Shown piece after piece: positions 1-64,000 of a stretch of 64,000 nucleotides of DNA (position 1 is its first letter; every line of letters begins with the position of its first letter). A program made the position numbers and the translations under genes. Source of the stretch: Cliona cf. orientalis (taxonomy: Eukaryota > Porifera > Demospongiae > Clionaida > Clionaidae); NCBI GenBank assembly GCA_963930775.1, contig OZ005707.1, positions 5,456,001-5,520,000 of the forward strand. The letters run 5' to 3'. Under the pieces are notes generated by a model. It was not told the origin of the DNA and ran no database searches. It saw only the letters and a program-made list of their open reading frames with translations.

Positions 1-2779
1 TACGAGATCCACGGAACTAGCGTTCTATTTCCTTCAGTACCAGAGTTGGTGAAGTACTACCAGCAGCACGGCCTTCCTGAGAGCACTGATGGGAAACTGA
101 TACACCTGACAAGGGCGTGCTCTTCTGGCACTACTCCTCAGCCTGCTAGGCCACGAAATTTGAAGCAGCATGACTACAACAGTATTGATGGTGATGAGGA
201 TGCTGATAACGATGACCGTGATATAAAGTACTAAAGGATTGATTTAGTAGTATAATAGGTATAGCTACTATAATTTTGACTTAAACCAATCTACAGCCAG
301 TTCAAAGTCCAAGGCGATCATACTAATGTCTCAGATGAGCCATTGAGTTCGCCCAGACCACGCCTCAAAGCAGTAGCAGTATATGGTAATCAATAAATTG
401 TGTAATAGTGAGATATCATTAATAACAATGTCATTATTGACAGGACGTGCACGTGCTCAGTTCATACCACAAAAGAAACATTGCACATCTCAAGCTCCCG
501 CTGAACAGGTTGGACCTGATGATGTCCATGGTCTTCCTACTCCAGCAAGTCCAGACTCAGCTAGTCATGCCAGTACTTCATTGCAAAAACCCGGCTCTAA
601 TAAGAGTGAAAGATTCAGCATTTTGGAAAAAACAAAGGTTATTATCGTTATGTTAAAACACGGTTAATATCAAACTGTATGATTGGTAGGTCCCACAAGC
701 ATAATACTATGAAATCCCATCACCAATTTCAACCAAGAATAATGGGATAGAATCCTCAGTAGGAACATGGAGTCCTATTCTGATATATTATTATTGCATT
801 GAACACAATGCACTATATAACACAGGTGACAAAAGAACAGATGTATGAATTCTCTAGCTATGAAGTGCCGCAACCTCAGAGTGAACAGATGTATGAATTC
901 TGTAGCTATGAAGTGCTGCAACCTCAGAGCGAACAGATGTACGAATTTAGCTGCTATGCAGTGCCACAAACTCAAAGCAAATACTCTGATTATGTGAGTG
1001 GCGGCATATCAGAGTCGGATCCATGCATGTCATGTTATACTGGCACTTCTCTTGTTCATGCATGTACCATACTTAAAAAATATAGAATTCTCTTTCCTGT
1101 GTGGAGGAAAACATTTATATGGCTCCAGCTACTGATGAGGATGCACTATACCACCAACTATCACAGAGTGGGATTAAGAATATCTATAGAGATTCTCTCA
1201 GGTCAGTTAATCATAACTACTGCATGGTATAATATGTCATTTCTGTATCTACGTATAATAATATCATTATCATTATGCAACTATGACAAGGCTATAGTAT
1301 AGATTCAAACTCTTATTAATACAGGTTAATACATTCGATAGGATCAGGTCAGTTTGGTGTAGTTTATCAAGGAGAGTGGATGACCTCAAAATCAGGAGAG
1401 AAGATTGACGTGGCCATAAAGACACTCATAGAAGCAACCTCAATGGAGGATAAGATCAGGTTTCTCCAGGAGGCAGCCATCATGGGACAGTTCTCTCACC
1501 CAAATGTTGTCAAGCTTTATGGTGTAGTTTCAAAAGGAGAACCTGTGAGTGCCATTTATAGCTCACATTATATGATTATACCGTAATTCATTTCTGGGAC
1601 TTATATATATAGATAATGTTGATCATTGAATTTTTGCATAAAGGAGATCTTAGAGAAGTACTGCTTGGCCAGCTACACCCTGAAACTCCGTACGCTTATC
1701 TTATTAGGCATGCATGTATTTAATCTCACACACATGCATGCACGGTTCTGTTTATATCCTTAGAGGATCCAATGAGATTGATACTGACCTTTCCTCAATT
1801 TTGCTGAGCTACACTCGTCAAATAGCCTCTGGAATGAGTTACCTCTCTTCTAAGCTATTTGTACACAGAGATCTGGCAGCTAGGAACATCTTGATATCTA
1901 AAGATGATGTTTGCAAGGTTGTAGATTAGTCTCGATACTAGACCAATTCCACCGTGGAGCTAAAAAAAGAACTAAAAAGGAACTAAATGCTGCTGTGATG
2001 GGAGTGGTCTGGTATCAAGACTAGTTAGAAAGAAGTAGTCTAAGAAAATTTGTTTACTCGTATAGCTATGTCCGCTATCTACTCCAGATTGCTGACTTTG
2101 GAATGTCACGTGATCTTGCAGATGAAGAATATTACATCTCACATGGAGGAATAATTCCCGTGAAATGGACTGCTCCAGAGGTATTATTATAATTACCGGT
2201 ACAGTGTAGATAGCCTAATGTGTGCATTAAGCTATTAAGTCAATTTTATTGCTTTCTCTATGATTCACCTCCACCGGTAATTATTGCTATGAGGTATTAA
2301 CCGATAGTAATCCAATAACAATAATTTATGCCAGTGATGTGTGGAGCTTTGGTTGTGTCATGTACGAGATATGGAGTCTTGGACACAAACCATTTGAAGG
2401 CATCAGGAATTATGACTGCATACGGGTTATCGACAGTGGGACCCGTCTTCCCCCACCTCCTGGATGTCCTAGAACCATCTACAGTCTCATGATCGATTGC
2501 TGGTTAACATGATTAATTTTTTAATTGCATGGGCTTATTAAATTGTAGCATTATTGAAGAGTTCGTATGTATCTATGATATTATTATAGGCACCCACAGA
2601 CCTCCAGTCGTCCCAGTTTTGTGTCATTGGTTCGGCAGTTGTCGCTTCCAGACACCAAGCTGCTCAAATGGAGTGAGGAAGACAGGACCATTGGCACTGA
2701 GGCAGCCACGCTGGGAGCAGCACTGGACAAAGCCACCGAACTGTACAAAGATTTACAAGAACAGTACAGGGCAGAATGA
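1..2779 (+). CDS. SH2-containing tyrosine kinase, 5' end outside the window
   Basis: Phosphotyrosine-reading kinase, predicted cytoplasmic. Exons by phase: 1-227, 297-385, 444-637, 826-993, 1086-1201, 1325-1544, 1613-1689, 1764-1917, 2088-2180, 2335-2502, 2590-2779 (TGA). The first exon encodes the C-terminal half of an SH2 domain ([16 protein letters not shown]). Then come a Ser/Pro linker, an exon of tyrosine repeats, and a kinase domain with [27 protein letters not shown] and DFG. The tail ends near [11 protein letters not shown]. The SH2 piece resembles the SH2 next to the CARD-like exon in the downstream genes. Exon 1 runs into a stop at 232-234 only if the donor at 228 is ignored. Between APE (end 2180) and SDVWSFG (2335) about ten residues are unaccounted for: either an unrecognised microexon of length 3n+2 or a loss. 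Tyrosine specificity follows from the AARN catalytic loop. Confidence 0.85.
835..978 (+). repeat. three 48-bp in-frame coding repeats, tyrosine-rich
   Basis: Units at 835-882, 883-930 and 931-978 each encode about [16 protein letters not shown]. Each has a YEF and a YEV (YAV in the third) tyrosine. They sit in one exon (826-993) between the SH2 and kinase domains and keep the frame. Role as docking sites is inference. Confidence 0.85.
1927..2023. mobile_element. 97-bp inverted-repeat element in kinase intron
   Basis: Ends TAGTCTCGATACTAGACCA and TGGTCTGGTATCAAGACTA are inverted copies with two mismatches. It starts nine bases after the exon donor at 1917. The same TAGTCTYG ends occur at 13567-13926 and 17699-17825. 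No clean target duplication is visible here. Confidence 0.6.
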
Positions 2780-3120
2780 ACAAGGGATTTAGATGGCTAA
2801 ATTTTCTCAGTGATGTCCTGCATACTTATTAATATTCTGTCCTATGTATATTTCATTATACTTCTGTTCCACTGTAACAATGCCATGTAGCTACATTGTA
2901 TCTTATCAGCAAAATTATAATACTATGTGCAACAAGTGTTTGGCTGCTATCAATGGCTACAGATTTTATATTAACAAGCCGTATTAGGCCAACCATGAAT
3001 TCTCTTGTCACTTCCCCCAGAAAACAACTTATTATAACTATTATAAGGTCATTAATTGTTTTCAAATTTGGTTATCCAATTGTTCAGCTAGACTAAGTAT
3101 ATACATGCATGTGTCATGTG
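2780..3120. other. intergenic, no gene seen
   Basis: AT-rich spacer between the tyrosine kinase stop and the TKL kinase flank. I see only short chance ORFs. It holds the 3' UTR and poly(A) region of the upstream gene by position. Confidence 0.5.
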
Positions 3121-3230
3121 AAAGCTCAAATATTATAATGAAATGTTGTTAAGTAGCTATAGCTACAATAACAATATTATGCTTTAAACGAGTCTGGTAG
3201 CTACAACTGATCAAACGGACAGTAGTAAGT
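3121..3230 (+). promoter_or_regulatory. duplicated 5' flank of TKL kinase 1
   Basis: The about 110 bp before this ATG match the flank of the second kinase (26541-26675), including GTAGCTATAGCTACAATAA and ACGAGTCTGGTAGCTACAA. Similarity is high despite AT-rich content, so the promoter or 5' UTR was copied with the gene. No specific factor site is claimed. Confidence 0.5.
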
Positions 3231-4382
3231 ATGGAAGTTCAGCTATTCAAGGACAAGATCCTTGGCATAGGCGCCTATGGGAAAGTCTGTAGAGCAAGAT
3301 ATGGCAGTCTTCCCTGTGCAGCTAAAGTCATCCATGAGACACTCTTTGATCCAGAAGCTCTCAAGCTGGTGGGACGAGGGAAGAAGCACAGGCTACCCTT
3401 TGAAAGATTCAAGCAAGAATGTGAGGTTCTCCACAACTTGAGGCATCCAAACATCATCCAGTACCTGGACGTGTACCAAGATCCTGATACTAAGCTACCT
3501 GTTTTACTGATGGAGCTCATGGATGGCAGCTTGACACACTTCCTTGAAGACTCCTTGCAACAGATTCCCTTTCACATTCAAGTCAACTTTAGCCATGATA
3601 TTGCTCTGGCACTCTCATTTCTTCATGCCAACAAAATCCTCCATCGCGATCTCTCCAGCAACAATGTCCTACTGATCAGCAATGTCAGGGCCAAAGTGAC
3701 TGACTTTGGAATGGCCAGACTAGGTGAACATGCAACCTTGATTAGTCATACTGCGTGCCCGGGCACTGATGTCTACATGCCTCCTGAAGCGGTCAAAGAG
3801 AAACCCACCTACACGGAGAAGATTGATTGCTTCTCTTTTGGGGTTCTCATTATCCAGATTTTGGCACAAGTGTTCCCGGATCCAACAAAGCGACAAGAGA
3901 CAATGCAGAACTTCAGTCATAGAGGACGAAAAGTTATGGTATCTGTATCAGAAGTGGAGCGCCGAAAGAATCACATCGACTTGGTTCAACCAAATCATCC
4001 ACTTCTTGCGATCGCTCTCGACTGCCTGAACGAGTTGGAATCTGATCGTCCATCTGCTCAGGAGATTTGTGAGAGGGTGGCTACCTTGAAGGAAAGTGCT
4101 GAGTACATGGTTAGTATGAAGGAGGAGGAAGGAGAAAGGAAGCTTGAATCTTCAAGAGATCAAGAGCAGAGTGTTGATGAATCACTTGCACGTGAACTGA
4201 GGGAAAAAGAGGAGGTGATAGAAGCTGAAAGGCAAGAAACTCTTAAGCTACAAAAAGCTCTAGCAGCTAAAGAAAAGGAAATTGAAGAACTGAAGAAGAA
4301 ATTAGCTGAAAATTCTGCAGCTAATGAACCAGATACTACGAAGCAGCCATCTCATGATCAGAGTGGAAAAGGTTGGCTTTAG
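3231..4382 (+). CDS. TKL-like protein kinase with C-terminal coiled coil (copy 1)
   Basis: Intronless, 383 aa. The kinase domain covers roughly residues 5-295. Visible motifs are glycine loop GIGAYGKVCRARYG, the AAKV lysine, catalytic loop HRDLSSNN, DFG in TDFGMARLG, and PPEA. HRDLSSNN rather than AARN argues for Ser/Thr or dual specificity, in the tyrosine-kinase-like group. Residues 300-370 are rich in E, K and L with heptad spacing (LREKEEVIEAERQ), a likely coiled coil for self-association. Catalytic residues are present, so it is predicted active. It lies directly upstream of tensin-like gene A, and the second copy (26676-27818) sits in the same position before tensin copy C. The substrate is unknown. 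The single-exon form among intron-rich neighbours could reflect an old retrocopy. Confidence 0.88.
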   Translation: MEVQLFKDKILGIGAYGKVCRARYGSLPCAAKVIHETLFDPEALKLVGRGKKHRLPFERFKQECEVLHNLRHPNIIQYLDVYQDPDTKLPVLLMELMDGSLTHFLEDSLQQIPFHIQVNFSHDIALALSFLHANKILHRDLSSNNVLLISNVRAKVTDFGMARLGEHATLISHTACPGTDVYMPPEAVKEKPTYTEKIDCFSFGVLIIQILAQVFPDPTKRQETMQNFSHRGRKVMVSVSEVERRKNHIDLVQPNHPLLAIALDCLNELESDRPSAQEICERVATLKESAEYMVSMKEEEGERKLESSRDQEQSVDESLARELREKEEVIEAERQETLKLQKALAAKEKEIEELKKKLAENSAANEPDTTKQPSHDQSGKGWL

Positions 4383-5428
4383 TTAGCTATAAGTATCTAC
4401 ATACTTAAAATTGGGATGCTGTCCCTTATAGAGTTAAAGCATACAATGGATCTACTTGTTACTAAACAATTGTTATAGCTACTATAATGACCTCCTGTTA
4501 CCTCCTGTTGGTTTGCTGTTGCTGTTTGTATAGCGAAGTGTATACCACCAGTACCTTTATTCCCATACTACTGCTACCATGCCAAGGGCTTACAGTATAC
4601 CTAGTAGCTACAGCAAAAATTCAAAATAGACATGTAGTTTGACTAATTATAGTAGCAGCTGCATGCTGTCTGGTAGCTACTGTATATGGATTTTTAGCCA
4701 ATTTCGCCAGCTGCCTAGTTACATGCCCTCTTCTCCTAAAGCCCTCCAACTATCAGTCAAAATGCTAGAAAACACTAAAATTCATATTGAATGGCTTTTA
4801 TTTTACCAACTGAAGCCAGCCACAACTGCAGGCTGCCCATCATGGGATGATAGTAACCACAGGATTGTATAAGATAATTGAGTAGCAATTACCTTAAGGA
4901 CAGGTTTAATTGCGAGTACTTAATTTTGCGATTTGGCTACCCCTCACATTTTGCTGGTACTAACCGGCTTGCAAAAAATCAACCACACCCACAATTATAC
5001 CAAAAGTAATGTTCTTCAACAATAGTATTGTTGTATAATACCAGGGGGCTTTTACGCGGGATGGTTACATTTCCGTGTGACGACCATTACCGACGGTCGA
5101 ATGCAACTTGGGCGCGCAATCTCTATTCTCTCGCTGGTTGTTTGGTGGGCAAAACTCGGCATAATATTATGACACAAATAGCTAGTTTGATTTTTATTGC
5201 ATAGTTGTTTCTAATTAATCGAATTTCAAAATTATATTTATGAAATATTATATTATTCGCGGGTATTAAGCCACGGTGTAGCGATTTTGTCATAAATCAC
5301 AAAATTCGCAATTAATAGTACCCGTTATTAAACCTATCCCTAAGGTAGCAAGCAGACTACCAGTAGACAGTTAGAAACTGATCCTAACATAGGTTCTAGT
5401 GCTGGATTAAGTTACATGTGTATGCATC
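4383..5428. other. intergenic spacer with one inverted-repeat element
   Basis: Apart from the element at 4890-5347 this holds AT-rich spacer. No coding sequence is supported. Confidence 0.5.
4890..5347. mobile_element. 458-bp terminal-inverted-repeat element
   Basis: The left end TACCTTAAGGACAGGTTTAA matches, inverted, the right end ...TTAAACCTATCCCTAAGGTA. The similarity continues inward over about 40 bp through GCGAGTACTTAAT. No ORF, so a non-autonomous element. Confidence 0.6.
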
Positions 5429-8400
5429 ATGGCATACTATGAACCGGAGGTTACACGTAGGTATGATTAGATAATTACAATGACTTTTGGTGTACTTTGC
5501 AGAGCATCATAACCCCAAGTTGGATTTTGCAAACTATATGACTCGTGAGCATCTAGATCAACAGGTCAGGCTTGCAATACACACAATAATGCTATTGTAC
5601 AAATTTAAGCAACACTGACTATCACCATGATGTTACAGTTGGGGATATTCCCTGAAGGAGCGGCCGAAAATGTTCAAAAGTCAAATCAAGAGCAGAATCA
5701 GTACTCACAGCAAGAGGTTAGATAGAAATTAATATCCAATAATAATGGCACAGCTAGTGTGTTTTTCAGCAATGAACGAACAACTTGAAGGCAGGTATAA
5801 ATCTAGTATAACGTGTACATTTCTCTAACCACAAAAATTAGCTAACTGTGTTACCCTCTACCAACCCTTTCCTTTTGAGGAAGAGAATAGACAATAATGT
5901 AATAATATCAAAGCACCACACTCACTCTAGTCAATGCCAATTATATCTCTAGCTGTCAGTCACGATCAGTGGAATCCACTAGTCATAAATGCTACATGCA
6001 GACTGTCAGTTTATCAGCCAAGATACTTGTGCTAGCTATAGTATCTACTCCAGTTGGATATACATAGCTAATGATTATGTAGATCTATACATAAAAAGCC
6101 TAGCTATGTGGTTACTTTCCTTGTTTCTAACTAGTAAGGGAGTTGCAAGTGGTTTTGCGTAACAGCTAGTGACCTTTGTTTCGTGACGTGTGTTCAGGCA
6201 CCCACTGAGTCTCCCAAGTCACAACCATCTCAAGCTCCACCTCCAATGAATTTCAAGCGACAACATAGCCCACCTTATACTGAAATTGATCCAGACCAGG
6301 AGATCCAGCTGGAGCCTCTTCCCATTCAAATGAGCAGTGCTACAGACAGTGATATGTGGGTGAAGGTGAAGCACAATGTAGCTGACCAACGACCACAGCA
6401 GCCCGATAGTATTAGACTAGGAAGAAGGTCATCTAGCACGTCAAACTTGACCAACGCGATGACAAGTGCTTCCGGCTCCGACTGCTTAGCCGAGCTGATG
6501 ATCAATGTTACGGCTCCAAGCACTCCAGGGTCAAATGGTCAGAGAAGACACTCATTCACCGAGGGGGATGGGAAGTTGATCATCAAGGCTAGTGCCGCCA
6601 ATAGGTAAGACAAGGGGCCATAATGATTGCAATTAAATTTTAAGGGGGACGAGAAGTTGATTAGTCCTATATCTTGTGGGTGTGATTTACATTATATTAT
6701 TAATACGTATAGTGCACATGCATCCTTATGCTTTTGTTACTCTCTAGCTAATCTTTGCTCACACAGTGACTCGATTATTCCCCTGGGTGGTCATGACTAC
6801 AAGAATATTAATCTTGATTTCGATGAAGGTGGACAACTGAACAATCTACGAGAGCCAGTGTTCCAACTACAGAACTGTCAGGTAAGAAAATTTAGTAGTA
6901 AATGCTACTGTGCATGGCAATAGAAAATATGCTCAACTTGTGCAGGGTAATGATGACCACATGAACAATGATGCTGAGGGAATTAAGCACTCATATATCA
7001 ATGAAAATGTCCTACTGGAGGAACTCGGCATGATAAGGGACACATCTGTAAGATCATAATAATATACCGGTTTCAATACCAGCATGTGTACAATGGTATT
7101 CAGCAAAACAAACTATTACACTTCTAGACATGTGCTGAGAACATGCCAGTAGCTGATCATGACGAGCCAGTGGAAGTTTCTTCAGCTGACTTCACACCCC
7201 AGAGAAGAGGTCGTGTGGGTTCAATAAAACCCTCCATCATCAAAAAAGTCTTGGAGAAAGTTGTGAAGCCCAAACGTCCACACTCAATCCTGTCGGGCAA
7301 TATCAGTGCAGAGCAGTGCAACGATGCACTAGCACCATTCACTATGACTGGAATTGCCATTGGACAAATCAATTGCGACTACGGGGCTTTCTTTAAGACA
7401 GCTTGGGGTAGCTCTCCTACATCAGCCCCCAAGACCAGCGCTGCTAACCTGCCACAGCCTCCTGTGCCCAGTGCAGCACTGGCGCAGCCCCCAGATTCTC
7501 CAGCAGAGAGCGAACACAGAGAGGAAAAGGTCAATTGCAATTGGCTACCATAATATGCATGGAGTTATTGTTAATAATTACCTCAGGTCAAATCAGCTTC
7601 ACAATGTTAGATTAAGCTGCATATTTGCTGTAAAGTAGTCTTTAATATGGACTTAGTGTAATTACCAATCCTGACATGTGTGTCATTTGCATGTACTATA
7701 TAGGAGCCTCGTTCCTCCCCTCCCGCAGGGGCTGTGAGACGCCCTCTCGCACTCAAACCGGAGAAGCCTTCAGCACCAACTTATGAGTGGAGAGGTAGCG
7801 TAAGTCATCAACTCTCGACCGCCTAAGACGTTCGGGACTGTAACTCGGGCTCTGTATACGCTATGAACCTCGAACAAACTCCATTCGGTAGATAATTCAT
7901 TTGTCTATTAAACGACCACTTACCATGTATGAATCTCGTTTCTGCAGGTCACTATGAGCGAGTATGTTAGACCATGATTTTATGAATTGGCGACCGTTTC
8001 CACCTGTTGTCGACCGCCCAGTAATTTGCAACAGCGCTAATGTCGACCGATGGCCGATTTTTATAATAAATGTGCATGCAAGTAGTAGATACTTAAGATA
8101 ATACTTTCATCATGATTATTACTTACTATTATCATAAATATCAAGTTTTCATATCGAGTGAAACTTTTATATATGCAGGATACACAAAATTAATACTATC
8201 GCCATACGTTCATAGTGTGTGGCAAAACGCGACCACACCCGAGACCACCGTATAGTAGATATCGGTCGACAATAAAAGGTGGTCGACTAATGATGACTTA
8301 CGCTAGGTTAGGAATTATGTGATGCATGATAATAATAGCTACACATATGACCTCCATACATGTGTATGCCACTAATTATTATTAGCTAGCTAGGGTAGCT

Positions 8401-11400
8401 ATATTCATTATTTGTAGCTACCATTCAATTTTAATACACATCATAATGGCAGGTCCTGGAGAGGAGAGGCCGATAATTCGTCAGATGAGAATCCCACCTT
8501 CCAGACCTCAGCCTCCTCGAGCTCCCAAACCTCAGCCTCCTCCCAACATGCTACGGAGGCCTCTATCTGAAGCAGTTGTACCCAAGCCCAAGCCCCACCA
8601 AAAGCCCTATCAGGATCCATCACCAGTCAAAGTACATCAAGTTACTCCCAGCACAGCCAAGGATACAATGCCGTACTGGTACAGACCACAGTACTCAAGA
8701 GTTGAAGCCGTTAACTTTTTGCACAGTCTTGATCCTGGCTCATTCATCGTACGCAACAGCAGCTCTGTTTCAGGAGGCTATGCTTTGACGATGAAGGTAT
8801 CACCGGAGCTTGTCAGACGGAGGAGGAAGATGCCTGAAGGTATCATAATTATCGTTGCAATGTACATGTATATATATATTAGCAATAATAATTATTAGTC
8901 ACTCTGCATGCATGATCTGGCACCTCTCCAACCCGATTCACTACATGCATGTGGTTCAAACCGCCCCACCTCTCTCTTCCAGCCACTACCTATGGCTCAT
9001 GCACAATAATATTATTAGCATTAATAATATTATGAACCCTTGACCATCTCCCCAGTAGCTGCACAGTGTAATGGTGCATGTGGTAAAAGGTCGTCAATAG
9101 AATGCGTACACATCGATCGATGCTGGCCCCAGAAATCATGGAGATGGCGTCTAAGATCGACTCTCAACCTTGGTAGCGACAGGTTTCGATGCTTCAATCA
9201 CAGAGACGAACTCGACAGCACAGTATTCCTTCCGAACTTCAGGTTGGTCGCGCTGCTGCAGTCTCGCGCGGGCCTATGGCGCGCCCCTTGTGCATGTGAC
9301 AATGATGCGTGCTATATAGCGCAAGGCTATCCACGCCATTACGTAAGCCAAGAAAACACGTGAAGTTCAACCAACAGTGCTTCTCAGAGAAAGTAGCGCT
9401 CAGCTTGTAATCTATTCGCTGGATACACGCGTAAGATACTCTACATATTTACTGACTTTCAAGTCCCAGAAAGGCTCCAGCGAGGCCCTGGGTTTTTTCA
9501 TAATTACCTCATAGGTTGCATCATAATTTCATCATAATTTCATCATAGATTACACCACAATTACCTCATAACCACAGAAAAGTAAATTGCTACTGGGGAG
9601 ATAATGAACAACTCAGAGACTACGTCCAGAGTCCATCATGGATACGCCGCCATAAATTCGAACTGGGACACATCGACAAACTGCGCATGCTCCGTATACG
9701 CGTACAATATTGGGGCGCGCGGCTTGAGCCGGTTGACCTTCACCTGCCATGTGCTCGACTGAATAGGGAAATCCCCCCCCCCCCCCCCCCCCCCCCCGAG
9801 TGCGAGCTCGCCAAAGAAAGCGAACCGAGAAAATCGCCATATCTCATCGATAGTCCACGATGTCTTCTACGCTAGGTTTGAATTCTGGGTCCCAACACCC
9901 TGTCATGTGAGCTAAACTTTTTGAAATAGTTTCACAGCAATTACATCATAGGTTTCATCATAAATTTCATCATAGATTTCATCATCATTTCATCATAATT
10001 TCATCATAGCGAGAGCCGAATTCTTAGTTTCTAATTGGGACTCTGGACGTAACGTAATTTAGAAACTGCATGATATGACACACTTCCCCATCCCATGCAT
10101 CCAGATGCTCCAGTGACTGAAGATATGTTAATAACCCACTTTCTCATCCAGCCAGACCCAGAGGGAGTTAAGCTGCAAGGATGGAATGAAAGAGCATTCA
10201 GTAAGGATAAAATATAATTATAGCTAATATTATATTATTACTACAGTAGATTGAAAGTTGGTCGATAGATTGCTATATCTAGTGTAAATATCAAAATGGG
10301 TCATGGACTCGCTCATCAGAGTCACATCAATTAATGCAGTGCTAGCTTGTGAACTTTAGTAATTCATTGAAGTGCTCCTCAAGCAACTCATAGCTACTCC
10401 CAAAAATGCATAAAACATACTGAAAAGATATCTTTACAGTTGGGGGGATCCTCCAATAAGTAGCCTGCTCATTTCCAACTTTTCAATGCATGCTGAAAAA
10501 GCTACTCATAAGATCGACGAGCATAAGTATCTCACAAAATCAACTACCACTGGCAGAGACATTGCCAGAGTTCATAGCCCATCACACTGTGGAGAAGCTG
10601 TGTCTTCCTTGCAAACTGGTGCTGCCTAAATCCTCTGCTGGCAGTGGAGGTGTCCCACAGGTCAGGAGAAAACCAGCCGGGATGAAACAAGCTCTCCAGA
10701 CTGGAGCAGGTGAGCTATGTGTGTGTGCGTAAATTCCTTTTTAATGTTAATAATTATAATATTGTATGCAATACTATATCATGCATGTATTATGTTATAT
10801 AAAGATAATCGGAGTCCATAGGATCCATGGTTGAATGCACTCCATCCCGCCTAAGAGTGATTTCAAGTTAAGTCATTGGCCCATGACTGACTGTCTTTCA
10901 TCACTGGTACCATAAAATTAATCAGATATTCCTCTGATGTAGCTGAGGATTTTTAAGTTCACCAAAACTATCTAATTAAAATAGCTTTTATGTGCGTACA
11001 TGTATGATATTATTGTGTATGTTTTGTCAAGCGTGGATGAAATGAAGTCCGTTTTTGTTCAGGCATGGCCTGTACATGTACGTTTACTCTATTATAATGA
11101 GAGAATTTGAAATATCCTTCCTCCCCTTCACAGTGTGTGAGCTGGTGTACCTGGGGAGTGTTGAGGTGTCTGGGCCAGGCAGTGAGTCTGTGGTGAGAGA
11201 GACAGTGGAGCAGCTGAAGACACTCGGACTCTCCACTATGAATATTGTCACGTTCAAAGCCTCCATGAGTGGCATCGCACTCACAGAGGACATTAATGGG
11301 TAAGGAAGGCCTGCTATAGAGATTTACCATAATATTATCACAAAACACAATATTTGTGTATGTGCTTTTGGAGGCAGATATTCAATATTATTCTACATCC

Positions 11401-13468
11401 ATAGCACACCAATTAAGGTGGGGTGAAGAGAAAGAGACAGCAGATCTTAAGATTTGGACATTTTTGGACTCCTATGCCTCTCCTTCTTATATACAAGAGA
11501 TAATTATCGATTTGCTATTGAATTTGTAACTGCAGTCTAGTGTGTCTGGCTTTGCATGGAGATATGCACCAAATAGATTATATACACAATGTCATGTACA
11601 CCAGTTATATTATATACATGTGATACAATGCTGAAAGTAACACATCCACATTATTTTATCATAATGTTGGGGGATTTAATTACACTTCCCACCTGCCACA
11701 CCTAAATGGGACACTATAGCATCTGGACTAGCATATAGACACTGGTCATTCTAACACTTTTGTATGCATAATTATTATATGTACACACACACACTCATTT
11801 TTCACAGAATGTATATCAAGCGACAGTATCCAATATCTTCTATTACCTACTGTGGCCTTGATCCCAACGACACCAGGTAATGCTTTGTCCTCACCTACTA
11901 CAATATTATTAGTGCATGACACTTTATGCATGCATGATTATGATGTGCCTCATATAATGCTGTGTAGTCTGTGTACATGACCCATCCTCAGGCAAAATGA
12001 CTATATAGTTTGTAATACAAAGAGAAATGTAGTATCTGAACACAATAATAATAATATAATTATATTATATTATATATATCAGGCCTTCATTTAGAAACTT
12101 TCCCAAGGGGGGGCACAGCGAGCTAGTATGACATCAAGGGGGGGCAAGACTATTTTCCGTGCACACGATCTCTAGGGGGGTCTGGGGGCATGCTCCCCCA
12201 GAAAATTTTTGCATTTTGGACTCCCAGAGATTGCGTCTAGTGCACTCTCAGGCACTACATTTTGAATACTTAATATCATGATTATTATTCACGTTAGGTG
12301 ATTTCTTGACTTTATGCGTGTGATAATACCAGCTTTATAAGGGGGGGGGCGAGAGTTTATCAAGGGGGGGCGAGTGCCCCCCCCCCCCCTGCCCCCCCTA
12401 AATGAAGCCCTGTATATATATCGCACTAGAATCTTGCTCCACATCTCCATTGCAGTCATAGGAATTAATAGTATCTGAACACAATAATAATATCGCACTA
12501 GAATCTTGCTCCACATCTCCATTGCAGTCATAGTATTACTAAAAGAGTGAATTTCCCGTAACTGTGCACCATCCATCTAATAGCCAGTGTTGGTACAAAG
12601 GATAGTAATAACAGTGGTACTACACATAAATCCAACAACAGTTTGGTTGCCATAGCAAACCAGATTGAAAAGTGACTATTAATTTGTCAACTGCTTGACT
12701 CAAGATTCTTGACACTCTATGGTGTGCCTTGTCACCATATGAATTCTGTTTCACACATGTATGCAAACACTGTCAGGTGGGACTTCCCAAATCTACAACA
12801 CCTGGGAGAAACAATTTCCCTCTCCAACAAACAGTAAGCATTGTACTGCCATGGTAGTAGCTAGATATCCAAGAATTAGGCATTACGTGGTTTTATCACA
12901 TTTACTATAGTATCCCTGGGCATGTGCCCACTCCTGGGTGCATGAGTATGGCATTCTAACACTGACAAAATTGGCAAGCTCAAATATATGGTCAAACTTG
13001 AGTCAGATATAATATATTATGGTCAAACTCAAATATGTGGTCAAAATTATTGTTGCCGATATAATATGTTGTATGGTCAAATTTTAAACTCAAATACATG
13101 GTCAAACATAAGTTATGGTCATTTTGTATTTCACCATGTATTTGAGCTACTGAATGCCCATATATTATGGTCAAACATGCAGCAAATATATGGTCAAAAT
13201 TCAAGAAGATCCCCTTACATAATAGTCACGGATATGACGTAAATTATTAAATATGTGGCAAAGTTTATATATCCCAGCTGTTCTTCTCTTATCCTTGTAT
13301 TCCATTCCATTCCATTCCATTCTATAATATACTAATAGGTGTTTTGGTCTTGTACTTCGACCTCCTGACAGCACGGGCAACTCATGCTTGGTGTTTGGGG
13401 AGTTTGACTCCTCCCAGCCCGTGACATCAGTAGTCAATTACCTTCAGAGAGTAATGAGAAGCAGATGA
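5429..13468 (+). CDS. tensin-like adaptor, SH2-PTB type (copy A)
   Basis: Focal-adhesion-type adaptor: in tensins the SH2 binds phosphotyrosine and the PTB binds integrin tails. Exons: 5429-5456, 5503-5564, 5639-5716, 6198-6604, 6767-6881, 6946-7047, 7128-7529, 7704-7794, 8453-8839, 10105-10200, 10557-10709, 11134-11299, 11808-11876, 12777-12833, 12911-12937, 13339-13468 (TGA). They sum to 2370 nt with every phase matching, giving 789 aa. Residues 1-500 are disordered, Ser/Pro-rich. The SH2 is at about 503-613 (MPYWYRPQYSR, SFIVRNS, LPEFIAHH) and the PTB at about 643-785 (CELVYLGSVEV, ITYCGLDPNDTR, CLVFGEFDSSQPV). No PTP/C2 head is visible, so the layout resembles vertebrate tensin-4 (Cten). 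The first exon is short and its ATG (MAYYEPEVT) is the least certain part. Confidence 0.85.
7797..8304. mobile_element. 508-bp inverted-repeat element abutting an exon donor
   Basis: Ends AGCGTAAGTCATCA and TGATGACTTACGCT are perfect inverted copies, with GGTCGAC-type similarity inside. It begins two bases after the exon 8 donor GT of tensin-like A, so the donor (gtagcg) is partly element sequence. Possible TA target duplication. No ORF. Confidence 0.65.
8840..10104. repeat. large intron filled with repeats, including TTTCATCATAA arrays
   Basis: Intron between the two SH2-coding exons of tensin-like A. Two clusters of the 11-mer TTTCATCATAA occur near 9519-9570 and 9940-10015. Inverted copies of ACGTCCAGAGTC (about 9624 and 10044) suggest an element around 9620-10055. 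No exon is supported inside. Confidence 0.5.
9773..9797. repeat. C25 homopolymer
   Basis: Uninterrupted run of 25 C inside the repeat-rich intron. One of several long G/C tracts in this otherwise AT-rich window. Confidence 0.9.
12080..12412. mobile_element. 333-bp inverted-repeat element with TATATATA target duplication
   Basis: Ends CAGGCCTTCATTTAG and CTAAATGAAGCCCTG are inverted copies with one mismatch. Both sides are flanked by TATATATAT. The interior is G-tract-rich with no ORF. An 8-bp duplication would fit hAT-type elements, but the AT-repeat flank makes its length uncertain. Confidence 0.65.
12975..13203. repeat. degenerate ATATGGTCAAA repeat cluster
   Basis: About nine copies of a word near ATATGGTCAAA, spaced irregularly within the last intron of tensin-like A. 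Chance ORFs on both strands here come from this repetition. Confidence 0.6.
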
Positions 13469-13566
13469 CAATAATTATATCAGGGGCCTAGTAGGTGTTT
13501 TCTTTGTTTTATATATAGTGGAATACTCAATATTATTATGTTGATTTTCCTCTTTATCTCTGTATG

Positions 13567-13926
13567 TAGTCTCGTCCCCAGACCCCACCCTCAAAAGGTA
13601 GGAAAAGGGTCTGGTGACTTTGGGCAGTTTCCTTGGTTGGCCAGCTCTGGGCGCACGCGCCGACATGCCATGGGTGCACTTGAACAAAGCTCAGATCTGA
13701 TTGGCCAGCACGGCTGTGTAGGCGATTCAAATTTGTATACCAGGCAATGGCCCTGTTACATTCCTGTGGCTAGTGAATCACATTATGACTAGGCTAAAGC
13801 TGCGATCTGATTGCAATGCGCAAATTCCTCCACGGGTCGTTAACTGGACCAAGCTTTTTGCCCAAATCACCACTGCTTCACCAGACCCTTGTCCCTTCTC
13901 GAGGGTGGGGTCTGGGGACAAGACTA
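13567..13926. mobile_element. 360-bp inverted-repeat element, 9-bp target duplication CTCTGTATG
   Basis: Begins TAGTCTCGTCCCCAGACCCC and ends with its inverted copy (one mismatch), arms about 26 bp. CTCTGTATG stands on both sides (13558-13566 and 13927-13935). The paralogous positions after tensin copies B and C (near 26135 and 44455) carry CTCTGTATGTT without the insert, so they are empty sites. A 9-bp duplication fits Mutator-like elements. Confidence 0.85.
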
Positions 13927-14720
13927 CTCTGTATGTTGTGTAATAATATTATGATGATTTTGTACTGTTCCTCATTTCGTTACCGATGAATGATGAGGCA
14001 TGAAACCGTACTGATAAATTTAATTATAATAACATGCAGTCTGGAAATACCAAATCTCAATAGGTAAGGCATAATAATAATATTATGTAGTTTTATTATC
14101 ATGTAAAGGTTAGCTTCGCTATAGAGTACCAGAGAAGAATGAGTCTGCATGTGCAGCTGATATGAGACTGAGAGTAAGTGGCTGTTGATATACGACTATG
14201 ATCTGAAAGATCGCCAAGTTGGAAACTGCTACCATATCCGTTCTAATCAACGCGCCACAAAAAAAATAGATCAAGCTCATAGAGCACATACCCTGTGTGC
14301 CATGGAAATAATAATAATATCACCAACATCACCAGGAATGTAGGCTACATGCAAACCTTGGTCTTTTGTTCAAGATTATCCACAAGCTACATTGTTCCGT
14401 TTGCCCATATAAAATTTATATTCTTTTGTTCCACACACCACATCACTCTGAAATTCGCTCCCAGATGAATGCATTTCAGTTTCCTCAGTTACACATAGTA
14501 TATTTTGTCAGTAATACTTCCCTTATTGCTTATTTTTGGGTACACTCTTGATTATTTGTGTGCATAATGCATTATTCTACAAAGCATCTAATATTATAGA
14601 CAAATGCCTCTTTTTAGAGGCCTCTATAATTTCTTTGAGGTTTAGCCTCTTGCTGCTCAGAAACTTTGAATGACCTCTTTCATTCCCTTCTGAGATCCAT
14701 AATCAATATCATTAATTTTG

Positions 14721-14780
14721 GAGCATGCGCAGTAGACTCCCTAGAAGTAGTATATAGTAGAGAAGCTAGAGCATGCGCAG
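14721..14780. promoter_or_regulatory. two GCATGCGCAG (NRF-1-like) sites
   Basis: AGCATGCGCAGTAG occurs at 14722 and 14770, about 240-290 bp before the chimera's ATG at 15016. The core resembles the metazoan NRF-1 half-site pair. Promoter function is inference, and the repeat may instead be element-borne. Confidence 0.3.
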
Positions 14781-15015
14781 TAGGTGCCCTAGTGCATACA
14801 AGGTGGGCGTGTCCGACATACTTCAGCTCCCCTGGCGATTACCTAGCACCCCCCCCCCCCCCCCCCCCCCCCCCCGTGTTTATACCATTAGGAATCTCGC
14901 ATAATTTTAGTTGTAGTAACAACTTCCGGCATTATAGGATTTCAGGGAAACTCCATGACAAGAACCATAGCCCTGGGCATTGTCTATGAAGTAGATTGCA
15001 TCTTACCGATCAAGC

Positions 15016-18000
15016 ATGGCCAAACGCACTGAGGAATATCTTGCGATGATCAAGGCCACCGTTCGGCTCACAAATGCCGTGAAGAACGAGCTGACCCCGC
15101 TCAGCCAGGAATTGGTGGCAAGAGAGCTAATCAGTGTGGACCAGGGAGTAGAGCTGAGGAACGGGAATGTTGGTGCAGTAGACAGAGCAGCAAATCTTGT
15201 TGCATTGGTCACTAATAAGGTGGGGCAGGATAGGAAAAATTTCTATTGTTTTGTTGAAGTATTGACTGACAATCAAAGTGTATACAAGGAGATACTGGAA
15301 GACCTACAGCCAATCTATAAGACAGGTATTCATGTAAATTTTTGAGAAGTAATTGTGCCTTATATATTGTGATATAATGCCTTCCGATAATATGAGTGTG
15401 CCTATCCTATGTATTTAGCTATCAGTTCATATCACTACATGAATCAGATTTACAGGCTACGGAGTCAGACACTTATGATCTTGTATTTAAATTTCAGGAA
15501 ACCATGTATACAATAAAGGTGCTCGTGCAATACTGACTATTAGGCAGCCATGGTATCATAAGAGATTATCAAGAGAAGATGCAGAGAGTAAACTGGGAGA
15601 TGGGGGCACAGACTCTTTCCTGGTCAGAGAAAGTGCACAGGAAGTTGGAAAATTGGTGCTTTCTATTAGAAGTGGTGATAATTTCTTTCATTTCCCCATC
15701 AAGCGTGGTGTTGGGTCATATCAGGTAGAAGGAACTGAAGAGCCATTTCCATCACTGATTGAGTTGATCGATCACTACGTACAACACGGCCTACCTGAGA
15801 GTGATAGTGGGGAATTGGTGACTTTCAAATCACCTTGCATTTGTGATGCATCTCTGGTTTCAAGTAAGTAGCTACAAGCAAGTGTCCTAAACAGTTCTAA
15901 TGATTCAGAAATCCCAATTACATATCCCCAGTAGCAATTTAATTTACTTTTCTGTGGTGTAAGATAATTATATATGGGTCATTACAGGGGCGGATCCGGG
16001 GGGGGGGGTCATGGGGGGCAGATGACCCCCCCTTCCACATATTCCAGGGCTGAATATCTTGTACCAGCTTGCTGTGCTTGGCTAAACAGCCAGCTTTACC
16101 ACCCTCCCTTCAACTAATGAACCTTGATCTGACACAAAATATAGCTAGAAACCTGTTTGTACGGTGAGAAAGTCGGGCTCCATTGACATCTTAGGCTGTT
16201 TGTCTCGTTCGCGGCAACGATGTGGGCGTGGTTTTTACGAAAATGGGCGTGGCCAAAAATTTAGTGCGCGCTTCGCGCGCGATTATTTAATATTTGACCC
16301 CCCCAACTTGATATCCTGGATCCGCCCCTGCATTAGACTAATTATAAAGCAATAGATTCGGTGCTTTCTAACCATTAATTTTAAATTCACAACTAAATCC
16401 CGTAAGAGGAAGTATTACATGGCCTAGATGGACCCAAATAATTATGAGTATAATAATTATATATCTAACAAATATTATTATAACCAGTGAATACCTTACA
16501 AGCAGTGTGTTACTTTCTCTGATGAGTATGGCTGGTCAAACTTCATGCGTTCCATTGGCTTACGTAATCCCATGTACTAGCTAGTGCTATTATAGCGCAA
16601 GCCATGCATGCTTTTTAATGTCTGCCACAAGTGATCTGTACTACATGCCGAATTTGTCTCTGTGTGCTTGAAGCATTGAGATAGGTTGATAGTCGGTCTC
16701 AGACTCTGTCTCTATAACTGTGACCGAGACATTAACTGTATAGACTGCATTTGTGTATGCACTATAATTATTGATGACCTTTACCATAATATACACCATC
16801 AACTATCAGGGCCGTAGGAGCCGGTCAGGCTGGTCAGGCCATGGCCTGGCCACTTTTTGATCGATTTTTAGGTAAAGATCGTCATAACTTCCTTGTGCGC
16901 ATGCGCAGTGGCTTTCCCCATCAAATCTTGACTATTTTGTAAGTGATTTAACTCTTGTCTTCCACCAAACTCCTTGTACTATCTAATTCTCTCATCATCA
17001 TAGATTATGAGCCTGACCACTACATTTTTGCTTCCTACGGCCCTGACTATGCAGCTATTGGGATGTGGTAAAGTACTTCATAAAATAATAATTATTATAT
17101 ACATGACTGTGCTGTGGTCCAGAGAGCAACAATGGTGAAGCCTCTACTTCTAGTCTCCATAAACCAGGGAGTTCTTCCTCAGAATATACATATGTCGATG
17201 TCACCATTAATGAAAGGTATGCTATAGCTACTGATCTGATCGAGTGATTTGTACGTAACCATGTCGTTATCACTATATAATTTCTACAAGTAAGGGGAGC
17301 TTGCTTTACTCGCCTCCTGCTGCATCCGATCATAATATACTTCTGTATTCATGCTATATAACAGTGCTGTGTGAGAACAAATGTTATAAGCATAAAAGAT
17401 CATACTGGAAAGCCAGAAAGTTTGGCAGGAACCAGTGAAAACAAAATATTGGCAGATTTTAATTTGGCGGATGACCGAGTTTGATCTAGCCACGATCTGA
17501 ACCTGCTGCATACACATGTGTGTTTGAGATCATTGAGAGGAGTGGCTTGCTAGATCAGTCCAGTTCAATCGAGCAAATTGCATGGAGCACTGCATATATA
17601 TATATAGTGGTGTCATAGTATTTCGACTTCAACTATCAGTAAGAGATTATCCTGCACCAAAAGAGAAACAAAAAAACGAACCTTGAAGGATTGGTACTAG
17701 TCTCGCGTGCCACACCCCCCAATCTGAGGGAAAGAGGAGTCTGGTGACCATGCATACAACGAGTTGTTCTGGCGACAGGATTTGGTCACGTCTCTTGAGA
17801 TTGAAGGGTGTGGCTAGCGAGACTAGATCGGTACATGGTAGAAGTGATTCAAATGAGTGATATCAGGCACCAAGTTAGTGCAAAGACCACACCCACCAAT
17901 TTGCTTTGTAATGCGCGATTGCCTTCGTCTGTGCAAAAAAATATAGGAATATAGTTTGGCGGCTAGTTGGCTGATCTGTCGAACCGCCAAATTTAATTCC

Positions 18001-18500
18001 CCACCAAATTTTCCGGCTATATGGCAGTAAGGTTAAGGAGAGAGTATAGCAGCACATACATGATGTCCGTAATTTTGACATGCTGCATGTGCGTTACTAC
18101 ACAGCCAAATATCATTCACTCATTATCTAGATGTGAAGGCAAGAAGCAAAGAACAAAGAACAGTTTTAAAGGGCGGCCACATATATACCTAGCTGCTGTA
18201 CTGACACCCGCGACCAGAATCAAAGTGAGATTAAACGATCAAGCTGTAAATTGGAGATGATCAAGCGATCAAGACATCTGTTTGCGTTACTCAATCAAGG
18301 TTTGTCCTTTGACTCCACCCACACCCCTGCCCCAGTTAGCAATCAAGGGTCAAGGCTCTTTTAGCTGTGCAATCCAACGATCAAGGTCCAAAAATGGGCC
18401 CGATCAAATTTTGATCCCGGTCGCGGGTGTCAGTACAATCATGTATCTAGTAGATTGCAATTGATCATGAGTGATTTATTTGTATACCTATTCTAGCAAT

Positions 18501-18538
<38 letters not shown>

Positions 18539-21500
18539 TCTGTGACACTTGTTGACAACCATGTACTTATGAGTCGCTTAGATGCCTAGATCTCGAGATT
18601 TGGCGATTTTTGTGTTGACAAAGAGACAGACAGATGCTGATTGCTTTACCCCTTGCTGCGCTTGCACGTGTGGAGCAATTATGAACAGGCATGAGTGGCC
18701 TAAGGTAGTATAATATGAACTGGTAAAGATTGTCGACATGATCTAAATAATGTTTATGGCTATACTGTTTGGCTGCTAGCTATCTGCTGACTGAAATGTG
18801 AATTCCTATGGAACCAAATCTGACTAACAAAAATGTAGGTAGTAGCAGTTCATATCTTCCTAGTCTAGATCTGGTACAGAGAGAGAATAAGTGGTTTTTT
18901 GGCTGACATCACTGGGAGTCCTGTAACCATGTCTGAGCATTTCTACTATTTTTCTTAAATTCACAAAATTTTAACCATGCAGACAAAAATAGATCTACAG
19001 ATTGCGCAATTTGCGCACGGGGTATGTGCTCTACAGAGTTCTGGTATATAGTCGGTACAGAAGTATTGCTATGCTGCCATAAAATCAAGCCAAGATCATC
19101 ATTGGCTTGGTTTTATGGCAGCGTAGCTACTTGTACAGTATAATATTATGTAAATCATATCTTGAATAATTATTAATAATTTTGGAGTGTATCCATCATA
19201 AACCAATCTTATGGATGATATCATGAGATATTGGTCTGATTCGCCTCGATTTATTAACCATACTTGAAATTAAGCCTACTATTTGAATTTCTGAGGTGGT
19301 ACGTCAATAAATACTTTATGCATATACGTGCACTCACACACAATGTCATACATGCACTCACTGCATACACACATGTATGTGCCCTCACATACATATACCG
19401 GTATACTCTCTCACCAGTCAAATTATGGCGATGGGAATGACAAGGGAGGAGATTGCACACCGAACGAAGGAGAAGGTGATTACTAAGTCAGAGAGCATGT
19501 ACAATACACTCTATATCACTCTAGGAGAGGAGAGTGGCATGGATCAACCGTAAGTCAACATCGTGAAGATGAAGTAGTCTAGTACATCAAAATTAGATCT
19601 GCCTAGTTGCTATTGTGGTGTAATAGCTAACTATGTTGGCCAACTCTTATTGATTGTACCTACTGCAAGGCCATGTATGCTTTCCAGGGGTGTAGATAAC
19701 TATTTGTTGTGGAGGGGCTTGTGTTACCGTGCCCATTTTGAGACCATGCACTTCTAGTCATTATTGTATCCCCCCCCCCCCCCGTTGAGGTCACTTATCT
19801 TATTTGCGTTAGTACATAATAATAATTATTGTTATATAAACATGCTGTAGTGATTATTTCATCATCGTGCTCAAAATTTTCCTGTTCTGTATAATTACAG
19901 TTTGACTTTTGTGAAGTGAAAGTGACTGCACGTCGTATGCAGAGATCTAGAGTATCTGGTATAATCCGAGCGAAAGAGGCTCATCAAACACCCCCCCCCC
20001 CCCCAGATCTTTTCCTCATGAACTATGTATAATACCAAGCCACTGTTTCATAATTTGTTTTGCCAGAATAAGCCACTTTCTCAACTATCTATAGCTAATA
20101 CAACTGCCATGGTAGCCTTCCCCCATTATCTACACCCTAACTTGCTTTCTGCTAATGTGCTCAGTACTTACGTGGTATAGCTAGCATACAGATCTGTATA
20201 CCTTGGTAAAATTTGTCATTATGCCTGCAAATAGGGATGAAATCGCTCCTGATATTGTACCAAGTGATCTCCCACGTTCCCGACGCCCCCCAGTGCCAAC
20301 TCCAAGGTGGTCAAGTGGGAAGAAAGTGTTACCGCCTCCCAGCCCCCCTCCAATACCACTGGTAAGTCAGCAATAAAATCATTGGGATGCATGGTTGATT
20401 GTTTAGAGGCCGGATAAATAGCTTTTGATGCCCTGCAAACTAGCCATGCCACTTGTGCAATAGCTTGGTGAATGGCTTCATGTTACTAGACCAATTTTTT
20501 GATAGCCTCTCTTCCCAATTTTTAATAATATTAATTTTACCCCGCACGCATGTGCAAGGGGTAAAGTAATCAGTTTATACATCTGTTATCATCATTGTCT
20601 GCACAAAAATTCATGCTGTAAGCACAATGAATCGGTAAAAACTGGTTTCTACACGCTTCGAATTGGTGAAAATGGCTTACTAGCACTACAAATCGTGCAT
20701 TTCCTGTTCACTATCCCTGTGATTTATTGACCACACCAATGTGCTGATGTGACTGCCGCGGCATGCTTCAAGCTCAGTGAAGAAAAGGGTTGTCAAATCA
20801 TATAATAATTATTATAACAGCTCTGCAGTGGAGTATTGGCAATACTTCACTATAGTGGCTACTGTGCACGGGGTATGTGCTCTAGAGAGTGAAATATGGG
20901 AGTGGCCTGGGGATGAGGCTATACTTGCAATTTTGTATAGCTACGTTGTACATGTAGATTATTATTGCACTTGACTGTGTATTTTATTAATCTTATTTCC
21001 ACAGCTAACTGGTGAAAAACCAAAGCCTCATAAACCTGGTAATGCACCCACACACGCTAGGGTATAGGATTAGACACCATTACTCTAACAGTATAGCTAC
21101 TTATCTCAAGTTTTGTTATGTAGCTATACATCTACCGTAGTGTCCCGCATGGGTACTTAAACATAACTTGCGATTTTGGGCGCTTACCCGGGATATAACT
21201 TTCATACGTTTGCATAGAAGCTGCTACATTGTACATTGACCACTTGAAACGAGCTACGTGCATGTCTGTCTCTATCATCATGATAATAATTATATTATTA
21301 TAGATGTAGTACTATAACAGCATTAATAGTCATGATGCATGGTTAAATGTAGGTAATGGAGGGAGGTCCTCAGGCCATGGCTCATACAGGCTCTACATGT
21401 ATAGCGTTACACAGAGAGTACATGGCAATATCAGCATGTGCATGCTCACAGCTCATTGCAATAATTATCAATGTGCGCATGCTCAACGTTCATTCAGCAA

Positions 21501-24500
21501 GAAGCTGATGCTGCTTATAATAATATGAGCAATGTGTAGCAGCCCTTCTCATGTGATTGCTGCTTGATATTGAGGACCTCCCACCAGTAGGGGATGCACC
21601 AGCAACAAATGATCTAATGCAATGTAGGACATTAATGGCAGATTGATGTGTATGTCACTTTCTTTACAAATGGCAGGTCATGGAGAAGAGAGGCCAATAA
21701 TTAACCAGAAGCCCACCCCACCTCCCAAGCCTCAGCCTCCTCCCAACATGCTACGGAGGCCTCTGTCTGAAGGCACAACCAAGGCCCTGATGCCCTACTG
21801 GTACCGACCACACTTCTCAAGAGAGGAGGGCATCAGTTTCATCCGCAGTCTAGACCCAGGTTCATTCATTGTTCGTGACAGTGTGACCATTCCAGGAGGC
21901 TACACTTTAGTGATGAAGATATCACAGGAAAATGCCAGACAGTGGAGGAAGATGACTGAAGGTATCATGATCATCATGACATTAGGTGTTTGGTAATTAT
22001 TGTATTGGGAGCCATTTCACAGGATTAGTTTGTAGACACACATGATTGTGCAAGCCACCAAGGGCTTATAGCTAGATGCTATATACCCATCCCTTGATGC
22101 CACTATGTGCACATACGAATGTGCTTGTTCATTTCCATTATCCCAAACCGCAAACCACTTAAATATTTTCTGTTATACAGTAATAAGGCTCAGTAGAAAT
22201 TGATTTTGTGCCAATGGAATGTTAGTATTACAGGCCCAGCCCAGTTTACTACTCTCTCTTTCAGCCACTGCATGTCTATGGGCCAGGCTCATGCATGGTC
22301 AATTTAGAAAGTTGTTGTATGACTGAGGTGATCGATACTCCCCCATCCATCCATGCATTCATTCCAGCTGCTCAAGTGACTGAAGACATGTTGATCACCC
22401 ATTTTCTCATCCAGCCTGACCCAGAGGGAGTCAAGCTCCAAGGATGGAATGAAAGACCATTCAGTGAGGCTATTAATTTTACAAATATAACAGATTATAA
22501 GTTAACTGACTGAGTAGTTGTTAGTGCAAAATTTCAAATTACTACATGCACTGGCTATTTTTAGTTAAGTCAATTCAGAGACCGAGTGTGAAGTATAGCA
22601 AGTGTTTTGATTGAGTTTACATTTGTAGGATTATAATATAACCAGTGGCCTGGGAAGTTGAAGTACTAGTATGGTTTACATAGTTATATACCGTGATTCA
22701 CAAAATTTTTGTTGTCAAGTTTTGCATAAAGTGACTACACGTAAATTGTTCACCTGTACTAACTTATACAGAAATATAATTATTATGGTGCACATTTGAT
22801 ATTGATGAAAATTTCTAATACAAACGAAATTAACACAAATTAAGGCATCTTTTGAGTAGTACTAGTCTTGTTCCCTCCAGTGTGTAACATTAAAAAGGTA
22901 GGAATGGGCCTGGGGATGAGGATAATATCCTAGTAAGTATAATAATGTACACTGTATATCATTATAGCTATAGTATTCCCCATGAGGAGATGGGAATAAT
23001 TATTGTTTGGGGAACACTTCATAAAGCCTAGTGTATGACTTGATGTCACTCTGCATGCAGAGTCATTGCCGGAGTTCATAGCCCATCACACTGTGGAGAA
23101 GCTGTGTCTTCCTTGCAAACTGGTGCTGCCTAAATCCTCTGCTGGCAGTGGAGGTGTCCCACAGGTCAGGAGAAAACCAGCCGGGATGAAACAAGCTCTC
23201 CAGACAGGAGCAGGTGAGAAAACTAATTTATGCATTGTATTAATTTTAGTACACTGGAGCCATCTTTCTATGATATTATGCAATGTCATGCATGCATTAC
23301 TAATCAGTATTTATAGTATACAAGAAGGTGATCAGAAATGAGTGCAGCTTAAACTTTCATTTTTGTATCAATTATTTAATTTGTCCTGGCCCATGCACCT
23401 ATATCTGCTTCCGTAATGTCCCTATTAATGTTCATAATAATAATCCTCTTGTTAACTAGACCTATTTGTTGCACTAACTCCTATGATTATTCATTTTACC
23501 CCCATGCCATTTCTTTATGGAATGACCTTCCTAACACTCAGCTGTTACAAGTGCAACATCACTGTCTATTGTAATTAAGTTCTTATTATTACCTTACTAA
23601 TCTTGTACAATAGCTAGTGGGTACATACTTGTATTAGTGTTTTGCTATTTTATGTATCCATGCATATGATCATGCAAAAGTAAATTTTCCTTCCCACACC
23701 CCCACACCAATGTATCCATCAGTATATGGATGTGAGCTAGTGTACCTGGGCAGTGTTGAGGTGTCTGGGCCAGGCAGTGAGTCTGTGGTGAGAGAGACAG
23801 TGGAGCAGCTGAAGACACTCGGACTCTCCACTATGAACATTGTCACATTCAAAGCCTCCATGAGTGGCATCACTCTCACAGATAACATCAATGGGTAAGG
23901 AAACTTGCTATAGAGATTTATCATAGCACAAACCACAATATTATTTGTGTATGTGTTTTTGAGGCAGATATTCAATATTATTTTATATCTATAGCACACC
24001 AATTAAGGTGGGGTGAGGGGAGAGAGACAGCAGATCTTAAGACTGGGACATTTTTGGACTCCTATGCCCCTCCTTCTTACAAGAGATGTCCATTAATTTG
24101 CTGTTGAATTTGTAACTATAATCCAGTGTGTCTGGCTTTGGAGCACCAAATAGATTGCACAATATCATGTACACCAGTTATATTATTATACATGTGATAC
24201 AATGCTGAAAGTAATACATCCACATTATTTTATCATAATGTTGGGGGACTTAATTACACTTCCCGCCTGCCACACCTAATTATAAATGGGACGCTATAGC
24301 ATCTGGACTAGCATATAGACGCTGGACATTCTAACACTTTTGTATGTATAGCTATTATTACCATCATTCACGAACCTTACATACTGTTACATGCTTTTAT
24401 ATGTACACACACACACTCGTTTTTCACAGAATGTACATCAAGCGACAGTATCCAATGTCTTCTATTACCTACTGTGGCCTTGATCCTAACGATACCAGGT

Positions 24501-26030
24501 AATGCTTTGTCCTCACCTACTACAATATTAATGCATGATATTATTATAATAATTATACGTGATTATGATGTGCCTCGTACAATGTTGTGTAGTCTGTGTG
24601 CATGCATGTACATGCTCCATGCATATTCAGGCAAAAATAGCTATAGTTTGTATATTGTATATAATACAAAGAGGAATGATCAGAACACAATAATATTAAT
24701 ATCGCACTAGAATCTTGCGCCACAATCTCTAGTCACAGGAATTAATAGTACCGTAAATCACGAATATTTCGATGTTAAAAATATTTTCGGACAGCATGGC
24801 TTGTGCGAAAATTAAACGCACAAATTACATGCGCAATACTAACGACAACGCGGTACAGGGTCGTTTGTCCGAAAATTATTTAACGCGAAAAATTATCGCA
24901 TGAAATATTATAGACACGAAATATTCGCGATTTACGGTATTATCCGATGGTCCTATGATTAAAGAGACAAAGCATGAATAAAAAAAATAAGATTCCAAAT
25001 CTTAGCCCAGGCACCAACCAATGAAACAAATACAGAACTTTGGTTAAAAAGACAAGAATACCTATGGATATGCCGACTAGGCACCCTAAGCAAACTCAGT
25101 AATAAAGGCCTAAACAAATTAATATACGACCCCACTGTTATTTATTAAGTGTGTTAACTGCTTGACTCAAGAGCCTTGATACTCGATGTCATGGTGTGCC
25201 TTTGTCACCACATGATCTCTTTATTTCACGCATGTACATTGTATGCAAACACTATCAGGTGGGACTTCCCAAGCGTACAACACCAGGGAGAAACAATTTC
25301 CCTCTCCAACAAACAGTAAGTATTGTATACTGTCAGTATCACTAGCTGCATGGTAAATATTGCTAGTTAGACACCAAGGATAAGGGATCTATGATATTTA
25401 GTATCCTGATAGCGCCCTGAGCTGTGACACCCGAGTGTAGTGAGGGTGTCACTAAGGGGACAGAGGCCCAGAGGATGCCACCATTGGCCAAGGTGAGCTA
25501 AATTATTTAGAGTTTTACAACTGTTGCTATAGTAGTACAGCTATTGCCTTGGAGCTCTAAATTAATAATACCATGGATCCTATTGGCCAAAAAATTCACA
25601 AGTAATTACCTAATTAAAACCTACAAGTAACTAAGCTATTTAGTTACTTCCTATTGACCAATCAGCTGCAGATTAATAATATTATAGAAAAGTGGCAGTA
25701 ATTAAAAATTCTAAGTAGCTATACATGTACAACTCCAAGAATTAGATTAAGTGGTCTAACTCTTAATTAATCTTATCACATTTACTATAGTGTCCCCGGG
25801 CATGTGCCCACTCCTGGGTGAGAGTACCATTTTTCTTCAAGGTGACTTGACTAGTCAGATAGCCTTGTATTCCATTCCATTCCATTATATATACCAATAG
25901 GTGTTTTGGTCTTGTACTTCGACCTCCTGACAGCAAGGGCAACACGTGCTTGGTGTTTGCGGAGTTTGACTCCTCCCAGCCTGTGATAGCAGTAGTCAAC
26001 TACATTCAGAGGGCAATGAGAAGCAGATGA
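15016..26030 (+). CDS. chimeric CARD-SH2 / tensin SH2-PTB adaptor
   Basis: Exons: 15016-15325, 15498-15863, 17123-17216, 19418-19549, 20235-20361, 21005-21038, 21677-21961, 22368-22463, 23061-23213, 23723-23894, 24430-24498, 25259-25315, 25791-25817, 25901-26030 (TGA). The sum is 2052 nt, 683 aa, with all intron phases agreeing. Residues 1-103 look like a CARD/death fold. An SH2 follows at about 122-215 (DSFLVRES), then a YTYVDV exon, one exon matching the last inter-SH2 exon of the third copy (MAMGMTREEIAHR), a proline-rich exon, and LTGEKPKPHKP. From 21677 on it is a tensin-type SH2 (about 396-505, SFIVRDS) and PTB (about 533-680). The p85-type nSH2, most of the inter-SH2 and the cSH2 are gone. 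Alternative: the tensin tail is a separate 5'-truncated gene. Phase continuity favours one gene. Confidence 0.7.
15985..16330. mobile_element. 346-bp inverted-repeat element, CATTA repeat at both sides
   Basis: Ends CAGGGGCGGATCCGG and CTGGATCCGCCCCTG form 15-bp inverted repeats with one mismatch. CATTA flanks both sides. The interior has GGGCGTGGTT and a CGCGCTTCGCGCGCG palindrome, motifs also found near 46330 and 50870. No ORF. Confidence 0.75.
16807..17045. mobile_element. 239-bp inverted-repeat element, ACTAT target duplication
   Basis: Ends CAGGGCCGTAGGAG and CTTCCTACGGCCCTG are inverted copies. ACTAT is repeated at 16802-16806 and 17046-17050. Same third-intron... position class as its neighbour at 15985: both lie in the second intron of the chimeric gene. 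Confidence 0.75.
17699..17825. mobile_element. 127-bp TAGTCTCG-family element, 9-bp target duplication
   Basis: Inverted arms of about 28 bp start TAGTCTCGCGTGCCACACCC. Flanks GATTGGTAC (17690-17698) and GATCGGTAC (17826-17834) differ at one base. Ends match the 13567-13926 element, so the two are likely one family. Confidence 0.75.
18198..18436. mobile_element. 239-bp inverted-repeat element
   Basis: Left GTACTGACACCCGCGACC and right GGTCGCGGGTGTCAGTAC are perfect inverted copies. The interior repeats CGATCAAG. No ORF, and no clear target duplication. Confidence 0.65.
18501..18537. repeat. G37 homopolymer
   Basis: Longest homopolymer in the window. It lies in the third intron of the chimeric gene. 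Its exact length is doubtful, since sequencing and assembly handle such tracts poorly. Confidence 0.8.
19068..19127. repeat. near-perfect 26-bp-arm hairpin
   Basis: GCTGCCATAAAATCAAGCCAA pairs with TTGGCTTGGTTTTATGGCAGC across the loop GATCATCA. Pairing continues outward with small mismatches (GAAGTA/TACTTG). Two G:T-type mismatches lie in the stem. Could be a foldback element or an RNA hairpin. Confidence 0.7.
20538..20895. repeat. dispersed repeat, ACCCCGC...GGGGTATGTGCTCT type
   Basis: Starts TACCCCGCACGCATGTGCAA and ends CACGGGGTATGTGCTCTAGA. The same start and end occur at 53868-54525. A rearranged copy with an inverted 5' part lies at about 18560-19050. No ORF conserved among the copies. 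Confidence 0.6.
24749..24939. mobile_element. 191-bp inverted-repeat element (CCGTAAATC ends)
   Basis: Ends TACCGTAAATCACGAATATT and its inverted copy, probably with TA target duplication. A related element is at 47969-48140. The paralogous intron of tensin-like A (near 12470) continues ATTAATAGTATCTG without it. Confidence 0.75.
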
Positions 26031-26675
26031 CAATAATTATATCATGATCATTATTTCAGGCGCCTAGGTATTTTCATTATTTTTCATTGTGGATTACTCT
26101 ATGATGTTATAATGTGCTGAAATTTCTTCTTTATCTCTGTATGTTGTGTGATGCAATAATTTTATATTATTCCTCACTTTTGTTACCAATAAATGATGAG
26201 GCATGAAATGAATAATAATTATATTAATAACATGCAGTTTAGAAATTCCAGGTAAGAAACAATTATGTAGCCTAAGTATATTAAATGCTATGTAAAGGTT
26301 ATATAGCAGCCTTGCTAGAGTAGCTACCAGAGAAGAATATTGATAGCTGCTTAGTAACTCTCAGCTACATAGGCTAAGTGGCTGTTGACATCCAGTGACT
26401 CTGACCCAATTCAAAAGTTTGGAACTACTAAGTAATAATATTATTACTTGCTAAGAGTGATAAGCAATTTTAACTGATTTCTCTGTATTGCATGCGTTAA
26501 ATGTTGGTTTTGCATATTGTTCAGTACATGCATACAATCGTGTCATGACATTGTGAAAGCTTATATAATATTATTATAGTGAAATTTTGTTCAGTAGCTA
26601 TAGCTACAATAATATTATATGCTTTTAAACGAGTCTGGTAGCTACAATTGATCAAAGAGACAGCAGTAGCTAAGT
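26031..26675. other. spacer and duplicated 5' flank of TKL kinase 2
   Basis: The first half matches the region after tensin-like A without the 360-bp element. The last 135 bp match the flank of TKL kinase 1 (3121-3230). No gene seen. Confidence 0.55.
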
Positions 26676-27818
26676 ATGGAAGTTCAGCTGTTCAAGGATC
26701 AGACCCTTGGCATAGGCTCCTATGGGAAGGTCTGTAGAGCAAGATATGGCAGTCTTCCCTGTGCAGCTAAAGTCATCCACGAGACACTCTTTGATCCAGA
26801 AGCTCTCAAGCTGGTGGGACGAGGGAAGAAGCACAGGCTGCCCTTTGAAAGATTCAAGCAAGAATGTGAGGTTCTCCACAACTTGAGGCATCCAAACATC
26901 ATCCAGTACCTGGATGTGTACCAAGATCCAGATACTAAGTTACCTGTTTTACTGATGGAGCTCATGGATGGCAGCTTGACACATTTCCTCGAAGACTTCT
27001 TGCAACAGATTCCCCTTCACATTCAAGTCAACTTCAGCCACGATGTTGCTCTGGCACTCTCATTTCTTCATGCCAACAAAATCATCCATCGCGATCTCTC
27101 CAGCAACAATGTCCTACTGATCTGTAACGTCAGGGCCAAAGTGACTGATTTTGGAATGGCCAGGCTAGGTGAACACGCAACCGTGTTTAGTCATACCATG
27201 TGCCCGGGCACTGATGTCTACATGCCTCCTGAAGCTGTAAAAGAGAAACCCACCTACACGGAGAAGATCGATTGCTTCTCTTTTGGGGTTCTCATTATCC
27301 AGATTTTGGCACAAGTGTTCCCTGATCCAGGAAAGCGACAAGAGACAATGGACTTCAGTCATAGAGGACGAAAAGTTTTGATATCTGTACCAGAAGTGGA
27401 GCGCCGAAAAAATCACATTGACTTGATCCAACCAAATCATCCACTTCTTGCGATCGCTCTCGACTGCCTGAATGAATTGGAATCTGGTCGTCCATCTGCT
27501 CAGGAGATCTGTGAGAGGGTGGCTACCTTGAAGGAAAGTGCTGAGTACACGGCTAGTATGAAGGAGGAGGAAGGAGAAAGGAAGCTTGAATCTTCGAGAG
27601 ATCAAGAGCAGAGTGTTGATGAATCACTTGCACGTGATCTGAGGGAAAAAGAGGAGGTGATAGAAACTGAAAGGCAAAGAAATCTGAAGCTACAAGAAGT
27701 TCTAGCAGCTAAAGAAAAGGAAATTGAAGAATTGAAGAAGATATTAGCTGGAAATTCTGCAGCTAATGAGCCAGGTATTACAAAGCAGCCATCTCACAGT
27801 GAAAAAGGTTTGCTCTAG
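26676..27818 (+). CDS. TKL-like protein kinase with C-terminal coiled coil (copy 2)
   Basis: Intronless, 380 aa, a close paralogue of 3231-4382, with more than 90% identity by eye. The glycine loop reads GIGSYGKVCRARYG. HRDLSSNN, TDFGMARLG and PPEA are intact. It differs by loss of two residues near QETMDFSHRG and by a shorter tail ending PSHSEKGLL. The coiled-coil C-terminus (about 300-370) is kept. The open frame with mostly conservative substitutions suggests continued selection. It is followed by tensin copy C, as copy 1 is followed by tensin A, so kinase and tensin were duplicated as one block. The substrate is unknown. Confidence 0.87.
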   Translation: MEVQLFKDQTLGIGSYGKVCRARYGSLPCAAKVIHETLFDPEALKLVGRGKKHRLPFERFKQECEVLHNLRHPNIIQYLDVYQDPDTKLPVLLMELMDGSLTHFLEDFLQQIPLHIQVNFSHDVALALSFLHANKIIHRDLSSNNVLLICNVRAKVTDFGMARLGEHATVFSHTMCPGTDVYMPPEAVKEKPTYTEKIDCFSFGVLIIQILAQVFPDPGKRQETMDFSHRGRKVLISVPEVERRKNHIDLIQPNHPLLAIALDCLNELESGRPSAQEICERVATLKESAEYTASMKEEEGERKLESSRDQEQSVDESLARDLREKEEVIETERQRNLKLQEVLAAKEKEIEELKKILAGNSAANEPGITKQPSHSEKGLL

Positions 27819-28155
27819 TCATAATTAAGTATCTCCATACTTGAAATTGGGATATTTCATGATCACTTACAGAATTAAAGCATAAAGCTGCATACAATTG
27901 ATCTACTTGACTATGAATCTGAGATTACATATAGCTATGATTAGCTAGATAATTTACTATGACTTCTGGTGTACTTTACAGAGCGCTGCAACTCCAAGTT
28001 GGATTTTTCGAACTATATGACTAGAGAGGATCTAGATCAACAGGTCAGGCTTGCAACACACACAATAATGCTACTGTACAAATTTAAGACTATCACCATG
28101 ATGATCATTAATTTTGATGTTATAGTTGGGGATATTCCCTGAAGGAGTGGCAAGT

Positions 28156-28603
28156 GGTCAGAGAAGACACTCGTTCACCAAGGGAGATGGGAAGCTGATC
28201 ATCAAGGCTAGTGCCGCCAATAGGTAAGATAAGGACCATTATTTTTGCTTATTTGTATGTAGAGAGAGGGGAGGGAGAACACCAAGGTTGATCCTGACCA
28301 GGAGATAAGAGTGGAACCTCTGCCTGCTCGAATGAGCGCTACAGACAATGACATGTGGGTGAAGGTGAAGTACAACACAGCCGGCCGACAGCCGAACCAA
28401 GACAGTCTAGGAAGAAGATCATCAAGCTCGTCAAACTTGATCAACACGATGACAAGTGCATCCGGCTCCGACTGCTACTCCAATCTAGCTGAGCTGATGA
28501 TCAATGATACAGCTCCAAGCACTCCAGGGTCAAGCAGTCAGAGAAGACACTCATTCACCGAGGGGGACGGGAAGTTGATCATCAAGGCTAGTGCCGCCAA
28601 TAG
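28156..28603 (+). repeat. duplicated exon end inside tensin copy C
   Basis: The 68-nt segment encoding QRRHSFTEGDGKLIIKASAA occurs at 28156-28223, fused to the exon that starts LGIFPEGVA, and again at 28536-28603. Tensin A has it once (6537-6604). Both copies keep the donor after AATAG. Confidence 0.8.
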
Positions 28604-31600
28604 GTAAGACAGGGGGCCATTGTTTTTGCCATTTAAATTAAAGGGGACGAGAAGTTGATTAGTCCTATATATTGTTGTGGGTGTGATTTACATATTAATA
28701 TCGGTATTATATAGCTATAATATAATAATATATTATACGACGTAACGTACCTATAGTGCACATCCTTATGCTTTTATTACTGTCTAGCTAATCTTTGCTC
28801 ACACAGTGACTCGATTATTCCCCTGGGTGATCATGACCACAAGAATGTTAATCTTGACTCTGGACAACTGAACCAAATCCATGGAGAGCCAGTGTTCCAG
28901 CTACAGGTAAGAAAATAAAAATTGTTACTCTGGCAATAAGCGTAAAAAAACTTGTGCAGGGTACTGACTACATAAACAATGACCCTGAGGGAATTCAGCA
29001 CTCATATATCAACCAAGATTTCCTACTGGAGCAAGTAAGTGCATCAGGGTCTAGTGTAATATTGTTTAGCTACATCAGGGGCACATCTGTAAGATAATGC
29101 CGGTTTATACTTCTAGGCACGTGCTGGGAACATGCCAGTAGCTTATGAGCCAGTGGAAGTTTCTTCTATTGACTTCACACCCCAGAGAAGAGGTCATGAG
29201 GGTTCAACATCCTCCATTGTCAGAAAACTCTTGGAGAAAGTTGCGAAGCCAAAACCACTGCAGTCAATCCCCTCGGGCACTACCAGTGCGGAGCAGCGCG
29301 ATGGTGCACTAGCATCATTCACCATGACTGGAATTGCCATTGGACAGGTAAACCACGACCATGAAGCTTTCTTCAAGACAGCTTGGGGTAGCTCACCTAC
29401 GTCAGCCCCCAAGACCAGCGCTGCTAACCTGCCACAGCCTTCTGTATCTAGTGCAGCACTGGTACAGCCTCACTCTCAGCATGGGCAAGCTGAAAGAGGA
29501 GAAAGAGACCACAGAGAGGGGTCGAGGAGAGAGAGAAGAACTGACCAGCCTTCTAGGTCTCATAGGCCTGTCAATATCGCCAGAGGTGGAGGGCGCACGA
29601 GATGGTTCACTTTGGAAGATGACTTGAAGGAGAAGCCCAGTTCGTCAAGATCTCCACCTAGGAGCCCTCAGCTGAGAAAAGCAAAGCAACTTAACGCTAC
29701 CGAGGTAGGTATCAAAGTACAAATTCAGCCCTTTTATATATAGAATAAGGTGCCATGTGACTACTATAGCTAAGTTAACCTTGAGAACACTATTATTTGG
29801 AAGGTTTATCTATACTTATAGAGCTTCAGCACATGCAAATATTATTTATTTTCATGTGGATTTTGTTATTATTCTCTCATTCCCTAGGAGCCTCGTCCAG
29901 GTCGTCTTCCCTCCCCTCCCGCCGCTAGACGTCCCCCTGTCCATAAACCACTAGTCAAGAAGCCATCAGCACCCCATGTCTTGGGGGGAGGAGGTGGAGG
30001 ACCACTGCTACCAGCGCCGCGTCAGCACTCGAAGCTGGTGGCTACAAACTCGGATGGTGCTAGGAGCAAGGGTGAGTACTTTTGTAGTACTAGACGTACA
30101 TGTACATCACTTGATTTGGGGGATTAGGGATTATGATATTATTATGGTGGACAGGTTGGGATCAGAGGTCATGAGCCACATTGTGTGTAGTGAAATGAAG
30201 TCAGTAGCCACATGTGATCCCCCCACCCCCACCATGAATAGTCTTGAAATGAATAGTCCATATCACAGTGTCTGTATGTATTTTTTGTGTATGCCAGGTC
30301 CTGTAGAGGAGAGGCCAACAGTTCGTAGGAAGAATGTCCGACCTCCAAAGTATCACATCCACCGGAGCCCACAGTCTGAGGCAATAAACAAACCATCATC
30401 ATTATCTTCATTGCACAGATATAAACCTCAGTCAGAGTCGACAGTCAAGGCCCAGATGCCCTACTGGTACCGGCCACAGTTTTCGAGAAAAGAAGCCAGC
30501 AGTTTCGTCCGCAGTCTAGACCCAGGTTCGTTCATCGTTCGAGACAGTACAACCTTTCCAGGAAGCTACGCTATAACCATTAAGATATCACCGAAACAGA
30601 TCAGACAAAGAAGGAAAATGACTGAAGGTATCATGATCATTATATCACTAGCTGTCTGGCAATTATTGTATTGTGGAAACTTCTTAAGAGATTAAATTTT
30701 CTAAGGGAGCCAGTTACATGTAATATAGATGCACATGATCATGGGGCATGCCATCAAGGGCTTATATATAGATCCCACCCAGCCCTTGATGCCATTATGT
30801 GCACATACATATGTGCATAATATTTATTTCCATTATCTGTGAAAAGAACATAACATAACCCACTTAAAACATTTTCTGTTAAACAGTAGTCACTGTAAGG
30901 CTTAGAAATTCATATTGTGATAATGAAATGTAAGTATTATAGGCCCAGCCCAGTTTATTAATATATATCTCTTTCAGCCACTGTCTATGGCTCATGAATG
31001 GTAGAGAATTCAAATTGTTATGTGACTGATATGATATTCCCCCATCCATGCATTCCAGATGCTCCAGCGACTGAAGACATGTTGGTGACACATTTCCTCA
31101 TCCAGCCAGTCCTGGAGGGAGTCCAGCTGCATGGATGGAATGAAAGAGCATTCAGTGAGGCTATAGTCAAAGCTTAATTTTACACATACATGTATAACAG
31201 ATTATAAGTTAATCAACTGTGTAGTTTGCGAGTGCAAAATTTCAGATGGATCAAGCACGGCTGTTCATAACTTTGTTTAGTCAATTCAGAGACCGAGTGT
31301 GAATTAATAAGCGTTTTGATTGAGTTTGCATTATGGTACATGTTTGATATTGATGAAAATATTGTTACACGAAAATTTCTGACACAAAAAGTTTGTGAAT
31401 GAAATTAATGTGGATTACAGTATTTTACGAGTAGTACTAGATAAGTCTTGTCCCCTCCAGTGTGCAACATTAATTGAAAAGGTAGGAATGGGTCTGGGGA
31501 TGAGGAAAAAATATCCTAGTAAGTATACACTATATAATTATTATTATAATAGTATTATAGCTGTATAGTATTCCCCATGACGAGATAGGTTAGCCTGTTA

Positions 31601-33135
31601 TGCAATGGGAATTATTTAGGGAACACTTCACAAAGCCTACAAGTGATATAGTGTATGTCTTGATGTCACCCTGCAGAGACATTGCCAGAGTTAATAGCCT
31701 ATCACACTGTGGAGAAGCTGTGTCTACCTTGCAAGCTGGTGCTGCCTAAATCCTCTGCTGGCAGTGAAGGTGTCCCACAGGTCAGGAAAAAACCAGCCGG
31801 GATGGAACAAGCTCTCCAGACCGGAGCAAGTGAGAGAGCTAATTAATTTTGTACATTGTATTTAGTACACTGGAGCCATCCAATGTCATGCGTGCAACAT
31901 AATTACTAAACAGTATTTGCGATAATTACAGTGTATGAGAAGGTATTGTTAGTTTAAATTTCCTCCCCACATCAATGTATCTATCCAGCATGTGAGCTGG
32001 TGTACCTGGGCAGTGTTGAGGTGTCTGGGCCATGGCAGGCAGTGAGTCTGTGGTGAGAGAGACAGTGGAGCAGCTGAAGACACTCGGACTCTCCACTATG
32101 AACATTGTCACATTGAAAGCCTCCATGAGTGGCATCACTCTCACAGTCATAGATAACACCAATGCAGCTGAGTAAGGAAAACTTGCCATATTTCTTCTTG
32201 TTTGCACAATAGCACAATGTCATGTATGTGCAACAAATTTAGGTACCATGTTGGGGAATTATGCTTACCACTCACCATACCTAAATGGGACACTTTCCCT
32301 TGCTAGCATCTGGACCACTAGATATTGTGATAATAATAATATATAAATCACTCGTGCCTATAGTTACCCATACTCACATACTGTGCACACACTCACTTTG
32401 CCACAGAACGTCCATCAAACAGATGACATTGTATCCAATGTCTTCTTTTACCTACTGTGCCCTTGAACCCAATGACACCAGGTAATGCACTCTCTTCACT
32501 TAATGCATGACATTATGCATGCTATGTAAATATTATGACATTGTGCTTCATATACAATAGTTTATGTATGCATCATCCATCCTCAGGGAAAAATAATTAT
32601 AGTCACAGGATTAATACTAAAGAGTGAATTTTCCGTAACTATAAACATTTTTTTTTGCCCCACCCATTAGCCAGGTGTGGCCAGTGTTGGTATGAAGGAC
32701 AGTAACATTAGTGGTCCCACACAAGCCCAACAGTAACTGCAACTATCCAAAGCAAATCAGATTAAAAAATGACTGTTAATTATTTGTTAAGTGCGTCAAC
32801 TGCCTGACTCAAGAGCCTTGACACTCTATATTTGGGGCGAGCCTGAGCGAGCCCCACATAAACGGTACAGCTGTGCGCGAATTTTATATTATTATCATAT
32901 ATTATCATGGTACGTCGGTCACGCGAAATTTATACTCAGCAATGCTCTATATGGACATAAACGCGAAATATTCTATTGCGCATTCTCATGCCTGGGCTAC
33001 GGGCAGTATATACGCCGTTCTAATTTAGCGAATTGCAAAGTTACACGAGCGGTAGCTACATCTATAGCGATTGCAGCCAACACGTGTACGTCTTAGTTCT
33101 GAGTATAAAATCGTAATATTCCTTAGCTACATCCC

Positions 33136-36100
33136 ATGGCTTCATCAAGAAACGAAAGTCAGTTGTTCTCTGAATCAGCCGAAGATGAAAGAGAAAGAAA
33201 GCTTCAGAGGAGGCGAGAGCGAGACAGAGCTCGCCGTGCATCAGAGTCAGCCGAACAAAGAGAAGAAAGATTGGCAAAGAGGCGAGTCAGAGACAGGGCC
33301 AGACGAGCTGCTCAAACAGTAGAACAAAGGCAAGCATGTCTGCAACGTAGACGCGACAGGCTAAATGTTGAGTCAGCTGAAGAGAGAGAGACCAGGCTAC
33401 AGCAGATGCGAGAGAGACTAGCTGCTGAGTCAGCTGGAGAGAGGGAGGCCAGGCTACAGCGAATGCAAGACAGACTCGCTGCTGAGTCAGCTGGAGAGAG
33501 AGAAGCTAGGCTACAGCGAATGAGGATTATCCAAAGTGAAAGACTGGCTGCTGAGTCAACCGAAGAAAGAGAGGCCAGGCTACAGCGGATGCAAGAGAGA
33601 CTAGCTGCCGAGTCAGCTGGAGAGAGAGAAGCCAGGCTACAGCGAATACAAGAGAGACTAGCTGCCGAGTCAGCTGGAGAGAGAGAGGCCAGGCTACAGC
33701 GAATGCAAGACAGACTAGCTGCTGAGTCAGCTGGAGAGAGAGAAGCTAGGCTACAGCGAATGAGAATTAACCAGAGTGAAAGACTGGCTGCTGAGTCAGT
33801 TGAAGAACGAGAAGATAGATGGCAACGTGCCAGCGGTGAAAGAGAAACTCATGCTAATAGAGAACAACCATTCAAACAACGCTCTGTGCAAATGAAGATG
33901 AGAAAATTTCATGAGCATTTTTCCACTCTCAATTCTCCGAAGTGTTCCACATGTTCAGAATCTTTCCCTGGTATTCAGCTTCGTTCTCCAACCACCGAGT
34001 GTATGCGATGCTATCGAGACAAACATACGCCAAAGTTATACTCCTCTGCTAATGGCATGGACCCAGGCCCATTACCTTCCCAGCTACAGGTCAGTAAATT
34101 CATTATTCTTAGCAATAATAATGGTACATTCTATATAATTGACACATTCTCTTACAAGTACCACACGTATTTAAATACTGATAATTATTCTTTCACAGGA
34201 TTTGACTCAGGTGGAAGAGATGTTGATTTCTGCTGTATTGCCCATCATGTCTCTGTACAAGCTACCTCATGGACAGTATGCATACAGTGGACACGTCATC
34301 AATCTACCACAGGATGTAGCTTCCTTTGCCAACTCCTTACCACGACTACCCAGTGAGCTAGATGTCGTTATCGTTTAGCTCTCCAACTCCCATCGTGATT
34401 TTCGTGTCAGGAGAGCTGTAGTTCTTCGTGCACTTCAATGGTTGGTTACAAATAACAAGTACTATCGCAATGTTCACATCAACCCAGAAGCCTTGGAAAT
34501 TCTACCAGAGGATGGAGATCTAAGTGACCTACACTCTGTATCCCTTGACTCCATGGAAGATGACACAGAGACACAGCATGAAGATGAAGACCCATACGAC
34601 ATTCACCTTTCCAGTTCCTTTGTCCCCAGCACTACTCAGCGAATGACAGAGCAAGAGACAGTTAGACAGTCTGTGCAGCAACGGCAATCTCATCAGCGAC
34701 CTGTAGCTCCACCCACAGTTTCATGGCCTCCCAGTAGTTCAACTCCCATTAATGAGTTCAACACCGAAGGATACATGTCATGTGCCTTCCCTACATTGTT
34801 TCCAACTGGTGCTGCAGACTTCCTAGCCCCTCGACCTGTTGGTGTCACGATTGGTAGCTACCTCAAGCACTTGATGATGTATGAAGACGGGAGGTTTGCG
34901 AGACACCCTCGGTTTCGCTATTTTGCACTCAACACTGAGATGCGCTGGAGGGCCTTACAAGCTGGATGTATCTACGTTCGTCAGCATCCACATGATGCTC
35001 AGCTGTCAGTTGAAGAGCTTCGAGGAATGATCGGTCGTGAAGGGGAAACATTCTCCAACCGTGTCCTGCACTATGCCACCAGTCTACGGGGAACAAGGCA
35101 GTACTGGTTCAAGCAGCGAAGTCGTCTCATTGCCATGGTGGATACTCTTGGTCTGCCCACAGTCTTCTTCACCCACAGTGCAGCGGACCTCCAGTGGCCA
35201 GAACTTGCCCGCCTCATTTGTCGTGACAATCCTGACTCCAGTTCAGCTCGCAACAAAGCTGTCCAAGAGAATCCTGCCATCGCAGACTGGTTCTTCTACC
35301 AACGCATTGTCAAGTTCATTGATGCCTTCTATGTTGGAGTCCTTGGTGCCAGTGACTACTGGTTCCGCTTCGAGTGGCAACATCGCGGCAGCCCTCATGT
35401 TCATGGTCTTGCCTGGCTTCCTGATGCTCCAAATGTGGAGGAAGTGCTGTCAAATTCAGATGCCATCTCTACAGCAGCAAAAGAAGCCCTTCTTCAATAC
35501 GTCGACAAAGTTGTAACAACAGTCAACCCAGCAGTCCTGCCAGATGGGAGCAACATTGATGAAGCTCCACCCCACAAGACCAACCCCCACATCTGTAACC
35601 TACCTTACTCAGAAGTGGAAGACTTTGACCAGGACCTGGTTGACCTCATCGCCACATGCCAGCGACACACCCGTTGCTCTGCAGCCTACTGCCTACGCAC
35701 TCGCAATGGCCAACAAAAGTGCAGATTTGGATATCCCAAACCTCTACAGCCTGAAACAGCTCTTGTCACAGAAGATGACGATCCAGTTCTGCTGACTGCT
35801 CGAAACGATGGTCTTGTCAACAGCTTCAACCCAATCCAGCTGTCTGCATGGCGTGCCAATGTGGACATGCAGTACTGTGTGTCACGTCGCAAGGTCATCG
35901 AATACTGTGCAAAGTATGCGACAAAGAGTGAACCTCGCTCCCAGCCACTGAAAGAGATCTTTGCCACCATTGTGAGGACTCTTAAGGAAGACAGCTCATC
36001 CCTCAAGGCCGTGCAGAAGCTTCTCATCAACAGCGTCGGTGAGAGAGATTTCTCAGCACAAGAAACATGTCACCTACTGCTCCAGCTACCAATGTTCAAG

Positions 36101-36994
36101 GCTTCTCGTGACTTCGTAGTGCTCAGCCTCGACGGATCTCGTGCTGTTGATGAGCACTTGGATGAAGATCAACCAGCCACAGTACTGTCAGCTCTCGACC
36201 ACTATGTCTCTCGGCCTGCCACTGCTCAGTTTCAGAGCATGACTCTACTCTGCTTTGTCCAGCAGTACACTATGCCCAGGGAGTCCACATCTGAGCCATC
36301 CAAGAGAAGAAAGAACGTGGTCGTCATAGTCAGGCCATACTATTCACCCGATCCACATGGTCCCAACTATGAGCAGTACTGTCAGCAGAAACTCATGCTT
36401 CATGTGCCATTTCGCCATCAGAATGAACTACTCGGTAGCAACACCACCTTCACTGCTGCCTATGCCAACTTCCTCCAATCTGGCAACATTCCTTCATCTT
36501 TGGAAGATGACATCCACCGACTTCAAGAGTTATCTCAAGAACCTTCAGAGGATGATGACTCTGAAGTAAGTTGACTTAAAATATCATGCACTCCTCAACA
36601 CAGAACCATGCACTCTTTGTACATATAATTAAATATAACTCTTCTAAATATTAGGATCAGAGAGATCAACAACCCAACCAGCAGCCTACCAGGGCTGTGG
36701 AAGAATGGATGCTCATCTGTCAAAGCAACGCTGACCTACAGCCAAGCGCAGAGACTCAAAATGATGCTGACTGGTCAGCAGGATCACAAGCATATCCCAA
36801 CGTGGAGGAGTTGCCAACATTCATCTCTCGGCACCGCGAGGCAGCTGGACAACAGTCGTTCACCACCTCAGCTGACCCTCGCAATCTACAAGGAAAGCAG
36901 CTCCAAGCCTACACCCTCATACAGGAACATGCTGAGGCTCATCATTCACCACCGCTGAGACTAATAGTCTCCGGGACAGCCGGCACAGGGAAGT
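33136..36994 (+). pseudogene. Helitron Rep and start of PIF1-like helicase, interrupted
   Basis: Exons 33136-34089, 34199-36565 and 36655-36994. The N-terminus has repeats of AESAGEREARLQRM, then a Cys-rich stretch. The Rep domain shows the HUH signature in HRGSPHVHGLAWL (near 35385) and the paired tyrosines in VIEYCAKYATK (near 35900), as expected for rolling-circle nicking. An in-frame TAG at 34376-34378 breaks the second exon just before LSNSHRDFRVRR. The third exon enters the helicase and stops inside Walker A (SGTAGTGK), where the LTR element is inserted. Both breaks make the present copy inactive. Confidence 0.85.
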
Positions 36995-37236
36995 TGTTAC
37001 GTCTTGTACGTTTCGTTAGCGGAAAGATCTGATGCTAAAAACTGTATTATTGTCATGACACGATAACATATATATGATAGCACAAAGCAAGTAAAGGGCG
37101 GGCCGCTGGCGGCCAGCGCAAGACAAGAACAATGAACCGGGCAAAAGGTCCGGCCAACTAACACGCATGCGCATAGAAATCAATACATGCATACACTATA
37201 GAAATTGTCCAAGTTCAAGTTCGATAATATACAACA
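36995..37236 (-). repeat. 3' LTR (element orientation)
   Basis: 242 bp, identical to 41199-41440. It follows the purine tract directly. Confidence 0.95.
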
Positions 37237-37244
37237 TCCCTCCC

Positions 37245-40200
37245 TCACCAGGTTTGGGAGTCGAACCGTTCTGGAGCTCGGCGTTGTCGAGTTGGGTATC
37301 GCCGGCTCTCGGTGGAGGGATCAGGTGCACTTGGCTCCTCGGGTGGAGTGAGTTCCGTGGGCTCCTCTGGTGTTTCAGTCTCTGGGTTATCGATAACGTC
37401 AGGTTCTCGAGGCTCAGGTGTATCTGGAATGTCCACATCTATCTCACTATCATCAGAGACAGTCTCGGACCTTTGATGGTCCTTTATGTGGTCCACGTGT
37501 CGTTTCCAGAGTCTGCCTCCCGAGACATCAACAAGGTAAGTCAACGGTCCTATCTTTTGAGCAATCACTCCAGGAACCCAGTCTGGACCAGATCCACCAA
37601 AACTTCTCGCCATCACCGGGGCACCTATGTCAAAGTTTCTCAGTCTTGTGGATCCTTGTTTCTGTTCTATCTCTCTCGACTGGCTTTGTCGGACAGTTCT
37701 ACCAAGATTTGGTCTCAACAGATCAAGGCGAGTGTGTAAACTCCTCCCCATCAGCAACTCACACGGTGGCACTCCTGTTGTGGAATGTGGGGTTGTGCGA
37801 TAGGTCAACAAGAAATTATCCAACTGGTGTGCTAATGTCAGTCCTCCACTTCGTCCTGTTTTCATCGCTTCCTTGAAGGTACGGACGAACCTTTCAGCTT
37901 CGCCATTCGTGGCGGGGTGATAAGGAGAGGATTTCGTGTGTTTGATTCCGTTTGCCTTGACAAATTCGACGAATTCGGTTGACGTAAACTGCGGACCATT
38001 GTCCGACACTAACTGTTCGGGAATGCCATGCGTGGCAAACATGTGATGTAATGCAGTGATAGTCTTAGCGGTTGTTGTTTGCGACATTTCGACTACTTCA
38101 GCCCATTTGGAATGAGCGTCCACTGCGATCAGAAAGTTCTTGTTGAGAAAGGGGCCCGCAAAATCGATATGAACCCTCTCCCACGGGCGACTTGGCCATG
38201 TCCAGGGGTGTAGGGGTGCTTTTACTGGAGCTTGTTTCACAGCAGCACATGCTGAGCAAGACTTCGCTACTTGCTCTAGATCTCGGTCAATACCCCTCCA
38301 CCACACGTAACTTCGGGCTACTGCCTTCATTTTAGCAATCCCAAGGTGCTCTTTGTGTAGCTCTGCCATAACTTTCGCTTTCAAGGAGTGGGGTATGATG
38401 ACTCGGCCACCCCACAATAGGCAGCCTTCCTCAACTGTAAGCTCGGCCATCTTCGAGTGGTAAATTTTGAGAGTGTCAGGAATTTGCTCCGGCCATCCCT
38501 TCTGTGTGTAAATCTTCACTTTGCTGAGGATCGGATCTCGCTGTGTTGCATTTCGAACGGCTTGGCTTGTCACCGGTAGACTCTCTATCTGGCGAATATG
38601 ATACATGCGGGTCTCAGATGGTTGTACGGGGGTTGTTGTGGGCAAGGGCAGTCTCGAAAGGGCATCGGCGTTGCCGTGTGCGTCTGTAGAGCGGAACTCG
38701 ATGTGGTACTTGTATGCCGAGAGGAGTATCGCCCATCTCTGTAGTCTTGCAGCTGCGACTGCGGGGACTCCCTTCTTTGGTCCCAGTATGCTAACGAGGG
38801 GCTTGTGGTCTGTCACAAGTGTGAAATCTCGACCGTACAAGTACGTGTGAAACTTTCGAACTCCGTAGATCAATGCCAATGCTTCTTTGTCTATTTGCGA
38901 ATAGTTTCTTTCACTCTTGGTGAGGGCACGTGAGGCAAAGGCAATTGGCTTCTCCTCTCCGCTTGGCAGGACGTGTGAAATAACTGCTCCTAACCCATAC
39001 TGCGAAGCGTCAGCAGCGAGGCGGAGAGGCAATGTTGGGTTGTAGTGCGTCAGGAGGTTGGACGTTGTCAACAACTGCTTGGCTGTGTTAACTGCTTGTG
39101 TACATTCGGCAGACCAGCTCCACTTTCTATTCTTTTGTAGCAGATCGTTCAAAGGCTGGATTATGGTTGCAAGGTTTGGCAAAAATTTCCGGTAGTAGTT
39201 CAAAAGGCCTAAAAATGACCTTAGCTGCTGAACGTTCTGTGGCATAGGGGCCCTCTCGATTGCGGCAATCTTCTCCTGCGTAGCTTGTATGCCGTTTGCG
39301 TCCACTCTGTGCCCCAGATACTCGACAGCGTCCTTCAAAAATGAGCACTTGCTTCGCTTCATGCGGATACCATACTTCTGAAGTCTGCGCAATACTTCGT
39401 CAAGGTTTCGAAGGTGCTCATCCGTGGTAGCCCCCGTCACCAGAATGTCATCAATATAGCACATTGTGCCCGGGACACCCTGCAATATGGTGTCCATCAC
39501 TCTCTGAAACAAAGCGGGGGCTGATGCTATGCCGAAGGGTAGGCGCTTAAACCGGTATAGACCTCGGTGCGTGTTGACAGTACAGTACTCCTGCGAGTCG
39601 GAGTGTAGTTCAAGCTGTAGATAAGCTTGTTTCAAATCCAGCTTGGTGAAACGTTTTCCACCAGCCAGGGTTGCTAGCAAATCGTCGACCTTCGGTAGTG
39701 GGTACTGATCCACTGCGAGCGCCTGATTCACTGTGACCTTAAAATCGCCACACAAGCGTACTCGACTATCAGGCTTAGGCACTGCGACAATCGGGGTCGC
39801 CCACTCGCTGTGCGTCACTTTTTCGATAATTCCTTCTCTCTCTAAACGATCCAGCTCATCCTCAATGGCGGTACGGAGAGCGAATGGCACTGTACGTGCC
39901 TTGAAAAACTTGGGTTTCACTGCGGGATCAACATTCAATTCAGCACAAAAGGTCTTAATTGTACCCAGCTCCTCGCTGAAAAGTTCAGCGTACTTGTCGA
40001 GGAGGTATTCTAGGCTTCCTTCTTCATGCTTGCTTAAGGCGTGGACTTCTTTCCAGTCCAGCCGAAGGTGTTTCAACCAGTCTCTCCCCAAGAGACTTGG
40101 ACCTTGTCCCGCTACTATGGTCAACACTAGCTCTTGGGACTGGCCATTATGTTGCACCCGTACCACACTCTCTCCCTTAACAGACAATCTCTCCCCTGAA

Positions 40201-41186
40201 TATGTCTTAAGGAGGATGTTAGATTCCCTCAGTTCCACCCCTGGCAGTAACTCTTTGAACTGGGTCTCTGACATGATTGTCATGGCTGCCCCTGTATCTA
40301 ACTCCATATAGACAGGCTTATCATTAATTTCCATAGGTACCTTAATTGGGGGTGTGGTTCCTCCTCCTACTGTGTACAATGGGAGTTGCTCGTCATCCTC
40401 TGGTTCTGAGTTGGCTTCAGCGGTGACATACTTTGTTTGTGGTCGGTGCTCCCTGCTGTATCGCTTTGTACGGCGAGGCGGATGTGCCTTTGCTGATTTC
40501 TTCGGTGATCGACATGCTGCCGCAATGTGTCCACGCTTGCCACAGTTGTGACAGTCAACGTCTTTGAAACGACACTCTTTCTGGTCGTGATTTGTTTTGC
40601 CACATCGATAGCACGCTTTCGTTGATACTTTGTTCACTGCAGGCTCCGTGGTTTTTAGCGATTTTGCACTTTTCTCAGCTGCCTCCATACCTAATGACAC
40701 TTCCTGTGCCTTTGCAAGTGAGAGGTCAGCCACAGTGAGCAACTTCTTTTGAATCGATTCACTCCGTAGACCACACACAAGGCGGTCTCTCAGGGCCTCT
40801 TCGAGGTAAGCCCCAAACTCACAGTGCGTTGACAGCCTGCGAAGCTCAGCCAGGTATTCAGAAATCGACTCACCTCCGGCTTGAGCACGGCGATGAAAAT
40901 GAAATCTCTCCGCTATGACGATATGTTTGGGCTCGTAATGGGCTTTCAGAACCTCCACCAGGTCTTTGTACGACTTCTCCTGGGGACGGGTGGGTGACAC
41001 GAGATTTCGAAGGAGAGAATAGGTCTTGCTACCAATTAGACTCAGAAACACTGCCACTTTCTTCTCGTCAGCGACGTCATTTGCTGCGAAAAATAACTCG
41101 ACTCGTTCCGTGTACGAGGAGAAAAGTTCGTTCTCCGGAGAGTACTCCTGAATGCGTCCCAGCATCGGGGCTGTGGCAGTGGCCAT
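37245..41186 (-). CDS. Gypsy gag-pol polyprotein
   Basis: Single uninterrupted frame of about 1313 aa from the first ATG at 41186, although the frame is open from 41198. N to C on the minus strand: a capsid-like region (residues about 15-165), two CCHC zinc knuckles (CYRCGKTNHDQKEC and CHNCGKRGHIAAAC), an aspartic protease with DTGA, a reverse transcriptase with LPFGIASAP and YIDD, an RNase H (AADASQYGLGAV), and an integrase with HHCC finger and a DDE core (DNGPQFTS, HPATNGEAERF). The C-terminal tail is Pro/Glu-rich. Gag and pol are fused without frameshift. All catalytic signatures are present. The start lies only 13 bases after the 5' LTR. Confidence 0.93.
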   Translation of the reverse strand: MATATAPMLGRIQEYSPENELFSSYTERVELFFAANDVADEKKVAVFLSLIGSKTYSLLRNLVSPTRPQEKSYKDLVEVLKAHYEPKHIVIAERFHFHRRAQAGGESISEYLAELRRLSTHCEFGAYLEEALRDRLVCGLRSESIQKKLLTVADLSLAKAQEVSLGMEAAEKSAKSLKTTEPAVNKVSTKACYRCGKTNHDQKECRFKDVDCHNCGKRGHIAAACRSPKKSAKAHPPRRTKRYSREHRPQTKYVTAEANSEPEDDEQLPLYTVGGGTTPPIKVPMEINDKPVYMELDTGAAMTIMSETQFKELLPGVELRESNILLKTYSGERLSVKGESVVRVQHNGQSQELVLTIVAGQGPSLLGRDWLKHLRLDWKEVHALSKHEEGSLEYLLDKYAELFSEELGTIKTFCAELNVDPAVKPKFFKARTVPFALRTAIEDELDRLEREGIIEKVTHSEWATPIVAVPKPDSRVRLCGDFKVTVNQALAVDQYPLPKVDDLLATLAGGKRFTKLDLKQAYLQLELHSDSQEYCTVNTHRGLYRFKRLPFGIASAPALFQRVMDTILQGVPGTMCYIDDILVTGATTDEHLRNLDEVLRRLQKYGIRMKRSKCSFLKDAVEYLGHRVDANGIQATQEKIAAIERAPMPQNVQQLRSFLGLLNYYRKFLPNLATIIQPLNDLLQKNRKWSWSAECTQAVNTAKQLLTTSNLLTHYNPTLPLRLAADASQYGLGAVISHVLPSGEEKPIAFASRALTKSERNYSQIDKEALALIYGVRKFHTYLYGRDFTLVTDHKPLVSILGPKKGVPAVAAARLQRWAILLSAYKYHIEFRSTDAHGNADALSRLPLPTTTPVQPSETRMYHIRQIESLPVTSQAVRNATQRDPILSKVKIYTQKGWPEQIPDTLKIYHSKMAELTVEEGCLLWGGRVIIPHSLKAKVMAELHKEHLGIAKMKAVARSYVWWRGIDRDLEQVAKSCSACAAVKQAPVKAPLHPWTWPSRPWERVHIDFAGPFLNKNFLIAVDAHSKWAEVVEMSQTTTAKTITALHHMFATHGIPEQLVSDNGPQFTSTEFVEFVKANGIKHTKSSPYHPATNGEAERFVRTFKEAMKTGRSGGLTLAHQLDNFLLTYRTTPHSTTGVPPCELLMGRSLHTRLDLLRPNLGRTVRQSQSREIEQKQGSTRLRNFDIGAPVMARSFGGSGPDWVPGVIAQKIGPLTYLVDVSGGRLWKRHVDHIKDHQRSETVSDDSEIDVDIPDTPEPREPDVIDNPETETPEEPTELTPPEEPSAPDPSTESRRYPTRQRRAPERFDSQTW

Positions 41187-41198
41187 CTTCGTCGCCAA

Positions 41199-41440
41199 TG
41201 TTACGTCTTGTACGTTTCGTTAGCGGAAAGATCTGATGCTAAAAACTGTATTATTGTCATGACACGATAACATATATATGATAGCACAAAGCAAGTAAAG
41301 GGCGGGCCGCTGGCGGCCAGCGCAAGACAAGAACAATGAACCGGGCAAAAGGTCCGGCCAACTAACACGCATGCGCATAGAAATCAATACATGCATACAC
41401 TATAGAAATTGTCCAAGTTCAAGTTCGATAATATACAACA
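41199..41440 (-). repeat. 5' LTR (element orientation)
   Basis: 242 bp, identical to 36995-37236. Its transcripts would run leftward into gag-pol. Confidence 0.95.
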
Positions 41441-41445
41441 GAAGT

Positions 41446-43124
41446 CTTACTTGATCCACTGCTTGAGACTTCTCCTTGACCATCGTGTACGTGTAGCAGC
41501 ACCCACTGGCGTTGCCGCCTTCAACATCGAAGGCCACACACTCCACTCACTCCTCAGCCTCCCAGTCAAGGGAGACTTCAAAGATTTACAAGGAGAACGG
41601 CTACATGACATGCAGCAGTCACTGGCAGATATGGAATACCTGATCATTGATGAAATGTCCATGGTTGGAAGGAAGTTTCTAGGACAAGTTGACCAACGTC
41701 TTCGTCAGGTGTTTCCTCGTCAAGCTGATACACCGTTTGGAGGCTGCTCATGCTTACTCTTTGGAGATTTTGGACAGCTTCCTCCTGTGATGGATCTACC
41801 CCTCTACACCACCGTGTCACGTTCTCCTTTGTCTGACCAAGGCAGTGCTGCATACCAACTCTTTGACCGTGCCATTGTCCTAAAGCAAGTGATGCGTCAG
41901 TCTGGACAAGATTTTGACCAGGTGTTATTCCGTGACATCCTGCTTCGTCTGAGAGATGCTAAGCTCACCATCAGTGACTGGGAACAGCTAATGAAACAGA
42001 CACCCACAGAAGTATCAGACTTGGCACCATTCACCAATGCTCTTCATCTTCACCCAACAATTGAAGCTGTTGTAGAGCACAACATCACAAGACTCCGTGC
42101 TAGTGGCCACCCAGTAGCTATCATCAAGGCCGTCCACAGCGGACCAAATGCTTCTAAAGCCTCATCAGAAGATGCTGGTGGTTTGGAGTCCATCATCTGT
42201 CTTGCACACAATGCTCGTATCATGCTCACTTCAAACCTCTGGGTGGATATGGGACTTGTCAATGGTGCCATGGGAACTGTCATGGCCATCTGTTATCGTA
42301 GTGGAGAATCACCTCCCAACTTGCCAATCGCAGTCACAGTAAGATTTGACTCGTATAGAGGACCTACTCTGTCTGATGGAACTGTTCCCATCACTCCACT
42401 TCGCCGCACCTGGTCTGCATCAGGAGGTTCATGTTCACGTCTACAACTCCCTCTCAAGCTAGCCTGGGCCGTCACCATACATAAATCTCAAGGCCTCACT
42501 TTGGACAAGGTGGTTATAGATGTCGGAAAGAAGGAATTCTCAGCTGGATTAACATTTGTTGCCTGCTCACGTGTTCGTCGACTGAAGGATCTCCTCTTCG
42601 ATCCTCCATTTCCCTTCCAACGGATAGCAAACCTGGCTAACAGCCAACGCTTGCAGGAGAGGCTCTTAGAAGATACAAAGCTCCTTCTCCTCGATGGCAA
42701 CACAGTACCAGGTCTTCCTTCACCTTCCAGTTCTCCATTGATGAATTCTGAGTCAACCCCCAGCCCTCCCACCATTGATTCTACAATCTCCACCTCTGCC
42801 GAGATGCAGTCTAATACCCCCAGCCCTCCCACCATTTATTCCACAACCTCAAGCTCTCCCAAGATGCAGTCTAATACCCCCAGCCCTCCCCAGATGCAGT
42901 CTATTACCCCCAGCCCTCCTAATATTTATTGTATTACCCCAAGCCCTCCCATCATTTATTCAAATACACCAACTCCTCCTAATATGCAATCTGTTACCTC
43001 CACTCCTAGCCCTCCCAATATTTATTCTGTTACCCCAAGCCCTAATGTCATTCACTCAAATACACCAACCCCTCCCATGGCCAGTACGCATTATATCAAC
43101 CCCAGCTCTCCCAATATTTATTAA
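41446..43124 (+). pseudogene. Helitron PIF1-like helicase, remainder
   Basis: Continues the helicase after the LTR insertion. The lysine of GTGK lies before the element and SYLIHC follows after it. Visible are the Walker B region YLIIDEMSMVG, a TIHKSQGLTLDKV motif and a terminal SF1 helicase block. The last 120 residues are low-complexity repeats of SNTPSPPTIYS type. Stop at 43122-43124. Confidence 0.88.
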
Positions 43125-43218
43125 ATCCCCCTGTATAGTTTATAATATTGAATCCCTTCTTCTCTAAGTATTATTTACTACATCCCCAGCTAATCCTCCC
43201 CAACATTTTGATGATTAT

Positions 43219-43362
43219 GAAGAGAAGAGTGAAGTCCTGCAAAGAGAAGATTGAAGTCCTGCAAAGAGAAGAGTGAAGTCCAAAGAGAAGAAAGAAGAGT
43301 GAAATCCTGCCAAGAGAAGAGTGAAGTCCTGCCAAGAGAAGATTGAAGTCCAAAGAGAAGAC
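43219..43362. repeat. 21-bp minisatellite near Helitron right end
   Basis: About six imperfect copies of AGAGAAGAKTGAAGTCCTGCA, some shortened to the CCAAAGAGAAG form. The chance minus-strand ORFs here reflect this repeat. Confidence 0.8.
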
Positions 43363-43955
43363 TTAGATAGGCATGCTTTATGTACATGTATGTGTATGCA
43401 TACACACATTAGGTGGTGTGGGTTGGGAACCACCTCCACGTGGTCCACACTGGGATCTGCTGGCTAATTTAACTAAAATCATTACTACTTTCATTTCAAA
43501 AATTATTATTGTAATATTATTATTTTTATACTTACAAAGACTCCACATATTAAAGTAGCTAGCAGATGCAAAGTGTTCCCAATTTCCTTTTTTTTTTTTG
43601 TTTCAAATCAAAACAGTACTTCATACTATACTATACAGATATTCAAATTCAATGCGCAAAGCTCAGGCTTGCCCCAAATATGCCATGCATATCTCTAGTA
43701 TTATATAATATCATGGTGTGCCTTTGTCACCACATGATCTCTATTTCACGCATGTATGCAAACACTGTCAGGTGGGACTTCCCAAACCTACAACACCTGG
43801 GAGAAACAATTTCCCTCTCCAATAAACCGTAAGCATTGTATACTGTCAGTATTGCTGCATGGTAGATATTGTACAATACTGAAGGGGATTCGAGACTTTA
43901 GTATTAAGTGGTCTGACTCTTTTCTTAAATCTTATCATATTACTATAGTGTCCCC

Positions 43956-44119
43956 CAGAGGAGGTTGGTCACATATTCTAATTAGAGTGCATTTGCAATG
44001 TACGCCAATGTAACCCAGGTCAACCCACTGAGTCAGCGAAAACAATAAGTAACCCAGTATAATATTGATGCGCAATAATAAAATACACATTCTGCGAAAA
44101 TTGTGATCAACCTCCTCTG
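43956..44119. mobile_element. 164-bp inverted-repeat element at a splice acceptor
   Basis: Ends CAGAGGAGGTTGGTCACA and TGTGATCAACCTCCTCTG are 18-bp inverted copies with one mismatch. The flanking AGTGTCCCC is duplicated at 43947-43955 and 44120-44128 (9 bp). The duplicated stretch contains the acceptor AG and first exon bases of the tensin exon, so the rightmost copy still offers an acceptor. Copies A and B are empty sites. Confidence 0.9.
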
Positions 44120-44363
44120 AGTGTCCCCGGGCATGTGCCCACTCCTGGGTGAGTTCACCATTTTTTTTCAAGGGGACTTGAAGATAATATTAACCATTGT
44201 ATTCCATTCCATTCCATGTATATATAGGTGTTTTGGTCTTGTACTTCAACCTCCTGACAGCACTGGGAACAAATGCTTGGTATTTGCAGAGTTTGACTCC
44301 TCCCAGCCCATGACGTCAGTAGTCAACTACCTTCAGAGAGTAATAAGAAACAGATGTCAATAA

Positions 44364-45051
44364 TTATTATGCCAGGTGTTTTCATTATTAAATTAATGTT
44401 TATAAATTATTACTCTATGACATTAATATCATGTTTATTTTCCTCATCATCTCTGTATGTTAAGTTGTTTGATGCGATTTGCACTGTAACAGTTCCTCAT
44501 TTTGTTAATAATGAACATTTAGTCAGTTCCATAAAAATCTTAATATTAAAGCTACTTCACACTATTAAATATTTATACAGTTTTATAGCACACATATTAT
44601 AATTTTAAGGCTCGATGGTAGTGGAAATACTAATGTATCAAACACAGTACTATGCACAAAATGTCATATTATTAGAAATCTTGCATTTGGGAAACTTATC
44701 CATGTACAATATTGTATGACATTGTACATAATTTTTTCTATACAAGTTCAATAAATACTAGGCATCATACATACATATTATAGTAGATACATTCTGTATG
44801 TGCTGAAAGCAGCTATAGATCTACCAGCATGCGCTCTGAGGCTGGAATCAAAGTTATGTTAGATCCAGTGTTGCCTCCCTTCCGTGAGTAAGTAGATGTG
44901 GAACAGGGTCGTTAGACGTAATCGGGTGATGTAATCTAAGTAGCCTACTAGGAGCGGAGATGCTTTGTGGCGTTTCAACTTTGTCTACGAAGTATGTACA
45001 CATAGATCGCCAATAGCTTATTAACATAATCAGATTCGTGCTGATGCAAGC
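44364..45051. other. intergenic before CARD-SH2 gene 2
   Basis: Includes sequence shared with the regions downstream of other tensin tails (CTCTGTATGTT near 44453). The rest is AT-rich and holds the presumed promoter. No coding sequence is supported. Confidence 0.5.
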
Positions 45052-48000
45052 ATGGCCAAACGTACTGAGGAATACCTTGCGATGATCAAGGCCACCGTTC
45101 GGCTCACAAATGCCGTGAAGAACGAGCTGACCCCGCTCAGCCAGGAGTTGGTGGCAAGAGAGCTAATCAGTGTGGACCAGGGAGTAGAATTGAGGAACAG
45201 GAATCTTGGTGCAGTAGACAGAGCCGCAAATCTTGTTGCATTGGTCACTAATAAGGTGGGGCAGGATAGAAAGAATTTCTATGTCTTTGTTGAAATACTG
45301 ACAGAGGATCGAAGTGTGTACAAGGAGATACTGGAAGATTTACAGCCAATTTATAAGACAGGTATATCAAAAGAATTGTTCCCGGGCCTCTAAAGGGAGG
45401 ATCGTATTAAAAGAAACGATGGCCCAGGGGAAGAGAGTATCGCTCTTTGTTGTTTTCGGAAAGTCACGCGCCAGGAATTCAAAAGTTGACCAATAAGAGC
45501 GCTCGAGGCAAAGAGCTTGCTGTGGGCGTGGCCGCGAATGCAAACTAACGCTATATAGCGCGTTTTTTGATGAAAACCGCGGCTAGCAGATCCATGAGAT
45601 CTCACAATACAAACCGAGCGTTTATGACCATGAATACTCACGAAAAACGCTTCTATTATTCACAGTGGTGAGAAAAATCGTGTGTTAGCCTAGTTACGTG
45701 CACAAGGCGGGAAATCACAAACACATTATGATGGGCATGGGGTATAATAATAGCCGAGTCCTCCATACTCTTCTTCCCTCTCTCATTTACTCTTTGGTAG
45801 TCTGTCCCCTCGATCTCCAGATTATTTTTTATGGTCCTCAACATCATTGAAGAGAGGGGGAGCTAGCTGGCCAGACTAGCTACTCTGTGGCTCAGTCAGT
45901 ACCTATTGCATGTGCCAGCTTGTTTTTTTGGTCATGCTATAAGGTCTGATCACCTGCTACGATGATGGGACAAGATCGATAAATGAACACTGCATGGGCG
46001 TGATGAATAGCTAGCTAGTTACCATGTGTTGTGTGTTCGATTTTTCTCAGTGATACATTGTTAGTACCTGTAGACTCACAAGCCTGAGATTCGCCAAGCT
46101 CAGCCATGGGCGCAGGAATAGGGGTGGCCACAGGGGCCAGGGCCCCCCCCCTTTTTTGAGCTGACATTTAATACCTGCAGTTCAGAATGAGATCCAATCC
46201 AGCTAGTCTGCAGTGACTAATATGAGTGAATGTGCCTCAATTGCTTCCAAGTCTATTCCATTCGACTTACAGTTCATTTTTTTCATCGAGAAACTTGCAA
46301 TAGCAGTCTCGATCGTGCAAAAATGGGCGTAGTTTGACACAAAGTGGGCGTGGTCGTAAAATTTCGCGCGCAACTAGATATTGGGCCCACCTAACCTACC
46401 ATCAAATTGCAGAAAATATTTGTGGAAAAATCTTTAACATAGGACAAAAAACGAATGCACAGGAGTGCAGAACCCTCACCGCTCAATGCATGATTCTCAT
46501 GTGTATAGCATGGCTGTGTCTATTATGCCCTCAATCACTATGCATGTCAGGAGTATGAACTATTGGCAAATCCTGCACTTAAACAGGGATGGTACTGTTC
46601 TCTGCAAATTAGTGCATGATATAGGAAAAGGGGAAGGCACCTGGCTATGATGGTCACTATCTAAACTGAAAGCACATACCTACATGGTGAGTAAACTGAA
46701 TTATTCATTTGAGAGGCCTGTTTACACACTGATCAGCAAAGCATAATCTGCTGATTCATGTAGTGTGTGTGTGTGTGCCTGTCTTGAGTATTTTTCTGTT
46801 ATCATGCAGGCTACGAAAATCAGACAGACTCTTATGATATTATATTTAAATTTCAGGAAACCATTTATACAATAAAGGTGCTCGTGCAATATTAACTGTT
46901 AGGCAGCCGTGGTATCATAAGAGATTATCAAGAGAAGATGCAGAGAGTAAACTGGGAGATGGGGGCACAGACTCTTTCCTGGTCAGAGAAAGTACACAGG
47001 AAGCTGGAAAATTGGTGCTTTCAATTAAAAGTGGCGACAAATTTTACCATTTCGCCATTGAGCGTGGTGTTGGGTCGTATCAGGTAGAAGGAACTGATGA
47101 ACCATTTCCATCACTGGTTGGGTTGATTGATCACTACGTACAACACGGCCTACCTGAGAGCGATAGTGGTGAATTGGTGATTTTCAAATCACCTTGCATT
47201 TGTGATGCATCTCTGGTTTCAAGTACCGGTAACTCAAGTAAGTAGCTATATTCAAGTGTCTTATGTTTCTACGAAGTCCTAATATATATGCATAGGTGGC
47301 CCAGAGAGCAGCAGTGGCGAAGAAGTATCTACATGTACTTCTAGTCTCCCTAAACCAGATAGCTCTTCATCAGACTATACATATGTCGATGTCAGTACCA
47401 CTAATGAAAGGTATGCTACTGCTACTGAACATTAATACCCATGTCGTTATCACTACATTTTCTATAAGCAGGGGAGTTTCCCCCTGCTGCACCAGATCAC
47501 ACATGTATACCTGTATTATATTATGTGTGTGCTGTGTAGCAGTACTTTCAGTGTTCTCCCCAGGCAAAATTCATTGAGGCATGGGAGGAGGGTATAGTTT
47601 GGGTGGAGCCTGTAGGTCATGCAAGGTCATGCAGAGTTTGAGTCTGTATCATCTCCATATCTTCTAGCTCTTTATTAATTGTATCTGCTGACTTTCTGTT
47701 ACTGACGGACTGACACACGACTATTAAGTATCGTACATCGTGTTTTTGTTTTGCATAAAGTGATGAAAATTTTGATATGAAAATAGTTTTAACTTTACCT
47801 GTACTAATTTATATAGTGCATATACATGTATGACGCATGTTTGATATTGATGAAATTGTTACACAAAAATGTCTAGCACAAAGGTTATATTTTTTGCAAA
47901 CAAAATTAACACAAATTTCAGTATGATCAGGTAACTATTTTACTCAGTATAATACTACTCATGCAGTACCGTAAATCGCTAATATTTCGTGTGATAATTT

Positions 48001-51000
48001 TTATGTTAAATAATTTTCGGACAAACAACCCTGTACCATAATATTGTTAATATTGCACATATATTTTCGTGCATTTAATTTTTGCATAAGGCAGGCTGTC
48101 TGAAAACATTTTAGCAACGAAATATTCACATGATTTACGGTTATAATAATATAGTGTAGCCAGATAGATCATTATCGGATACTACCACCCTTTACCTACC
48201 TATTGTTCATACAGAAGTATAGGATCAGAATCGGACCGCACATACCTCGAGGTCACCGCTAATGAAAGGTATATAATTATAATATTATTAATATGCTATA
48301 CTATAACTTAAAACTAATGGGACGCAGTAGGGAGTTTGGTTGGAAGGACGGAGGGCGGCAGGGAGAACTTCCTTCTGTCTCCCCGCAAATCATTATCACT
48401 ACTTTATCAATTTAATGATTTATTGAAATTTACTTCTTTAGGGTAGCTGGACTCACAAGTGATGTTAGGCAACAGCATATGGCAGCAAACAGTAAGTTAC
48501 AGTGTAATATTACACAGTACATGCTGATGATGCAATGCATCCAGCACTGCGCAGAAATGTAAGGGTCTGATGATATGATTGCAGTGAATTGTGGGTGTGG
48601 TTATTGTGAGAAATTATTTGCTACACCACTTTTACACCCCATTAAGAATTTGCTCCCTCCCCAGGTCCACCAACCAATGATGACAGCCATGAGTATGAGA
48701 GCTTGGATAATCCTGAGGAACATATTCTCCCTCAGACTCTCCCTCCAAAGCCTCAAATTCCACTGCCGCCGGTGCCTATTGATGACATGCCATGGTACTG
48801 GGGGAATGTTTCAAGGTAGGGTCTGTTACAGTTTGCATATTATGTCAGCATGTGGTATGAGGAGGGAAAGGGAGAGGAATTAATATTAGCCGTATTTTTT
48901 TTGAATAGAAGCCTCATGGTCGCCCTTGATGATAGCCGGACCTGGAGCTCAGTGAAAGAAATAGTAGCTACATGCATGTGTGAACTCGATTATAAGTACA
49001 TAATTGCAAGTTCGTTTGGGATAGAAGCTAGTCTTGCGAGCCAGGCCTTCACACGAGCCAGACCTTACGTTCCAGTAAGGCTGAAATCAAGCCCGTGCAC
49101 TATTCACATAATATACTATACTATCATGTATTTCCTACGTAGAGTGGAGGTAGCCATATTACTTCAAGGTGCTTCAGGTGGAACATTCCTAGTTCGTGAC
49201 TCAACTCATACTCATGGAGAGTACACCCTCACTGTCAGGAAAGGAGGCGACAACGGAGTTCAACGTATCCGTATCATCAACAAAAATAGGAAATTTGGAT
49301 TCTTGAATTCACAAAATACTTTCAATTCTGTTCAAGAGCTAGTTCAGTTCTATACAGTCGTTCCACTCACTGAGTATCATCCCAGCCTGGATTTCACACT
49401 CTCCAAGCCAGTATCAAGATTTAAAGTTGTAGCGAGTCATGAGGTAAATTTTGCAAACCTAATAGGATGCTGTAATTCAGAAAATTAATACGGATGTGTT
49501 TGTTGTCACCACCTTTCTAGACCACTTTCTAGCATGAATTCGGTAATTATCATTGCATTTACAAACGTGATTTGCATAAATGTAATAATGATCGCCACAA
49601 TATCCATGGTGATGTTCAATCAGGCATCTGGCAGCGAAGACTATCTACAGTCAGATCAAATTAATCCAGCAACAGCTAGACTATGACTCCAAGTCTCCAA
49701 GCTTTTTCTGACGGTGTCTTTTTAGTATCCTGAAGTTGGGCCTTCTCCTATTATTCCAACCAATGAGCATAACTGATGTTTCCAAATGTGTCATAGCTTT
49801 GTAAAGGCTTTATTATTAGTGTTTTTTCATTAATAAATAATTAATTTTCCCTGAAAATAACACCAGAATTACTTGCAATCTTGTATATAGCTACATGTAG
49901 ATTGCTCATTGCATTTGCACTGCACCATAATACTTCAATGCTATTAAGGGCATAATATTATTATACACCCTTGATCTTATATACTTCTTATTTCCACAGC
50001 CAACTCAGTCTGGTGTAAAATTAAAGCCTCATGAACGCCAGGAGACTTGGTACTGTGAAATAGATAGGTGAGTCAGCTATAGTAAGTCACGTGACCTCTA
50101 CCCTGTGGGTACGATCAAGAGTAGTATAATGATTATTTAAGCAAATGTGATGGTCTCTAATTAGACTAATAGGTATACCATAGTTAATCGAATACAACGC
50201 ATGATCCAATTTAACGCAAGAAATTAGCATTTTGCGAATTCTTATAACGTTTATGTATGAGCGATTGACGACCTTTACCAGAAAAACACGCGTTTTTAAA
50301 ATTGAAATTATTTTTTTTCCACGTGTTATATTAGAATAAGTATGATACTAGTCAACTACATGTACACTGTTATGTAATGTAATTTATGGCTTATCTGTGT
50401 CAAGCAAAAACTCCTTCCCTTGATCGTGAAACCATGTGCACACAAAGCATAGCTCATTGATGATCTCTATCCATCCATATTATACAAATATGTGGGTATA
50501 GATATTGATCATGAGCACAATATCATTAATTTTGCTTACCCTTTAACCATCCTTTCATAAGGATAAAATTGACCATGCTTTCCCATTCTTCAGTACATTA
50601 TATGCAACACCAAAAGTTGTGAATGGGCATCACACACTCATAGTTGCCAAGCGTCCCGGTTTGGCCGGGACAGTCCCGATTTTTGGCCCTATGTCCCGGT
50701 TGTGTCCCGGTTTACCTGATTTTGCAGCATTGTCCCGGAATCCAGCTCGATTGCACAAATGGAGGTATGGCACAAGCATAAACTCAGTACACTATCGAAT
50801 TTCAGTCCGTATATCTCGATGTTTAGTGGGTGTGGCAATACATAATCGCCCGAAAGTGGGTGTGGTCATCGGAAAGTGGGCGTGGTCAATAAATTTTCGC
50901 GCGCGTTAATTCTATATTATACGTTGTCCCGGTCTCTCCTTCTCATAAACTTGGCAACTATGCACACTCCTAATAGTAGTATCCACATAATAATAATTAT

Positions 51001-51717
51001 ATATTTTGTGATTAATGCCCTGATTGAGAAGAAATCCTTAGTAGTTCCATTTTAGCTAAACCAATGAGTTTCAAGGCATTGCTATTCATTAGTCAGCATT
51101 TTAGGCTAATGAAGGTCTTCTTCATCTTTCTCCATCTCTATGACAGTTGGCCATTACTACAATTAATCCCGTGGTTACAACAAGCACCAATGTGTCATTA
51201 AGTTTTGTATAGATACTAATTTTAGTCACGTGTCATGACGTGTGTCCAATCTCCTTTGATATATGTGCTAAATCTTAGATATCGGCATAATAATAGCTAA
51301 TTGACCACAAACATTTTTTCTATTTCAGATGGCAGTCCATGAAGATGCTGGAGGGTAAACCGAACGGGACCTTCCTGTGTAGGCCAGCAAGCAAGCAGAC
51401 TACCAAAGGCCGAGCAATACAGACACATACAGTGGACATCCAGTAAGTCATGGAGTCATCAAGGAGCTCAGTAATACCAAGGGCTACTGCATATCCTTTG
51501 ATTCCACCTTCATACCAACCTCCCACCTCCCAGGTATGACAGCCTGAAACATTTGAAGGTATATATTCTCGACGGATTATATGGGTTTCACGATGATGCG
51601 TGCACATACCGCACACTAATGGACCTCGTGCTATACTACTCTGAGAACTCACTTGAAGAGCATAACTCGACACTCACTACAACTCTTAAATACCCCGTGA
51701 AAGCAGATATTACGTAG
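45052..51717 (+). CDS. CARD-SH2-nSH2-cSH2 adaptor, p85-like without inter-SH2
   Basis: Exons: 45052-45361, 46857-47237, 47296-47410, 48215-48268, 48442-48491, 48665-48815, 49143-49443, 50000-50067, 51329-51442, 51534-51717 (TAG). The sum is 1728 nt, 575 aa, phases agree. Residues 1-103 are CARD-like. SH2 number one covers about 122-215 (FLVRES). Tyrosine-motif exons follow (YTYVDV, TYLEV, YESLD). A p85-type nSH2 lies at about 344-448 (MPWYWGNVSR, FLVRDS, YTLTVRKGG). A p85-type cSH2 lies at about 470-572 (GTFLCRPAS, LYGFHDD, LMDLVLYYSENSLEEHNS). In p85 the coiled coil between nSH2 and cSH2 holds p110. Here only a 556-bp intron separates them, so this product should not bind p110 in the usual way. 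The third gene keeps that coiled coil. Confidence 0.82.
47969..48140. mobile_element. 172-bp element, CCGTAAATC family
   Basis: Starts ACCGTAAATCGCTAATATTT and ends ATGATTTACGG. Same family as 24749-24939, with shared interior TTTTCGGACA. It lies in an intron of CARD-SH2 gene 2. Confidence 0.65.
50641..50960. mobile_element. 320-bp inverted-repeat element
   Basis: TAGTTGCCAAG at the left and CTTGGCAACTA at the right are perfect 11-bp inverted repeats. The interior repeats GTCCCGGTT and GTGGGCGTGGTC followed by TTTTCGCGCGCG. The + strand ORF here is not a gene. Confidence 0.65.
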
Positions 51718-53333
51718 TCAGCAGCTGTCATTAGAAAGTACATTATGAACATGACTATAGGCTAGGTCACTGGTGTATAATTGTTATTAATTTTTTCCAA
51801 TGGTGTGAGGTGTTCTTTTGTGATCACTGTTATCAATTTAAGTTGCCTAGCCTAAAAATTTTATACGACTATGTTTAATTAACTATTAATGATAGATCTA
51901 CTAGCCTGATCCTTATGCAAGCCTTCCACCCAGCTTTTTATTGCAAGTAGAAAATCCACATTTCAGTATGCAACGCTAGTGATGGAATAGGAGGATCTGC
52001 ATGAGCACTGCAAGAATCACTGTGAATCAGTATTATGTAATCCTCTGTCTGCATGATAACTATTTTCTTCACTACACACCTAAGTCTTAATCTTTGAGAA
52101 GGTACTGTCACCTCTTATAGGAGCCTTGGTGGGGAGATCAGGAGGAGGTTCGATATCTGGTGGATCATCGGCAAGGAAGAAAGGAGTAGTGGCATTCAGT
52201 AGCATTGAGATTATTGCTATTGTTTCACTGCTGGGCTCAAACTGCATGCATTGTATAGTCAAGTGTATTATGAGGTTGGAAAAATAATAATTATGACTTT
52301 ACCTCGGGGGGAATACGAAAATTGTAGTAAAATGCCAGATACTTGATCACTCTCAAATCACCTGCATATACATTATAGTGCTGTTTCTATGCCCTAATAT
52401 AATAATATTTCTGATGTTTTAATGTTGGCAATGCATGTAAAGTATGCACTTGAACATGTAGCTAACTATATACCAGGAGCCTGAAAGCGAGGCTAAAATA
52501 TTATTTAATATTAAACATCCTTATAATCATAATCATATTATTTTATCTCCCCTGTAAATGTGTACGTCTGTTGGAGCACTTCTTCTGAACGTTCTAGTTC
52601 CGTTGAAACCAGTCCAGAAAAAGAAATAGTTGACATTTCTGAAGCTTCTCAATACTTCACCGTAGGCTATACCAGCTTGACTACGTTGTTTGAGTATGAG
52701 ATGTTGACTTCCCTTGGCACATTTATTTTATTGAACTCAATGTCTGTGATATGTATGAGGCAGTCTGCAAGTGATAAAGGTGCACCCATTAATGTATAGT
52801 CATAAGTGTTTTCATGCATATCTTGAGCAATGTATATAGAAATTTACCTTATTATTAATCATGCATGTGCACTTAATTAATTTTGGTCATCTTACTGCTC
52901 TACGACTAGAGAGTTTGTATGAAGTTACTTTTATAATCATCACATATGCAACTTCTCTAATGAGATATCATAGTCATTGCATGCTCGTGCACTTATTCAA
53001 TTAATAATCATAATGCCATGCTATTTCTGCAATAATATTATTATTGTGGCATATTCAAACATTATAATATTCATATAGCTAGCTAAACATTATTATTGTG
53101 GCATATTCACACATCTGAATTCTTGAACCACCAGATCGACTTTTCTCTTTGAATTTAGTAGCTTTGGATACTTTTGGAAGGCTATAATTCCATCGTAGAG
53201 AAGGTGCTTAACAGCAAAAAGAGCGTTAACTGGGCGGATCCGATCCCCAACGCTGGACGTCACGTCTACGGTATCCACCACGTTTACTTGTTCCGCCCCT
53301 ATTATATATATCTTACCGATCCAGGATGCAAAC
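51718..53333. other. intergenic between CARD-SH2 genes 2 and 3
   Basis: Holds the minus-strand exon candidates at 52080-52361 and possibly one near 52680-52780. A 40-bp direct repeat of ATTATTGTGGCATATTCA type lies near 53040-53110. CTTACCGATC before the ATG at 53334 is also found before the ATG at 15016. Confidence 0.5.
52080..52361 (-). CDS. 3' end of an unidentified minus-strand gene
   Basis: Two phase-matched exons on the minus strand. 52361-52303 (DLRVIKYLAFYYNFRIPPE) has an acceptor CAG and donor GTAAAG. 52241-52080 has acceptor GCAG and 53 codons to TAG (SMLLNATTPFFLADDPPD). Plausible upstream exons lie near 52640-52560 (NYFFFWTGFNGTRTF) and 52780-52685 (ITDIEFNKINVPREV), but I could not join the latter in phase. 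I do not recognise the family. It could be a remnant. Support is splice signals and protein-like composition only. Confidence 0.45.
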
Positions 53334-54757
53334 ATGGCCAAACGCACTGAGGAATACCTTGCGATGATCAAGGCCACCGTTCGGCTCACAGATGCCGTGA
53401 AGAACGAGCTGACCCCGCTCAGCCAAGAGTTGGTGGCAAGAGAGCTAATCAGTGTGGACCAGGGAGTAGAACTGAGGAACGGGAACGTTGGTGCAGTAGA
53501 CAGAGCCGCAAATCTTGTTGCATTGGTCACTAATAAGGTGGGGCAAGATAGAAAGAATTTCTATGTCTTTGTTGAAGTATTGACTGACAATCGAAGTGTG
53601 TACAAGGAGATACTGGAAGACCTACAGCCAATCTATAAGACAGGTATGTCAAATTATTTGTTCCCAGGCCACAAGAGGAAGCATTGCACAGAAATGGTGG
53701 CCTGCAGGTGGCTATAATGTGCCAAATACATGTAGCTAGCTAGCATTCACCCAGAACTGCATCATTCATATACATGTAATTATGACGAGCCATTGTGTCA
53801 TGCAATGGAATGTGATAAATGAACAGTGGGGGTGGCAGGTGGCTATTCATGCACTATATATAATATTATTACCCCGCGCGCATGCGCAAGGGGTAAAGTA
53901 ATCGGTTGTGTCGTCGTTGTTGTCGTTGTCGTTGTCGTTAGCACAAAAATCGCCATATCTCGAGATATAGGCATCTAAGCGACTCGTAAGCACAACGAAT
54001 CAATCGAATTCGGCGAAAAACTGGCTTCAGTGTGCGTCAAATCGAGGGATACGGTCCACGAGCGTCACAAATAGTGCCTTTTTGTTGGCCACCGTAGCCA
54101 CGCCTATCGACAGTGCCTACTCAATGCATATGCATATCAATAATTGTGCTTTCTGCTCATGCGCACAACAAAGTGGCCAAGCGTGTGAGTGGTAAAGATC
54201 GTCAATGTAAGTCTAAAATTAATAATGCTCGTAATATCTATAGTGACTGCCCTATGGAACCAATCATAATGTAAGATAGGTATACTACTATTGTTACAAC
54301 AAATATAGAATCTGATAGAAATTCATATCTTCCTAGTCTGGGCTAGGTCTGGGTGTCGAGAGCGCTTTTTCAAAAGTCACCGGAACCCCCAGTACAATCA
54401 TCTATTATCTATGGCAGCATTTCCATTATTTCTCTGAAGCTCACGAACTTACAGCCGTGTACCGAAAGTAAATCTGTAGATTGCGCAATGTGCGCGCGGG
54501 GTATGTGCTCTACAGAGCTCTAGTTATACCTGAGATTTGTGGCAGGCTTCTAAATTCAACCATTACAAGTAAATCTTTGGGTTGCACATGTTCAATTTCC
54601 ATATACTTCCATGGACTATAGCAAAACTGTCTGGGAGCTCGAGCCCCCATCATCGGCATATTACTTCCTATACCACTGCACGTTGACTGATCTTGAACAA
54701 TTATTGTCATGATACAATGCCTTTAAGCCTTGGAGCATGCACAGGTGTGTGTGTGGT

Positions 54758-54796
<39 letters not shown>

Positions 54797-57700
54797 GGTG
54801 CCTGCCTATCCTGTGTAGCTAATTTTGTCTCTATGAGAATCAGATTCTTATGGCCTTGTATTTCAATTTCAGGGAATCATTTATACAATAAAGGTGCTCG
54901 TGCAATACTGACTGTTAGGCAGCCATGGTATCATAAGAGATTATCAAGAGAAGACGCAGAAAAGAAACTGGGAGATGGGGGCACAGACTCTTTCCTGGTC
55001 AGAGAAAGTGCACAGGAAGTTGGAAAATTGGTGCTTTCTATTAGAAGTGGCGATAATTTCTTTCATTTCCCCATTGAGCGTGGTGTTGGGTCATATCAGG
55101 TAGAAGGAACTGAAGAGCCATTTCCATCACTGGTTGAGTTGATCGATCACTACATACAACACGGCCTACCTGAGAGCGATAGTGGGGAATTGGTGATTTT
55201 CAAATCACCTTGCATTTGTGATGCATCTCTGGTTTCAAGCAAGTCAAGTAAGTACATATACATGCACATGTTGCTATATACAATCATGTAAGTGTCCTAC
55301 TATCTTAATAAACATGTAGGTGTTCCAGAGAGCAGCAATGGTGAAGTCTCTATTTCTAGTCTCCCCAAATTATCATCAGACTATACATATGTCGATGTTG
55401 CCACTAATGATTCAGAAAGGTATATAATAATTATATGCTACTGAGCTAGCTACTGAACGATTTGTATTGTAAACCCATAATCTTAATCATTACATTTTCT
55501 ACAAGGGGGGGGGGGGGGGGGGCTGCTTGCTCACCTCCTGCTCCCCCTCAATTGCAATTACATACCAGTGTAACGCCACGCTCAGTCCCGATCCCCAAGT
55601 CACACTGGTTGACAGACTCACTCGCGCCTGCGAGTGGTCGCAGGACCCTGGACGGGCCCCACCTGTAACGACTGCTCCCTGCCTGCGCTCTCTTACAGTA
55701 GTTCAGTAGGTATTAAACAAGGGGAAATATTAGGGAGAACTGAACAATACACACATGCACACACTATTTATACAGTCCATGACGTAATACAGGAAGTAAT
55801 CAGTTACATAATATTTCCATGGTCACACCGGGCGAAGGTAGTCATAATAAAAAAGAATTATGATGCAGTGCACTGCAACAGCGTCTGAAAGTGGTATGTA
55901 CATATATTATGTATTGACAGTTTAAGCATTTGGCAATTGATGGACCAAGAAATTTGTTAGTTTGCTTGTAATCTTTCTTACAAGGCAAGAAACAAAGAAC
56001 AGAATCTAATACATCCATGATGATGATTTTTTCCAATAATTTTTGTTCTCATAGGTTGCATGTATAAGTGGCTTAGCTCACTACAGGCAAGCGTCTAGTG
56101 AATGTGGCATGCGGGCTTGAGCCGAGGGGTCATGGCATCGAGGTACTCTTGGTAGCTGTCGGGTGATGCAAGATCTTGAAGTTATTGTACTCCGTATACT
56201 ACTACTCTACACTAGAGTCCCTATAAGCCAGATACCATACACGTACACGTGGATGTTTTCACTGGACAAAATTTCGCCTATACCTTATGTTGCAGAAACA
56301 TTAATTTTAGTGGAATAAAGGTCACCATATCTTCTATGCAGTCATTAATAGAGGATAAAATATTAGTGTGATGAATTTTCACCAATGAGAGCATGCAGTT
56401 GGTGAAATTGACAAAATTTCCATGTATGCAGTAGATCATTATCAGATGCTACTCTTTTGCTGACTCAAACCCTTTACCTACTTTGCCATATCTAATCCAC
56501 ATTGTGCACACAGAAGTGTAGGATCAGAATCAGATTATACATATGTCGAGGTCACCGATACTGGTCCTGATAAAAGGTACATGTATGCTATAGTTATTCC
56601 AGCTATGGAGGAAGGTTGGGGTGGTCAGTGAGCATATATGTATATATACTGTATTGCCTCTAATTTAACGGACATCTCTAATTATCCGGACACCATTTCG
56701 AATTTTTTTTACCTCTAATTACACCGGACAGTCAATGAAGTTTGAATTTTTGTTGTTCTAATTATCCAGACATCGTTATTCTAATGCGGACAGCTCGCGT
56801 GGTACTGCTCGAGCAAAATTTGCAGTGGACAGCTGCTTCTTTGGTGGTACTGAAGGAGGCGAGTTGTTCTCTTTCCCACCATGAACAGGTAGCTCCAGGT
56901 ACCGTCTCATTTTCTCAATCTCTGCAGCTGCTCGATTGCACATCCATTTGACTGAATGCGCATGCGTGAAAGCGTGTTCTAATTCATCGGACACTTCGAA
57001 TGCCAACTATTTTCGTGTGCTCTAATTATAGCGGACATTGATTATTTTTCTGGTGTCCGTTAAATTAGAGGTAATATGGTACCGTACGTGTGGCTGGTAA
57101 TTTCATGCTAATTTTCATTGTTTCGTGGTGATTTGGCAGTCAAAACATTTCCACCCACAAAAATTAATACCTCTACAGCTCGTGAGTGGATCCTACAGGG
57201 GTATGGCCTAATGCATCATGGAAGCTCAGCCAAATTTAACAAGTAATGATCGCTACTATCATCCAGATGGTAGTGTATTATTGCTATTTAAGGGCTTTCT
57301 ATAACTTTTCTATAGCATTAGCATCCCCACCCCCCACCCCCCCCCCCCCCCCCCCCCCGAAAATTATCCACCATACGGTGCCATGCCAGATCTTGGTATC
57401 GTTTTCTTTCCAGCCAATTTAAGAAAATATTTAGGAAATGGTAGTAGTTGAGAGAAGCTATAATATTATAGCTATAGGGAATTTGGAAACCTGCATGTTA
57501 TTAACCCTCGCCACAAAGCATAGGTGGAGGGTTACTGTAATTGTTTGGCAATTTTTGTCCGTCCCTCAGCAGCTGTCCATAAGGGTCGTCTGAGAGAAAG
57601 TATACACATTCAAGGTATACACGGCATAAATAATAGTTAGACACGGGATTCTACATAGAGCTCTTCGGTCTTCTAAATCATGTAGAAACCGACTAAACAC

Positions 57701-60700
57701 TGTCTAACAACTTTAGATCCTAGTAACAATGCCCATAGGCTTGACATATAAACTGTTGCCTAGCAACAATCCTAACCATAGACAACAATTTTTTACAGGT
57801 ATATATGAAAAATTTACAGGTTTATATGAGCTTTTTACAGGTTTATATGAGAAATAGATACCCTGCTCCTGACCAATCAGATAACAGTATTTGTTGCACT
57901 AGGATCTAAGGTCATGTTAAATCCTGCTGGGTGGTGTAGTACGTAGTATGCAGCTGTTGCAAGTCTGCATTTACATGGTACCTACCTCAGCTATATGACT
58001 GATTGCCATTCTCTGCTTTGCTGGTTACTTCTTAGCCTCGTCTCCAGAAGGCCTGGGGATGAGGCTAGTCACATCAAGTGCATAATTCTGTTTAGGTACT
58101 ATTGAACTTCGCAGCCAGACAAAGAATGACAATAGAAATAATGGACTGAGTAGTTAGAAAAGAGGTGTGCTGCTGCCAGACATCTCCACCTTCTGGAGAT
58201 GCTGGGTGTACGGTAGCTACATAGCTATAATTAGTAATGGTTTAATGACAGAAGTGATACGAGCAGAAGAGATGATATGTGGAGCACAATTCGTGAGTGT
58301 ACTCGAAGTGATTGAACAGGAACCCAATAATTTTTGCTTTAATGGTCTCGATTGAGTGAGATAAAGTGAAAGTGGATAGCTGACATGTGCAAGATTCCAT
58401 AATCGAACGATTCTGTTGAAGTAGAAATGCTTAGCTCTCAGTGTGTATAATGACATAGCCAGGAGCCTTTCCCCTACTACCATATCATGCAATTATAATA
58501 ATTATACGATTATCACTATAATAGTATACTTGTACTTTGATGTGTACAAATCTTGTATACCAATTACAAGTATTTCAAGTGAAATAGGCACCTGAGTTTG
58601 AAATACCATTCTGAGTTGAAATACCTATCTGACTTTGTGTATGCATGTATACTATTAGCCTGTGATAGTGAGGTTGTATGTTAAATTTGGGTAAATAGCA
58701 CTCTGAAATAGGCATTTGGTTCATCAAATTGTACTCGCTATCGCTCGTACAATTTTTGAACCAAATACCTATTTCAGAGTGCTATTTTATCCAAATTCAA
58801 CATACAACCTCACTATTACCTATATACTAATAGTAAATTTATCTATAACTATTGTGGTCATACCAATCGTTATTGGTGTTCACTTCTTTAGGGTAGCTGA
58901 GCTCACAAGTGATATCAAACCACAGAATATCAGTAAGTTAATATTAGTAGCACCAATGCGTGTGTTGATGATGCAAGTGGCACATACTGGGCCTGGGAGT
59001 GAGAGTAGTGTACAATTTATATGGAGTGCAAACCCCACGAACCATTAATAATGCTTGTACAATGCATTTACACAGTCTATGCATTTATTATGGTCTGTGT
59101 GATGGTATGATTGCAGTGAGTTATGGGTGTGGACTTTGTGAGTAGGTTTTTTTTTAGGATCTGCTCCCTCCCCAGGTCCACCAACTAATGATGACAGCCA
59201 TGAGTACGAGAGCTTGGACGATCCTGAGGGACGTATTCTCCCTCCAACTCTCCCTCCAAAGCCTCACGTTCTACCTCCATCAATGCCACTGGGACCTATT
59301 ATAATAGTGCCTACTGGTGATATGCCATGGTACTGGGGGAAAATTTCAAGGTAGGGTACGTTTGCATGATGGCACTGTAAGATATTGGTCCAAATCTCCT
59401 CGATTTAGTAGCCAGCTACACTCGAACGAGGGTGAAAATTAAGCCTCCCTTTCAAATACATGTATTTATTGTGTATTTCCTACGTAGAGAGGAGACAGCC
59501 AGATTACTTCAAGGTGCTCCAGATGGATCATTCCTAGTTCGGGACTCAACTCGTACTCGAGGAGAGTACACCCTCACTCTCAGGAAAGGAGGTGCCAACA
59601 AACATATCCATATCATGAACAAAAATGGAAAATTTGGTTTATCGGAGCCAACCGTTTTCAGTTCCATTCAAAATCTAATTGAGTTCTATACAATCAATTC
59701 CCTCTCTGCGTACAATTCCAGGCTGGATATCACACTCTCCAATCCAATATCAAAATTTGAATTTGAAGTGAGTCTGAGTTTTGTTAGGTAAAGGTCGTCA
59801 TCGTTGCACTTCTATAGAAATTATTGTAGACGTGACTACAACTAGCGGTATAGGTATAGGTACCGGTACACTACGTGCAGGGGCTTCCTCGCTCAGCTCA
59901 GCCTGATCAGGGAGGCAGTGCGCACGCGCAATGGCAACCATGTGCTTACGGGGAACTCCCTGCTGTTCAGCGCCACAATGCGAGATAAACAAATCTTGCG
60001 ACACATAGGTGCAACAAAAGTGCTTACTAAACGGCACTTGTAGAAGATCTAAAGTTAGGAATCAGTTTACGTTGTAGACAAGGTAGTTTAGTATCTATGT
60101 CGGACTGTTAGTGAAAGTGTCAGCAACTACGATTCAACAACGGGCCACCACTGATTTTTTGTGGGTCGCACATTAGCCTGAGCCATCGAGGGAATGAAGT
60201 TCGCCAAAACTGGCAGAGTGTTGATGCCATGGTATCAAAGTTTTCAGAGAATAGAAATCCATGTTTGACGTGTATCAGGAGCATAAAGAAGCGGCAAGAG
60301 GCGATCGGGAAGATGGGCGAAGACGCGAACTTTTGAATAAGATAGGTAAAATCCGGAAAATCTGCTGACTTGTAGCCGCTCTGTGTTCTTTTGAAGATAG
60401 AAATCCATGTTTGGCAATCGGCCCAAAAATTTAGGGGGGGAAACACGGGAGAAGTTGAAGTAATGGGCCGCCAAGCGGCCCAAGGGGTGGGTGCGGGAGG
60501 GGGGTGTGCCCCCTCCCGCGCGAAGCGCGGGAAGCTAAAGCATAAATTAAGTTCCCATAAAGGCACCTAAGTAACACTTTAACACAACATAATGGACATG
60601 TGGAGTACAATTTAAACAAGAGCTGTTTGCATTTAATTGTGAAATCTCATGAATTTTAATCAATTTTTGTAAATCTTTTGGGGGGGAAACAGAGCCTCTT

Positions 60701-62223
60701 GGGGGGGGAAACACACCCTGCTGGGCTCTATGCAGATAAACCCCTGACTATTTCAGAGCATGATAAAATTAATGTTACTCTCCTCTCATTAGGAGGAATC
60801 GCCTGAAGATACTGATGCACTGCTGGAGGAGCTTCAGGTTGTCACTGACAAATTTGATCAAAAGAATGAGGACTATGTGAAAATGGAAGAGCAGTACGAG
60901 CAATTGAGAAAGGTATATATCATGTGAGTGACAGAAAGAGAGAGTGGATCCGAGGGAGGGAGAGAGGGAGTGAAGGAGAGCCAGTTCCTTACCTCTTTCT
61001 CATTTTCAACTTCAGGAACTAGAAAGGGCAAAAAGGGCAACACTTGCTCAAGGTCTGTTAATAGAGATGATCAAGGAGCAGTTGACTAAACCTCAATCAG
61101 CACTAACTGGACTCTCAAGGAAAGAAAGAAGGGCGTAAGTTGTGATATAAGCCAGCTGCCACATGGTTGTTTTCACTTAGTCTTTGCGTACGTTGATAAC
61201 CATACATTCGCTAGATATCATAGGATGGGTTTGTGTTCTAATTGAATTATGAATCCAGTAGTTGCAATGGACGACCCCATCACCAAGCATTAATAATAGT
61301 GAAAATCAATTTAATGTTTCTGCAATAATAATATATTATTCTGTTCACAAATTACATGTATAACTTGCTAACATAAGAAAGACTTGAAATTTGCAAAATT
61401 AAAATAATACATGCTTGCAGTTAAATACTATGGTAATTGCTTTTTGGTATGTGGACGCTGTGATCTATATCCATGTCACCTATAAAGTTACAGTGCACCT
61501 TAAGATGATAATTATTTGCAGGTACATTTTTCTGCCATTTTAGTTTGAAACATAATTTGTGAGTACATGTACTAAATTTTCTATGTAGCTAATGTTAGTA
61601 GGTACAAAATTTTACGTTACATGCACATGCACTGTTTAGGATCATCGAGAATGCCAAATTAATTGGTGAGAAGCTTCATGAAGCCACCAAAAATCATCCA
61701 CAGTTGCAGAGAAGGTTTATGCAGATCAACATGGAGTTCCGTACAATGGACAAGGACATCAACACAATGAGACCAGAGCTCATGAAACTACAGAGAGAGA
61801 AAGAGCACTATACAAGGTATCAGCTGAGAATGGTGCCATTTTTTTATAAAGTCCAGGTAATAAGAAAACCTCCAACTGTGCTCCAAGTGAATAAGAATTT
61901 CTTATATTAATTTTGTGAAAGAAAAGATACTTTTGATGTTTCTAGGATCCACCCATCATTCAACTTCCATAACCTTTACCTCTATGCACACGTGCGCTCA
62001 TGATCACATGTACACATCGTGCACTCATTGCATATGCACTCACTTGAGCGCACCCACCCTCACACTCTCATACATACATGTACTCACACTCACCCACCAG
62101 TCAACTTATGGCGATGGGAATGACAAGGGAAGAGATTGCACACCGAGTGAAAGAGAAGACAATTAGTGAGTCAGAGACCATCTATGGGACACTCTACGGC
62201 ACTTTAAATGACGTGAATAAACT
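53334..62223 (+). CDS. CARD-SH2-nSH2-iSH2 gene (p85-like), 3' end not found
   Basis: Exons: 53334-53643, 54873-55247, 55320-55419, 56514-56576, 58892-58932, 59176-59350, 59488-59767, 60793-60912, 61016-61134, 61640-61816, 62101-62223, phases agreeing, about 627 aa so far. The CARD-like head differs from the chimera's in about three residues of 103. SH2 number one has FLVRES. The tyrosine exons carry YTYVDV, YTYVEV and YESLD. The nSH2 (about 345-448) has MPWYWGKISR, FLVRDS and YTLTLRKGG. Residues 449-627 are helical, charged, with heptad-like spacing (YEQLRKELERAKR, FRTMDKDINTMRPELMKLQ), matching the position and length of the p85 inter-SH2 that binds p110. A cSH2 should follow but is not visible before 64000. 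This copy is the best candidate for a true PI3K regulatory subunit here. Confidence 0.8.
53868..54525. repeat. dispersed repeat, longest copy
   Basis: Starts TACCCCGCGCGCATGCGCAA and ends GCGCGGGGTATGTGCTCTAC. The region CATCTAAGCGACTCGTAAGC is shared in inverted form near 18575. Located in the first intron of CARD-SH2 gene 3. Confidence 0.6.
55505..55522. repeat. G18 homopolymer
   Basis: Intronic run in CARD-SH2 gene 3. The following about 350 bp contains no supported exon. Confidence 0.85.
56654..57074. mobile_element. 421-bp inverted-repeat element, TA flanks
   Basis: CCTCTAATTTAACGGACA at the left is perfectly repeated, inverted, at the right end. TA flanks both sides. The interior repeats CTCTAATTATNNCGGACA in both orientations. 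The minus-strand 76-codon frame inside is not recognisable as a transposase. Confidence 0.8.
57337..57358. repeat. C22 homopolymer
   Basis: Preceded by shorter C runs from 57325. It lies in the 2.3-kb intron 56577-58891, which otherwise holds repeats and no supported exon. Confidence 0.85.
58651..58834. repeat. 184-bp foldback (arms about 85 bp)
   Basis: The left arm from ACTATTAG through AGTGAGGTTGTATGTT and AGCACTCTGAAATAGG to TTGTAC is repeated inverted to 58834, around a central TCGCTATCGCTC. Mismatches are few. It sits close before the acceptor at 58891. Confidence 0.85.
59768..60792. other. repeat-rich intron between nSH2 and iSH2 exons
   Basis: Contains two near copies of AGAAATCCATGTTTG (60255 and 60405), a CCCTCCCGCGCGAAGCGCGGGA hairpin region at about 60510-60530, and GGGGGGGAAACA repeats near 60430, 60680 and 60700. 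Long minus-strand ORFs here are chance frames in GC-richer repeats. Confidence 0.5.
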
Positions 62224-63139
62224 GTAAGTCATGATCAACAAAGGACAATAATTGGAACGGGGGGGGGGGGCAATACCAAAACCATCTGACTGTCAGCAAA
62301 GGCACAGATCTAACTGAATCAGTATAGTCATGCATGACATATCGTGACCCAAACAGCTAAAACGTATGCTCTGCTTGATTTACTTCTTGTTCTACAGCCA
62401 GGAAACCTCTTCCCTGAGCCTCAATGATGCAAAAATGGGTGTGTTTCGAATGAAATATGGGGGTTTTCGTGTGCACTTTGTGTGCAGTTATCTTTAGACC
62501 CTGTACACCATATGGTGAAGATGTGTTCTGCCTATGCTACTGCACGTAATAGCTAACTAGTTATCCTGCATGAATGCAGAAGGGGTAAAGTGATCGGTTT
62601 GAACGTCTAGCTGTCCTGTACTGTCTCATTGTCGGCATTAAAATTGCCAGATCTTGATATTGTAGGTGAATACATGTACCGTATCCTCCTGAAAATAAGC
62701 CCCGCCTTTTTCAGCAGTAGACATGACCTAGACTAGGGAGGGGGCTTATTTTCGAATATGCACTTTCCCTCGAATATAAGCCCCCCTCTGTGAAAGCAAC
62801 AACGATCATGATCCATTTGCAGTCGCCGTGTGGAAGGACGACACCATCGTTGGTCACGTGCCGCGGGAAATATCCAGAGTTTTTCTTCAAAATAGTGACA
62901 GCGAGATGACCTGCTAAGTAGACAGCAACAGACGACGATCGGCGGTGGGGAAAGGACTTGTTGTTCCGTGTGTGTACGTCTTCAGAGGAAAGCAAAAGCA
63001 TCTTGACCGGCTCATAAGTGTCTTCGCCAAGCTAGAAGTGCCATCATAACAGAGTGACTTCAAACCGGCTTTTCTAAAAGCCACCACCATACAAAAGATT
63101 CCTCTTTGTACTGTCATGCAACTAATGGTCCCCCCTACA
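62224..63139. other. repeat-rich region after the last iSH2 exon
   Basis: G10 tract at 62261-62270. A repeat starts near 62683 with CCTGAAAATAAGCCCCGCC and has an inverted relative GGGGGCTTATTTTCGAATAT at 62741. No exon matching the proline-rich or cSH2 exons of the sister genes is seen. A CAG-CCAGGAAACC acceptor near 62400 is unconvincing. Confidence 0.45.
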
Positions 63140-63270
63140 GGTGGTCCCCCCGGACCACATATGTTGCCATAGGTAGTCCCCCAGGACTACTTGTGTTGCC
63201 ATAAGTCGTCCCCCTAGGACAACTTGTGTTGTGGTAAGTGGTCCCCCTCAAACATAAATGGTCCCCCCCT
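63140..63270. repeat. tandem 32-33-bp repeat of small hairpins
   Basis: Units read GTGGTCC-GGACCAC, GTAGTCC-GGACTAC, GTCGTCC-GGACAAC, each followed by TTGTGTTGCCATA-like sequence, then a degenerate unit. Arms change together between the first two units. Confidence 0.7.
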
Positions 63271-63366
63271 CCCTTTCAATGAGCAAGCTACACAATGCTT
63301 CCGAACGCTGAAAAAATGACATGAGTGACAAATCAACAAATAGATGTTAGCTATATACAAATCCAT

Positions 63367-63965
63367 TCATGCAATGCTTGAGTCATCCAATGCTTTCTGG
63401 GGCATGCTTACACAACTAACATGATACCAGTTATTGCACTTGTAACACTCAACCATTGGTGGGATCTCTGGCATACGGCAGGTACAGAAAAGCTCTATTG
63501 TATCTTCTGATTTGATCAGCCTATTCGTCCGCCTTGGCTTTAGTGGAAACATCGTCATGTTCTCTTCCATTAAGCATTAAATTTTGTATAGATGTTTCCT
63601 CATTAGGTCCTTTTCATAAAAGCAGTTTCCAGGCTGAATTGCATTTGCCAAAGCAGTGGCAAATGCGATGGCGAAAAGTCCACAGTCACACCCTCCATTT
63701 TGCAACTGCACATTTATCATTTTCAGTTCAATATTCTTGCTTGCTGACACAATTGATGCAATCTTCTTAGTGTCATAGGGTACATGCTGTCATACACATG
63801 TATCTCCTGTGCATCATTCTCTGTGATAGCACCACTTATCATTAGCCAATGGCTGTGTCCATCATGAAGAATTTGGATGAATTCTCCTCGCTGGATTTGG
63901 AAGCCCAATGATTGGCCAAGACATGTGTCGTTTCTTGTAGAATATTTCTCCATTTCGTTCTTCAA
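63367..63965 (-). pseudogene. transposon remnant: Ulp1-like protease and PHD finger
   Basis: Minus strand from 63965. The protease histidine region is GHSHWLMISG and the aspartate is in VYDSMYP. After a one-base frameshift near 63735 comes the cysteine motif GGCDCGLFAIAFATAL. After an in-frame TAA near 63576 comes a PHD finger (CTCRMPEIPPMVECYKC, NWYHVSC). The His-Asp-Cys order is that of C48/Ulp1 peptidases, which are often carried by eukaryotic DNA transposons. The frameshift and stop show decay. The upstream part lies beyond the window or is lost. The family of the parent element is not identified. Confidence 0.75.
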
Positions 63966-64000
63966 GTCTCTCTGCTTTTCTCCGAATGATTCTTTTATGA

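What the first reader, a model, noticed from the sequence alone, without database searches (positions are those of the whole stretch)
15016..26030. Fused gene: CARD-like + SH2 head joined to a tensin SH2-PTB tail
Fourteen exons keep a single reading phase and total 2052 nt. The join lies between the exon ending at 21038 (LTGEKPKPHKP), which resembles the start of the p85-type cSH2 exon in gene 2 (50000), and a tensin-type SH2 exon at 21677. Both sides are phase 1, so the fusion needs no repair. I know of no animal protein with CARD, SH2, SH2, PTB in this order. It could link death-fold scaffolds to phosphotyrosine and integrin-type NPxY targets.
Basis: partly seen in the sequence, partly recalled or inferred. 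Interest (0 to 1): 0.9.

Follow-up and report, generated by a model that had tools for sequence, protein, structure and literature searches.

The report
Sponge CARD–SH2 head on tensin tail
In a sponge-like genome a tandem gene cluster holds what looks like a genuine hybrid gene that joins the front of a PI3-kinase-regulator-like gene (a death-fold CARD plus a phosphotyrosine-binding SH2) to the SH2–PTB end of the adhesion protein tensin, although no RNA yet shows that the two halves are read as one.

Summary
The 14-exon, 2052-nt model (15016–26030) is real as DNA: one open frame, GT/AG throughout. Exons 1–6 are paralogous to the p85-like genes E and F (CARD-like, SH2, end of iSH2, proline linker, start of the cSH2 exon); exons 7–14 to the tensin SH2–PTB tails of B, D and the canonical tensin. 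p85 homology stops inside an exon at ~21035; tensin-tail homology starts at 21669. Neither half keeps its own missing partner nearby, no AATAAA/ATTAAA lies in between, and head and tail show purifying selection on this gene's branch. A fusion is the best reading. Corrections: the donor at 21038 is new and scores below all 38 comparison donors; p85's own donor has the wrong phase; linker exons 3–5 are barely constrained. Exon 2→7 is also in frame (554 aa), so CARD–SH2–SH2–PTB does not depend on that donor. CARD rests on sequence profiles, not structure. Sister genes join the CARD–SH2 cassette to p85 and to an IRS-type PTB, and a kinase to the tensin tail. No RNA was available.

The parts
15016..15325 (+). 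gene C exon 1: start codon and CARD-like domain (103 aa)
   Evidence: 93 and 97% identical to the heads of E and F; Pfam CARD E=0.0041 alone, 15 of 25 family members match CARD at E<=5, best 1.4e-6; family profile hits ICEBERG CARD E=6.4e-4 and Apaf-1 CARD E=0.011
15498..15863 (+). exon 2: first SH2 (SH2a), motif FLVRES
   Evidence: Pfam SH2; best solved relatives SHP-2/SHP-1
17123..17216 (+). exon 3: linker with EYTYVDV tyrosines
   Evidence: paralogue of E and F exon 3; acceptor weak (-6.31)
19418..19549 (+). exon 4: remnant of the last iSH2 exon of p85
   Evidence: matches F exon 62101-62223, 64% identity
20235..20361 (+). exon 5: proline-rich linker
   Evidence: matches F exon 65006-65123, beyond the window end (L037)
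21005..21038 (+). exon 6: first ~30 nt of the p85 cSH2 exon, ending at a new weak donor CTG|GTAATG
   Evidence: homology 20991-21035 to E 49986-50036 stops here; donor score 0.76
21039..21676 (+). junction intron, holds the breakpoint; dispersed repeat about 21125-21264 and an inverted-repeat-ended stretch 21354-21589
   Evidence: no AATAAA/ATTAAA here
21677..21961 (+). exon 7: proline linker and N-terminal half of the tensin SH2 (FIVRDS)
   Evidence: homology to B begins at 21669~8445; tensin-2 SH2 2kno E=8.9e-21
22368..22463 (+). exon 8: tensin SH2
   Evidence: paralogue of B 10105-10200
23061..23213 (+). exon 9: end of SH2 and linker
   Evidence: 98% identical to B over 162 nt
23723..23894 (+). 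exon 10: tensin PTB
   Evidence: Pfam PTB; tensin PTB 2gjy/1wvh
24430..24498 (+). exon 11: tensin PTB
   Evidence: 100% identical protein to the canonical tensin copy
25259..25315 (+). exon 12: tensin PTB
25791..25817 (+). exon 13: optional 27-nt microexon shared with B and D
   Evidence: canonical tensin tail lacks it
25901..26030 (+). exon 14: PTB end and stop
26188..26193 (+). AATAAA, candidate poly(A) signal 158 nt after the stop
3231..13468 (+). gene B (comparator, parent type of the tail): kinase (best solved match IRAK4), linker, tensin SH2-PTB, 16 exons, 1160 aa
26676..44354 (+). gene D (comparator): same type as B, PTB exon disrupted near 32033
45052..51717 (+). gene E (comparator, parent type of the head): CARD-like, SH2, SH2, cSH2, no iSH2
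53334..64000 (+). gene F (comparator): CARD-like, SH2, nSH2, iSH2, cSH2; runs on to 68653 in window coordinates (L037)
   Evidence: Pfam SH2 x3 and PI3K_P85_iSH2 E=1.2e-17

Best explanation
Gene C is a real chimeric gene made inside a tandem array. SHOWN at DNA level: a p85-like gene of the E/F type, carrying an N-terminal CARD-like + SH2 cassette, is cut inside its first cSH2 exon and followed by the SH2-PTB tail of a B/D-type tensin-derived gene. Its nSH2 and almost all of its iSH2 are absent, as is the kinase-plus-linker front of the tensin-derived gene. INFERRED: one transcript spans the join, either as the 14-exon form (683 aa) or as the exon-2-to-exon-7 form (554 aa), and makes a CARD-SH2-SH2-PTB adapter with no catalytic domain. 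INFERRED function: SH2a and the tensin SH2 bind phosphotyrosine, the tensin PTB docks on NPxY-type tails, and the CARD-like domain gathers partners that carry the same domain, including the nearly identical CARD heads of E and F. Lacking the iSH2 coiled coil that binds p110 (recalled knowledge of p85), it should not itself be a PI3K regulatory subunit. It would act as a scaffold, or as a competitor of F, linking death-fold signalling to adhesion or tyrosine-kinase sites.
For: Exact open model. Paralogy of each half and the switch at 21035/21669. No match to B's kinase/linker exons, and none to p85 nSH2, cSH2 or the rest of iSH2 other than C's own two SH2 domains and chance-level rows, between 13470 and 26100. 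Domains; CARD profile. Changes on the C branch: tail 14 nonsynonymous/15 synonymous over 758/229 sites, head 6/10 over 522/153 sites (3 and 1 multi-change codons set aside); binomial p = 8e-4 and 7e-4. Pairwise dN/dS: head 0.10-0.32 (C against E and F), tail 0.30 (C against B and against the canonical copy). No AATAAA/ATTAAA starts from 20373 to 22888, one at 26188; reading through 21038 meets a stop about 27 nt on. Exon 2->7 also in frame.
Against: No RNA evidence. The junction donor (0.76) is below all 38 training donors, and 20 of the 37 GT sites in 21006-21675 score higher. 4 of 13 acceptors are below the training minimum, exon 3's by far. Linker exons 3-5 show near-neutral rates against F (dN/dS about 0.76-0.88). 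Part of the C-branch changes may predate the fusion, and gene conversion with B (98% block) can mimic constraint. The AlphaFold model of the head has pLDDT 52 and no useful match. Assembly error at the join cannot be excluded without reads.
Confidence: 0.65

Rival explanations
1. Two neighbouring units: a truncated p85-like head that ends by read-through after exon 6 (...PHKPGNAPTHARV stop) or within an earlier intron, and a separate tensin-tail gene started by its own promoter in 21040-21676, using an internal ATG before the SH2, like a short tensin-4-type protein.
For: The junction donor is weak. Read-through of 21038 gives a stop about 27 nt downstream. The tail exon has an in-frame ATG before the SH2 (NMLRRPL). 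Each half is constrained.
Against: No AATAAA/ATTAAA starts between 20373 and 22888. The tail keeps a splice acceptor and phase shared with B. In B the tail follows upstream exons in frame. An in-frame exon 2->7 splice with a strong donor (10.25) is available.
Confidence: 0.22
2. A decaying by-product of the array: the join is a recent deletion with no stable product, on its way to a pseudogene like gene D.
For: Gene D next door has a frame-breaking insertion in a PTB exon and an 11-kb intron stretch with nested transposons. Linker exons 3-5 are nearly unconstrained and several splice sites are weak.
Against: No stop or frame break in 2052 nt. Purifying selection on the C branch in head and tail.
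Confidence: 0.1
3. Assembly artefact: two loci of the array wrongly joined in 21036-21668, where dispersed repeats lie.
For: The junction intron holds a repeat that accounts for 38 of the 40 listed genome matches (702 candidates, 40 scored) and an inverted-repeat pair. The array is repetitive.
Against: The listed matches to the p85 body show no orphan cSH2 end: each sits in E, F or a C15 copy. The repeats do not sit exactly at the two homology limits. Orphan kinase/linker exons were not searched genome-wide.
Confidence: 0.06

Closest known systems
Tensin (canonical copy of this genome, C19:5168616-5172555 for the tail; vertebrate tensins)
   Same: SH2-PTB tail; PTB exon 11 identical at protein level; tensin SH2 and PTB are the only solved matches at E<=1e-5 (7 of 7)
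   Different: Upstream of the canonical tail lie frames with C1, phosphatase-like and PTEN_C2 matches (not assembled into one model); gene C has CARD-SH2-p85 remnant instead
p85 PI3K regulatory subunit (C15 copy here; gene F; Amphimedon P0071)
   Same: Exons 3-6 of C match F/E; exon 4 = end of iSH2, exon 6 = start of the cSH2 exon
   Different: C lacks nSH2, almost all of iSH2, and cSH2. The C15 copy matches P0070 from its SH3 end onward and one search lists no CARD match on C15 (150 of 213 candidates scored)
Tensin-4 / cten (short SH2-PTB tensin)
   Same: SH2-PTB without PTP/C2 in the listed domains; P0057 and P0059 among the hits
   Different: No CARD or second SH2 listed in front
Amphimedon p85-like protein P0072
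   Same: CARD-like head found by the family profile (i-E 4e-5 among 189 proteins) on a p85 body
   Different: Only the two p85 SH2 and no PTB in Pfam, so no SH2a next to the CARD and no tensin tail
Gene G, C19:5398854 (CARD-SH2-IRS-type PTB)
   Same: Same CARD-SH2 cassette, 55-65% identical, followed by a PTB-type domain
   Different: IRS-type PTB (PF02174) instead of tensin SH2-PTB

Membership tests
Tensin family | C-terminal tandem SH2-PTB of tensin type | tested here: met
   Pfam SH2 and PTB; 2kno, 1wvh, 2gjy among 7 of 7 tensin matches in solved structures
Tensin family | N-terminal PTP-like and C2 (tensins 1-3) | tested here: not met
   Pfam on the whole protein lists only SH2, SH2_1 and PTB
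Tensin family | binds integrin NPxY tails / sits at focal adhesions | not testable with these tools
   needs binding assay or imaging
p85 PI3K regulatory subunit | iSH2 coiled coil that binds p110 | tested here: not met
   PF16454 found in F but not in C; only the last iSH2 exon remains
p85 PI3K regulatory subunit | nSH2 and cSH2 flanking iSH2 | tested here: not met
   no nSH2/cSH2 exons found between 13470 and 26100
CARD superfamily | sequence profile match to CARD | tested here: met
   family profile: top 4 of 11 PDB rows are CARD chains (ICEBERG 6.4e-4, Apaf-1 0.011, 0.011, 0.05); the other 7, E 0.13 and up, are not. Pfam CARD in 15 of 25 members at E<=5, best 1.4e-6; the C head itself 17.6 bits, below the 23.9 cut-off
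CARD superfamily | six-helix death fold | tested here: inconclusive
   model has six helices but pLDDT 52.4; best Foldseek match E=1.9 and not a CARD
functional fusion gene | single mRNA across the join | not testable with these tools
   no RNA data
functional fusion gene | open frame and purifying selection on both halves | tested here: met
   linker exons 3-5 are near neutral

The most novel reading that the evidence does not exclude
This sponge lineage runs a small gene factory in which a CARD-SH2 cassette is joined in turn to an IRS-type PTB (G), to a p85 body (E, F) and to a tensin SH2-PTB tail (C), while an IRAK4-like kinase is joined to the tensin tail (B, D). Gene C would then be one member of a CARD-assembled set of scaffolds that share one oligomerising head and route death-fold/innate signals to PI3K, to docking sites and to integrin-type NPxY sites, with C as the branch (or brake) that lacks p110 binding.
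Probability: 0.3. Interest if true: 0.8.

Novelty: new variant of a known kind. Interest (0 to 1): 0.62.

Why it matters
If the fusion is transcribed, it is an animal protein that puts a death-fold interaction domain, two phosphotyrosine readers and an NPxY-type PTB on one chain, and a case in which both parent types lie within about 60 kb and their canonical relatives are identifiable in the same genome. That makes the birth of a signalling adapter by deletion in a tandem array directly testable. It also suggests that in sponges death-fold and IRAK-like modules were wired onto tyrosine-kinase/adhesion adapters, something I do not recall from better-studied animals.

Tried and rejected
Rejected: that the chain is a chance string of exons (each exon has a paralogue). 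Rejected: that the p85 exon's own donor was reused (it leaves phase 2). Rejected: hidden nSH2/iSH2/cSH2 or kinase/linker exons in the introns of C. Led nowhere: family search PF08416 in the own genome (the 14 control genomes did not ring either); protein search with the CARD head of F alone (215 candidates, none at E<=10); AlphaFold model of the head from three near-identical sequences and its Foldseek search (uninformative); bacterial promoter scan of the junction (no meaning here). The breakpoint could be placed only within 21036-21668; repeats there do not prove a mechanism. Literature: searches (PMC open-licence library only); no listed title or abstract start speaks of a CARD-SH2 or CARD-tensin protein; 'SH2-CARD'/'CARD-SH2' gave 0 papers, and CARD domain + SHIP1 + invertebrate + SH2 domain gave 0. 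Passages only were read in PMC12909245, PMC3507883 and PMC5978004; the rest were seen as search listings.
Full report
Setting. The window is C19:5456001-5520000 of an unnamed 216.8-Mb genome in 149 contigs. Its p85-like gene F finds Amphimedon queenslandica proteins as the best named hits (P0071, P0072), so I infer a sponge, probably a demosponge; the species is not known to me. It is not Dysidea avara as published, whose assembly is 575 Mb (PMC12909245, passages).

The observation. Rebuilding the gene gave the same 14 exons and 2052 nt, one open frame, with GT/AG at each of the 13 introns. The first exon-13 border that I tried carried a stop and was corrected to 25791-25817. Outgoing phases are not uniform; 'single reading phase' holds only in the sense of one continuous frame. 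Pfam finds two SH2 and one PTB above cut-off in the whole protein and no CARD.

The array. In order: A (SH2 then tyrosine-kinase exons; an IRAK-like kinase frame lies just upstream of the window; not modelled as one gene); B 3231-13468, a complete 16-exon gene of 1160 aa with kinase, long linker and tensin SH2-PTB; C, the finding; D 26676-44354, of B type but with a 5-nt insertion in a PTB exon near 32033 and nested transposons in an intron; E 45052-51717, CARD-like-SH2-SH2-cSH2 without iSH2; F 53334-68653 (past the window end), CARD-like-SH2-nSH2-iSH2-cSH2. The kinase of B has IRAK4 as its best solved match (E 6e-23), with an EGFR entry (1.9e-22), CTR1 (5.6e-22) and LIMK1 (6.1e-22) close behind, so 'IRAK4-like' is a loose label.

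What the halves are. Exons 1 and 2 of C are 93-96% identical in nucleotides to E and F. Exon 3 matches their exon 3, exon 4 the last iSH2 exon of F, exon 5 the proline-rich exon of F at 65006 (L037), and exon 6 the first part of the cSH2 exon. Exons 7-14 match the tails of B and D and, except for the microexon, of the genome's canonical tensin at C19:5168616-5172555, minus strand. Upstream of that canonical tail on the same strand lie frames with C1, phosphatase-like and PTEN_C2 matches. The own-genome search with the tail found 26 matches, which I assign to four genes: B, C, D and the canonical tensin. Other p85 copies lie on C15; the main one matches P0070 (SH3, SAM, C1, RhoGAP, SH2, iSH2 in Pfam) from its SH3 end onward, and the CARD search lists no match on C15 (150 of 213 candidates scored).

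The join. Blastn aligns C to E in two blocks of intron and exon, the last ending at 21035 (E 50036), that is, inside the p85 exon. From 21669 C aligns to B (8445) and from 21670 to D (30291). The region 13470-26100 gives no match to the kinase/linker part of B, and no nSH2, cSH2 or other iSH2 exon of p85; the SH2-like matches are C's own two SH2 domains, the rest proline runs and chance-level rows. So neither half has its own partner left there. The donor at 21039 is new: the p85 exon leaves phase 2 in E and F, and only the truncated exon leaves phase 1. Scored against 38 donors from B, E and F it gets 0.76, below the lowest training donor (1.9); 20 of 37 GT sites in 21006-21675 score higher, and the ten of these that were listed all leave another phase or follow a stop. 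Four of 13 acceptors of C are below the training minimum of 3.9: 17123 (-6.31), 20235 (-1.74), 22368 (3.4), 23723 (2.56). A second in-frame route exists: exon 2, with a strong donor (10.25), also ends in phase 1, and exon 2->7 gives 1665 nt, 554 aa. Exon 1->7 is open too; joining after exon 3, 4 or 5, or skipping exon 3 alone, is not. The junction intron holds a dispersed repeat and an inverted-repeat pair; the breakpoint lies somewhere in 21036-21668.

Is it used? No RNA was available. Indirect tests: polarised changes on C's own branch (single-change codons where the two paralogues agree; 3 tail and 1 head multi-change codons set aside) are 14 nonsynonymous and 15 synonymous for the tail (758/229 sites) and 6 and 10 for the head (522/153 sites); binomial p 8e-4 and 7e-4. 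Pairwise dN/dS is 0.10-0.32 for the head (C against E and F) and about 0.30 for the tail (0.33-0.45 in its first exon, 0.09-0.27 in the rest). Exons 3-5 against F are nearly unconstrained: 0.169/0.223, 0.252/0.333, 0.231/0.264. Gene conversion with B (98% over 162 nt) and changes older than the fusion limit these tests. No AATAAA or ATTAAA starts between 20373 and 22888; one starts 158 nt after the stop.

CARD. The head belongs to a family with many copies: 112 matches genome-wide with the 225-aa CARD+SH2 query, of which by my count 98 lie on the CARD part (the tool calls such counts lower bounds). Thirty matches were fetched as loci. Among 27 of these (L004-L030, 1.5-kb flanks), an SH2a match was found only in loci of this C19 region: L004, L005, L007, L008 and L009, the last being the SH2 of A. 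L006 is gene E, whose SH2 lies just outside the held flank. A profile from 25 members (3 window heads, 22 from loci; A1) has CARD chains as its top 4 of 11 PDB rows, ICEBERG (E 6.4e-4) and Apaf-1 (0.011, 0.011, 0.05); the other 7 rows, E 0.13 and up, are not CARDs. 15 of 25 members match Pfam CARD at E<=5, best 1.4e-6, while the C head itself scores E 0.0041, under the cut-off. The structure model is poor (pLDDT 52.4) and its Foldseek search useless (best E 1.9, no CARD on top). I call it CARD-like with good sequence support and no structural test.

Function. SH2a keeps FLVRES and is closest to SHP-type SH2 among solved structures. The tail SH2 keeps FIVRDS, and the PTB aligns along the tensin PTB. 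Tensin PTB domains can bind NPxY motifs, and tensin SH2 domains can bind phosphorylated and unphosphorylated ligands (PMC3507883, passages). From this I infer an adapter. Because C shares its CARD with E and F but lacks the iSH2 that in p85 binds p110 (recalled), it could bring F-type PI3K to adhesion sites by CARD-CARD contact, or compete with it. That step is inference only.

Novelty. One search with the C protein over about 5.8 billion proteins (7996 best candidates scored) gave 69 hits: P0001 covers 43% of the query and most tensins 42%, as the tensin tail would, and no listed domain set shows the full order. A search with F (7993 candidates scored) listed 120 of 773 hits, best query coverage 62%. 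Among the 189 proteins returned in the two searches, the CARD family profile finds one above inclusion, P0072 of Amphimedon, on a p85 body; the next is at E 0.48. CARD-on-p85 may therefore be a wider sponge theme; CARD-SH2-tensin is known to me only here. None of the titles or abstract starts in the paper searches speaks of it. I rate it a new variant of a known kind: a domain-shuffled adapter.

Noticed in passing
3231-13468: Gene B: complete kinase (best solved match IRAK4) + linker + tensin SH2-PTB, 1160 aa in one frame over 16 exons; itself an unusual kinase-tensin combination.
   Followed up: partly
26676-44354: Gene D: B-type paralogue with a 5-nt insertion in a PTB exon near 32033 and, in an intron, Helitron frames (34379-36571, 41406-43121) around an LTR retrotransposon frame (37245-41219, minus; Ty3/gypsy-like by my recollection of its domain order).
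   Followed up: partly
53334-64000 and on into L037:1-4653: Gene F: CARD-like-SH2-nSH2-iSH2-cSH2, a p85-like PI3K regulatory subunit with an extra death-fold-SH2 head; gene E (45052-51717) is similar but lacks iSH2.
   Followed up: partly
L031:2854-5507 (C19:5398854 and on): Gene G: same CARD-SH2 cassette followed, in phase 1 by my reading of the sequence, by an IRS-type PTB exon (PF02174, E=3e-10).
   Followed up: partly
L036:8385-9536 and window 1-2780: Gene A region: IRAK-like kinase frame followed by an SH2 and a tyrosine kinase (HRDLAARN); whether these form one gene was not tested.
   Followed up: no
genome-wide, e.g. L010-L030: Large family of CARD-like domains (98 of 112 matches by my count), only weakly seen by Pfam CARD.
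   Followed up: partly
P0072 (Amphimedon queenslandica): CARD-like head on a p85 body in a named sponge, suggesting that death-fold-PI3K links recur in sponges.
   Followed up: partly
25791-25817 (and 12911-12937 in B): 27-nt microexon in the PTB of the array copies; the canonical tensin copy lacks it; splicing may be optional.
   Followed up: partly
10553-10714 and 23057-23218: 98% identity block between B and C tails next to a 73% identical SH2 exon: patchy similarity that suggests gene conversion.
   Followed up: no
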